Below are positions 1 through 43,876 of a DNA stretch of 43,876 nucleotides, in pieces. Origin of the DNA: an uncultured Spartobacteria bacterium (lineage in GTDB: Bacteria; Verrucomicrobiota; Verrucomicrobiia; Chthoniobacterales; Chthoniobacteraceae); the NCBI GenBank assembly GCA_903919125.1, contig CAIXGS010000063.1:1-43876 (forward strand), read 5' to 3'. The position numbers and the translations under genes are program-made. The notes below the pieces were generated by a model that saw only the letters and a program-made list of their open reading frames with translations, was not told the origin of the DNA and did no database searches. How positions within the stretch are numbered: the stretch's first letter is position 1; the number at the start of each line of letters is the position of its first letter.

Positions 1-173
1 ATGCGATCAATGCGTTGATGAGCGCAGCGGCGATGAATTTTGGGAAGTTGTTGGGGTGGATTGGCCGTTTTTGGCACTTTTTGCGAGCGTTGGAGGAAGC
101 CCGTTGGGCACGGGCGGGTGCTGGTGGGCGCGATTTTTTCCCGCCGTATGTTTTACCCGGCGCACAGGGGTGA
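1..173 (+). mobile_element. 3' end of an IS5-type transposase gene (truncated by window edge)
   Basis: The frame starting at base 3 is open from the window edge to TGA at 171-173. It encodes about 56 residues that begin AINALMSAAAMNFGKLLGW; the two bases before would complete an Asp codon, giving D-AINAL. The pattern GDAINAL..AAxMNFxKLL followed by a short basic and aromatic tail is the usual C-terminus of IS5-group DDE transposases. The DDE catalytic core lies outside the window, so activity cannot be judged. Just after the stop, around 174-195, the sequence TTTTTCAGGATCGACTA resembles the terminal inverted repeat of such elements. The left end is not visible, so this is an inference. Family assignment is moderately sure; the exact IS is not identified. 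Confidence 0.6.
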
Positions 174-364
174 GTTTTTCAGGATCGACTACTTAAGTGC
201 GCTTACTGTCCATGAGAGCGCCGCCCGAATTATTTGCAAATTACTCATGGCTTAAATTCTAATACTCGAGGGCGGATGCAATGAGCCTTAACGACTCGCC
301 GCTCTGGGTTGTGGGCACCCCCGGAAGTGGCGCAAGAGGTTGGCCTCCCAAGAACAACGATCCT

Positions 365-868
365 ATGAATATTCCATGCTTAGACCACCACGCCTCGAGG
401 CTTCTTCTTCTTTGTGGAGTGAACTTTTTTCTAACCGGTTGCGCGGAAATTCCCGCTACTGCCCCGAGCTCCGCACCACTCAAGATGCAAGTTCGCACCA
501 CCGCTTACACCCACACTGAAGCCGGCGGCTCACGCAACGCTATAGGGACAAGACTACGCTTCGGCAGCGAAACGGACTCTGCAGCCGCGGACTGGAGTTG
601 GATGCCGGTGGGAACACGCTTTCGCCTCGTTTCCACAGGCCGAATCTATGTCATTGAAGATTACGGCTCCGCGCTTGTTGGAAAAAAGACCATCGATTTA
701 TACATGCCCAATGAATCCATGATGAGGCATTGGGGTGTACGAACGGAGGACATCGAAATACTCGAATGGGGATCTTGGGCGATCAGCAAGATGCTATTAA
801 GTCGCGGAACGGCAGGTAACACAGTCAAGCGTATGCTCGTGGCACTTGATAATAAAGCCAACCCCTAG
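365..868 (+). CDS. 3D-domain (RlpA/double-psi barrel type) lipoprotein
   Basis: This is a 167-residue exported lipoprotein. The start at 365 places a signal peptide (MNIP..., hydrophobic LLLLCGVNFFLTGC) with lipobox LTGC near residue 25; an in-frame start at 281 would bury it behind 28 extra residues. The mature part holds a 3D domain: a TAYT strand near residue 43, GSRNAIGT, then DWSWMPVGT, VIEDYGSA and TIDLYMP. These supply the three conserved aspartates that name the family. 3D domains are double-psi beta barrels related to the catalytic core of MltA-type lytic transglycosylases, so a role in peptidoglycan turnover is plausible but not proven. It stands alone on the plus strand between an IS remnant and a convergent exporter gene. 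No Shine-Dalgarno sequence is obvious. Confidence 0.75.
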   Translation: MNIPCLDHHASRLLLLCGVNFFLTGCAEIPATAPSSAPLKMQVRTTAYTHTEAGGSRNAIGTRLRFGSETDSAAADWSWMPVGTRFRLVSTGRIYVIEDYGSALVGKKTIDLYMPNESMMRHWGVRTEDIEILEWGSWAISKMLLSRGTAGNTVKRMLVALDNKANP

Positions 869-909
869 CTCACGAGTTAGGCGCCAATCCCGAGGCACCT
901 GTAACGGAG

Positions 910-1812
910 TTATTTAGACTGCATCCAAGCTAAACCCGCTGTGCCCATCACGGCTACCGTGGCACCGATCATCGTCCGTCGAGTCGGCTGGGCACCCTCA
1001 ATTCCCCATGCTAGGGCCATTGTGAGCAAGGGGGCTGTCGCAACAATAGGTAAGACCTGCACGCTGGGGGCAACCATAAGCGCCCATTGAAAGCAGGCCA
1101 CTCCTAGGGTTGGACCGGCAAGCGCATTGAACACAATATAGCCTGCCGAAGCCGCCCAAATCTTCTGCGAATGACGGATTTCTCTGGACTTCCCTAGTGC
1201 AATGAGGCCCCCCCAAAAAAGCAGGGTGGTCAGCACTCCAGCGCTAATGCGCTGATACGCGACAGTCCCTCCGTCGATTGAGGCATGGATAGCCTGGCAT
1301 GCCGCATAGCCGCGCCGGGAAAAAACCGCGCCGAAAGCCTGCCCAAACGCCGAACCAATTCCTAAAAGAACGCCAAAACGGAATCTTGAGGCATCCCCTT
1401 CCCAATGTTTATCCGGTGCCAGAGCGATCCCGACGCCAAGAAGAATGATTCCCCCCAAAAGCAACTCGCCAGCAGAGGGGCGGGTTCCCAAAAGGAGATA
1501 CTCCCCAACGGTTGCGATGGGCGCAGCCAAACACTGAGTCAAGAGGATGGTCAACCGAGGGCCGATGTGGGAGAGCGCGCCGAACATACAGATATCTCCC
1601 AACCCAAAGCCGATGAGCCCGCTCAACAAAAACCATGGCAAACCGACCCCGCTCATGCCCATGCCCCAACCATGCGCCCAGATCCCTAAGAGCAACATCG
1701 CCAGCAGCAGTCTGGTGACATTTGCCTGCATAGGCCCCACTAGGCGGGCAGACTTTGAGGCAAATAAGATCGAAACCGAGAACAGAATCGTCGTTAAAAA
1801 AGCGGGAAACAT
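910..1812 (-). CDS. EamA/DMT-family transporter
   Basis: This is a 300-residue inner-membrane protein with about ten hydrophobic segments arranged as two five-helix repeats. The internal repeat is visible as the G/A-rich segment around GLGDICMFGALSHIGPRL in the first half and the matching GPTLGVACFQWALMVAP stretch in the second half. Both halves end with a helix pair typical of EamA domains, and the length is standard for the family. Members export small metabolites, but the substrate cannot be read from sequence. The ATG at 1812 lies 22 bases after the stop of the glucuronate-isomerase-like gene, so the two are probably cotranscribed, which hints at sugar-acid export or uptake. That link is inference. 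Confidence 0.85.
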   Translation of the reverse strand: MFPAFLTTILFSVSILFASKSARLVGPMQANVTRLLLAMLLLGIWAHGWGMGMSGVGLPWFLLSGLIGFGLGDICMFGALSHIGPRLTILLTQCLAAPIATVGEYLLLGTRPSAGELLLGGIILLGVGIALAPDKHWEGDASRFRFGVLLGIGSAFGQAFGAVFSRRGYAACQAIHASIDGGTVAYQRISAGVLTTLLFWGGLIALGKSREIRHSQKIWAASAGYIVFNALAGPTLGVACFQWALMVAPSVQVLPIVATAPLLTMALAWGIEGAQPTRRTMIGATVAVMGTAGLAWMQSK

Positions 1813-1834
1813 GAGGAGAAGCGCCAGCCGATCC

Positions 1835-3079
1835 TCAATGCTTTATGAAGCTCTCGAAAGCTCCGCCCAACAATGCATGAACGTCGCGTTCCACCTCGGA
1901 GCGCGTCACATGCCACCCCGTGTCGGAAAGGTCTGCGTACTTTTCCTCCAGCACCCCCGCTAAAATAGGCCGAGAATGATGCCACTTATAAGCCAACTGA
2001 TCCAACACACGGCAGTCACTGTGCTGAGGGGTGACACCGATCCCCAACAACTCAATACGCATTCTGGTGATTTCTTCGATTAGCGAGGGATTGTTCAAGA
2101 ACCACCAGCATCCAAAAATATGAAGATTGCGAAACTTCCGCGACGCGACGCACAGTGCATGTTGATTTTCGCGGGCAAGCATCGTGCAAATAAACCTATT
2201 TTCAGGAAACGCTGCACACAACGCCTCAACGGAAGGCACGTCGGTCGGAGCCAAGCTGTCCCCCGCCATGCGCAACTGCGGGTTCACCCCCCTACGCACC
2301 CCGATCATCATCGCAAAAGCCTGCCCGTGATCGCGGCCAAACGGGAGCACCGCCTCTTCTATGAGACGGTTGGTTACAGTGTTGTCGGAAAACCGCCATT
2401 CAGGAGGGAGTGAGACCATGCAGTACTGCGAATCCATCTTCTGGGTCCAATCCGACAGGAAGCGGCGCACCTCCCCAAAAGTTTGCCCAGAGAGATCCGC
2501 CCGCACCTCGTAGCCCCAATGATGCAACTGCCCAGCCGTTTTTTCCCAATCCAAAAGTAGCGGATCTAAGCGAAGTGCCGACACAAAAGCGGGATGCCGC
2601 TGAAAGCCCCGCTCCCAAACCGGTCGCTCCTCGTCATCAAACGGCAGATTGGTCATGCACACTTTACGAACGCGGGAAATTTCCAAGATTCGGTCTGTGT
2701 AGGTTTCAGGAGTCCATTTGAGAAAGTGTTGACGCAATGCAGGCAAATCCCGCTGCCGGACGTCCAACCCTAGCAACTGCAAGGTTGTGAGTACCCCACG
2801 GCAAGATTCAGAAATCGGAGAACGCTCCAAAAACAACTGCCTCCATATCCACTCCGCCTGAGCAGGCTTGTCCAACCTCCAAAAATGCTCTGCAGGCTCA
2901 CGATTGCAGCGAAATGCCTCCGCGATGAGATAATGATAGGTCAGAAGCTCATCGATACCCCATAAAACCAAGCTCCCAAAAGCTGGATCAAAGAGGTGCG
3001 TGTGAATGTCAAATACTGGGGTTTGATCCACAACCTCGTGGACCACTTGTCGAAGGGTAGCATGCCGCTCAGAGCTCAT
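1835..3079 (-). CDS. Glucuronate isomerase-like (UxaC-family) amidohydrolase-fold protein
   Basis: This 414-residue protein opens with VFDIHTHLFDP near residue 22, the HxH metal motif of the amidohydrolase superfamily as it occurs in uronate isomerases. It continues with the family's helical segment (WGIDELLTYHYLIAEAF) and a C-terminal FGCWWFLNNPSLI region that matches the UxaC end pattern (GSAWWFND in canonical enzymes). UxaC interconverts D-glucuronate/D-fructuronate or galacturonate/tagaturonate. Canonical UxaC is about 470 residues, so this is a shorter, divergent member and its substrate is uncertain. It sits upstream of an EamA transporter with a 22-base gap. No other uronate-catabolic genes (uxuA, kdgK) are in the window, which weakens a simple catabolic reading. 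The ATG is preceded immediately by AGGGA, too close for ideal spacing. Confidence 0.8.
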   Translation of the reverse strand: MSSERHATLRQVVHEVVDQTPVFDIHTHLFDPAFGSLVLWGIDELLTYHYLIAEAFRCNREPAEHFWRLDKPAQAEWIWRQLFLERSPISESCRGVLTTLQLLGLDVRQRDLPALRQHFLKWTPETYTDRILEISRVRKVCMTNLPFDDEERPVWERGFQRHPAFVSALRLDPLLLDWEKTAGQLHHWGYEVRADLSGQTFGEVRRFLSDWTQKMDSQYCMVSLPPEWRFSDNTVTNRLIEEAVLPFGRDHGQAFAMMIGVRRGVNPQLRMAGDSLAPTDVPSVEALCAAFPENRFICTMLARENQHALCVASRKFRNLHIFGCWWFLNNPSLIEEITRMRIELLGIGVTPQHSDCRVLDQLAYKWHHSRPILAGVLEEKYADLSDTGWHVTRSEVERDVHALLGGAFESFIKH

Positions 3080-3137
3080 TCCCTATACAAAAGAAAACCT
3101 TTCCTCGAAAACAAAAGCACCATTTTTGGTTTCGCCC

Positions 3138-3159
3138 ACTTTTGCTCAACTTTTGCTCA
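3138..3159. repeat. Perfect 11-bp tandem duplication
   Basis: ACTTTTGCTCA occurs twice head to tail (3138-3148, 3149-3159) in the 184-bp gap between the DUF2851 gene (stop at 3264) and the glucuronate-isomerase-like gene (start 3079). It lies 59-80 bases upstream of that start, where an operator or promoter element could sit. No clear -35/-10 pair was found near it. Confidence 0.5.
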
Positions 3160-3263
3160 ATTTTAGGCTGCACCCGTACTCACTTCCTCCCACTTTGTAC
3201 TCGTGCCGTGGCGAGGTTAGACATCTTAGGCGCGCGATTCTGAAGATCCGAGCCACACATTGC

Positions 3264-4799
3264 TCAAGCGCCATGCCAATGCGCCACCTGCTCTGGAAAA
3301 GGACAACTCTCGCAATTGCTAGCGTCCCGACTGCAAAAGTCTTCGTATAATTGCAGCAACCCCTGCTGGTGAACCGCCGAACCCAAAAGATGCCACGCAT
3401 CTTGGCGGCGCGCCAGAAGACGAGTCGCCGCAATTCGAGAACGCCTGTTGCGTTCGGGGGACCGCATTTTAAGAAGAGCGTCCCAACCTTCCACAAAGGG
3501 AAGAAACACGTTGATCAACAACTCATCTAACCGCTCTTCTCCCAATAAAGCTATGGGCTTGGCCGAACGTTTTCCGGCAAACGTGTAATGGGAGCTCCAG
3601 AATGGATGCTTGATGCGCCCCAACACCACCCGTAATCGCCTCCAATCCTCAGCGAGAACCAACCGCCTCAGCGCACGCCAGTGTTTAATTAGCACAGCAA
3701 GCGCCCCAAGCCGACGCAGCGGGTGGTTGGCTGGCCGCTGCCCAGTCAGACACCATGCCCTCGGGGGAATTTGCAGTGCGTTAAGAGAGGCTCGCTGGGG
3801 CCACCAACGTTCCCACAAAGCCCTGACGTAACTCAGCGCCTCCCCAGAGAGCCCAGCGAGATCCGGCCCAGGAAGCATTCCGGCCACTCCAAAAAGCAGC
3901 GCCTCGGCAGCATCCGGCATCTCAAAAAGCCGCTTCAAGGGAAGCCTTTGCGCCAAAAGCTTAAATGCCAGCTGGTTACCCGGGTAACCCAGCCCACTCG
4001 CCATCGCCTGATAGAGTGCTTCGGATTCGCCGTGCGCCTCACAAGCACGAGCCAAATTTCCAGCCTTCCGATCAAAACGCACACGAGCCGCCGTCTGCAA
4101 TACCTCGGCGATACCGGACAGAGGCAGGCTCTCCAATGTTCGCGAACAGCGACCAGGAGTGGCCACAGGAATATCAGGACCGAAAACGCCGCCCAGAGAA
4201 CCCTTAGAGAAAAGTTGAGCCTGCGGAACAAAACGATGGCCGAGAGTCCGCGAAAAGAAGCGCTCCTCACCGCAATGTGAAAACACATGGAGTACCACCC
4301 CCTCGTACTCAGGGTTCACGGAGTGCCCATGCCGCTCCCAATCGCGAACGTCGGGATCCAGCTCTATAGCGCCACGCATTGGCGAGCCCCCGTCAATACG
4401 GATTGCTGCCTCCACAAAATCCGGCCCAGCGACTCGGTTCCAAATTCCAAACTGAACAATTTGAATGTGTTCGCCTGCTGTACTCTGAAAAACTCTTCCA
4501 AACTCGCCCGCAAACCATCGTGCCTGCAACTCAAGCTCCCCTTTTCCAGCCCTGAACGCGGGATCGTGCACGGGTTGCCAAGCGAGAGACTTTTCAGTCG
4601 CTTTTTCTATCGGGCGTTCAAGCCACGGAGAAGAGCCTCCGGCATTTGCGTCCGAGACCAAGCCGCGAATCAGTGCTGCGGGTGAGTGATTGGTTTGAGG
4701 TGCGTTCACACCTTTGGCTACGGAACAAAAATGCAAAAGGTTTGAGGAAAATGAGCGAAAAGCGTGGTGGCGATTTCGACACCTGAATTCTGAACTCAA
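3264..4799 (-). CDS. DUF2851 family protein
   Basis: This is a 511-residue soluble protein of the DUF2851 family, whose function is unknown. Diagnostic parts are LELQARWFAGEFGR, a WNRVAGPDFVEAAIRIDG core with GAIELDPDVRDWERHGH immediately after, and a Cys-rich C-terminus (CSRDASNCESCPFPE). The GAIEL(D/H)...DW...H arrangement resembles a nuclease-like metal site, which is inference only. The farthest upstream start is TTG at 4799, preceded by AAGG at good spacing. An in-frame GTG at 4709 is a credible alternative, and the first 30 residues (rich in Ser, His and Cys) look little like coding sequence. It is flanked by gaps of 138 bp (upstream) and 184 bp (downstream), so it may be transcribed alone. 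The family is found mainly in Bacteroidota and Verrucomicrobiota. Confidence 0.8.
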   Translation of the reverse strand: MSSEFRCRNRHHAFRSFSSNLLHFCSVAKGVNAPQTNHSPAALIRGLVSDANAGGSSPWLERPIEKATEKSLAWQPVHDPAFRAGKGELELQARWFAGEFGRVFQSTAGEHIQIVQFGIWNRVAGPDFVEAAIRIDGGSPMRGAIELDPDVRDWERHGHSVNPEYEGVVLHVFSHCGEERFFSRTLGHRFVPQAQLFSKGSLGGVFGPDIPVATPGRCSRTLESLPLSGIAEVLQTAARVRFDRKAGNLARACEAHGESEALYQAMASGLGYPGNQLAFKLLAQRLPLKRLFEMPDAAEALLFGVAGMLPGPDLAGLSGEALSYVRALWERWWPQRASLNALQIPPRAWCLTGQRPANHPLRRLGALAVLIKHWRALRRLVLAEDWRRLRVVLGRIKHPFWSSHYTFAGKRSAKPIALLGEERLDELLINVFLPFVEGWDALLKMRSPERNRRSRIAATRLLARRQDAWHLLGSAVHQQGLLQLYEDFCSRDASNCESCPFPEQVAHWHGA

Positions 4800-4873
4800 A
4801 GAGCCTTAAAAAGAGCTCCACAACAAGAAGAGTAGCACGCGCGGAAACGCAATTTTCCCAGAGCTTTCAATCT

Positions 4874-4910
4874 TGCACATAAACCATTGATTCAATGAAT
4901 TTTATGCAAA
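4874..4910. promoter_or_regulatory. 37-bp interrupted palindrome upstream of DUF2851 gene
   Basis: The two 18-base arms match at 14 of 18 positions around a single central T, with ends TTGCA and TGCAA and an inner CATTGA/TCAATG. It lies between the response-regulator stop (4938) and the DUF2851 start (4799). Its AT-rich arms have no following T-tract on the minus strand, so it looks more like an operator for a dimeric regulator than an intrinsic terminator. The regulator is unknown. Confidence 0.35.
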
Positions 4911-4937
4911 CCATCAAGAAGGGTATACCCCCGTCGC

Positions 4938-5690
4938 TCAAACCCGCTCCGGATGCCCCTCCGCATGCCTCCAAGCCACCGCGTAGCGTAGAAGTTCGGC
5001 GCCGGTTTTAAGAGACAACTTCCTGCGCAAATTCGCTCTGTGGCTTTCGACTGTTTTGACTGAAATATTCAGTGTGCTGCCTATCTCGCAGGATGACTGC
5101 CCCCTACCGATCCGAAATAAAACCTCCAACTCTCTGTCGGAAAGAGCTGCAGCTGGATCCTGAAAAGCGAGACGTCCCTCCACTGCGCGGCGAACCAACC
5201 GCTGGGCGACTTGCGGGCTCACAGCAATTTCACCGTCTCGCATTGTGTTGAGCGCGTTCTCAAGATTCGAGGTGGCGGCGTCCTTCATGAGGTAACCTCG
5301 CGCACCCGCACTGAGGGCTCTAAAAGCGTACAAGTTTTCATCGTGCACGCTCAAAACCAGAATCGACACGGCAGGCTGCGTCGCCTTCATGCTTTTTATA
5401 AGCTCCAACCCATCCATCCCCCCTGGAAGCGTTATATCCAAGATCACGGCGTCGGGAGTGTGCAGTCGGAGACACTCCACAGCACTCAAAGCATCGCCGC
5501 ATTCCGCTACAACCTGAAGCTTGGCATTCCGGCTCAAAAGCGCGCGTAACCCGAGGCGAAAGAGCGGATGATCGTCGACGAGTAACAACCTATAGCAAGA
5601 GGCCTTTGTCTTCGAATCAATGGGCTGCGAGGAGAGCAGCGGATGCTGCGTCTCACGATGTGTGCCTGCCAGATTAGTTCCTCCCGTCAT
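4938..5690 (-). CDS. NarL/FixJ-type response regulator (receiver + LuxR HTH)
   Basis: This is a 250-residue DNA-binding response regulator. The receiver begins near residue 34 (LLLVDDHPLFRLGLRALL) with the acidic pair at 39-40, phosphoacceptor Asp85 in AVILDITLPG, and Lys in GYLMKDA. The C-terminal LuxR helix-turn-helix shows LSDRELEVLFRIGRGQSSCEI and SVKTVESHRANLRRKL. The reading frame extends upstream to 5906, but that part overlaps gmhB and is not protein-like. The ATG at 5690 gives a normal-length regulator that starts 49 bases after the gmhB stop. No partner histidine kinase is adjacent. It could be cotranscribed with the heptose genes and report on envelope state, which is inference. 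Confidence 0.85.
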   Translation of the reverse strand: MTGGTNLAGTHRETQHPLLSSQPIDSKTKASCYRLLLVDDHPLFRLGLRALLSRNAKLQVVAECGDALSAVECLRLHTPDAVILDITLPGGMDGLELIKSMKATQPAVSILVLSVHDENLYAFRALSAGARGYLMKDAATSNLENALNTMRDGEIAVSPQVAQRLVRRAVEGRLAFQDPAAALSDRELEVLFRIGRGQSSCEIGSTLNISVKTVESHRANLRRKLSLKTGAELLRYAVAWRHAEGHPERV

Positions 5691-5739
5691 GATCCACTCG
5701 TCGTACGACGCCTCCTCAAGACAAGATCGTATCAGACGG

Positions 5740-6318
5740 CTATTTGTGCGGTAGAAACGCTCGGGAATCCAACACCACGCCCTCCCCGAGCAACCAGCGC
5801 ACTGCCTGAGCAAAATTCTCCGCAATATGACTAGCCCCAGTCGCATCCTGCTGACGGCCATGGCCAGTAAGCACAAGTATTCCAGACACCCCCACTTGGT
5901 TGCCACAGGCGATGTCTATCGCCTTGTCGCCAATCATCCAGGAACGGGATAAGTCCAAATTCCATTCCGCAGCAGCCTCAAGTAGCATTCCCGGCGCGGG
6001 CTTGCGCCTGAGTGAGGGCGCCTCAGGAGAATCCCCGCACATGTAGGTGGCGTCCAGTAATGTGCAGCCAAGCAACTCCAACAAACGCGCATGCACGCGC
6101 TCGTATTGCTCTAGCGATATTAATCCGCGCGCCAATCCACTCTGATTTGTCACCAAAATCGTACGAAAACCGGCTTGCCGTAAGGCCCCCAAGCCCGCGA
6201 CCACCCCCGGCAAAAGGCGCACTTGCGACGGGTCGTTGCAGTAATGAACTTCCTCCATCAGAGTGCCGTCCCTGTCGATGAATACGGCAGGAGTTGGATT
6301 AACGCCTTCAAACTGCAC
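5740..6318 (-). CDS. gmhB: D-glycero-D-manno-heptose 1,7-bisphosphate 7-phosphatase (GmhB-type HAD)
   Basis: This is a HAD-superfamily phosphatase of histidinol-phosphatase/GmhB type that removes the 7-phosphate from heptose bisphosphate in ADP-heptose synthesis for LPS. The motifs are AVFIDRDGTL (nucleophile and acid Asp), ILVTNQSGLARG, and WMIGDKAIDI with a conserved KPAPGMLLEAA before it. A Cys-containing YMCGDSPEAPSLRRKP replaces the usual zinc-loop CPH motif, so a full Cys4 zinc site is not evident. The start is unclear: GTG at 6318 is chosen because it leaves a short lead before the catalytic motif. GTG at 6396 would overlap the kinase gene by 35 bases and TTG at 6330 is also possible. 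It follows rfaE1 directly, supporting the pathway role. Confidence 0.82.
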   Translation of the reverse strand: MQFEGVNPTPAVFIDRDGTLMEEVHYCNDPSQVRLLPGVVAGLGALRQAGFRTILVTNQSGLARGLISLEQYERVHARLLELLGCTLLDATYMCGDSPEAPSLRRKPAPGMLLEAAAEWNLDLSRSWMIGDKAIDIACGNQVGVSGILVLTGHGRQQDATGASHIAENFAQAVRWLLGEGVVLDSRAFLPHK

Positions 6319-6361
6319 CTCGCTCGTCAAAAGATGTGCCACAAAACTTAGAATGTTCGCA

Positions 6362-7357
6362 CTACACTTCGGGGAAACTGGCGAGCAGTTCTGCACGGGT
6401 CACCGTCGCTGTGCCGAGTTTACCCACAACGATGGCCGCAGCGTGGTTGCTAATTTCCGCAGCTTCCACGGGTGATGCTCCGCCTGCAAGAGCCGCGGTG
6501 AAAACCGCGATGGACGTGTCCCCCGCCCCAGAAACGTCAAAGACTTCCTGAGCCCTAGTCGGAATGTGGTACGGCGCAGACTCATGTTGGAACAACATCA
6601 TTCCCTGCTCGCTAAGAGTTATTAAAACGAAAACACACTCGCAATTCTCCAAAAGTTGAGCCCCCACTGTCATCAATGCAGAGTCTTCAAGCGGCGGATC
6701 CACAGGCTCACTCCAAGGAATGCCCGCCGCTTTAAACGCTTCCGAACGATTCGGGGTAATTCCAGTGATCCCTTTCCATTGCACCGGATTGGAGGGTTTT
6801 GGATCCACTAAAACAGGCACACCAGCAGCCTTCGCGGCACCAACCAATGCATCGGCAAAGGTCTGGTCAAACAATCCCTTGTCGTAGTCCTCTAGAATCA
6901 CGGCGCTGAGATTAGGCAGCAGACTGCAAAAGTGCCGAATCGCCCGCTCGCGAGCCTCCTCCCCCAGCGAACGCTTTTTTTCCCGGTCGACGCGCACCAA
7001 TTGCTGGGTCCTTGCGACGATACGAGTCTTGCGAATCGTCTGGTACAACGGGTCATGAAGCACTTCCTGCAATTCAATGCCGCGCTCCAAAAGCAACCCG
7101 CGCAACCGTTGCGCATCCTCTCCCGTGCCCGTGGGCCCCAACATCTGCACATTCTCAATGAATTCGCGCAGGTTCCTAGCCACATTCGCGGCGCCTCCCG
7201 CATGGAAACTTTCCTCTACCACCTCCAAAACAGGCACAGGCGCCTCTGGAGAAATCCGTGAAACTTTACCCCAGATGAACTCATCGAGGATCATTTCACC
7301 CACTACAAGGATCCGGGTATCTGAGGGCAAAAGTTGGTTCACACGGGAGCGATTCAT
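6362..7357 (-). CDS. rfaE1: D-glycero-beta-D-manno-heptose-7-phosphate kinase
   Basis: This is a 331-residue PfkB/ribokinase-fold kinase that phosphorylates heptose 7-phosphate at C1, the step before GmhB. The N-terminus ILVVGEMILDEFIWGKVSRI, the substrate loop SPEAPVPVLEV and GGAANVARNL are characteristic of the HldE kinase domain. The C-terminal VSGAGDTSIAVFTAALAGG carries the anion hole and catalytic Asp. The length matches a stand-alone kinase (RfaE1/HldA); the cytidylyltransferase half found in fused HldE is absent and not encoded nearby. The ATG at 7357 has AAGAGA upstream at usable spacing. It lies 8 bases after the deoxyhypusine-synthase-like gene and before gmhB, a clear operon. Confidence 0.92.
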   Translation of the reverse strand: MNRSRVNQLLPSDTRILVVGEMILDEFIWGKVSRISPEAPVPVLEVVEESFHAGGAANVARNLREFIENVQMLGPTGTGEDAQRLRGLLLERGIELQEVLHDPLYQTIRKTRIVARTQQLVRVDREKKRSLGEEARERAIRHFCSLLPNLSAVILEDYDKGLFDQTFADALVGAAKAAGVPVLVDPKPSNPVQWKGITGITPNRSEAFKAAGIPWSEPVDPPLEDSALMTVGAQLLENCECVFVLITLSEQGMMLFQHESAPYHIPTRAQEVFDVSGAGDTSIAVFTAALAGGASPVEAAEISNHAAAIVVGKLGTATVTRAELLASFPEV

Positions 7358-7365
7358 AACGTCTC

Positions 7366-8298
7366 TTAGAGTGCCTCAGTCACCGCAGCAAGTAGCAGTG
7401 GAAGGTTGATTTCATGATGCCCCACCAAGTAATAGCCCTTCCCACCGAGAGCAGTCGGACGGCGCTGTACGTTTTCTGATGGCCGGTAATGCCGGGTCAT
7501 GTCGAAGGTCGCCGTCGTAAACTTCTCCACCTGATGACCAAGATTACGCGCGACGGTCAAAGCTTTAAGGAAAACTTCGGGCATAATGACCGCGCTGCCC
7601 ACATTTAAAACTACGCCCCCCTCCAACTGCGCACAAACGGCAGCGAAAGTTTGAAAATCTCTGTAACTGGTGGCGCCCAGTGCCGCCCCATCACAAGACG
7701 GATGTTGATGAATAATGTCGGTTCCCACGGCAATATGCACCGTCACTGGAATGTTAAAATCCGCGCCCGTCGCTAAAATAGAGAGATGGCGGTTGGGAAA
7801 GCCCAACGTGGCAAGCCCCAACGCCCGCCCTGCCCCAGTGTCCTCTGAGGCGCCCTGACGAAAAGCCTCGTTCATCAATGCTCCAGTTTCGTGTGCCATT
7901 CCAAAGGAACCATCGTTGAGCCCTCGCTGGACGTCCTCACTGGTTTCACCCTGAAAGCAGAGCTCAAAATCATGAATGGCCCCCGCCCCGTTGAAGGCCA
8001 CCGCCGAGAAAATCCCGCGCTTCATTGCGTCTACGATTAACGGATTAAGCCCGACCTTGATGGGATGAGCGCCCATCATAAGAAGCACAGGTCGCCCCGC
8101 CTGCACCGCCTCCGCGATGGCCAGCGCCACGGCTCGCAAATCCTGTACCGCCAAAAATGAGGGAAGAGCGTTAAAAAATTCCGTAAAGCTTCCACCGCGC
8201 ACATGCGGTCGCGCAAAAGCTTCCACCGCGACTTTATTGGAACGCTCCGCAACTGGAAACGTACGGATTTTGGAGAAGTCCAGGGGCGGAAAATGCAT
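7366..8298 (-). CDS. Deoxyhypusine synthase-like protein
   Basis: This is a 310-residue Rossmann-like protein of the bacterial deoxyhypusine-synthase (DHS) family. It shows MMGAHPIKVGLNPLIVD, AFNGAGAIHDFELCFQG (the NAD-binding stretch of DHS-like proteins), GTDIIHQHP and VLNVGSAVIMPEVFLKAL. Eukaryotic DHS transfers a butylamine group from spermidine to eIF5A. Bacteria lack that substrate, and some DHS-like enzymes make homospermidine, so the reaction here is unknown. The C-terminal part lacks an obvious equivalent of the conserved DHS lysine motif. The start is ATG at 8298; a TTG lies one codon upstream. Its tight link (8 bases) to rfaE1 suggests a role near sugar or envelope metabolism, which is inference. 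Confidence 0.8.
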   Translation of the reverse strand: MHFPPLDFSKIRTFPVAERSNKVAVEAFARPHVRGGSFTEFFNALPSFLAVQDLRAVALAIAEAVQAGRPVLLMMGAHPIKVGLNPLIVDAMKRGIFSAVAFNGAGAIHDFELCFQGETSEDVQRGLNDGSFGMAHETGALMNEAFRQGASEDTGAGRALGLATLGFPNRHLSILATGADFNIPVTVHIAVGTDIIHQHPSCDGAALGATSYRDFQTFAAVCAQLEGGVVLNVGSAVIMPEVFLKALTVARNLGHQVEKFTTATFDMTRHYRPSENVQRRPTALGGKGYYLVGHHEINLPLLLAAVTEAL

Positions 8299-8353
8299 CA
8301 AGATTAGCGATTAAAACTCGGCGAACGCTCGAAAACTTTAGGCCTTAGTTAAC

Positions 8354-8740
8354 TCAACCCAAATACGCTTGAAACGCCATCCATGAGTTCCAAGACGAAA
8401 AAAGAGCGGCGACGAAGAAAGCGAGTAATAGTCCAAAATAACTCGACCGCCCCAAATGCCACAGAGCGATAAACACCAGCAATGTGACTATGCCCATTAT
8501 CGAATAACTCAACCACTCAGGTTGCCCCTCCAAGAACACCAAGGAGCGCACTAAAAATCCGGGTAGCGTTGGCCAGGATTTTAGTAGGAGCAAACGCCGC
8601 TCGTCCCAAGGCCCCTCACGCAAGAGAATCCACGAAAACGGGGAGTATAGCGTAAGGAATATCAGCCCGAACACTAAAGCGCCTCGGGGCGGCTGTCCCT
8701 CAGAGAGGGGGAGCAGGAAAAGTTGACTGCGCTTGGACAT
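8354..8740 (-). CDS. Small integral membrane protein, unknown function
   Basis: The 128-residue product has about four hydrophobic segments: ALVFGLIFLTLYSPFSWILL, one around LPGFLVRSLVFL, MGIVTLLVFIALWHL, and FGLLLAFFVAALF. No family is recognised. The ATG at 8740 is chosen (MSKRSQLFLLPL...) because upstream starts such as TTG at 8863 add a polar stretch unlike a membrane protein N-terminus. It ends 55 bases before the DHS-like gene and may head the operon with the heptose genes. The hydrophobic pattern and lack of any overlapping better frame support it as real. Confidence 0.6.
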   Translation of the reverse strand: MSKRSQLFLLPLSEGQPPRGALVFGLIFLTLYSPFSWILLREGPWDERRLLLLKSWPTLPGFLVRSLVFLEGQPEWLSYSIMGIVTLLVFIALWHLGRSSYFGLLLAFFVAALFSSWNSWMAFQAYLG

Positions 8741-9008
8741 GTCTGTGTGAGAGAATGCTTCAGTTTGGTAGAATTTGTCATCGGTTTTTTTAGCGAGCTC
8801 CCCTCCCTCCGCTTTAAAAAAAGGGGTGAAACGGTGACAAACACGACTCAAACCCACTGGCAAACGTCTTTAGACGCTTTTCTGAAAGTTGATTCAGGCG
8901 CAAAACGCCATCCGAGGGAAGTTGTTATGACTGCCATTCAGTGGACCCGGCGCTCAAATACAAAGCCTCAACCTCGGGCTGATCAACCAACCTCCGCTCC
9001 AACCCAGT
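8741..9008. other. 268-bp intergenic stretch with a hairpin at its right end
   Basis: No convincing gene is seen. At 8999-9019 a perfect 7-bp stem (CCAACCC/GGGTTGG, 7-nt loop) spans the stop codon of the glycine-zipper lipoprotein gene. It is not followed by a T-tract on the minus strand, so it is a hairpin rather than a proven terminator. Confidence 0.4.
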
Positions 9009-9509
9009 TCACGGGTTGGTGAAAATACGACCACTGGACGGGTCGCGAACCTCCGCCCCATGTGGGATCCCTCGCACATTCACTAACTCCCCAGAATACG
9101 GTGAGTAAACGTAACCGTACCGTCCGCTATAGCGCCCCAGAGGGATGGAATGATGATGCCGGTGTTCGGGATACTCTGCGTAGCGTGGCTGAGGTGGCGG
9201 CACATACACAGGTTGCTGTTGCACATAAACCTGTGGCGCAGGGGGTGCATAGCCCGCAGAATTCTGCCCCGCTACGTAGCCCCTCGCACGCTCGCCTTCC
9301 GCGTACTTCCCAAGCGCATACCCACCAATGCCTCCAATGGCAGCCCCCTGCAATGCTCCCCGCCCCGTGCCCTTCAATAAGGCACCTGCAGCGGCACCCG
9401 CCCCAGCTCCCGCCAAAGCAGAATCCCCAGGGGTCTCGCATCCCGTTAATATCGTGGCAACCAAGGTCAAAGCTAGAGATTGGAAAACGCGCATCTTTAC
9501 TAGTCGCAT
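9009..9509 (-). CDS. Glycine-zipper outer-membrane-type lipoprotein
   Basis: The 166-residue product begins with a lipoprotein signal (MRLVKMRVFQSLALTLVATILTGC) whose lipobox LTGC gives an acylated Cys near residue 24. A Gly/Ala-rich glycine-zipper segment follows (ALAGAGAGAAAGALLKGTG and ALQGAAIGGIGGYALG), as in SlyB/RcpA-type 2TM proteins. The rest is Pro/Tyr/Gln-rich (YVQQQPVYVPPPQPRY), His-rich, and ends in a short beta-rich segment. The ATG at 9509 has AAGAGA five bases upstream; an ATG at 9494 is an alternative. Starts farther upstream put 50 residues before the signal peptide and are rejected. Such proteins sit in the outer membrane; no specific function can be claimed. Confidence 0.75.
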   Translation of the reverse strand: MRLVKMRVFQSLALTLVATILTGCETPGDSALAGAGAGAAAGALLKGTGRGALQGAAIGGIGGYALGKYAEGERARGYVAGQNSAGYAPPAPQVYVQQQPVYVPPPQPRYAEYPEHRHHHSIPLGRYSGRYGYVYSPYSGELVNVRGIPHGAEVRDPSSGRIFTNP

Positions 9510-9619
9510 TGGTCTCTTAATAACGAAAGTCGGGGTAAGACGATTCATCAGATTCATATGATTTGTGATTATTACACAGAATTGCGTTTCGGCAATCCGT
9601 TGGGAATAAAAATCAGAGT

Positions 9620-10471
9620 TCAGCGGCTGAGCAAAGTTTTTGCAAATACTGATACGGCAAGCCAAACCTTCCGTCTCCGGCTAAGGCGGTAAGCCTGTTT
9701 CCAGACCTGAAAGCCATCACTTTCCATGCGATCCAGCAAAGTCCCATACACCTTTCGCATGATCTCAGCAGCCACCATCACTCGCCGCTCCGAGACCGGA
9801 AGCGCCGCTGTAGCTGCCGCGTAATGCCCTCTGGCGCGGCCCACCTGAAACGCCATCAACGCCTTCCACCCCTTGGGCTCCCCGCTTACCCACTCCCCAG
9901 GCTCCACCCCGAACTGGGCCAATTCATCCGCCGGAAAGTACACCCGCCCCGAAACCGCAAAGTCCTCCGCAGAGTCACGCAAAATATTGGTCATCTGCAG
10001 AGCAAGCCCCAACTCCTCGGCGTACCGCTCACAGCCCGTTCCCCCAAAAATACGAGCGCTCACCAACCCCACTGCGCTCGCCACACAATAACAATAGCCG
10101 CGCAACTCTTCCCAAGTGCGGTAGCGCGTTCCCTCCAAGTCCATCTCGCAACCGCGAACTACCTCCAGAGCCCATTCCAGAGGGACAGAATGCCTCGCAA
10201 ATACGCGGCGCAAAGCGGAGGCAACGTGCGGCTCCCCCGGAACAGCATTTGCACGAAGCAACGCTTCCCGCCAAGCGCGCAGCCCCGCCCTGCGATCCTC
10301 CAGTGGCAAGCCAGGTTCATCTGCAAGGTCATCCACTTGTCTGCAGAACGCGTAAAATACACGCATATCTCTCCGTCGCCCCTGCGGCAATACGCGCAGC
10401 GCAAGGGCCAAGTTGCTTCCGCTCGCGGCGGTAATTGCTTCTGCTGTATCTGCGGCTTGCGAAACACTCAT
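9620..10471 (-). CDS. Squalene/phytoene synthase family protein (HpnC/HpnD/CrtB-type)
   Basis: The 283-residue enzyme is a trans-isoprenyl diphosphate synthase of the head-to-head class. The first Asp-rich motif is in FYAFCRQVDDLADEP (about residues 39-53), the second in LQMTNILRDSAEDF, with Arg-Tyr of GTRYRTWEELRGYCY between, as in CrtB and HpnD. Substrate is C15 (presqualene/squalene) or C20 (phytoene) diphosphate; the sequence alone does not settle which. The frame is open far upstream to 10894, but that part is antisense-like Gly/Asp-rich sequence inside the ABC gene. The ATG at 10471 overlaps the ABC stop as ATGA, so the two are translationally coupled. No HpnE, HpnC partner or desaturase is nearby. 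Confidence 0.88.
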   Translation of the reverse strand: MSVSQAADTAEAITAASGSNLALALRVLPQGRRRDMRVFYAFCRQVDDLADEPGLPLEDRRAGLRAWREALLRANAVPGEPHVASALRRVFARHSVPLEWALEVVRGCEMDLEGTRYRTWEELRGYCYCVASAVGLVSARIFGGTGCERYAEELGLALQMTNILRDSAEDFAVSGRVYFPADELAQFGVEPGEWVSGEPKGWKALMAFQVGRARGHYAAATAALPVSERRVMVAAEIMRKVYGTLLDRMESDGFQVWKQAYRLSRRRKVWLAVSVFAKTLLSR

Positions 10472-12180
10472 TCCCAGCGCCCCCCCTTGCACCCCCAATA
10501 CGCCAAGGACACTCCCAGTAAGGCTTGGCAAACCAACACCCCAACCACCATCTGCGACGAGGCCAGAGGCGTCTGCGTCATCGCCTGCACCGCCGTATAA
10601 AAGCGAGTATCCGAGAGCGTTTGCAGGAAACCAGCCCAGCCCCAATAAGACGCAATCAAGGGACGCGTCACCACGCCCAACCACTCCGGCAACGCCAACA
10701 CCGCACCTGAAAGTGGCAATTGGAACCCCACCAAGTAAACCGACACCAGCGAGCTTTGTTCCGCAGTTGCCATCACGCCAGAAATCCCCAAAGAAACCGC
10801 CGTCATAGCCGCGTTCACCAAGACTAGAAGCAGCGTTTGAGAGAGCAAACTGCCGGGCATCTGCACCACCAAATGCACGAAAAGCGACATCCAAACGCTT
10901 TGCACCGCCACGAGTACCGATAAAAACGCCACCTTTGAAACAATATAAGCTAGCGGAGTAAGCCCCGAAAACTTTTCTTTTTCCAGAATCAGACGTTCCC
11001 CAGCGATCTCTCGAGCCGCGTTATTTGCTCCCATGAGAGCCAGTAAAACCACTTGGAACATAATCAGCCCGGACACCATTCCCCCCACCCGCAAGTAATC
11101 CAGCTTCGCAGAAAAATCGCTCACCATCTGCTTGAGCGGATCCTCCGGCAACTCCGCCACCGCTCGCAGCGCCGGCAGGCCGTTGAGCGCAAACACCACC
11201 ACCAAACACGGGAATCCCAGCATCAGGGCCAACTGCAACCGCACCTGGCCGGGGTCTCGCCAAAATAGCTTCCAGCGCCGCGACAACACCACTCCCAGTT
11301 GCGTCGTAAACCCCGCGATGCGATGCTCTCGCTCGACGACCTCCTCGCTCTCGGCACTTGGCGGGGCACTCGGCGCGGCACTACCCACCGGCAACTTCTC
11401 GTAAGAAGTCTTATGCTTCTGCCAGGACTTCCCCCAATCCTCAGGCGTGCGCTGAGCCAGCGCTGGGTAAAGATCCTCCTGATGACTAATTCCGAAGTAA
11501 TGCAGCAGGTAAGCTGGAGATGCGTGGTATGCAAGAAAACCCTGAACCAGCACCACCACAGAATCGTGAGAGTTTAAGTGTTTTAAACTGTGGGTAATGT
11601 TTAACACCGTCCGCCCTTTGTCCGCGGCACTGCGCAACAACCCCGTTATCTCGTCTTCCGCCTTCGGATCCAACCCACTGGTGACTTCGTCGCACAAAAG
11701 CACACGGGGCGAGCTTACCAACTCCATCCCCAAAGCGAGACGCCGCCTTTGTCCCCCCGAGAGCACTTCCACCCGCTTTTCCGCAATGCTCGCCATACCG
11801 ACCTCCTCCAAAATCACGTCCACCCGCTCAGCGACTTCCTGCTGACTCAAGCCCCCGCAACGCAACCGCACGGCGTCTTCGATGCACTCCCACACCTCCA
11901 AACGCTCATGGGCGATGCTAAATTGCGGCACATAGCCCACCTCATGTGGTTCAAAATCGCCTTCCTCAGCCAGATTGCGCCCTTCCCAAAGGACGCTCCC
12001 AGCGGTCGCCTCTTTAAGTCCGGCAACCACTTTCATCAGTGTGCTTTTACCGCAACCCGACGGCCCCAAGACAGCTACCAAAAGACCGCCCCCCTCCACA
12101 CGCAGGCTAACATCCTGGAGCAAATAAACAGGGGCGTCCTCAGGACCTATCTGAAGGGCGATATTCTGGAGTTCAAGCAC
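10468..12180 (-). CDS. ABCG/White-type half transporter (ATPase + ABC-2 permease)
   Basis: This is a 570-residue fusion with the nucleotide-binding domain first. It has Walker A GPSGCGKST, signature LSGGQRRRLALG, Walker B VLLCDEVTSGLDP and a switch His in NITHSLKHL. A linker with a Ser/Pro/Ala-rich stretch follows, then an ABC2-type membrane domain with about six hydrophobic helices. This NBD-then-TMD order is the ABCG half-transporter layout, which works as a dimer and often handles lipids or sterols. The GTG at 12180 (VLELQNIALQIG) is chosen because GGAG and GAAGAG lie upstream; TTG at 12207 is the alternative. The stop overlaps the start of the squalene/phytoene-synthase-family gene by 4 bases, suggesting that the transporter handles that enzyme's lipid product (inference). 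Confidence 0.85.
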   Translation of the reverse strand: MLELQNIALQIGPEDAPVYLLQDVSLRVEGGGLLVAVLGPSGCGKSTLMKVVAGLKEATAGSVLWEGRNLAEEGDFEPHEVGYVPQFSIAHERLEVWECIEDAVRLRCGGLSQQEVAERVDVILEEVGMASIAEKRVEVLSGGQRRRLALGMELVSSPRVLLCDEVTSGLDPKAEDEITGLLRSAADKGRTVLNITHSLKHLNSHDSVVVLVQGFLAYHASPAYLLHYFGISHQEDLYPALAQRTPEDWGKSWQKHKTSYEKLPVGSAAPSAPPSAESEEVVEREHRIAGFTTQLGVVLSRRWKLFWRDPGQVRLQLALMLGFPCLVVVFALNGLPALRAVAELPEDPLKQMVSDFSAKLDYLRVGGMVSGLIMFQVVLLALMGANNAAREIAGERLILEKEKFSGLTPLAYIVSKVAFLSVLVAVQSVWMSLFVHLVVQMPGSLLSQTLLLVLVNAAMTAVSLGISGVMATAEQSSLVSVYLVGFQLPLSGAVLALPEWLGVVTRPLIASYWGWAGFLQTLSDTRFYTAVQAMTQTPLASSQMVVGVLVCQALLGVSLAYWGCKGGRWE

Positions 12181-12433
12181 ACTCTTCAATCTCCGCGTCG
12201 GCAACAAAAGTCAGCTTCAAAGGTAGATAAGTGACAAAAAAATCATCCATCTCAAAAAAGACAAATATCACTTCGGAGGGGGCATTTTCATTTAGGCCGC
12301 AATCCAAGACGATGCGCGCTAGTGTGTTGCGAGCCAGACTCCACCATTTTTCCTGCCCATTCCGATTCCTGAGAAGCGCGCTTTAGACAAAATTTGACTT
12401 GGCATAAGCCTCCATCTGGTTGTCTCTATCTTC

Positions 12434-12538
12434 ATGGGACACAATAAAGGTAAAGATAACAAAAAGAAACGCGCCGTGCGTCGCGCTAAGAATGACCGCG
12501 TCGTTGCAGCCACCGCCGAAGCCAAACACGCCGTCTAA
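12434..12538 (+). CDS. 34-residue basic mini-protein, unknown function
   Basis: ATG at 12434 to TAA at 12536-12538 encodes MGHNKGKDNKKKRAVRRAKN followed by DRVVAATAEAKHAV. It is strongly basic (about eleven Lys and Arg) in the first two thirds and Ala-rich at the end. A classical intrinsic terminator starts 12 bases after the stop on the same strand, the main evidence that a short plus-strand transcript ends here. A TTGACT at 12394 could be a -35 element but no good -10 was found, and there is no Shine-Dalgarno sequence. It could bind RNA or DNA by charge alone. It could instead be the 3' part of a small RNA rather than a coding gene. Confidence 0.5.
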   Translation: MGHNKGKDNKKKRAVRRAKNDRVVAATAEAKHAV

Positions 12539-12550
12539 TCGCAGTTTTAG

Positions 12551-12585
12551 AAACGATCGTCTCTTCGCGAGGCGATCGTTTTTTT
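12551..12585 (+). terminator. Strong rho-independent terminator
   Basis: A 13-bp stem (12551-12563 with 12569-12581, one G-U pair) has a 5-nt TTCGC loop and runs into seven consecutive T (12579-12585). It lies 12 bases after the stop of the 34-codon gene on the plus strand. Confidence 0.9.
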
Positions 12586-12617
12586 GTGCCCTTTTTCGAC
12601 TACCTTAACCCGCTTTA

Positions 12618-12651
12618 GCCCCCTGCCCGCGAAACTGCTCGGGCAAGGGGC
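12618..12651 (-). terminator. GC-rich hairpin after gpmI
   Basis: Arms 12618-12629 and 12640-12651 form 12 pairs (one G-U) around a 10-nt loop, 9 bases after the gpmI stop codon on the minus strand. There is no T-tract, so it may stop RNA polymerase less efficiently or protect the 3' end. It also faces the plus-strand mini-gene terminator, isolating the two convergent units. Confidence 0.6.
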
Positions 12652-12660
12652 CACTCATCA

Positions 12661-14199
12661 CTATTTTGCCACCACCAAATTGTGACCGGTCATGTCTGAC
12701 GGCTGGGCGACCCCCAAAAGGTGCAACAACGTGGGTGAGACGTCCGCCAGAATGCCATCCTTACAGGCCATGTGCGCCGCGTCGGCCCCGACGTAGACTA
12801 AATGCACTAAATTTGTGGTGTGCGCCGTGTGCGGCGAACCGTCGGGGTTGAGCATCTGTTCGCAGTTGCCGTGATCCGCTGTGATCAGCAAGCGCCCACC
12901 GAATGAGAGCGTCTTCTCCACCACGGCCCGCACGCAGTCGTCGATGGTCTCCACCGCCTTTATCCCTGCCTCCAAAACCCCAGTATGTCCCACCATGTCA
13001 GGATTGGCGAAGTTCAAGATCACCAAATCATATTGCCCAAGCCGTTCAGTCACCTCTCTGGTGACTTCTCCCGCACTCATTTCCGGCTTCAAGTCGTATG
13101 TCGCAACATCCTTGGGCGAGGGCACTATCACCCTGTCCTCTCCTTCAAACTGCTGCTCCACACCGCCATTAAAAAAGTACGTCACATGCGGATATTTCTC
13201 CGTTTCTGCAATCCGCAGTTGCTTGAGACCAGCGCGACTGACCACTTCACCGAGAATGTTCGATAAACTCTGCGGGGCAAAAACCACGGGCACGCCGTAG
13301 GTGCGATCGTACTCGGTGAGTGTGACATAATGAACCTTCGGCCAAACCTCTCTGTCAAATCCCGAGAAGTCATCGTCCAAGAACGCCACTGAAAGCTGCC
13401 GCGTGCGATCTGCACGGAAGTTAAAGAAAAACACCACGTCACCGTCACGAACGCGCTGCTCGTCGGGGTGCGAGAGAATTAAAGGTTTGAGAAACTCGTC
13501 CGTCTCCCCTAGCGCATACCGAGAAAGCAACTCCTCAGGCGCCGTTTTCTGTGCGCGCTGTCCCCGGCCTAGAACAATGGCGTCCCAGGCCAGTTTATTG
13601 CGCTCCCAGCGCTTGTCGCGATCCATCGCAAAGTACCGCCCGACCACTGTCGCAATCTGGGCTCCCGTCGGCGCGAGCCCCTCGGCCAGCTGCGTTAAAT
13701 ATCCAGCGCCCCCCGTCGGCGAAGTATCCCGGCCATCCGTGATCGCGTGAACGAGGATATCCTCCACTCCAGCCGCCTTCGCCACCTTCGCTAAGGCCAC
13801 CAAATGCTCCCAGTGGCTATGCACGCCGCCGTCGGAGACTAAACCAATAAAGTGCAAGCGCTTGCCTTTCGCCGCGGCAAACGTCTCCTGCAGCACCGCG
13901 TTCCCTGCTAAACGCCCTTCGCGGATACACAGATTTATCCGCGTCAAATCCTGATACACGACCCTTCCCGCGCCCAAATTGAGATGGCCCACTTCGGAAT
14001 TGCCCATTTGCCCATGCGGTAAACCCACGTCCTCTCCACTGGCAGAGAGCGTCGAATGAGGGTAACGCGCATAAATTTCATCGTGGAAGGGCGTACGCGC
14101 TAGCAGCGTAGCGTCTCCATTGACATGCGCCATCTCGCGGCCTCCGGGTTGAATTCCCCAACCATCACGAATCACCAACACAACGGGACTTTTGTTCAT
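12661..14199 (-). CDS. gpmI: 2,3-bisphosphoglycerate-independent phosphoglycerate mutase
   Basis: This 512-residue enzyme interconverts 3- and 2-phosphoglycerate in glycolysis using two Mn ions. The N-terminus VVLVIRDGWGIQP gives the first metal Asp12, and HGQMGNSEVGHLNLGAGR holds catalytic Ser68. The substrate-domain motif VHAITDGRDTSPTGG and the C-terminal metal set NPDMVGHTG, TADHGNCEQM and PHTAHT are all present. The length is typical (about 510). The ATG at 14199 is the only sensible start. It is followed by a GC-rich hairpin and preceded by another hairpin that separates it from mpl. Cofactor-independent mutases are usual in this kind of bacterium. Confidence 0.97.
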   Translation of the reverse strand: MNKSPVVLVIRDGWGIQPGGREMAHVNGDATLLARTPFHDEIYARYPHSTLSASGEDVGLPHGQMGNSEVGHLNLGAGRVVYQDLTRINLCIREGRLAGNAVLQETFAAAKGKRLHFIGLVSDGGVHSHWEHLVALAKVAKAAGVEDILVHAITDGRDTSPTGGAGYLTQLAEGLAPTGAQIATVVGRYFAMDRDKRWERNKLAWDAIVLGRGQRAQKTAPEELLSRYALGETDEFLKPLILSHPDEQRVRDGDVVFFFNFRADRTRQLSVAFLDDDFSGFDREVWPKVHYVTLTEYDRTYGVPVVFAPQSLSNILGEVVSRAGLKQLRIAETEKYPHVTYFFNGGVEQQFEGEDRVIVPSPKDVATYDLKPEMSAGEVTREVTERLGQYDLVILNFANPDMVGHTGVLEAGIKAVETIDDCVRAVVEKTLSFGGRLLITADHGNCEQMLNPDGSPHTAHTTNLVHLVYVGADAAHMACKDGILADVSPTLLHLLGVAQPSDMTGHNLVVAK

Positions 14200-14210
14200 A
14201 AGCTTTCAGA

Positions 14211-14232
14211 TGCCCGGAAAAACGGCCGGGCA
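14211..14232 (-). terminator. Hairpin between mpl and gpmI
   Basis: A perfect 7-bp GC-rich stem (TGCCCGG/CCGGGCA) with an 8-nt loop lies 44-65 bases after the mpl stop and just before the gpmI start (14199), both on the minus strand. There is no T-tract, so this may be a weak terminator or a leader structure for gpmI. Confidence 0.45.
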
Positions 14233-14275
14233 GAAGGTAAAAATGCATCAATACTACGGTCGATCAGAGGAAAGT

Positions 14276-15661
14276 TTACGCCAACGCGGCGAGCAAGCGT
14301 TCGTGAATATTATCGAAGCCTCCATTGGAGAAAATGACGATGACCTCGCCCTCCCGAACAGATTCACGGAGACGCTCTAAAATTTCGGGTACACCCACCT
14401 CATAAAAAGCTGGAATTTTCTTCGCAACAATATCCGCGACAACCTTTTGTGGATCCAATCGGTCCTCTGGTTGCAACTGATCTAAGCGCGCGACCTGAGC
14501 CAGGATGACGCCGTCAGCGTGTCCAAGCGCCTCAGGCAAATCGTGCTGAAATACCGCCCGGCGAGTCGTATTGGAGCGCGGTTCGAAAACCGCCCACAGT
14601 TTGCGCTCTGGGTACTGATGACGCAAAGCCTCCAATGTAAGGCGCATGGCGGTGGGGTGATGACCGAAATCGTCTATCACTGTGATTCCCCGCACCGTAC
14701 CGCGGACCTCCTGCCTGCGGGCAACGCCCTCAAAACTGGCCACCGCCGCTTGGATGGTCTCGTCAGGCACCCCATAGAACTGCGCGGCGACAATGGCCAT
14801 GGCGGCATTACGCACGTTGAACTCGCCAGGAATTTGCAGCTCAAACTCCAGATTCATCAAACTAAAGGACACCCCATTTCCGTAGCGAAGGGCATGAATA
14901 CGATGTGTCGCGACGTTAGAAAAACCGACGGTGAGTACGGGGCAACGGGCAGCGGAGGTAACTTCCAGCGCGTTAGCATCGTCGGCGTTCACCAAGAGGA
15001 CTCCGTTTTGGGGTACCAACAACACCAAGCGACGGAAGCTGGTTTTGATTTCGTCCAAACTGTTAAAGATGTCGGCGTGATCGAACTCCAAGTTGTTGAT
15101 CACGACCAACTCAGGGAGGTAATGCAAAAATTTCGACCGCTTGTCAAAGAAGGCGGTGTCGTACTCGTCTCCCTCCAAAACGACATGGCGACTTTCGTGC
15201 AAGGAGCAACCTTGGCCGAGGTTGCGGGCGATCCCCCCGATTAAATAAGCGGGGGCGAGGCCTGCGCACTGCAAAATCCAGGTGAGCAGCGAAGTGGTTG
15301 TGGTTTTTCCATGAGTGCCCGTGATAACGGCGTTACTGCGACCGCTTAGAAAGAAGCTGCGAAGCGCTTCGGGCAGCGAAATATAGCGCAGGCGACGGTT
15401 GAGGACTGCCTCTAGCTCTGGATTGCCCCGGGAAATGGCGTTACCCACAACGATGAGATCAGCGGTATCCGGAATGTTTTCGGCCGAGTAACCCGAGGAC
15501 AGAGTAATGCCGCGCTCAGTAAGAAACGTACTCATGGGCGGATACACGCCGGAATCCGAGCCGGTAACCACAAAGCCTTGGTCCCTAAGGGCTGCGGCTA
15601 CAGCGCCCATGGCCGTGCCGCAAATCCCGATGAAATGAAGGTGGCGGAAAGAAGTCTGCAT
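14276..15661 (-). CDS. mpl: UDP-N-acetylmuramate:L-alanyl-gamma-D-glutamyl-meso-diaminopimelate ligase
   Basis: This 461-residue Mur-ligase-family enzyme recycles cell-wall tripeptide by joining it to UDP-MurNAc. The first domain has HLHFIGICGTAMGAVAAAL and GSDSGVYPPMSTFL; the latter is typical of Mpl and differs from MurC. The ATPase P-loop is ITGTHGKTTTTSLLTW at about 113-128. LEGDEYDTAFFDKRSKFLHY distinguishes Mpl from MurC, and the C-terminal domain starts around VIDDFGHHPTAM. The length fits the family. The ATG at 15661 has CCTCC rather than a Shine-Dalgarno sequence upstream. Mpl implies a meso-DAP peptidoglycan with tripeptide recycling, consistent with a Gram-negative envelope. Confidence 0.95.
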   Translation of the reverse strand: MQTSFRHLHFIGICGTAMGAVAAALRDQGFVVTGSDSGVYPPMSTFLTERGITLSSGYSAENIPDTADLIVVGNAISRGNPELEAVLNRRLRYISLPEALRSFFLSGRSNAVITGTHGKTTTTSLLTWILQCAGLAPAYLIGGIARNLGQGCSLHESRHVVLEGDEYDTAFFDKRSKFLHYLPELVVINNLEFDHADIFNSLDEIKTSFRRLVLLVPQNGVLLVNADDANALEVTSAARCPVLTVGFSNVATHRIHALRYGNGVSFSLMNLEFELQIPGEFNVRNAAMAIVAAQFYGVPDETIQAAVASFEGVARRQEVRGTVRGITVIDDFGHHPTAMRLTLEALRHQYPERKLWAVFEPRSNTTRRAVFQHDLPEALGHADGVILAQVARLDQLQPEDRLDPQKVVADIVAKKIPAFYEVGVPEILERLRESVREGEVIVIFSNGGFDNIHERLLAALA

Positions 15662-15703
15662 GGAGGGTATTTTATAAATTAAAGAGGGAGGCCAAAAAGG
15701 ACT

Positions 15704-15877
15704 ATGGAGAGAAACGCCAAAGTGGAAAGCAGAGCATCAATGCGAAAAGCGATCCACTTCGAATCCTTGCGAATCCTGAAAAGCAGTATGCAAAGAGATG
15801 CGCCCTCAAAAAGCTCCAAAAAGCTCAGGGACATCTTCGACGCAGCTTGGAAACACTATCCGAAGCACTCTATCTGA
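15704..15877 (+). CDS. Possible 57-residue basic protein (doubtful)
   Basis: The 479-bp gap 15662-16140 holds no recognised gene. The best candidate is this plus-strand frame, which starts at an ATG preceded by AAGGA and encodes a Lys/Arg/Ser-rich peptide (MERNAKVESRASMRKAI...). No family resemblance, terminator or promoter supports it. The gap also has a possible stem near its right end (TCCCGC/GCGGGA, about 16112-16138) without a T-tract. It may be a shadow. Confidence 0.2.
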   Translation: MERNAKVESRASMRKAIHFESLRILKSSMQRDAPSKSSKKLRDIFDAAWKHYPKHSI

Positions 15878-16140
15878 TGCACGGAGGGATGAAGCCTTTG
15901 ATGTCGAGATTTCTGTCATTTCATAGGCTTTAAAAGGCTCTTGGCGACGGTAGGCATTGGAACTCTCAAGTAGAGCCTCCACGGCTTAGTCTTGCGCTAC
16001 AAAGAGAGCCAAGAGCGCAGAAATCAGGAATTCCAGCGCGTTCTGTACCTCGCCGATGCAGCTCGACACAATGGGTTTGCCCACGGCAAAACTAAATATC
16101 CCAACAGAGCGATCCCGCGCGAAAACAGCGAGGCGGGACG

Positions 16141-18699
16141 TTAATCTGCGAGCACTTCGTACCAAAGGGCGCGGTGTTGGGGATCTAGTTCGAGGATGCC
16201 GTCCCGCAGGATGATTTCCTTACGCCGAATTCCGCGTTCATCAAGGGCCCAGACGCGAAACCGACCAGCGTTGGTCGGTAGCGAAATTGTCGCGCGCACG
16301 CCTTCGACAAGCGAGGGCGCGCGTCCCCAATCCTTTCCGACGCTCTCATGGGCCGCGCTGGTCCAACGTAAATCAGTGTTTTCGGCGCGCGCTGTAGCGG
16401 TGACCAGTAGCTTTTGCGGCGATGCGCTCCCCCGTTTTGGAAAGGCAAACGCCCTTTTTACATTTGAACTTATCAAGCGAGTCTCCAACGCCAAAACTCT
16501 TGGCTCCAGAGTCATCTGAATGCACGACCACTCGCTTTTGGGTTCAATGCGAACACCACCAAAGTCAAAAGTCATCCCACGAGTGAAGCCGACAAGCGCT
16601 ACGGAATAGGGTGTCTCAATCTTAAAAAACGGGTCCGTTTGAGTCGCCTTCTCTGTCGGATTCTGCGCTTCACGCCTTGGGTTCAACCCAACCGTTTGCA
16701 CCAAGGCTGTCAGCGATCCCACATCGACCGATAGGCGCCGTTGCATGGCGCTTCGCCGGTCAACGCCCGCATGAGTCGCGTCAATCAGCGGTCCGTGGTT
16801 ACGCGCAATTTCCATCGCGGCCTCGAGCGTGAACGTCGCCTTGACTGCATCAGCGGCTGGCTCCACGTCGCCGCGCAAAAACAGGGCGAGACTCGCGGGA
16901 AGCGTCGCCATTTTGACAGGGTGCTGGTCGATGTCGAAGAACCCAGCGATCGCCCCCTTATTCCAGTCGTCGCCGCGATGCGAATAGGCGAATGCGAACA
17001 CGCCATCCCAGTCCTGTCGGGCGGCAAACGCGCACAGCAGAGGGAAAGCTTCAGCGGAGAACTCGTTCGGAGCCGGATGACTGTATTCCGTGCAAATAAA
17101 CGGCTTATCTGAAACCCGTTTAGCGGCAAGGTCTGGCAGAATGCCTCCGTCGGGACGACCCGCCATCGGGATATTTTTGACTGTCCAAACCGCCTCGTTC
17201 CAATCGTTGCCGGAAAAGTCGGGATGCTGCCAGTAAGCGTGCGAGTCAATGACGTCGAATTGGCTTTGAATGGGAAAGGGCGACCAACCCAATTGAGTCC
17301 CCACTAGGGGGCTGCGCACCTTTAATTCGTCTTTCAGAAAAGTCCGCATATCCGACCAGTACCGTTGCTCCAACGTCCACAAAAACGCATACCATTCACG
17401 CTGGAGCGCCTCGCTCAAGCCATCGTATTGAGCACGAGTGATGGCAGTTTCAGGAATCTCGCCACTCAACGCCGCCGCTCTGAATGAAAGGTCCTTACAT
17501 TCGAGTTTTTGCGTTTCCAGACCGAATCCTGTGATCCCAACGCGAACACTCGATTCAGCCGTCTCTGGTGTTAAATGCACCGTTATATCCGACCATTCGG
17601 TTGCAAACTCCACACTCCGGCGGGCAAGTACTTTCCACGGTTCGCAGGACTGCATCAAAACGACCTCCGCACTCGTCGCCTTGCTTGCCCGAGCGCGGAA
17701 CGAAAAAGCATAGCGCTCTTTGGCTTGAACGGCAGGAAGTGGACAAAAAAATTGTGCATGCCAGGCTTCGCTTCCGGGCTTTTTAACGGTGAAAGTGAGC
17801 GAACCCTCCGCCGCTTCGCCCTGCGTAAGAGCCGCTCCGTGCTGTTCAAACGTCCAACCAGATTTTGGCAACAACTGCGCACCAGCGGCCCTTGTTCCCT
17901 TGCTGAATAAGGCATCGAGCTCTCCCCTCGACGTAAACTTCTCAGCTAGCCATTTTTTCCAAAGTAGCGACAGCTCTGTTCGATAAGGCGCTGCAATGTG
18001 ATCCAGAGTGCCGTAATGCCAAGAAGTCAGTAGCGAGTTTTCGTTGTTAATCTCGATGAGTGCGATTGCGGGCTCTGAATTGTAGGTGGCCTTCGTATAC
18101 GGATTTAAGTGAGTCAATAGGGCGCGTGCATATTCCTTTTGAAATCCGATCATCGCTGCACAAAAATTATCCACGCCCGCGTCAAACGGTGGATTCCCGC
18201 GCTTCTCATTTGTGGGCCGGTCTGGGTAAATGCGCGACACATGGAGGTTCAGATCCGTGTAAATTCCGTTCTTTTTGAGCTCCGCGATGAAGTAATCAAG
18301 CTTGTCTAATTGTCCCAGATCGAGGCTCCTCATGTCGGCTTTCCAAATACCTCCCGGCGCAGACTGCATATCGAGATGATGAAAACGCACGCAGTTGATT
18401 CCGAACTTCGCCATGCGCGCAGCGATCTTTTGCGAGTCAGCGTGCGTAGGAAAATTTGCCGCGAAAGCCAGATTCACGCCGAATAGGCGCAACCGCTTTC
18501 CACTGGCAAAAAGGTGTCCGTTTTTGACGAAAACAAACCCGTCGCGTCCTGCGGGTTTATCCAGCCAGGCGCTTAGATTCGTCGAGGAATCCGAGGCATC
18601 GTCCCATGGAAGCACGCACGGAAAACGATCCATGGGCTCAAGCGCCGAAAGCCAAGGCGCACCGATAATGAAACATGCTAGACAGGCTGATTTGCTCAT
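16141..18699 (-). CDS. Exported clan-A (GH5-like) glycoside hydrolase with an inserted carbohydrate-binding module
   Basis: The 852-residue protein starts at ATG 18699, which has GAGAGG upstream and a signal peptide (MSKSACLACFIIGAPWLSALEP). The N-terminal part is a (beta/alpha)8 barrel: GVNLAFAANFP, MAKFGINCVRFHHLD and NGIYTDLNLHVSR. The likely acid/base is Glu220 in LIEINNENS and the likely nucleophile is Glu538 in PFICTEYSHP, the usual retaining-enzyme pair. Between them, about residues 281-408, is a jelly-roll CBM4_9-like module (WHAQFFCPLPA, YAFSFRARAS, GITGFGLETQKLECKDLSF). A beta-rich C-terminal region follows. It is the last gene of the HlyD/synthase operon, 13 bases after the synthase stop, so it probably trims or releases that polymer. 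The substrate is unknown. Confidence 0.82.
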   Translation of the reverse strand: MSKSACLACFIIGAPWLSALEPMDRFPCVLPWDDASDSSTNLSAWLDKPAGRDGFVFVKNGHLFASGKRLRLFGVNLAFAANFPTHADSQKIAARMAKFGINCVRFHHLDMQSAPGGIWKADMRSLDLGQLDKLDYFIAELKKNGIYTDLNLHVSRIYPDRPTNEKRGNPPFDAGVDNFCAAMIGFQKEYARALLTHLNPYTKATYNSEPAIALIEINNENSLLTSWHYGTLDHIAAPYRTELSLLWKKWLAEKFTSRGELDALFSKGTRAAGAQLLPKSGWTFEQHGAALTQGEAAEGSLTFTVKKPGSEAWHAQFFCPLPAVQAKERYAFSFRARASKATSAEVVLMQSCEPWKVLARRSVEFATEWSDITVHLTPETAESSVRVGITGFGLETQKLECKDLSFRAAALSGEIPETAITRAQYDGLSEALQREWYAFLWTLEQRYWSDMRTFLKDELKVRSPLVGTQLGWSPFPIQSQFDVIDSHAYWQHPDFSGNDWNEAVWTVKNIPMAGRPDGGILPDLAAKRVSDKPFICTEYSHPAPNEFSAEAFPLLCAFAARQDWDGVFAFAYSHRGDDWNKGAIAGFFDIDQHPVKMATLPASLALFLRGDVEPAADAVKATFTLEAAMEIARNHGPLIDATHAGVDRRSAMQRRLSVDVGSLTALVQTVGLNPRREAQNPTEKATQTDPFFKIETPYSVALVGFTRGMTFDFGGVRIEPKSEWSCIQMTLEPRVLALETRLISSNVKRAFAFPKRGSASPQKLLVTATARAENTDLRWTSAAHESVGKDWGRAPSLVEGVRATISLPTNAGRFRVWALDERGIRRKEIILRDGILELDPQHRALWYEVLAD

Positions 18700-18702
18700 G
18701 GG

Positions 18703-18708
18703 CCTCTC
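18703..18708 (-). promoter_or_regulatory. Ribosome binding site that fixes the glycoside hydrolase start
   Basis: GAGAGG on the minus strand lies three bases before ATG 18699. This favours that start over an in-frame codon at 18780 inside the synthase gene. Confidence 0.6.
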
Positions 18709-18712
18709 GCTT

Positions 18713-20851
18713 TCAGACCGATTCCGCCAACGGGTACATGCGCAATCCAGCTCGGAGATATTCGAAAATGGCGCGCACATCTGATTTGCGTTTCACCTTC
18801 CATTGTCCGGGTCGGCAGTAAATATGCTCCACCAATGTACGGCGTTGTGGTAGAGATAGTTGTTTGAATATAAAACTGACTGTCCCCTCGGCATCGAGGC
18901 AGATTCGAACTGGGACATTTTCCCAACCCAAGGCGGCCATATTTAGCAAACCTTCAGCGGGATAACTGGACAGTGGAAGCGTACTTTTTGCTGTAACTTC
19001 ATTCTCCGAAAGAAGGAGCGATTTGCCACCAAGAGTGTGGGAGTCCCAATGGAGTTGGAAGTCGAGTGCGTGTTTGAATCTACGGAAAGGGTGGCAGCGA
19101 TGGATGTCCATCGACGCGAGAAGACACATCCAGAGCAGCGGAAGATTGCTCAGTGTGAAGTAAAGAATGATGCCGAAAAGTTCAGGATGCTCTCGGTTTT
19201 CAGCCGTGAAAAATGCAAGTGCCAGTCCAATTAAGTGCAACGCAATGAGAATGAAAAATGGAGTAGCGACTTGCAGGTTTAAAGTGAGTTGCTTGGGCCT
19301 GCGCGTTTTGTTCGTCACCCGGAAGCGCGCGCCAAACGGTCGAATCATAGTCCAAAGCACCGTGAGACCAATGGACGGCGCAAAAAACGTCTCGTAAAGC
19401 TCCGTCCATAGCGGCGAGCGGTATCCCAACGTCAACCACGAGTACAACAAGTAGTAACCTAAAATAAACGGCAACCGAAAGAATAGCATTTCAGCGATGC
19501 TCATTCGCAACATCATTATGCCAAAGAATAAATAGCACAAAGGCGCCAAGATGTTGAAAAGCGTGCAGGCGCTTCCCCCGTAGTACAGCATTCCAGAAAA
19601 ATGGAGCACCCGCTGCTTCCAGTTGAGTCCGGGAATGGTCAGCGGGTTCGTCGATGCGAAAATCCCCTGCAAAGTACCCTGCGCCCAGCGGGAGTTTTGT
19701 TGAATAAATTCTCCGCACGTATCGGCAGCCAACCCTGAGGAAAGCGCCTCGTTGAGGTACAATAGTTTGTGACCCATCGCCTGCAACTTGATCGAAGTCG
19801 CCCAATCTTCAGTGATCGTATCCGTCGGGATCAGACCGATTTCTTCCAAAGCACTGCGGCGCGCCACCCAGCTAGTGCCGTGGCATACAATGGCATTGAA
19901 GGTATCCCGACCGGGTTGCAGCACACGGAAAAAAAGGGTCTGTTCACCTTCGATCGCGCGTTCCAGACCAAGGTTGCGCTGGACAGAGTCTTGATTAAAA
20001 AAATGTTGGGGCGTTTGAACTAAAGCCACTTTTGGATCGAGAAAAAAGCCGACGGTTCGTTCCAGAAAATCGCGTGTGGGAATGAAGTCTGCGTCGAAGG
20101 AAACGACGAGTTCAGCGTGGGACTGTTTGAGGGCGTTATTGAGGTTGCCGGCCTTTGCGTGCGAGTTGTCAGGGCGATCCAGGTAGCGACAACCTAGGCG
20201 CGCCGCCAGGGACCGCATCACGGGTCGGCGCCGATCGTCGAGCAACCAGATGGTTTTGTTGGGGTACTCCATCGCCTGACATCCGATAATCGATCGCTCC
20301 AGCATTTCCATCGGTTCGGAGTAGGTCGGGATGAACACATCCACAGCAGGCAGGTATTTTCCGCTGCGCACGAATTGTGCTGAAACATCCGCTTGCGCCG
20401 AGCGGTTCGTTAGACGGAATAACGACAGGTATCCAAGGATGATGCGAACATGGAGAAAGACCTCAGAAGCGAAAAACAATAGGCTGAATACTGCGTTGAG
20501 CGGCGTGTCCAATTGGAGTGTCGCGACGAGGCGAAACACAAGGTAGCCCAGTTGCAAAACGACGAACACGATCGCTACCGGAACCCGCACCCAATTCGGG
20601 GGTATTTTGAACGCGGTGCGCAGAGTGATTGCCCACCACGCAACGAGAATAGCGGGCGTCATGATCCACATAGGAGAGACTGCCCCGCTGTCGAGTTGCA
20701 GTTGCCGGCGTCCCCAATGGATTACATGCTCCCAATACTGAAACAAAACTACCCAATCAGAGCTCCCGCAGATCCAATAAGCTGTAGGAAAAAGAATTAC
20801 AGCGAAAGCAAGCCGCTTCCAGCCCCGATTCATCGGCACTAATTTATTCAC
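18713..20851 (-). CDS. Cellulose-synthase-like processive glycosyltransferase (BcsA-type GT2)
   Basis: This is a 712-residue inner-membrane synthase with about eight transmembrane segments around a GT-A domain. Its catalytic signature is complete: VDVFIPTYSEP (171-180), DD 205-206, DAD 253-255, TED 347-349 and QNSRW 385-389. FRVTNK at 510-515 matches the FxVTxK gating loop of BcsA. The FFCGS-equivalent reads IVCHGTS. The C-terminal cytosolic region (about 584-700) sits where PilZ lies in BcsA, but lacks clear RxxxR and (D/N)xSxxG motifs, so c-di-GMP control is doubtful. The start may be GTG 20851 or ATG 20833, neither with a Shine-Dalgarno sequence. It follows the HlyD gene by 56 bases. No BcsB or BcsC is nearby. 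The polymer could be cellulose or another beta-glycan. Confidence 0.88.
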   Translation of the reverse strand: MNKLVPMNRGWKRLAFAVILFPTAYWICGSSDWVVLFQYWEHVIHWGRRQLQLDSGAVSPMWIMTPAILVAWWAITLRTAFKIPPNWVRVPVAIVFVVLQLGYLVFRLVATLQLDTPLNAVFSLLFFASEVFLHVRIILGYLSLFRLTNRSAQADVSAQFVRSGKYLPAVDVFIPTYSEPMEMLERSIIGCQAMEYPNKTIWLLDDRRRPVMRSLAARLGCRYLDRPDNSHAKAGNLNNALKQSHAELVVSFDADFIPTRDFLERTVGFFLDPKVALVQTPQHFFNQDSVQRNLGLERAIEGEQTLFFRVLQPGRDTFNAIVCHGTSWVARRSALEEIGLIPTDTITEDWATSIKLQAMGHKLLYLNEALSSGLAADTCGEFIQQNSRWAQGTLQGIFASTNPLTIPGLNWKQRVLHFSGMLYYGGSACTLFNILAPLCYLFFGIMMLRMSIAEMLFFRLPFILGYYLLYSWLTLGYRSPLWTELYETFFAPSIGLTVLWTMIRPFGARFRVTNKTRRPKQLTLNLQVATPFFILIALHLIGLALAFFTAENREHPELFGIILYFTLSNLPLLWMCLLASMDIHRCHPFRRFKHALDFQLHWDSHTLGGKSLLLSENEVTAKSTLPLSSYPAEGLLNMAALGWENVPVRICLDAEGTVSFIFKQLSLPQRRTLVEHIYCRPGQWKVKRKSDVRAIFEYLRAGLRMYPLAESV

Positions 20852-20907
20852 TGTGTATTTGAGGCGTTGCGCGGCTGTTCACCAGTTCGACTTCCCTTTT
20901 GGGACTG

Positions 20908-21966
20908 TCAAAATCCACTTTGTTCCCTACTGATGCGTAGCATCATCGACGGCTCGTCCTTCGTTTTTGGAAGGCTCACCACCACGCTGCGACCCACTCC
21001 AAAAAACTGGCTAGCCGAAAACGGCGGCTGCGTTTCGGAACGTACACGCACCGCGATTCGTCTCCGAGTCAGGTCGCTGGAGGGAAGCGCCACGAAGCTC
21101 TCCGGATCCAGCCGCCCGACGCCTGCCCGCACCGATTCAACCCGTCCACTCCAAGTCTCCTCCCCGTCCACTGTCCGAATGTTTACCAGAGTCCCGACGG
21201 CAAATTTATCTACGTGTCTCTCGTTGATAAATGCTTCTACCCAATAATTTGCGGGATCGATAATTTGCGCGACAGACTCCTGCGGCCCAACCTGACAGCC
21301 ATTCTGAGCGCGCACCGCCCACACCACGCCGTCAAAGGGCATCGTCACAGTCGCGTGCCGTTGTAATGTCACGAGTTGTTCCACCTGACGCACTCGTTCC
21401 TCTGCGGAGCGCAGTTGCTCCTTTTTTTGCTCCACGGCCTGACGGCAGATAGACACAAAAGTCTCCTCTTCCATAAACCGCAATTTCGGCGTGAGGTTGT
21501 CCTTATAGAGTGACTCGTATAGCTGAAAAATTTGCTCCTGCTTAGAGAGTCGTAATTCGGTGTCGTTCAACTCGGCTCTCAAGCGATCGACGAGCTCGAG
21601 TAAGGGCATTGTTTCCAGATTATTAAACCGCTGGTTTTCAACATGAAACAAGTCGACTCCGCGAGCCACTCGCTCCCCCGGACTGAGCGCCGAAATCTGT
21701 AGTTGTCCCGCGATCGGTGCACGCAGGGAAGTGACGCTTGTATTCAGGTAAGCTTGCTCGCTTTCCACCTTCGTGAGGGTACGTTGCACAAACAGACAAC
21801 CGCCCACAGACATGCCGGCGGCGAGGGTGAATCGCACCGATTGAAAAAGCCAACGCCTCCAGCGAGAGGTAGACAGCGCCTCCAGCGCCTCACTAATTTC
21901 TGCAGCAGACGCTTGCTGCTGTAAGCCCATAGACTCCATGGATATGGTGTTGCCTTTTGTATTCAT
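20908..21966 (-). CDS. HlyD-type periplasmic adaptor (membrane fusion protein)
   Basis: This is a 352-residue adaptor. A cytoplasmic lead of about 35 residues is followed by one transmembrane helix (FTLAAGMSVGGCLFV). Then come a biotinyl-lipoyl half (LRAPIAGQLQISALSPGERV), a long coiled coil (about LELVDRLRAELNDTELRL to QVEQLVTLQRH) and the second lipoyl half (ATVTMPFDGVVWAVRAQNG). The beta-barrel part is WVEAFINERHVDKFAVG. ATG 21966 is preceded by GAGGAGGAG, the best ribosome site seen in this window, so the frame upstream to 22005 is excluded. Adaptors of this kind link inner-membrane machines to TolC-like channels. Being first in an operon with a BcsA-like synthase, it probably guides polymer across the periplasm. 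Confidence 0.87.
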   Translation of the reverse strand: MNTKGNTISMESMGLQQQASAAEISEALEALSTSRWRRWLFQSVRFTLAAGMSVGGCLFVQRTLTKVESEQAYLNTSVTSLRAPIAGQLQISALSPGERVARGVDLFHVENQRFNNLETMPLLELVDRLRAELNDTELRLSKQEQIFQLYESLYKDNLTPKLRFMEEETFVSICRQAVEQKKEQLRSAEERVRQVEQLVTLQRHATVTMPFDGVVWAVRAQNGCQVGPQESVAQIIDPANYWVEAFINERHVDKFAVGTLVNIRTVDGEETWSGRVESVRAGVGRLDPESFVALPSSDLTRRRIAVRVRSETQPPFSASQFFGVGRSVVVSLPKTKDEPSMMLRISREQSGF

Positions 21967-21970
21967 GCCA

Positions 21971-21979
21971 CTCCTCCTC
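21971..21979 (-). promoter_or_regulatory. Strong Shine-Dalgarno of the HlyD gene
   Basis: GAGGAGGAG on the minus strand ends four bases before ATG 21966. It decides the start and contrasts with the absence of such sites before most genes here. Confidence 0.8.
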
Positions 21980-21999
21980 AGATTGAGTTTCCCTGCTCC

Positions 22000-22246
22000 A
22001 TCCAACCTCCCAAACTCCCCAGTTTCCGCGCGGGTCCCGCTTTGCTCTTAATCGTCTTTGCTTTGCCAGTCGGTTGATAAACCGAGCGTCCTCGAAGCAA
22101 AATCCGCCTTCACTCAATGCCCGCTTTTTGAACTCGGACGCCGGAATGGCCATATCACTTACCCCACGCCGAAGCGTTTCGCCCTGCTGCGAGGCTACTT
22201 GCAGAAAAGCTCCTTCAGCCCTGCAATTCGCAGGCTGAACCGCCCA
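22000..22246. other. Gap upstream of the HlyD operon
   Basis: No supported gene. A hairpin (CAGCC.TGC/GCAGGCTG with one bulge, about 22217-22238) lies 9 bases after the esterase stop; it lacks a T-tract. The promoter of the HlyD-synthase-hydrolase operon is likely here, but no clear -35/-10 pair was seen. Confidence 0.35.
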
Positions 22247-23914
22247 CTAGGGCTGGGACAATTTATCTACCAAAAACTCGAGACCCGTTTTGTGTTTGGT
22301 CTCTGGCGCACCGGGATAAACCAACTCGGATTCCACTTTCAGCGATTGAAGGCGCTCTTGGAGTTTTATTCCGAAGTTGGCGGTGTGCGTCGGGTCTTTT
22401 TCATCCTGACCCAAGGCAGGCGGAGTTCCGTACGTCATAAAAATAGCGGGTGCATCGCTGGCTGCGAGGGCATATGGGGAATACTCATTGATCCAAGGCA
22501 AGATTGTCTCGCGAGTCTCCGGAGCCCAAAAGTTCTTAACCCCGAAGGCGTGGCCTCCGTAAGTACTATTGGGAGTCCATTCCTTCATCTGCTGCGGGTC
22601 CAAAGAGGTTTGTCCGGCGTGGGCAACCACACAAATTGGGCGCGTGGATTCTCTCGAAACTGGGTCGTTACTCGCTGGATCAGCCAGATCTTTATGAAAG
22701 GCGAGCCACAAACTAGTGCAAGCCCCTGCAGAACCACCCCAAAGTCCCAAGCGATCTTTCCTGATATTCCACTGCGCAGACTTACTACGGATAAACTGAA
22801 TGGCCCGCGCCGCGTCGCTCATCGGCCCCTTTACAGGAGGAATCAGCCCATCCGCGGTGGACTCGTTAATGAAGCGGTACTCTACCGAAGCCACAGAAAT
22901 CCCCGCCTTGAGATAATCCTCCACGTGCCCCGGATCCACATGACTTCCAGCACCCCATCCGCCGCCGTGAATGTACACCGCAACAGGGGTTGGCTTGTCG
23001 GAGGGCGCCTTCCAAAAATCCACAATTTGCTTGGCGTGCGGGCCGTAAGACACCGACTGGTGCGTGGGTTCGGGGTTTCCGTAATAATGGTATTGGAGGA
23101 AACTGAGGACTGCAGAAGGATTCTCCAAGCCGTGCGGATGATGCCCCTCGGCTTCCTGATGAATCATTTTAAAGACACCGCCGAGCTTTTCGTATTCGGC
23201 CTGCATCCGTGCGCCGTTCTCAGAAACGGGAACCACGCCGTCCTTGTCTCCAGCCACGTAAACAATTGCAACTTTGTCTGCGACTAGCTTGGGCACAAGG
23301 TCTACTGGATTCTCTTTAAAAGCGAGCGCCTCAGCCTCTGAACCAAAGCCGTATAATTCCTGAAGGCTGGCCCAATCCTTCGGACTTCCTTTACTCAATC
23401 CAAGTTTGCCACCAGGCCAACTTTTGAAGTCACAAACCGCTTTGTCCATGTAAAGCGCCGCCACCTTGCCAGGATGTTTTGCGGCCCAGCGGGCAATCGA
23501 GAGGCCCTCTCGGCTTAGTCCCATCAGCGCGATCTTCTTATTCAATCCGTAAGTCTCAGTGATTTCATGATAAACCTCATCCCATTTGGCGATCGCTTGC
23601 GTTGCGCCGAACGTGTTTCCGGGGCCCAGTGCCACCACATAAAATCCAAGTTTAACCAGCTCTAACTCGGTACGCGCCATGTTCGCAACCGCGGGATTCT
23701 CCGTGTTATAGAGCGAGGGTGCGAGGATCCAAGCCTTTGCAGGAAGGGGTTGGGTGGGTACGAGTACCGAGACTTTATCAGAGCCGATGTTAAAGGAATA
23801 AAGGGGAACGCCGTGGTGGTCAGCCTTCTCTCCGGGAAAGGGAGATGCCGCATTGAGAGAGGCCACTATCGAAAAAAACAGGGCGACAAACGGGACGAGT
23901 GGGAGGGGTTTCAT
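22247..23914 (-). CDS. Exported protein with two tandem alpha/beta-hydrolase domains
   Basis: The 555-residue product has a Sec signal (MKPLPLVPFVALFFSIVASLNAA) and two hydrolase units. The first (about 30-280) has nucleophile Ser134 in GLSREG, an acid in YVAGDKDGVVP (about 220-229) and His in EAEGHHPHG (near 258-261). The second (about 300-553) has oxyanion motif YIHGGGWG (314-321) and nucleophile Ser395 in WGGSAGA, as in hormone-sensitive-lipase/BD-FAE type carbohydrate esterases. Both nucleophile elbows are intact, so two activities are possible. The pairing suggests removal of acyl groups from a polysaccharide, but the substrate is not known. It starts at ATG 23914, 97 bases after the next hydrolase gene. 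It lies 280 bases upstream of HlyD on the same strand. Confidence 0.82.
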   Translation of the reverse strand: MKPLPLVPFVALFFSIVASLNAASPFPGEKADHHGVPLYSFNIGSDKVSVLVPTQPLPAKAWILAPSLYNTENPAVANMARTELELVKLGFYVVALGPGNTFGATQAIAKWDEVYHEITETYGLNKKIALMGLSREGLSIARWAAKHPGKVAALYMDKAVCDFKSWPGGKLGLSKGSPKDWASLQELYGFGSEAEALAFKENPVDLVPKLVADKVAIVYVAGDKDGVVPVSENGARMQAEYEKLGGVFKMIHQEAEGHHPHGLENPSAVLSFLQYHYYGNPEPTHQSVSYGPHAKQIVDFWKAPSDKPTPVAVYIHGGGWGAGSHVDPGHVEDYLKAGISVASVEYRFINESTADGLIPPVKGPMSDAARAIQFIRSKSAQWNIRKDRLGLWGGSAGACTSLWLAFHKDLADPASNDPVSRESTRPICVVAHAGQTSLDPQQMKEWTPNSTYGGHAFGVKNFWAPETRETILPWINEYSPYALAASDAPAIFMTYGTPPALGQDEKDPTHTANFGIKLQERLQSLKVESELVYPGAPETKHKTGLEFLVDKLSQP

Positions 23915-24011
23915 AACAGTAAAACGAGTGTGGCGGGATCAGCAAAGCGCCCCCGAAGGGTGCTGTCTCTTTGAGGCGAACTACCAGTTAGGTTTTGTGG
24001 CAACCGCCGGC

Positions 24012-25988
24012 TTAAGGAAGCTGCCAATGTTCGTCGAAGAACCCCGCATTTTGAATGGCACTGGGCGCTAAATCACTGGGCGGAGTGGTTAGATCCACAA
24101 TCGCCCAATCGGGAAGCTTTGGGGTTTGGAGAGCATTCGTGGTGTCACTGCCTTGACGAAACGTAAAAGTGCTGTTGAGGACAACGTAACGTCCGGGGGC
24201 AAGAGGATTGGGGTAAACCAGCACGGGCACGTGGGAAGCAGCGGGATAGACCTCCTTGCCGAAGCGCAACTCCTTGGCGTCCCAATGCAGCGGTAAGCGA
24301 GTTTGATTGGGCACCTTGAGGGAAAGCAGTCTACCAAGAAAAAGGTTAGAACTAGGATCCCCCCAAAGTACGAGATGATTGTTCGCCATGAGCTCGGGAG
24401 TGACTTCCGTGTCGGCCACCACACGAATTTCCCCGCGAAATACAACGCGCCACTGGGCAATTGCGCGCTGCATTTCCGCGTTGGCCCAAGCATCAACCAT
24501 TGGGAAAAGCGCTTTTCCTGTGGGCCGCACAAAGACGAAGGATTCTTGAAACGCATCGTCAATCGGCCCCTGAAGACCGTGGCGTTTGCGCAGTCCGTTA
24601 TCGGAAGCGGCGACCATTCCCCAGCTTTTCCCTGTCTTTTGAAGACGCAGCGGCGCGCCGTTTGGAGCCGAGAGCGTTTGCCCATCGCAATTAATTTTCC
24701 AACCACCCTGTTGCCCCCAAGCCTCCGGCGGAAAAAGTGTAAAGCTCGTAACCCCCTTCGTCTGAACAGAGATCGCTCCTTGCCCAATGTGAGCGGCGGT
24801 GATTGTGGACTCCTCCCAATGACGCTCGAGAGAGTTAATTTTCACCCAGTCCATGCGGTTGTAGCGAAGGGTGTAGGTGGTGATGTGCACTTTTTCCGGC
24901 GCATCCGCAGAACCCTTAGTCGCGGCAGCATCCACGAGGGTAGCGACTTCTAGCTTTGTGGCTGGATGGTATTTATGGCCGGTGGCTGGCCCGATCAGAT
25001 GCGGGAGGAGGATGCCCTTTTCCGCGGCTGCGGCAACCATGAGATCGGCGGCCTGCTTTTGGGCATCGACCTCGCCAGAGTAAACAACCATGGGGCGATT
25101 GGCGAGGTTTGCAACGTATCCAGGAACGTCATAGAGGCGCCACAGAACTTGTTCCCACCACGGAGGAACCGGTTTACCCGGAGCAAAAACTTTAGCGTAC
25201 TGAGCCGTTTCCACAAAACCGGCACCGGGATTGGAAACCGCCCACTTCGAGGTGTAATGGGCCGCGAGATGCCAGCAACCCGCTCCTCCCATTGAAAAGC
25301 CACGAAGAGCGATGTGTTGAGGGTCGGCACGGTATTGGGAAAGGGCGTGTTCGAGGGATTCGAGCACATCCGTTTCGCCGGCGAACTTGAAGCCGTTACA
25401 GAAGCGACCGTAGGGGTGCAGCACGAAAGTCTCCGTGGGGATGAACTCGCTTTTACCCTTGAGTCGATCCGTGAGAAAGGCGAGTTCGCTCAATTTGTCG
25501 TTGCGCCCGTGCAACCAGATGTCGAGGCGAGGGTGCTCGTTACGGGTCTCCAGTGGCACGATGATGCCGTAAGGCTGCACGGAGCCGTCGATGCGGGAAC
25601 GGAAGCCGCGCACCACGCCTCCCGTTGCGCGGGTCCAGGGAGCGTCGCCAGTTTTCAGGGCGTCGAGACGGGCGCGAGCTTCCTTGAGCAAAGCGGCTGC
25701 GGCATCAGGCTGCTTGAGGTCGTAGAACTCGTTCCATTCTAGGGCACGGCGCACAGCGATGGGAAAAATTTCGATATCGGGGAGGAGCGCTGCGAGCCAA
25801 GGCTCGAGTTGACCTGCTTTCACTACAGCGTCGAAATCCGCTTGAAATTGGGCGAGATCGGCGGCAAGCGCTGCGCGGGATTGCTCTGGGATTTCGATGC
25901 CAAGGGGCGGAGACTTGGCGGTAGGCGTCTGAGCAAATCCAAGCTGAATCGACGCCAAAAACAGTGCAGACAGGGTGAAAACTTTCAT
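24012..25988 (-). CDS. Exported prolyl-oligopeptidase-type alpha/beta hydrolase
   Basis: This 658-residue protein has a Sec signal (MKVFTLSALFLASIQLGFAQ). A helical lead of about 100 residues is followed by a hydrolase core with RLDIWLHGRND (oxyanion region), catalytic Ser232 in LRGFSMGGAG, a probable acid in VVYSGEVDAQKQ and His in GPATGHKYHP. About 270 further residues, beta-rich and without a recognised domain, form the C-terminal half. These proteins are annotated as prolyl oligopeptidase family, but many are carbohydrate esterases or feruloyl-type enzymes; peptidase activity is not established. It lies between the pyruvyl-transferase-like gene (74-base gap) and the double esterase (97-base gap) on the same strand, a run of exported enzymes. 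Confidence 0.82.
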   Translation of the reverse strand: MKVFTLSALFLASIQLGFAQTPTAKSPPLGIEIPEQSRAALAADLAQFQADFDAVVKAGQLEPWLAALLPDIEIFPIAVRRALEWNEFYDLKQPDAAAALLKEARARLDALKTGDAPWTRATGGVVRGFRSRIDGSVQPYGIIVPLETRNEHPRLDIWLHGRNDKLSELAFLTDRLKGKSEFIPTETFVLHPYGRFCNGFKFAGETDVLESLEHALSQYRADPQHIALRGFSMGGAGCWHLAAHYTSKWAVSNPGAGFVETAQYAKVFAPGKPVPPWWEQVLWRLYDVPGYVANLANRPMVVYSGEVDAQKQAADLMVAAAAEKGILLPHLIGPATGHKYHPATKLEVATLVDAAATKGSADAPEKVHITTYTLRYNRMDWVKINSLERHWEESTITAAHIGQGAISVQTKGVTSFTLFPPEAWGQQGGWKINCDGQTLSAPNGAPLRLQKTGKSWGMVAASDNGLRKRHGLQGPIDDAFQESFVFVRPTGKALFPMVDAWANAEMQRAIAQWRVVFRGEIRVVADTEVTPELMANNHLVLWGDPSSNLFLGRLLSLKVPNQTRLPLHWDAKELRFGKEVYPAASHVPVLVYPNPLAPGRYVVLNSTFTFRQGSDTTNALQTPKLPDWAIVDLTTPPSDLAPSAIQNAGFFDEHWQLP

Positions 25989-26062
25989 TGGGGGAAGGCC
26001 ACGCTACAGGATCCGCCCAGTTGTGACAATCGGGTAAGAGTGCCCCGAGTCTGCGTTGGAAA

Positions 26063-27301
26063 TCAGCTACCTTTAGCGCACGCCAATCTTACGCGAGCCA
26101 TGGCAGAGGTCTGGCGTTCTTGCAGGATGGCTTGAGCCCTGTGCACCCTGCTCGCCGCAGCCGCGGGATCTTTCGCAATGGAAAGCACTGCAGGCACGAT
26201 CCCAGCTAATTCCCCCTCTTGATCCAGGTCGAAAAGCCATTCGCCTAGTCCGATATCTTTCCACATATTACCCTTGGAGGTCTGTTCGGCCCAACGGCAC
26301 ACAATCGCCGGAATCCCGTTGCCAATGCACATGATTGGCGAATGCATCTCGTTACCAAAAAGCCCTGCGCTGTGCGTATAGACGCTCAACGCCTCGTCGG
26401 TGAGCCAATAGTCGGGCCGCCAGACCACTCGCGACTTCACCGCCTCCGGTAATGGGTCGAGAAGAATCTCCTTACCCAACTCCATCTGAGTGCGATCCTC
26501 GGGGCAAATGAGCACCTTGAGTTCCGTCTGCTTGACGATCTGGATAATTGCCTCCCGCAACTGCGCGTGATCGTGCTCCTTGAACTCGTCGTTGCGCTTT
26601 TGCTTGGCCGCGTCAAAAGGCCGCTCCTTTTTAATAAGCCAGTACGGAGTGTTGCGATAGCGCGGGATGCAACACATGAACTTGCCGGAAATCAGCCCGT
26701 TGACCTGCAAGAAAGCCGCGGCTTTTTCCTCATTGCGCAAGTCCGTGGCGAACGCACCATCCGGCCCGAATTCCATCACCGGACACTTCGCCCCCGCCTC
26801 CTGCGCCGCCCGAAGTGAGACGGAATCCCTAAAGTAAACGAACTGCGCGCCGTTGAATATTTCGAGTGTAGCCTGGCTGTGCTGACTCGCTGTGATTCCT
26901 AAAATGCCGTACGGCTTTTCGCCTAGTTGCCGCCAGCGGGCCACATCTTTTTCGGCAACGAGCGAGGGCCCCGAGCCGTGCAAAAGAAAGTCATTTTCGT
27001 CGTAGAGCCCCTGAAGATCGGCATTTCCAGACTGAATTTTTAGCTTCGGGAAACGGCGCTGCAACATCTCACCCACCCCGTTATCCACGCTACTGGGCCA
27101 CAGGGTAATTTGCGCAGCGGGAAAATGCCTTTCCAACAACGCTAGCATCCCTGGCGTGTGGGCGATGTCGCCGATATTCACAGTCTGCCAAGACGACCTC
27201 AGAACGACTCGCGGGGCCCGCTGTCCCTCACTGGCACCAGCAAATCGCGCGGTCAGTGTGGCGAGGAATGAGGCTTCAAGAAAGCGACGTCGGGAGAACA
27301 T
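26063..27301 (-). CDS. Polysaccharide pyruvyl transferase-like protein with a Tat signal
   Basis: This is a 412-residue protein of the polysaccharide pyruvyl transferase (PS_pyruv_trans) family. It has NIGDIAHTPGMLALLERHFP near the N-terminus, HGSGPSLVAEKDVARW, GFDRDS-like FVYFRDSVSLRAAQEAG and a C-terminal HSAGLFGNEMHSPIMCIGNG. Family enzymes use PEP to add ketal pyruvate to exopolysaccharides, normally in the cytoplasm. Here the N-terminus is MFSRRRFLEASFLATLTARF, a twin-arginine signal (SRRRFLE then a hydrophobic stretch), so the protein appears to be exported, where PEP should be scarce. It may therefore use a different substrate. ATG 27301 is divergent from yceH. It heads the run of exported enzymes. 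Confidence 0.75.
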   Translation of the reverse strand: MFSRRRFLEASFLATLTARFAGASEGQRAPRVVLRSSWQTVNIGDIAHTPGMLALLERHFPAAQITLWPSSVDNGVGEMLQRRFPKLKIQSGNADLQGLYDENDFLLHGSGPSLVAEKDVARWRQLGEKPYGILGITASQHSQATLEIFNGAQFVYFRDSVSLRAAQEAGAKCPVMEFGPDGAFATDLRNEEKAAAFLQVNGLISGKFMCCIPRYRNTPYWLIKKERPFDAAKQKRNDEFKEHDHAQLREAIIQIVKQTELKVLICPEDRTQMELGKEILLDPLPEAVKSRVVWRPDYWLTDEALSVYTHSAGLFGNEMHSPIMCIGNGIPAIVCRWAEQTSKGNMWKDIGLGEWLFDLDQEGELAGIVPAVLSIAKDPAAAASRVHRAQAILQERQTSAMARVRLACAKGS

Positions 27302-27419
27302 TAGGCCATTTAAAGCCCAAATCCTTCTTCAGGAGAAGCTCGAAGCGACTCAGCGGTATCGGAATTGCCTCTTCCCGTATTTTCTCCCCTTAATCCGCGA
27401 CTGCCGATTTAATCCCCGC

Positions 27420-28190
27420 ATGGACACACTGCATCCCGAAAACGACGCGCCAGACCACGCCCAGAGCACCGGCCTTCAATTCAAGCTCTCCGAAGTCGCC
27501 GCGCGGGCACTCGGCTGTCTGCTCGAAAAGGAACTTTCCACCCCAGACGCCTATCCCTTGACGCTCAACGGGCTGGTCAACGCCTGTAACCAGCGCAGTA
27601 ATCGTGACCCGATTATGGCCCTTTCCTCCTCAGAAGTAGAGGTGGGCGTGGATGAGTTGCGCGTGCAGAAACTCGCCGTCTGGTTTTCTGGGGCGGAGTC
27701 GCGGGTTCCGAAGTTCAAGCACAAGCTCGAACAAGTCTTCGCCCTGGACGAAACCCATCGTGCCGCTTTTGCCGAACTGCTCCTGCGCGGCCCACAGACG
27801 GCGGCCCAACTACGCGCGAATGCCCAACGCATGGCGCCCATGCCAGAAGCCGAGGCGTTTGACTCGTTGCTGGAAGCCTTATCAAACCATCCGGCGGGAC
27901 CATTGGTTAAAAAACTTCCCAGACAACTCGGCAAAAAAGAGGCACGCTGGGCGCAACTCCTTACTGGAGAACCGGCGGTTCAAACCGAGCCCGAACCAAT
28001 TTTTCGACCAACCCCAGCCCCATCCACTTCGACCGCGGACTTGGAGCGACGCGTCTCAGATTTGGAGTTGCTGGTGCAATTGCTGCAGGAACAAATGAGC
28101 GCGGTGTTAACGACAGCGACTACGACGCCTGCGAAGCTTTCCGACGGCGAAGTTCCGCAGGAAGAATCACAAGGCGATACGCTCCCTTGA
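27420..28190 (+). CDS. yceH: YceH family (DUF480) protein
   Basis: The 256-residue protein belongs to the YceH/DUF480 family. It shows LSEVAARALGCLLEKELSTPDAYPLTLNGLVNACNQRSNRDP, a tandem winged-helix pattern, and then the second wing region AAFAELLLRGPQTAAQLRANAQRM. A Pro/Thr-rich linker and a short C-terminal coiled coil (ADLERRVSDLELLVQLLQEQ) follow. The family's role is unsettled; the fold suggests DNA or protein binding. The frame runs upstream to 27156, inside the divergent gene, but ATG 27420 fits the family start. The 118-bp gap to the minus-strand neighbour must hold both promoters. Confidence 0.88.
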   Translation: MDTLHPENDAPDHAQSTGLQFKLSEVAARALGCLLEKELSTPDAYPLTLNGLVNACNQRSNRDPIMALSSSEVEVGVDELRVQKLAVWFSGAESRVPKFKHKLEQVFALDETHRAAFAELLLRGPQTAAQLRANAQRMAPMPEAEAFDSLLEALSNHPAGPLVKKLPRQLGKKEARWAQLLTGEPAVQTEPEPIFRPTPAPSTSTADLERRVSDLELLVQLLQEQMSAVLTTATTTPAKLSDGEVPQEESQGDTLP

Positions 28191-28262
28191 GGGAAAAATC
28201 TCACGCTAGAGACAATCTAACGCTGAAGCGCCTTCCTAAAGACGTTTGCCGAGCGAAATCAA

Positions 28263-28445
28263 CTAACTCGTTTTAGCGATGATTTCCTCAGGAGTCTCTT
28301 CCACGGCGGCAACCTCCGCTCCGGAAGATACCAGAAGCGTATAACTGAGGCCACTTGCAGCAACCAGTTTCATACTGTCAACGTTATCTAAATTGATCCA
28401 AATATTTTTACCATCAACGCTTTGAGTGAGTTTAACAAATTTCAT
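28263..28445 (-). CDS. 60-residue FlbD-like small protein
   Basis: The product MKFVKLTQSVDGKNIWINLD... has an alternating beta pattern and ends VEETPEEIIAKTS. This resembles the small FlbD/SwrD-type family (short beta domain plus a C-terminal EVxEKI helix). No flagellar genes are nearby, so a flagellar role is not implied. It converges with yceH, with 72 bases between. The ATG at 28445 has no Shine-Dalgarno sequence. Amino-acid composition and the compact fold pattern favour a real gene. Confidence 0.55.
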   Translation of the reverse strand: MKFVKLTQSVDGKNIWINLDNVDSMKLVAASGLSYTLLVSSGAEVAAVEETPEEIIAKTS

Positions 28446-28784
28446 AAGACTATAATTGCTTAAATTAACGGAGAATCAGTGAGCTGTTTAGGATGCTGGG
28501 AATAAACCGCCGAAATTGAGGGAAACATTTTCAAGCTTCGACCGTTCCAACAAAGCAGCGCTTGTGCCACGCCTTGCCAACGTAAGGAAAGGGCTTACAT
28601 CACTCCGGAACAAGGTTCTTCAAGTGACATTTCTGAAAACCGCAACCCTCTCCCATCACTCCAGTGGCATAGAATTTTAACAACTTTGCGCAGCAACCTT
28701 GACCCAGCCACAGTTGGCTTTACTCTCGGTTGCCTTGCTGGGCCTCATCCCTAATCCGGGTCCAGTCAGGCACCCACCCCGGTC
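28446..28784. other. 339-bp divergent intergenic region
   Basis: The region lies between the divergent FlbD-like and DUF4388 genes and must contain both promoters. A TTGACC (about 28699) with TACTCT 16 bases further is a weak sigma-70 candidate for the plus-strand gene. Nothing else was recognised. Confidence 0.3.
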
Positions 28785-29984
28785 ATGTTTCAGAAAGTCC
28801 TCGTTATTGATGAACAGCCAGCTTGCGCTGAACTGGCCGAGAAGATCCTTGCCCAACAATATCCCGGGGCGCCGGTAGACATATTGTACGCAGAGTCGGG
28901 AATGGACGCATTCGATAGACTTCAAGTCGCTCTTCCCGAACTAATTATCCTTTCAGATTCGCTACCAGACCTCACCACAGAGGCCATCCTGTTACGCCTC
29001 GCAGGAGATCCCCTAACCGCTCAGATTCCCGTCTGTCTGGCAAATGCATCTGGAGAAGCCGACGCACTCGAAGATCGTTACGCAAACCTCCGCAAAGTCG
29101 TGGTCAGCCCAATGGGCAGGGACGCGGTTTCAGAGCTTCTCGCCAAGGTCGTTTCCGCACCTCGCCCCGTGCGCGGTCACACGGAGGGTGCCGCACAAGA
29201 TTCTTCCCGCGTTGCTTTTAGCGGGCACACCGGCTTTTTTCATTTGCAAGCTGCCTTGCAGATGGCTCACGGCGACCGACTCACTGGAGTTTTACGTATC
29301 TTCATAGATCGCTCCCCTGTTGAACTTTACGTGAGTAAAGGCCGTTTCGTTTTGGCCACTACGCGAAACCACACTCTTTACTGCAGGGAATCCCCCGTCG
29401 TTCTGGACATGGCTTCCCTTGGTCAAATCACAGAGGCGCAGCAGGGTCAGTCAATTTCCGGATGCCCGTTATTCTTGTATCTTGGACTCAAAGGATTGCT
29501 TCCACAAGAGGATGTCGTTCCCCTGATCCGGGAGCATGGCCATCGTCTTTTTGCCACCATCTGGTCTGCGGGACGCGTCCCATTTGAATTTGAGCGCATG
29601 GAGAACCTGCCAGAGTTCGTCGCAAAATTCCCCGCTTCTGGCGACGATGCGGACAACTGGGTTCTAGTTTCGCTGAGGCACTCTGCAATGGCAGAACTTC
29701 CTCTTTCCCTGCGCATTGTCGAAACAGGCTCGCCCGTGTACACACGTCGCGGCTCGGAACTCGTCCAGAGACTGCGCCTCACAGATCATGAATCTCGCTT
29801 TGCCGCAGGCGTTAACGGTGCAGAGTCGCTGCTGTCGCTCGCCAAGCGTACCGCAGTCGACATGAAAGAGGCTCGCGAAATGGTGTTCCGTTTTGTAACT
29901 CTGGGGATCATGGACTATTGGACGGGCTTGGGGCTCCCAGGAGCTGCTCTACCATCGACCCGACGCAGACCCACCGCGGTGTAA
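28785..29984 (+). CDS. Degenerate receiver + DUF4388 (PatA-like) protein
   Basis: The 399-residue protein has an N-terminal receiver fold (VLVIDEQPACAELAEKIL, about 5-115) followed by a DUF4388-type domain from about residue 150. The latter is visible as GFFHLQAALQMAHGDRLTGVLRI and VELYVSKGRFVLATTRN, the strand/Gly pattern of this family. Alignment by eye to CheY-type receivers puts Ser57 at the phosphoacceptor site (PELIILSDSLPD, Asp one residue later) and Ser108 at the Lys site (VVVSPMG), so it is probably not phosphorylated in the usual way. DUF4388 proteins occur with PatA-like regulators and type IV pilus/gliding systems; none are present here. Starts at ATG 28785; no Shine-Dalgarno sequence. 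Confidence 0.75.
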   Translation: MFQKVLVIDEQPACAELAEKILAQQYPGAPVDILYAESGMDAFDRLQVALPELIILSDSLPDLTTEAILLRLAGDPLTAQIPVCLANASGEADALEDRYANLRKVVVSPMGRDAVSELLAKVVSAPRPVRGHTEGAAQDSSRVAFSGHTGFFHLQAALQMAHGDRLTGVLRIFIDRSPVELYVSKGRFVLATTRNHTLYCRESPVVLDMASLGQITEAQQGQSISGCPLFLYLGLKGLLPQEDVVPLIREHGHRLFATIWSAGRVPFEFERMENLPEFVAKFPASGDDADNWVLVSLRHSAMAELPLSLRIVETGSPVYTRRGSELVQRLRLTDHESRFAAGVNGAESLLSLAKRTAVDMKEAREMVFRFVTLGIMDYWTGLGLPGAALPSTRRRPTAV

Positions 29985-30013
29985 CCCCACCGCTTGAGCC
30001 TTTGCGGAACGCT

Positions 30014-30071
30014 TTCCCCGCTCCCTCACATCGGGCCGAAAACTCAGGATTGAGGTTGCCGCAGCGGGGAA
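30014..30071 (+). other. Perfect 9-bp inverted repeat before xseB
   Basis: TTCCCCGCT (30014-30022) and AGCGGGGAA (30063-30071) are exact complements separated by 40 bases, ending 20 bases before the xseB start. They could form an mRNA stem that masks or exposes the start region, or terminate the upstream transcript. There is no T-tract. Confidence 0.35.
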
Positions 30072-30091
30072 CTACTCTCATTCGATTATCC

Positions 30092-30418
30092 ATGGCAAAA
30101 ACCACCCACAAACCGACTGAACCCACTTTTGAGTCCGCCTTGGAGCGCCTCGAGCAAATTGTGAGTGAAATGGAAGGCGACAAATTGCCATTGGAAGAGC
30201 TTTTGGGCCGTTACGAGGAAGGCACTCGCTTGGTTAAGGTTTGCCAGGAACGCCTCACCTCCGCTGAGAGGCGAATAGAGCTCATCACTAAAAATGCGGC
30301 GGGTGGAGTAACTCTGACAGAATTCGATCCAACCTCCCCACCGCCTGTTGCTGAACCGGCACAGCGCAGCGCTCCGGCGAAACGGCCGCCCGCAGACGAC
30401 GAAGTGAGCCTATTCTAA
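30092..30418 (+). CDS. xseB: Exodeoxyribonuclease VII small subunit
   Basis: The 108-residue protein contains the XseB core: TFESALERLEQIVSEMEG, DKLPLEELLGRYEEGTRLVKVC, and QERLTSAERRIELI. The typical family length is about 80; here a Pro/Ala-rich tail of about 35 residues ending DDEVSLF extends it. XseB assembles with the large XseA subunit to degrade single-stranded DNA. XseA is not in this window. The frame opens at 29918, but ATG 30092 gives the normal N-terminus. It lies 80 bases before dxs; in many bacteria xseB, ispA and dxs are adjacent, but ispA is missing here. Confidence 0.92.
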   Translation: MAKTTHKPTEPTFESALERLEQIVSEMEGDKLPLEELLGRYEEGTRLVKVCQERLTSAERRIELITKNAAGGVTLTEFDPTSPPPVAEPAQRSAPAKRPPADDEVSLF

Positions 30419-30498
30419 CTCACTCAGGGGCATGTTGAAACGACGTTACCTGCAGTCGTTGCCCCTCAATCCTCCACCTCATTAAGGACTCATCTTTC

Positions 30499-32424
30499 AT
30501 GGCAACACGGCTTCTTCCTTCCATTACGTCCCCGGCTGGGGTGAAAAAACTCCGCGAACAAGATCTTCCCAATCTTGCCCAAGAAGTTCGCGATGAACTG
30601 GTTCGCGTACTTTCCGAAGACAACCCGACATCAGTGGGCGGCCATCTCGGGCCGAATCTGGGCGTGGTAGAGCTGACCATCGCCATGCACCGTGTCTTCA
30701 GCACGCCTGCCGACAAATTTGTCTTCGACGTCTCGCATCAAGGTTATGTTCACAAATTGCTGACGGGCCGGAATGAGCGCTTCGATACGATTCGTCAATA
30801 CGAGGGGCTCAACGGGTTTTTGTTGCGCAGCGAAAGTCCCCACGATTGCTACGGCGCAGGCCACGCCGGGACTGCTCTTTCGGCAGCGCTGGGGATGGCG
30901 GTGGGGCGTGATTTGCGTGGCGGAGACGAGCACGTGGTCTGCGTCGCTGGTGATGCAGCATTCACCTGCGGAGTGAGTTATGAAGCGATGAACAACGTCG
31001 CGCAGACCAAACGTCTCATCGTCGTCTTGAACGACAATGAATGGTCTATCGCAAAAAATGTGGGTGCCATCGCGTCGTATCTCAATAAAATCGCCACCAG
31101 TCCCGCCTACACGCATTTGCACGAAAAGGCTTCGAACTTCGTCAAGATGATCGGGGGGCAGACGGCGCTCGACTTTGCGCATAAAGTTGAGGCTGGGGTG
31201 AAGAACCTCCTGCTTCCAAGCGTGATTTTCGAGGAACTCGGGTTCCGCTACTACGGTCCGATAGATGGGCACGACATTCCCCTGCTCGTGCAAACTTTTG
31301 AATTTCTCAAAACTCAAAACGAACCGGTTCTGCTACACATCCTGACCCAAAAAGGCAGAGGCTATGCGCCGGCGCTCGCAAAACCGGATAAGTTCCACGG
31401 CCTTGGCAAGTTCGAACCGAAAACCGGTGCCACAAAACCCACCTCCACTCCCACGTATTCGGAGCTTTTTGGCACGACGCTTTCAAAGTTTGCCGAACAA
31501 AACAATAGGCTCGTCGCCATCACGGCCGCGATGCCCACGGGCACCGGTCTGGCGTCTTTTGCGGCAGCCCATCCCACTCGCTATTTTGACGTCGGCATTG
31601 CAGAAGAACACGCGGCACTGTTCGCCTCCGGCCTCGCCACACAGGGGTTCAAACCCTTCCTCGCGATCTACTCGACCTTCATGCAGCGCGCGTACGACAT
31701 GATCGTTCACGACATCGCGCTTCAAAATCTCAACGTCGCACTTTGCATGGACCGGGGCGGCCTTTCTGGCGACGACGGTCCCACTCATCACGGCCTCTTT
31801 GACATCGGCTATCTGCGGCACATTCCCAATCTCGTGTTCTGCACGCCGCGCGACGAAGCGGAGTTCGTCGATATGCTTTGGACGATGAACCACTACAACG
31901 GCCCCATCGCAATACGCTATCCCCGTGGCGTCGGCACCGGAGCCAAACCGGCGGCGCAACCCAAGTTGCTCGACGTCGGAAAGTCGGAGATCGTGCGTCA
32001 TGGCAGCAAACATCCGGTGCGGGTCGCCCTCTTTGGGCTGGGGAACATGTGCGCCGTCGCCGAAGAAACGGCCGCACTTTTGGAAAAACACGGCATTTCT
32101 GCGGCAGTCATCAACCCGCGCTGGATTAAGCCATTAGATACGGGCACGCTGGAATTTTTTGCGCGCTCCGTAGAACTGCTTTGCACCTTTGAAGACCACG
32201 TGCTGCACAACGGCTATGGTTGCGCGGTGATGGAACATTTGGCGGAGGAATGCATCCATCTGCCCATCGTGCGCATCGGATGGCCGGATCAATTCGTGGA
32301 ACACGGGGCCGTGGAAATCCTCCGCAAAAAGCACGGGCTCACAGCGGAAGCAGCGCTGGAACGTATCCTCGCAATACTCCAAGATGTGGCGACTCCAGAA
32401 GCCCATCCTGCGGAAACTGCGTAG
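30499..32424 (+). CDS. dxs: 1-deoxy-D-xylulose-5-phosphate synthase
   Basis: The 641-residue enzyme makes DXP from pyruvate and glyceraldehyde 3-phosphate with thiamine diphosphate, the first step of the MEP isoprenoid pathway. The motifs are GGHLGPNLG (His49), DVSHQGYVHKLLTGR (His80), and the ThDP-binding AGDAAFTCGVSYEAMNN at 150-166, which varies from the usual GDGxxTGG. The catalytic Glu lies in DVGIAEEHAALFASGLA, and HHGLFDIGYLRHIPN and IRYPRG are present in the transketolase central and C-terminal parts. The length is normal. ATG 30499 has AAGGA eleven bases before it. It follows xseB and is the source of C5 units for the squalene/phytoene-synthase-family enzyme. Confidence 0.95.
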   Translation: MATRLLPSITSPAGVKKLREQDLPNLAQEVRDELVRVLSEDNPTSVGGHLGPNLGVVELTIAMHRVFSTPADKFVFDVSHQGYVHKLLTGRNERFDTIRQYEGLNGFLLRSESPHDCYGAGHAGTALSAALGMAVGRDLRGGDEHVVCVAGDAAFTCGVSYEAMNNVAQTKRLIVVLNDNEWSIAKNVGAIASYLNKIATSPAYTHLHEKASNFVKMIGGQTALDFAHKVEAGVKNLLLPSVIFEELGFRYYGPIDGHDIPLLVQTFEFLKTQNEPVLLHILTQKGRGYAPALAKPDKFHGLGKFEPKTGATKPTSTPTYSELFGTTLSKFAEQNNRLVAITAAMPTGTGLASFAAAHPTRYFDVGIAEEHAALFASGLATQGFKPFLAIYSTFMQRAYDMIVHDIALQNLNVALCMDRGGLSGDDGPTHHGLFDIGYLRHIPNLVFCTPRDEAEFVDMLWTMNHYNGPIAIRYPRGVGTGAKPAAQPKLLDVGKSEIVRHGSKHPVRVALFGLGNMCAVAEETAALLEKHGISAAVINPRWIKPLDTGTLEFFARSVELLCTFEDHVLHNGYGCAVMEHLAEECIHLPIVRIGWPDQFVEHGAVEILRKKHGLTAEAALERILAILQDVATPEAHPAETA

Positions 32425-32466
32425 TCGTCCGACTGCATTAGCAACTGTCATTTGCAGGTCACAGCC

Positions 32467-33453
32467 ATGGGAACAGGAATTGCCATTCGGACCCAAGGAC
32501 TGACCAAGGTTTTTCGAACCTACAAAAAGCCGCCCGGTGTCATGGGGGCAATCCGTGGGTTATTGCACCGCGAGTACACGGAGATGCGGGCAGTGGACGA
32601 CGTGAGTTTTACCATTAATGAGGGTGAGTTTGTCGGGTTCCTCGGCCCCAATGGAGCTGGAAAAACGACGGTTCTAAAAATGCTTTCCGGCTTGGTTCAA
32701 CCCACCTCGGGCGAGGCTAATGTTTTGGGTTTTATCCCCTGGGAACGTCGCGATGAGATGAAGCGTCAATTCGCGCTGCTCATGGGACAGAAAAATGCGC
32801 TTTGGTGGGATCTGCCTGCGAGAGAATCCCTGGAGCTCAATCGGGTAATCTACGGGGTTGAACGCAAACGCTTTGAGTCCGTCGTGGACGAGCTCTCTTC
32901 GTTATTGGAGGTCACAGACAAACTCGACGTGATGGTTCGGGAATTATCTCTGGGCGAACGCATGAAGATGGAGCTGATTGCCGCACTACTGCATTCCCCA
33001 AAGGTACTTTTTCTGGATGAACCCACGATTGGTTTGGACGTCACCTCACAAAAGCGGGTCCGAGAGTTCTTGAAAAAGCACAACAAGGAATCAGGCGTCT
33101 CAATCCTTCTCACGAGCCATTACATGGGCGACATCGAGGAGTTGTGCCAGCGCGTCATCGTGATCGATCACGGCAAACTTTTCTTCGACGGACCGTTGTC
33201 TGCAATCGTCGACCGTTTCTCCGCGCACAAGGTTCTACAGTTAACCTTCTCCCAAGCCGTAGATGGACGCTTTGAAGACTTTGGTGAAGTGCTCGAACGC
33301 TCGCCGCTAAGCGTGCGCCTGCGCATCGTCCGAGCCCGAGTGGCTGAGGTTTGCCGAGAGGCGTTCGCCACTTGGCCAGTGAGCGATCTTGCTGTCACAG
33401 AACCGTCTGTGGAAGACGTCATTCGCCAACTCTTCGATAAAGCTCCACAGTAA
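32467..33453 (+). CDS. ABC transporter ATP-binding protein (COG4586-type)
   Basis: The 328-residue ATPase has Walker A GPNGAGKTT, Q-loop LMGQKNALWWDLPARES, signature LSLGERMKMELIAALL (with the family's L-S-L-G-E-R in place of LSGGQ), Walker B VLFLDEPTIGLDV and H-loop LTSHYMG. The lead KVFRTYKKPPGVMGAIRGLL and LGFIPWERRDEM mark the COG4586 group of uncharacterised exporters, which usually pair with two ABC-2 permeases. The next gene (23 bases later) is a glycosyltransferase and no permease is seen, so the partner is elsewhere. TTG at 32452 is an alternative start; ATG 32467 is preferred. Gene starts 42 bases after dxs. Confidence 0.85.
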   Translation: MGTGIAIRTQGLTKVFRTYKKPPGVMGAIRGLLHREYTEMRAVDDVSFTINEGEFVGFLGPNGAGKTTVLKMLSGLVQPTSGEANVLGFIPWERRDEMKRQFALLMGQKNALWWDLPARESLELNRVIYGVERKRFESVVDELSSLLEVTDKLDVMVRELSLGERMKMELIAALLHSPKVLFLDEPTIGLDVTSQKRVREFLKKHNKESGVSILLTSHYMGDIEELCQRVIVIDHGKLFFDGPLSAIVDRFSAHKVLQLTFSQAVDGRFEDFGEVLERSPLSVRLRIVRARVAEVCREAFATWPVSDLAVTEPSVEDVIRQLFDKAPQ

Positions 33454-33475
33454 AGCGCCCTTAGAAGCCGTTATT

Positions 33476-34720
33476 ATGTGGCCGCTTTTACTCACACTCA
33501 CCCATCTCTTCCTCCTCGTCGCCCTCGGGATCGCCCTCTTGCAGTTACTGTGTAACCTCGCAACCATTCCGAAACTGCGCTCCGTTCGCCTTCAGATTGG
33601 ATCGACGCCAAAAGTCTCAGTGCTAGTTCCCGCCCGCAATGAGGCGCGCAACATCTCCGCGTGCGTCTCCTCATTGTTAGCGCAGGATTATCCCAACTTT
33701 TCCGTCCACGTGCTGGACGACCATTCCAGCGACCAAACAGCGCAGCTTGTGCGCGACCTCGGTCTCACCGAAGCGAATGGCGGCCTCATTTCAGGCGCCC
33801 CCTTGCCCTCAGGTTGGGTAGGGAAAAACTGGGCGTGCCACCAACTTTCTCAGCTTCCACAAAGCGCCCAGAGCGAGTTTCTACTCTTCACAGACGCCGA
33901 TACCATACACCAGCCCAAGGCGTTGCGAGCTCTCGTTCAAATTGCCCAACAGCATGGCGCATCACTCACCTCAGCCTGGCCTGAACAAATCACCGTCTCG
34001 CCCGTGGAAAAACTGGTGGTATCGCTCCTACCCTTTTCAGGAATCCTGTTTTACCCGCACCTGCTTTTTTCTGTGCTCGGAAGGCGTCCGCATTGGCGCA
34101 AAAAGGTGCCTGAAAAACTGCGCAGAACCTTGGGCGCCGCGAACGGACAGGTGCTGCTTTTCAAGAAGGCGTCCTACGACGCGGTGGGCGGACACGACGC
34201 GTTGCGCTCGCATTTGGTGGAGGACGTTGCCTTGGGACGCGCCGTGGCAGCGCGGATGCACGAAGGCTTATGGCTTCTAAACTGCGACGGAGCGGGACTC
34301 ATTCGCTGCCGCATGTACCGCAGCGCGGCTGAAGTCTGGGAGGGATTTACCAAAAATGTGCGCGCGGCTTTTGAGAGTTCGCATCTGGGTTTCTGGGCGG
34401 CGGGCATCATTCAACTGGTACTTTTTCTAATGCCCTTTGGATTACTTTTAGGCCCGAAGTCACACTCTCTTTTCCCTCAAGCTGAAATGCTTATCATTTT
34501 ATTAATGCGCTCGCTCACTACCCTTTTTCTAGGGGGCTCCTGGTTAAGCGTTGTCCTCCATCCGCTCGCCTATGTGATCGCGCTCGGAATAGGACTCAAC
34601 AGTTGGCGCCGTTCAATGGGCCCTGGAGTTTTGTGGAAGGGACGCGTCTATGCAGTCGATCATGCAGGCGCCGGATCCGCCTCCAAGCGGAAGGAAACCG
34701 TGGAGAGCAAGATTTTCTAA
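33476..34720 (+). CDS. Family 2 glycosyltransferase, CrtQ/HpnB-like, membrane-bound
   Basis: This 414-residue protein has an N-terminal transmembrane helix (PLLLTLTHLFLLVALGIALL). A GT-A domain follows with VSVLVPARNEARNISACVSSL, ending in the DxD-like FTDADTIHQP and an acidic VEDVALGRAV. Two to three C-terminal helices complete it. GWVGKNWACHQL is the mark of the CrtQ/HpnB-type group, which glycosylates carotenoid or hopanoid-like lipids. The substrate is therefore inferred as an isoprenoid lipid. The frame opens at 33389 inside the ABC gene; ATG 33476 is 23 bases after its stop and gives the natural N-terminus. Its location between dxs/ABC genes and the EIIA gene supports an isoprenoid-related role, though loosely. 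Confidence 0.8.
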   Translation: MWPLLLTLTHLFLLVALGIALLQLLCNLATIPKLRSVRLQIGSTPKVSVLVPARNEARNISACVSSLLAQDYPNFSVHVLDDHSSDQTAQLVRDLGLTEANGGLISGAPLPSGWVGKNWACHQLSQLPQSAQSEFLLFTDADTIHQPKALRALVQIAQQHGASLTSAWPEQITVSPVEKLVVSLLPFSGILFYPHLLFSVLGRRPHWRKKVPEKLRRTLGAANGQVLLFKKASYDAVGGHDALRSHLVEDVALGRAVAARMHEGLWLLNCDGAGLIRCRMYRSAAEVWEGFTKNVRAAFESSHLGFWAAGIIQLVLFLMPFGLLLGPKSHSLFPQAEMLIILLMRSLTTLFLGGSWLSVVLHPLAYVIALGIGLNSWRRSMGPGVLWKGRVYAVDHAGAGSASKRKETVESKIF

Positions 34721-34753
34721 CCGCAGGGACTTGTCAGAATCTAATGTGTCAGT

Positions 34754-35257
34754 ATGGTGTCGACGACCCCTAACCCCGTCCATTCGCACCCCGCAATGAC
34801 TCTCGCACACCTCCTTTCGGTAGAGCAAATCATCCCCGAGATGCAGGCCAAAGAGCGCTGGGCAGCTATCGCCGAACTCACGGATAGACTCGTTGCAGTC
34901 GACCGTATCGCGCTGGACGACCGGCAGGAGGTCATCGAAGCCCTCGAAGCACGAGAACACACCATGAGCACGGGAATTGGCTTTGGCATCGCCATCCCTC
35001 ACGCAAGCTCCACTCGGGTGAACCAAGTCGTAGCGGCTTTTGGCCGTTCAAAGGAGGGGATCGAGTTTGGTTCCCTTGATCATACTCCCGTGCGTTTTGT
35101 GGTTCTTTTTGTAGTTCCCAAGGATGAATTCCAGATGCATTTGCGCACACTCGCCGCAATTGCTAAGTTCCTCAACGACAAAGGTGTCCGCGAACGCCTT
35201 ACTCTTGCGAATAAGCCCGAGGACATCCTCGAAATCTTCCGCGCCAACGGCCGGTAA
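34754..35257 (+). CDS. ptsN: PTS EIIA (fructose/nitrogen-regulatory type) protein
   Basis: The 167-residue protein is an EIIA of the Fru/Ntr type. Phospho-accepting His83 lies in STGIGFGIAIPHASS, and the C-terminal VRFVVLFVVPKDEFQMHLRTLAAIAKFL is the conserved second half. In EIIANtr the His is phosphorylated by EINtr and NPr, and the protein regulates K+ or nitrogen responses rather than sugar import. No EIIBC, HPr or EI is nearby, consistent with a regulatory role (inference). An ATG at 34796 would give a shorter, equally typical protein. The start at 34754 is not supported by a Shine-Dalgarno sequence. Confidence 0.82.
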   Translation: MVSTTPNPVHSHPAMTLAHLLSVEQIIPEMQAKERWAAIAELTDRLVAVDRIALDDRQEVIEALEAREHTMSTGIGFGIAIPHASSTRVNQVVAAFGRSKEGIEFGSLDHTPVRFVVLFVVPKDEFQMHLRTLAAIAKFLNDKGVRERLTLANKPEDILEIFRANGR

Positions 35258-35370
35258 GCACGCGTTTCCTTAAGCGTTTGCCCTGATTAGCAGCCCCTCC
35301 CCACGCTTTAGAGTTTGTGGATTCGACTTCCCCGTAATCGCGCCGCATACTCTCCTCCCCTTTTAGCCAC

Positions 35371-36738
35371 ATGCCCAAAGTCTTCCTTAAAACCTACGGC
35401 TGCCAGATGAACGAGCGGGACTCCGAACAGGTCACCCGGGACCTCGTGGCGCGCGGTTACGATCTCACCGAGTCCGAGGCGGACGCTGACGTCGTACTAC
35501 TCAACACTTGTAGCGTGCGTGATATGGCGGAGCAAAAAGCCATTGGAAAAATGGGCATGCTGAGCCGCTTGCGCAACAATAAGCCGGAAATGGTTTTTGG
35601 ATTTATCGGCTGCATGGCCCAAAGCCGGGGCGCCGAACTCGTCCGCGACATGGGGCACGTGGATCTGGTCGTAGGAACGCAAAAGTTTCACAAGGTGGCG
35701 GACTACGTAGAGGAGCTAGTTCAACGTCGCCGCCAAATGCGCGACACGCTCATGGATGACGCCCGGTTTTCGATCGTCGATATTGACGAAGAAGCGGGTT
35801 CGCAGGAGAAAATTAGCGAGCACGTTCTGGAACCGAAGCAGAGCACGGCGTTCGTCTCTATCATGCAGGGGTGCAACATGCACTGTACCTTCTGCATCGT
35901 GCCTAGCACCCGTGGTTCCGAGCGCTCCAGGCGCATCGAGGACGTTGTGGCTGAAGTCCGCGCTCTGGCTCAAAAAGGGGTGAGAGAAGTCACATTGCTC
36001 GGGCAAATCGTCAACCTTTTCGGTCGGCATGAGTTTCCAAAATTAGAGAACAAGAGCCCCTTCGTTCAGTTGCTGGATGCGGTTCACGAGGTCGACGGTA
36101 TCGATCGGATTCGCTTCACGTCTCCTCACCCCATCGGGTTCCGTCCGGACCTAGTAGCGGCCTTCACTCGCTTGCCCAAGTTAATGCCCCACGTCCATCT
36201 GCCGCTCCAATCCGGCTCGGATCGATTGCTCAAACAAATGCATCGGGGTTACACCGCAGCGAAGTATCTCACGCTCGTGGATGCCCTTCGCAAAGCGCGT
36301 CCCGACATTGCACTGACCACCGACGTTATCGTGGGTTTTCCGGGCGAAACGGAAGAGGACTACGCGCAAACACGCGAATTGGTGCGGCAAGTGCAGTTCG
36401 ATAACGCGTTTATTTTCCGGTACTCTTCCCGTCGTGACACCCCAGCAGCGACCATGGAAGACCAAGTTCCAGAGGCCGTCAAAGAGGCGCGCAACAAGGA
36501 TTTACTCGCCCTCCTGGACGACTGCGCCAAGGCGAAAAGCGAGGCACTGGTCGGGCAGCTCGTGCAGATTCTTTGCGAGGGTCCGAGCAAAACCAACGCT
36601 GAACGCCTTTCCGGGCGCACTCCGGGAAACAAGATAGTCGTGTTCGAAGGCGGCACTCGGCACATAGGCCAGATTTTTGACGTACGTATCACCCGCACAA
36701 CGGGCTTCACTTTGTACGGCGACCCAGCGCTTCTGTAA
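35371..36738 (+). CDS. miaB: tRNA-2-methylthio-N6-(isopentenyl)adenosine synthase (MiaB)
   Basis: The 455-residue radical-SAM methylthiotransferase adds the 2-methylthio group to i6A37 of tRNAs that read codons beginning with U. Cluster cysteines of the N-terminal UPF0004 domain are C11, C47 and C81 (TYGCQMN, LLNTCSVRD, GFIGCMAQ). The radical-SAM CxxxCxxC is C168-C172-C175 in QGCNMHCTFCIVPSTRG. A TRAM domain closes the protein (LVGQLVQILCEG ... GNKIVVFEGG). The usual LLGQNVN reads LLGQIVN here, one conservative-site change. It starts at ATG 35371 and is convergent with the two-component genes. MiaA is not in the window; the tRNA-Leu(CAA) near the right end is a likely MiaA/MiaB target. Confidence 0.95.
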   Translation: MPKVFLKTYGCQMNERDSEQVTRDLVARGYDLTESEADADVVLLNTCSVRDMAEQKAIGKMGMLSRLRNNKPEMVFGFIGCMAQSRGAELVRDMGHVDLVVGTQKFHKVADYVEELVQRRRQMRDTLMDDARFSIVDIDEEAGSQEKISEHVLEPKQSTAFVSIMQGCNMHCTFCIVPSTRGSERSRRIEDVVAEVRALAQKGVREVTLLGQIVNLFGRHEFPKLENKSPFVQLLDAVHEVDGIDRIRFTSPHPIGFRPDLVAAFTRLPKLMPHVHLPLQSGSDRLLKQMHRGYTAAKYLTLVDALRKARPDIALTTDVIVGFPGETEEDYAQTRELVRQVQFDNAFIFRYSSRRDTPAATMEDQVPEAVKEARNKDLLALLDDCAKAKSEALVGQLVQILCEGPSKTNAERLSGRTPGNKIVVFEGGTRHIGQIFDVRITRTTGFTLYGDPALL

Positions 36739-36803
36739 ATTTGGCCCTCAGAGTTTGCGGCGGTCCTGCACTGAAGACTGCTGGCGTCTCGTTGCTGAAC
36801 ATT

Positions 36804-38411
36804 TCAAACTACCGCGCCTGAGTTTTGAGAGAGAATTCCCTCAGCTCTCTTGGCCACCGGCAATCGTATCTCCACGGCCAAACCATGCGGCACTAAGTTA
36901 CGCAACAACACCGTTCCTCCGCACGCCTCTACACAGCGCTTCACAATGGATAGGCCCAGCCCAACTCCACCGGTCTCCCGCGTGCGGGCTGACTCTGTTC
37001 TAAAAAATGGATCACACAAACGGTGCACTAATTCCGGAGGCACTCCCGGGCCTTTGTCAGAAATCCGCAGTAGGACCTCATCTTTTTCACGCCGCGCCTC
37101 AAGCAGAATGGGGCCGGAACCCTCAGCATAACGCAGACTGTTGCGGAGGACATTGGCGATAGCGCGCCGGAGATAGAGAGGATCGGCAAGCACGGAAAGG
37201 CCCTCCTCTAATTGAGAGGAAATCTGTTCGTGCGGAATGTTTTCCTGCAGCAAAACGTGCTCGAGCGCCTCACTGAGCTCGACAGGTTGCATGTGTAATT
37301 CGGACTGCAACCCCGCCTTGGTAAACTGCAAAATTTCCTGCAAAAGAGCTGCCATTTGGGCGACCTCCTCACGCACATCATCGAGGATGGGCTGCATCTC
37401 AGGTCGCGCCTGAGACTCCATAATTGCGACGGCATATTGCAAGCGCGCAAGAGGCGATCCCAGTTCATGGGCGATGTCCCCCAAGAACTGTTTCTTCCCC
37501 GTCACAAACTCCTCTAACCGCGTTGCCAGATGATTCAGTGATGTCGCTAGACTTCCGATTTCGTCGCCACGCTCCATGTCCAACCGACGGTCGAAATGGC
37601 CTTGCGCCATGTGTTCAGCAGCGACACGCATTGTTCTGAGTGGCACTGTAATACGGCGCACCAACGGCCACCAAAAAAGCGCTGAGCCCAGAAGAATCCC
37701 CGCCGTGATCCAAAAGGGGGTGCTTTCCAAAATCAAACCGCCTTTTAAGAGCGAGGTAGATGCTATCAACAGCGAGGTCGGGCCTCGAAAACGCACCCCC
37801 ATTGGAATGGGTGGCATGTTTAAACCAATCCAATACAGACCGTTTTCATAGACGATGAAGCGTTTAACCGACGACGGCAAAGGGGGCTCTCCTCTTGGTA
37901 AACGATCCCGATCAAGCGGAGATTGCTGCCCAAGTCCCTCACCAAACGAAGATTCCGATGGACCACCTTCAAAATCAGGGCGCAAGTAACCCTCCAAAGG
38001 CGGAGGTGGGGGCGGCCTCAAAGCACTAAGCTCTCGCACCTTTGCCAGAACTGCTTCAGGAACAGGGGGTAGCCAGCCTGCCTGCAAATCCCCGTCCCGC
38101 CTCATCACGCCGAACGAAACGCCGTACCGCCTCGCGAGACTCGCTGTCACCTCTCCCCAGCGCGCCGACGGCAAACCCGAGATTCGTTCGCTCGCTTCCA
38201 TCACCAAGGAATCCAGACGCGCCCCTGCCCTCCCACTTAAAAGCGCACTCAAGAGCGGCCCACCATGGCCGACTAACAAAAAGGCCGCGACAACGCCCAC
38301 CAAGACGATGTTTAGAAAAAACCACGACAAGATCTGCAGTGAAACGGGCACCCAAATCGTTCTGCGATTCGAGAGATCTTGCGCATCCGGAGGCTTGGTG
38401 TGTTCAAGCAT
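36804..38411 (-). CDS. CpxA/EnvZ-type sensor histidine kinase
   Basis: The 535-residue kinase has TM1 (SLQILSWFFLNIVLVGVVAAFLL), a periplasmic domain of about 170 residues with a Pro-rich stretch (LRPPPPPPLEGYLRP), a second TM (ITAGILLGSALFWWPLV) and a HAMP domain (VPLRTMRVAAEHMAQGHFDRR). The phosphorylatable His315 lies in LGDIAHELGSPLARLQ. The HATPase domain has N-box VLRNSLRYAEG, ISDKGPGVPPE and GVGLGLSIVKR. Its start overlaps the end of the response regulator by 8 bases, a two-gene operon with the regulator first. The Pro-rich periplasmic loop and the CpxA-type HELGSP motif suggest envelope sensing. Signal unknown. Confidence 0.9.
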   Translation of the reverse strand: MLEHTKPPDAQDLSNRRTIWVPVSLQILSWFFLNIVLVGVVAAFLLVGHGGPLLSALLSGRAGARLDSLVMEASERISGLPSARWGEVTASLARRYGVSFGVMRRDGDLQAGWLPPVPEAVLAKVRELSALRPPPPPPLEGYLRPDFEGGPSESSFGEGLGQQSPLDRDRLPRGEPPLPSSVKRFIVYENGLYWIGLNMPPIPMGVRFRGPTSLLIASTSLLKGGLILESTPFWITAGILLGSALFWWPLVRRITVPLRTMRVAAEHMAQGHFDRRLDMERGDEIGSLATSLNHLATRLEEFVTGKKQFLGDIAHELGSPLARLQYAVAIMESQARPEMQPILDDVREEVAQMAALLQEILQFTKAGLQSELHMQPVELSEALEHVLLQENIPHEQISSQLEEGLSVLADPLYLRRAIANVLRNSLRYAEGSGPILLEARREKDEVLLRISDKGPGVPPELVHRLCDPFFRTESARTRETGGVGLGLSIVKRCVEACGGTVLLRNLVPHGLAVEIRLPVAKRAEGILSQNSGAVV

Positions 38412-39144
38412 TGGGCGTGTTAGAGTTTATTAAACAGTACCCCGCCGTGCGCACCGTGCGTATGAAGCGCGGCTGTTTGGGATCGTCCCCTAACTTTCTG
38501 CGCAGTGCCGAAATGTGAACATCTATGGAGCGGTCAAAAACCTCGTAATTACGTTCGCGAATCTCCTCTAAAAGCTGCTCCCTGGATTTGATCCGCCCCG
38601 CAGATTTTGCGAGTGAGAGAAGTAAATCATATTCCACGGGAGTCAGTAGTACCGATTGATCTCCGATTGCGACAGTACGCGCTGAGGGCTGGAACTGAAG
38701 TACGCCGACCCGGAAATCCGCCAAATCCTCGCTCACTAATTGGCCAGCTTGCCTTTGAGAACGACGAACCACAGCTCGCAAGCGCGCCAGCATCTCCCGA
38801 CTCGAGCAGGTTTTGGTGATATAATCGTCCGCCCCCAGTTCCAAACCAACAATGCGATCGGTCTCCTCACCTCGGTTAGTAAGCATCAACACCGGCACTG
38901 AGCTTGTCTGGCGCAGACGCTTGAGGATTTCAAACCCGTTGAGTCCCGGCAACATCATGTCCAGCAACACCGCATGCCACTCGCCCCTATTGGCCCGCTC
39001 CAAGCCCTCAAGCCCGTTATGAACCGCATGTACTTCATAGCCGAGAGGGTTCAGATAACCTGTAATCAAGCGACAAAGTTTAGTGTCGTCATCAATCAGC
39101 AACACTTGGAGCCGATCTGGATTCGTTTGGTGGGAGGATTGCAT
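38404..39144 (-). CDS. OmpR-family response regulator
   Basis: The 246-residue protein has a receiver domain with DDD 18-20, phosphoacceptor Asp62 in VLLDMMLPGLNG, and Lys111 in DDYITKTCSSREM. A winged-helix DNA-binding domain follows (LTPVEYDLLLSLAKSAG, SREQLLEEI, DVHISALRRKLGDDP, IRTVRTAGYCL). The usual K-P after the conserved Lys is K-T here (Thr112), a small departure at the cis-proline that packs the active site. It precedes its kinase gene, overlapping it by 8 bases, and is divergent from glnD with a 185-bp gap. Start is ATG 39144. Confidence 0.92.
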   Translation of the reverse strand: MQSSHQTNPDRLQVLLIDDDTKLCRLITGYLNPLGYEVHAVHNGLEGLERANRGEWHAVLLDMMLPGLNGFEILKRLRQTSSVPVLMLTNRGEETDRIVGLELGADDYITKTCSSREMLARLRAVVRRSQRQAGQLVSEDLADFRVGVLQFQPSARTVAIGDQSVLLTPVEYDLLLSLAKSAGRIKSREQLLEEIRERNYEVFDRSIDVHISALRRKLGDDPKQPRFIRTVRTAGYCLINSNTPNA

Positions 39145-39329
39145 GACAAAGAAAACCGACTAAGTTCAGAATCTATGCTGGAGCACAATAGAGGCCAGAG
39201 GAGGTTCAAGTATTTACTGAACGGCTACCATTTTCAATGGCGGCCGACCGTTATTTGAGTCCTACTAGGTTTGGTAAATCTCCACCAGAAAGCCCGTTAT
39301 AGAAGCCTCAGCTTAATCATTTTATTCTA
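39145..39329. other. 185-bp divergent region (regulator / glnD)
   Basis: It holds the promoters of both operons. No ribosome site precedes glnD, and no clear palindrome or promoter pair was found. Confidence 0.3.
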
Positions 39330-42131
39330 ATGCGTCATCGCGAAAAAGTGCTCGCCCACGCCGAACAAGAGTTATTTTCAAAAGGCGCACTGCGTTCTGA
39401 AGATCTGCTGAAACTTTACCAAAAGTTCATCAAGCTCGAAAACCACCGCATCCGGTTACGCCACACCAGCGGCGGCGGCGGACGCGAGGTGTGCGGCCAG
39501 CGCGCCACTGTGGTCGACATTGTTTTGCGACATCTCCTGGATGCTGCCCGCATGCTCGGTGACGAGGGAAGTGGCCCCAACTTGAAGACAGCGGCAGCCG
39601 CGTCTCCGAATCTCAACGTGGCGTTGGTCGCTATCGGAGGATATGGACGAGGGGAGCTCAATCCGTTCAGCGACGTGGACTTGATGTTTCTGCACGACGG
39701 CACTTCCGACGCCTTAGCGCGGCTTGAACTGGGAGGCATTGTGGAGAAAATCCTCTACACTCTTTGGGACGTCGGCTTCAAAGTCGGCCACAGCACGCGC
39801 ACGCCAGAGGAGGCCATAGCCCAGGCGAATATGGACATGCTTTCCAAAACGTCTCTGCTCGAGGCTCGTCTCGTTGCGGGAGACGAGTCTCTTTTTGTCC
39901 GCTTTCAAAAGCAATTCATCCGACAATGCGTGGAGAAACATGAAGATGAATACATAGGACAACGTGTCGCAGACCAAGCAGAGCGCCACGCAAAATTCGG
40001 CGGCACCGTTTACATGCAGGAGCCGAATATTAAAAACGGCTGCGGAGGGCTTCGAGACTACCAAAACCTCCTTTGGTTATCCTTTTTTAAAGAACGTATC
40101 CGCACCAGCGCTGAGTTAGTTGAAAAGAAGCTGCTCAACGAGGCTGAACGTCGGCGATTGGACCGCTCCTACGACTTCCTGCTGCGGATCCGCAATGAAT
40201 TACATTACCTCAACCAACGCCCCTCTGATGTGATTCTCCTCAATCAGCAATTAGCCATCGCTGACAATTTAGAGTACACGCAGAAAAACATTCTGCGCCG
40301 TACTGAGGCTTTGATGCGTGACTATTACATGCACGCACGAGACATCTATAACATCACGGAACTTCTCTGTGAACGCTTGTGCGTCATTACGCCTGAACCA
40401 AAGAAGCGGACCCAGTTGCTCAAACTTTTGCGGCTCGCACGCCCGCCAAAGCAGGAGCATTTCGACGGCTTTTACAGCCTCAACGGCCGTATTTACCCCG
40501 AAAACCGCGCGATTTTCAGTCAGGATTCCCCTAGGCTCATGCGCCTCTTCCACTACGAACAGAAACGTGAGGAACGCATTAGCCCCGAGTTACAGCAACT
40601 CATCCGACGCCGGCTTCACCTCGTGGATCGCACCTTTCAATACGCGAAAGCCAACCGAGAGACTTTTTTAGCAATCCTTTCCCGTAAAGGCGAGGCCGGT
40701 GCAGTTCTTCGCTCCATGCACCAAGTCGACTTCCTAGGACGCTACATCCCTGAATTCGGCGAATTAACCTGCTTGGTGCAACACGAATTCTTTCACCGCT
40801 ACACCGCCGACGAGCACACTCTGGTGTGTATCGAAAAGCTCGATGCACTCCTTCACACCGAGGACTCCAAACTGAAGGGCTATCGAAAGTTGTTTCACCA
40901 ACTGGAAGATCCTGCGGTTTTGTATCTCGCTCTTTTGCTGCATGATACCGGCAAAGCGGCCAACGTGCGACATCACGCAGAGGCCAGTGCTATCGCCGCG
41001 CAACGTGTCGCAGTTCGGCTCCAACTCTCCCCTGCCCAGCGCAAAAAACTGATATTTCTCGTGGATCATCATTCCACAATCTCAAACACCGCTCAGCGCC
41101 GTAACCTTGAGGATCCTGCTACGATCAAAGAATTTGCGAGCCTCGTAGGCAACCAGCACAATCTCGACGCCCTCATGATTCTCACGCTCGTTGACGGCCA
41201 GGGCGTTGGCGACGACTCCACATGGTCCGATTGGAAAGAGTCGCTAGTGTGGAATCTGTATAACTCCACTAAACTTTTTCTTGCTGACAACGTTGAATTT
41301 TTCCGTCGGCGCCGAGTGGAACGCGAAGACCTTCAGGCCGCCGTCGCTCAGTTGCTCAAGGGCGAGTGGGCCGAGGAGGTAAACGCACATTTTCAAGGTA
41401 TGCCGGAACGCTATTTCCTGAGTTACCCGCCGGAGAGCGTCGCCGATCACATACGCTTGTTTCACAAATTTTTAGATCAGCGCGAGAAAAGTGCGGATCT
41501 TGCCTTGGCTCCCGCCATCAAGTGGATCCCCCACCCCAACCGTGGTCACACCGAGTTTCGCTTTTGCGGTTGGGACCGGCACGCCTTGCTCTCCAAAATT
41601 GCAGGATCCCTTTCAGTGGCTGGCTTTAATATCCTTGGAGCCGATGCCTTTACGCGCTCAGACAGCTTGGTACTCGACACCTTCCGCGTTTGCACGCGCG
41701 AATTCGAGGCGGTTACGGACCTCGAAGCAATGGAACTTGCAGAAAAGGTGCTGCGCAGCGCCCTGGAGACTGAAGCCTATAACTTCACACCGCGCCTGAA
41801 CCGTTCCATAGGCAAACGCGGATTCAAACTCAGTGAGTCCCTCGACTTTCCCACCCGCATCGCAATCGATAATAGCACCAATCCCGTTTACACCGTTGTG
41901 GATATCCAAACCCCCGATCGGCTTGGACTACTTCACTCGCTCCTCAAAGCCTTTGGGGATGAGGGCTTGGAAATTGCGCTCTCCCGCGTAGCCACGGAAA
42001 AGGGGGCGGCCATCGACAGCTTTTACATCACAGACGAACTGGGCCAGAAAGTCCGCGACTCAGAGCGCTTGGGCCAATTGCAACAAGCGCTTTGGAAGGC
42101 GACCGAACCCTTGCTGGAAACAAAAAGCTAG
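39330..42131 (+). CDS. glnD: [Protein-PII] uridylyltransferase / uridylyl-removing enzyme
   Basis: The 933-residue enzyme adds and removes UMP on PII proteins according to glutamine level, controlling nitrogen assimilation. Order of domains: nucleotidyltransferase with GGYGRGELNPFSDVDL (103-118), a helical region, a HD hydrolase core with LLLHDTGKAANVRHH (about 530-545), and two ACT domains (about 735-790 WDRHALLSKIAGSLSVAG; about 850-905 TPDRLGLLHSLLKAFGDEG) that bind glutamine. All catalytic and ACT motifs are present and length is typical (about 890-950). No PII, glnA or ntr genes are nearby. It ends 27 bases before a convergent gene, with a hairpin between. Confidence 0.95.
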   Translation: MRHREKVLAHAEQELFSKGALRSEDLLKLYQKFIKLENHRIRLRHTSGGGGREVCGQRATVVDIVLRHLLDAARMLGDEGSGPNLKTAAAASPNLNVALVAIGGYGRGELNPFSDVDLMFLHDGTSDALARLELGGIVEKILYTLWDVGFKVGHSTRTPEEAIAQANMDMLSKTSLLEARLVAGDESLFVRFQKQFIRQCVEKHEDEYIGQRVADQAERHAKFGGTVYMQEPNIKNGCGGLRDYQNLLWLSFFKERIRTSAELVEKKLLNEAERRRLDRSYDFLLRIRNELHYLNQRPSDVILLNQQLAIADNLEYTQKNILRRTEALMRDYYMHARDIYNITELLCERLCVITPEPKKRTQLLKLLRLARPPKQEHFDGFYSLNGRIYPENRAIFSQDSPRLMRLFHYEQKREERISPELQQLIRRRLHLVDRTFQYAKANRETFLAILSRKGEAGAVLRSMHQVDFLGRYIPEFGELTCLVQHEFFHRYTADEHTLVCIEKLDALLHTEDSKLKGYRKLFHQLEDPAVLYLALLLHDTGKAANVRHHAEASAIAAQRVAVRLQLSPAQRKKLIFLVDHHSTISNTAQRRNLEDPATIKEFASLVGNQHNLDALMILTLVDGQGVGDDSTWSDWKESLVWNLYNSTKLFLADNVEFFRRRRVEREDLQAAVAQLLKGEWAEEVNAHFQGMPERYFLSYPPESVADHIRLFHKFLDQREKSADLALAPAIKWIPHPNRGHTEFRFCGWDRHALLSKIAGSLSVAGFNILGADAFTRSDSLVLDTFRVCTREFEAVTDLEAMELAEKVLRSALETEAYNFTPRLNRSIGKRGFKLSESLDFPTRIAIDNSTNPVYTVVDIQTPDRLGLLHSLLKAFGDEGLEIALSRVATEKGAAIDSFYITDELGQKVRDSERLGQLQQALWKATEPLLETKS

Positions 42132-42154
42132 GCCAACGCAACCGGAGCGTTGGC
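42132..42154. terminator. Hairpin between convergent glnD and Dabb genes
   Basis: A perfect 8-bp stem (GCCAACGC/GCGTTGGC) with a 7-nt loop starts right after the glnD stop and ends 3 bases before the stop of the minus-strand Dabb gene, so it can serve both. T-tracts are absent. Confidence 0.6.
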
Positions 42155-42157
42155 AAT

Positions 42158-42526
42158 CTAGGGGCGAGGCTGAAAATCCACCACGAACGCGTCCGCCAAA
42201 CTGGGTTTAAGCAGAGTTACAAAAGCTTGATGATCAGGGTGATCCAAGTAGACCTTTAAACTTTTTGCGTCCGCAAAACCGAGCACCCACATGTGCGTAA
42301 ACCCCTTGTCGAGTTTCTCTTCGCTTACATTTGTGCCCCACTCTAACGACTGAATCTGGGGAATCTTTGTTTTAAGGGCAGCGAAGGCACTCTCTATCGC
42401 ATGCACCTGCTCAGGAGTGGCGTCCGCCTTGAACTTGAAGGAAACAACGTGGCGAATCGGAGCCTCTGCCCCGAGCACGGTAATGGCTGTCATAAGAAAA
42501 GTCGCAATAACTGGAAGGAGGCGCAT
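42158..42526 (-). CDS. Exported Dabb (stress-responsive A/B barrel) domain protein
   Basis: The 122-residue protein has a signal peptide (MRLLPVIATFLMTAITVLGAEA) and then a Dabb ferredoxin-like barrel: PIRHVVSFKFKADATPEQVHAIESAF, IQSLEWGTNVSEEKLDKGFTHMWVLGFADAKSLKVYLDHPDHQAF. The HVVxFKFK strand and the HMWVLGF strand with DHPDHQAFV are typical. Dabb proteins often form dimeric small-molecule-binding barrels; the role here is unknown. An exported Dabb is frequent in Planctomycetes and Verrucomicrobia. ATG 42526. Confidence 0.85.
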   Translation of the reverse strand: MRLLPVIATFLMTAITVLGAEAPIRHVVSFKFKADATPEQVHAIESAFAALKTKIPQIQSLEWGTNVSEEKLDKGFTHMWVLGFADAKSLKVYLDHPDHQAFVTLLKPSLADAFVVDFQPRP

Positions 42527-42822
42527 CCGTAGAGTTTGAGCTCAGGACGCGAAACGGAAAAGCATGAACTTTCAAATAGAACGATGAGTTTTAATGAGCG
42601 CCTTCGCGTCTAGTTTTGCGAGGCGGGCTTAATCGCACATGATCGCGCTCAACTTTTATAAAAATCGTCACTACATTGTTGCATCACGACAAGAATCGGT
42701 TCAATATCGTTACTCGCTTCAAAGCAGTGCTCGCATTGTTTATAGACATTGTCTGTCCTGTTCTGAAAAACGAAGTTTGGAAACTTTCTTAAGTGCTGCT
42801 TAAGTTCAATTTCCAGAGAAAA
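42527..42822. other. 296-bp gap before tRNA-Leu
   Basis: No gene is supported. It contains two CTTAAG palindromes close together (about 42787-42803) shortly before the tRNA, and a weak TTGGAA/TTAAGT promoter pair with 17-bp spacing that could drive the tRNA. Confidence 0.3.
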
Positions 42823-42905
42823 GCCGAAGTGGCGGAATGGCAGACGCGCTAGACTCAAAATCTGGTATCCGTGAGGGTGTGTGGGTTCGAGTCCCACCTT
42901 CGGCA
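42823..42905 (+). tRNA. tRNA-Leu, anticodon CAA
   Basis: An 83-base type-II tRNA: acceptor GCCGAAG pairs with CTTCGGC (42898-42904) plus discriminator A. The anticodon stem CTAGA/TCTGG encloses loop CTCAAAA with anticodon CAA. A long variable arm (TATCCGTGAGGGTGT) and the T-stem GTGGG/CCCAC with TTCGAGT loop follow. The variable arm and A discriminator fit leucine; it decodes UUG. CCA is not encoded. Confidence 0.97.
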
Positions 42906-43000
42906 CTCTCTTCTCAACGAGAAGGAGTTACGCAAATTCAAATGCGGCTTAAACGGCAAAATCATAAATCGGCACCGATGTTTTGTGTGTCCACCGTTGT

Positions 43001-43204
43001 TTAATTGACGGGTTTTCCGAGGTTAGGCCTGAAGTTCCACCCCAGGTCGAGGTTCACTGAAACAGAAATATCGCTCTCACGCGTTCTAACTGTCGGAGCA
43101 GTAAAACTCGTAAATCTCACTTTCAAATAAGTGAGGCTGATAAGGCCTTTACCATCTAACCGACGCTCCCTACTGCCTCGACTTCGCGCGCCACCCCTTA
43201 TCAT
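43001..43204 (-). pseudogene. Possible C-terminal part of a frameshifted gene
   Basis: The frame ends with TAA at 43001 and encodes a beta-like C-terminal segment (SVNLDLGWNFRPNLGKPVN, with alternating hydrophobic residues before it). It starts in another frame than the short frame at 43170-43283 and overlaps it, so together they could be one protein broken by a frameshift near 43172. No family is recognised and it may simply be a chance frame. Confidence 0.2.
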
Positions 43205-43283
43205 CAGCCACTACGGCAATTCGCTGCGCAAGTAACATCGAAAGAAGCTTTTCCAAGGCGCTGGATTTTTGCAAATTATTCAT
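43170..43283 (-). CDS. Short frame (37 residues) after the tail-anchored protein gene
   Basis: ATG 43283 lies 6 bases after the stop of the next gene on the same strand. The peptide begins MNNLQKSSALEKLLSMLLAQ and ends at TAG 43170-43172. It is amphipathic, with Leu spacing typical of a helix. It may be a real small gene, or the intact start of a gene that is broken downstream. No family known. Confidence 0.35.
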   Translation of the reverse strand: MNNLQKSSALEKLLSMLLAQRIAVVADDKGWRAKSRQ

Positions 43284-43289
43284 AGTGAT

Positions 43290-43652
43290 TTACTTGCGCA
43301 GTAGAGAAATCAACGCCAAGAGAACAATTCCAATCACAAACCAAGTGCCATAGCCCCACTTTTTGGGTGCTTGATAGGGCTGATCAGGATGGTCGTAGCA
43401 ATGGTCAATAAAATCGTCTGGAATGGCATGTCCGTGGTCGGCGTAGAACTTCTTGAGCAGGGTCTTGGACACTTCCTTCTGGTGTTCCTTGACCTGAATA
43501 ATAAGGCTGCGGGCCTGCTCGGAACCAAGAGAATGAATGTCGTCCCCTTGGAGATTGACGTTTTTGAGGCTGTTGATTTCGTCGATCTGGTCCTGACAAA
43601 TAGGTCTCTCATTTTCCCCCCTATCAGGTAGGTGAATGGGTTTATTCACCAT
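43290..43652 (-). CDS. Hypothetical protein with C-terminal membrane anchor
   Basis: The 120-residue protein has a polar, mostly helical N-terminal part (Glu/Asp/Lys-rich, e.g. QARSLIIQVKEHQKEVSKTL), a short AIPDDFIDHCYDHPDQPYQAP segment, and a single C-terminal helix WFVIGIVLLALISLLRK with positive end, typical of a tail-anchored membrane protein. No family is recognised. ATG 43652; no Shine-Dalgarno sequence. Composition and the clear domain layout suggest it is real. It is followed by a short frame 6 bases downstream. Confidence 0.55.
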   Translation of the reverse strand: MVNKPIHLPDRGENERPICQDQIDEINSLKNVNLQGDDIHSLGSEQARSLIIQVKEHQKEVSKTLLKKFYADHGHAIPDDFIDHCYDHPDQPYQAPKKWGYGTWFVIGIVLLALISLLRK

Positions 43653-43876
43653 GTTGGATTGTACCCAATCCTCTGAGGGCAGAGGTATGCCGGCGTGACG
43701 CTGGGCGACTCGTCTATGACTGCTGTGGATATCGGTGTAATACCAAATCTTGAAGAAAACTGGTTCTTCTCTCCCGGGAACGCGGAGCCCTAGCTCCGCT
43801 TTGACGCCCCAAAAGCTCGGACAGGCATTGCGGAGCTGGGGCTCCGCGCTCCCAGGTGCTGAGGTCTCTTGAATCA
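43653..43876. other. Gap with a small hairpin upstream of the REP-like repeat
   Basis: No gene. GAAGAA-AACTGG-TTCTTC (43752-43769) makes a 6-bp hairpin directly beside the larger inverted repeat listed next. Confidence 0.4.
43776..43853. repeat. REP/REPIN-like 24-bp inverted repeat
   Basis: Left arm 43776-43799 (GGGAACGCGGAGCCC...GCTCCGC) and right arm 43830-43853 are reverse complements at 22 of 24 positions, with a 30-bp spacer. Each arm also contains an internal palindrome (GCGGAGC...GCTCCGC), so each can fold alone. This is the layout of two inverted REP elements (a REPIN). It lies in an intergenic region upstream of the tail-anchored gene. Confidence 0.75.

Follow-up and report, generated by a model that had tools for sequence, protein, structure and literature searches.

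A putative XcsA/XcsB-like, HlyD-coupled glucan synthase locus outside the cyanobacteria with an apparently lost c-di-GMP switch

How a glucan polymer is exported by BcsB-less synthases is an open question in the field (PMC12430437). For cyanobacteria an XcsAB-TolC export model has been proposed, itself without experimental validation (PMC12430437). The window considered here, the whole stretch of 43,876 nucleotides of an uncultured Spartobacteria bacterium that was analysed, carries an operon in which a BcsA-like synthase follows an HlyD adaptor and precedes an exported hydrolase. Which kind of machine do these genes encode, where did they come from, and what might take the place of BcsB?

The operon and its products

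The anatomy described in an earlier note on this DNA, three same-strand genes with gaps of 56 bases (adaptor to synthase) and 13 bases (synthase to hydrolase), is borne out by the ORF coordinates; all three genes lie on the minus strand.

20908..21966, minus strand: HlyD/EmrA-type periplasmic adaptor (XcsB/BgsB-like), 352 aa; Pfam HlyD_3 1e-14, HlyD_D23 2e-12; membrane anchor at the N-terminus, barrel-sandwich halves and a single alpha-hairpin (residues ~117-203)
18713..20851, minus strand: BcsA/XcsA-like GT2 processive glycan synthase, 712 aa; TIGR03030 1.3e-126; PilZ region at the C-terminus degenerate
18739..19100 (approximate), minus strand: former PilZ domain segment of the synthase gene, from the alignment and motif table; no Pfam match
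16141..18699, minus strand: exported clan-A (GH5-like) glycoside hydrolase; CBM_4_9 9e-7, Cellulase 3e-4
14276..15661, minus strand: neighbouring gene of murein-ligase (mpl) type, conserved across the genus, at the edge where synteny breaks (~15765)

By ORF analysis, the adaptor gene starts with an ATG at 21966, with AGGAGG upstream, and stops at 20908; the synthase gene runs from a GTG at 20851 to 18713; the hydrolase frame is open from 18780, with its signal-peptide start at the ATG at 18699 and its stop at 16141. Promoter and terminator scans of the locus gave site numbers not above those of shuffled sequence. The operon itself contains neither an ABC or MFS pump gene nor an outer-membrane gene.

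The HlyD_3 and HlyD_D23 matches together with a predicted hairpin confirm the first gene product as the HlyD adaptor with a coiled coil and lipoyl halves that had been read from the sequence before. Its structural model, of moderate confidence (mean pLDDT 66.5) and used for the fold class only, has one coiled-coil hairpin of helices 117-157 and 160-203 (~42 residues each), and a Foldseek search with it ranked EmrA, MacA and AcrA highest, EmrA being the best solved match. The protein carries HlyD domains only and no PilZ. The synthase matches GT2 and TIGR03030 CelA in Pfam/NCBIfam, the latter at 423 bits and so below the curated cut-off of 699, and it matches solved BcsA structures at 8e-81. 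The complete BcsA-type motif set (D, DxD, TED, QxxRW and the FxVTxK gating loop) is present, reading DAD, TED, QNSRW and FRVTNK in the alignment and motif table, and the earlier claim of full GT2 motifs and a gating loop thus holds.

Its signal-peptide start and GH5-like barrel matches likewise uphold the third product as an exported clan-A hydrolase. CBM_4_9 clears the Pfam cut-off; Cellulase (GH5) narrowly misses it. Profile searches matched the barrel to GH5 mannanases at 1.6e-5 to 6e-3. The CBM4/9 module sits inserted in the barrel, and this insert matched CBM4/9 modules, best that of laminarinase 16A. In 17 homologues the candidate catalytic glutamates, E221 (within NEN) and E539 (within TEY), do not vary (numbered from an 853-aa translation begun one codon before the ATG at 18699). 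The single-sequence structure prediction of the hydrolase reached a pLDDT of 32 and was not used.

Kinship of the synthase and its adaptor

Searches for BcsB (PF03170) and BcsC (PF05420) returned neither in the window nor anywhere in the genome, a draft of 95% completeness, and the same search detects BcsB in relatives; no GH8 BcsZ is present in the operon. What had been claimed for BcsB and BcsC in the window thereby extends to the genome, and membership in a Bcs system was rejected on these grounds.

Two synthase trees, one of 80 sequences and a careful version with 47, resolve three large groups, namely BgsA-type, BcsA-type and cyanobacterial XcsA-type. The window synthase groups with the cyanobacterial XcsA-type clade as its sister or at its base, with support of 96/97, on a long branch (1.44). 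S. meliloti BgsA (L222) falls in another clade with support of 100/100 and is not grouped with the window synthase, by which the tree rejects BgsBA membership. HlyD pairing, counted as an HlyD gene no more than a few hundred bases from the synthase in the fetched loci, is tied to particular synthase clades in the sampled tree. All rows of the BgsA-type clade, among them S. meliloti BgsA and HlyD-paired synthases from other members of the window's phylum, have HlyD as a neighbour, as do 10 of the 13 in the nearest cyanobacterial subclade; in the BcsA-type clade BcsB adjoins in most rows and HlyD in none.

Sequence identities agree with this placement. The nearest sampled cyanobacterial synthases are 40-43% identical to the window synthase over the full length, and at 1e-60 it is matched in 60 of 96 cyanobacterial genomes, the top ones being 40-45% identical and up to full length. 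Within the class, 20 of 384 genomes match at 1e-40, the window's own included, the rest at 32-37% identity. Synthases elsewhere in its phylum are more distant, some of Bcs type and accompanied by BcsB, others of BgsA type and accompanied by a different HlyD, and a synthase scan of named genomes gave six loci, none of them in this phylum. The adaptor tells a similar story: among the proteins compared by BLAST, its nearest are the cyanobacterial adaptors directly upstream of XcsA-type synthases (L137, L145), to which it is ~30% identical and with which it shares C-terminal barrel motifs (GVGR...ALP or AIP/AVP, then FxxGVG/IGxS); its hairpin is ~85 residues shorter than theirs. Because synthase and adaptor are both nearest to cyanobacterial HlyD-synthase operons, the two appear to have a common history.

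The earlier note had proposed a machine analogous to the cyanobacterial route. The part of this proposal that stands is a synthase with HlyD, without BcsB or BcsC, in an operon that has no ABC or MFS partner; by the kinship of both proteins, the operon is homologous to the cyanobacterial type rather than analogous. It differs from the HlyD-synthase pairs of other members of the phylum, which are BgsA-type, and is missing from the other genomes of the same genus. HlyD-synthase pairing as such is of an already known kind, with rhizobial BgsBA as the tested example, and annotated pairs occur in S. meliloti, Ensifer, Agrobacterium, Bradyrhizobium and on Rhizobium plasmids; nothing relevant on a pairing of HlyD with cellulose synthase in Verrucomicrobia turned up in literature searches.

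A decayed PilZ switch and the arrival of the pair

The PilZ region of the synthase is a feature beyond those discussed in the earlier note. In alignment the C-terminal part of the enzyme falls on the PilZ domain of its cyanobacterial relatives, whose terminal signature it keeps (YCRPGQW...MYPLAESV in the window, YCQPGQW...LHPLAESR in the relatives). The c-di-GMP signature within it is lost, HPFRR standing in place of RxxxR and LLSENE in place of D/NxSxxG, and Pfam PilZ has no hit in the window synthase at a threshold as loose as E<=1 but hits each of the six relatives scanned alongside. In BcsA, Glu371 with Arg580 locks the gating loop (PMC10374906); at the corresponding positions of the window synthase the glutamate is an aspartate and the arginine partner a histidine, changing the inhibitory salt link. 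No GGDEF protein was detected in the genome (draft, 95% completeness), and the same search was positive in eight control genomes. With a decayed PilZ switch and no detectable diguanylate cyclase, c-di-GMP control of the synthase is therefore improbable, and the enzyme is probably not under such control. Some cyanobacterial relatives in the wider clade are likewise without the PilZ motif, so that its loss is not unique to the window. Judged from its sequence, then, the locus is an XcsA/XcsB-like, HlyD-coupled putative glucan synthase outside the cyanobacteria that has lost the c-di-GMP switch.

Most genes shared with the nearest relative (G007) have 92-95% amino-acid identity. The window is collinear with it from 5784 to 15765, where DNA similarity ends at the operon edge on the left-hand flank. 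All 12 genus genomes carry the mpl-type gene at this edge, and 11 of them, all but the window's own, lack a comparable synthase, the best match there being partial and 31% identical. GC content, 51-53% over the synthase against ~55% around it, gives no clear sign of a foreign origin for the operon. Because the operon is isolated in its genus, synteny breaks at its left edge, and the tree places the synthase as it does, we consider it likely that the synthase-adaptor pair was acquired horizontally. One might go further and imagine that the pair, as an export cassette sufficient in itself, crossed from one phylum to another, lost c-di-GMP control, and now works with a constitutively open synthase, a housekeeping TolC and a hydrolase recruited locally; this fuller scenario we put forward tentatively, holding it somewhat less probable than its opposite.

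Proposed machine, competing readings and known systems

We propose, with reasonable though not full confidence, a synthase-dependent polysaccharide machine of the XcsA/XcsB kind, in which HlyD replaces BcsB, a TolC-type protein provides the exit, synthesis is independent of c-di-GMP and the pair is of horizontal origin. The inner-membrane GT2 synthase would polymerise an NDP-sugar, most likely UDP-glucose, into what is most likely a beta-1,4-type glucan and, by homology with BcsA, would lead the chain through a membrane channel of its own. The HlyD adaptor might take BcsB's place at the periplasmic exit, its hairpin passing the chain to a TolC-type outer-membrane channel. Four TolC-type (OEP) proteins are encoded in the genome. 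Three of the genes adjoin their own adaptor or pump genes, as assigned from start sequences and gene order, and one, L218:5884-7353 (G000:C46), stands alone; because it is the sole TolC-type gene of the genome without its own pump, we infer that this orphan is the likeliest outer-membrane partner of the machine. The synthase, its PilZ switch decayed, would probably run free of c-di-GMP, and the locally common exported hydrolase behind the pair may trim or release the polymer.

Could the HlyD gene instead serve an efflux or type I secretion pump encoded elsewhere, with the synthase as a chance neighbour? HlyD proteins often partner ABC, MFS or RND pumps, and the match to EmrA fits such a role. 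However, HlyD is found paired with a synthase repeatedly, in cyanobacteria, in Alphaproteobacteria and elsewhere in the window's phylum; of the adaptors compared, those closest to the window's are cyanobacterial partners of XcsA-type synthases; and the operon has no pump gene, so that this reading seems to us highly improbable; assignment to a type I secretion system, with no pump gene nearby, was rejected. Almost as hard to credit is a locus decaying after transfer, its synthase inactive. The long branch and the unrecognised PilZ region would suit decay, but all three genes keep intact frames and the synthase all of its catalytic and gating motifs, the same PilZ motif is missing from some cyanobacterial relatives, and loss of the salt link could release activity rather than kill it. 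A mixed-linkage (1,3;1,4)-beta-glucan, rather than cellulose, is a product we regard as unlikely yet worth keeping in mind, with the hydrolase, which has a laminarinase-like CBM4 module, acting on it. In R. etli, deletion of BgsA and digestion with lichenase showed that bgsBA makes a mixed-linkage beta-glucan, and the HlyD partner of BgsA was proposed to be part of the export channel (PMC9495663); the closeness of the hydrolase's CBM to the laminarinase 16A module points the same way. Against this, the window synthase groups with cyanobacterial cellulose-type synthases, apart from S. meliloti BgsA, and it is GH5 mannanases that the hydrolase barrel matches best by profile.

The earlier note had cast the hydrolase as the editing enzyme, a dedicated role that the distribution of its family does not support: homologues occur in 47 of 286 class genomes, many with several paralogues; neither synthase nor adaptor lies beside them at any of 29 other loci (most of them with only ~1.5 kb of flank); and no fetched synthase locus, the sampled cyanobacterial ones included, carries a homologue. 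The gene thus probably came from the local gene pool, and what links the hydrolase to the polymer is therefore its position. That it serves catabolism, acting on mannan or glucan from the environment and joined to the synthase by location only, is accordingly a serious contender that we place not far short of an even chance. The 13-base same-strand gap, on the other hand, suggests co-transcription, and some cyanobacterial operons include an endoglucanase gene, XcsC (PMC12430437), an arrangement that may have been rebuilt here with another enzyme. That the synthase and the adaptor occur together outside the cyanobacteria, in a genome with no detectable BcsB, BcsC or GGDEF protein, speaks for this pair as the core of the proposed XcsA/XcsB-kind machine. 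The locus would make a small test case, of a possibly c-di-GMP-independent synthase, one adaptor and one orphan TolC.

Among named systems, Alg8-Alg44 of alginate synthesis resembles the window in having a GT2 synthase with an HlyD-like partner, but Alg44 is a PilZ-HlyD fusion, whereas the window's adaptor has no PilZ and its synthase is CelA-like. Bcs operons (BcsA-BcsB-BcsC-BcsZ) share the synthase core with its catalytic and gating motifs; unlike them, the window operon has an HlyD adaptor, no BcsB, BcsC or GH8 BcsZ, and a PilZ region that is unrecognisable. Rhizobial BgsBA is closer in layout, being a two-gene HlyD-synthase operon with HlyD first and 37-38% identity over the core; its synthase belongs to a different well-supported clade, and BgsA binds c-di-GMP via a special C-terminal domain. 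The cyanobacterial XcsA/XcsB(/XcsC) system (type IV) differs from the window in its host, in retaining the PilZ c-di-GMP signature, in the longer adaptor hairpin, and in having no homologue of the window's third gene in any sampled locus. It shares with the window a BcsA-like synthase and an adjoining HlyD in the same gene order with no BcsB or BcsC, and supplies the closest sampled sequence relatives of both proteins; as the PilZ signature is lost, we therefore describe the window locus as an XcsA/XcsB-like variant rather than as a plain member of that system.

Surroundings of the operon

Two further genes lie less than 15 kb from the operon in the window:
26063-27301, polysaccharide pyruvyl transferase-like gene
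33389-34720, further GT2 gene

In the nearest relative, a single contig matches a window stretch of ~140 bases (43736-43876) twice, at L205:937-1074 and over a shorter span at L205:19090-19133; the stretch is possibly a dispersed repeat.

HlyD-synthase pairs in the phylum and in Sinorhizobium meliloti

In other families of the window's phylum, HlyD genes are paired with BgsA-type synthases at four loci (L084, L085, L086 and L087), where the two genes overlap by 11-14 bases and the synthases group near S. meliloti BgsA; the PilZ signature is intact in the two of these synthases that were checked, those of L084 and L086. We consider the four pairs candidate beta-glucan operons within this phylum. 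As for S. meliloti itself, bgsA is whole in one record (L222), and in the pSymB record of strain ABS7 it is broken across two reading frames (L035:6025-8035), unannotated, next to an intact bgsB.

Further synthase loci

An HlyD-paired synthase and a Bcs-type one, with a BcsB match close to the latter, occur together in genome G173 (L070 and L073). Among cyanobacteria, a single HlyD gene is followed by two XcsA-type synthases in tandem at L128:6208-11061, and the synthase at L165 and L166 has BcsB immediately upstream, opposite to the normal gene order bcsA-bcsB.
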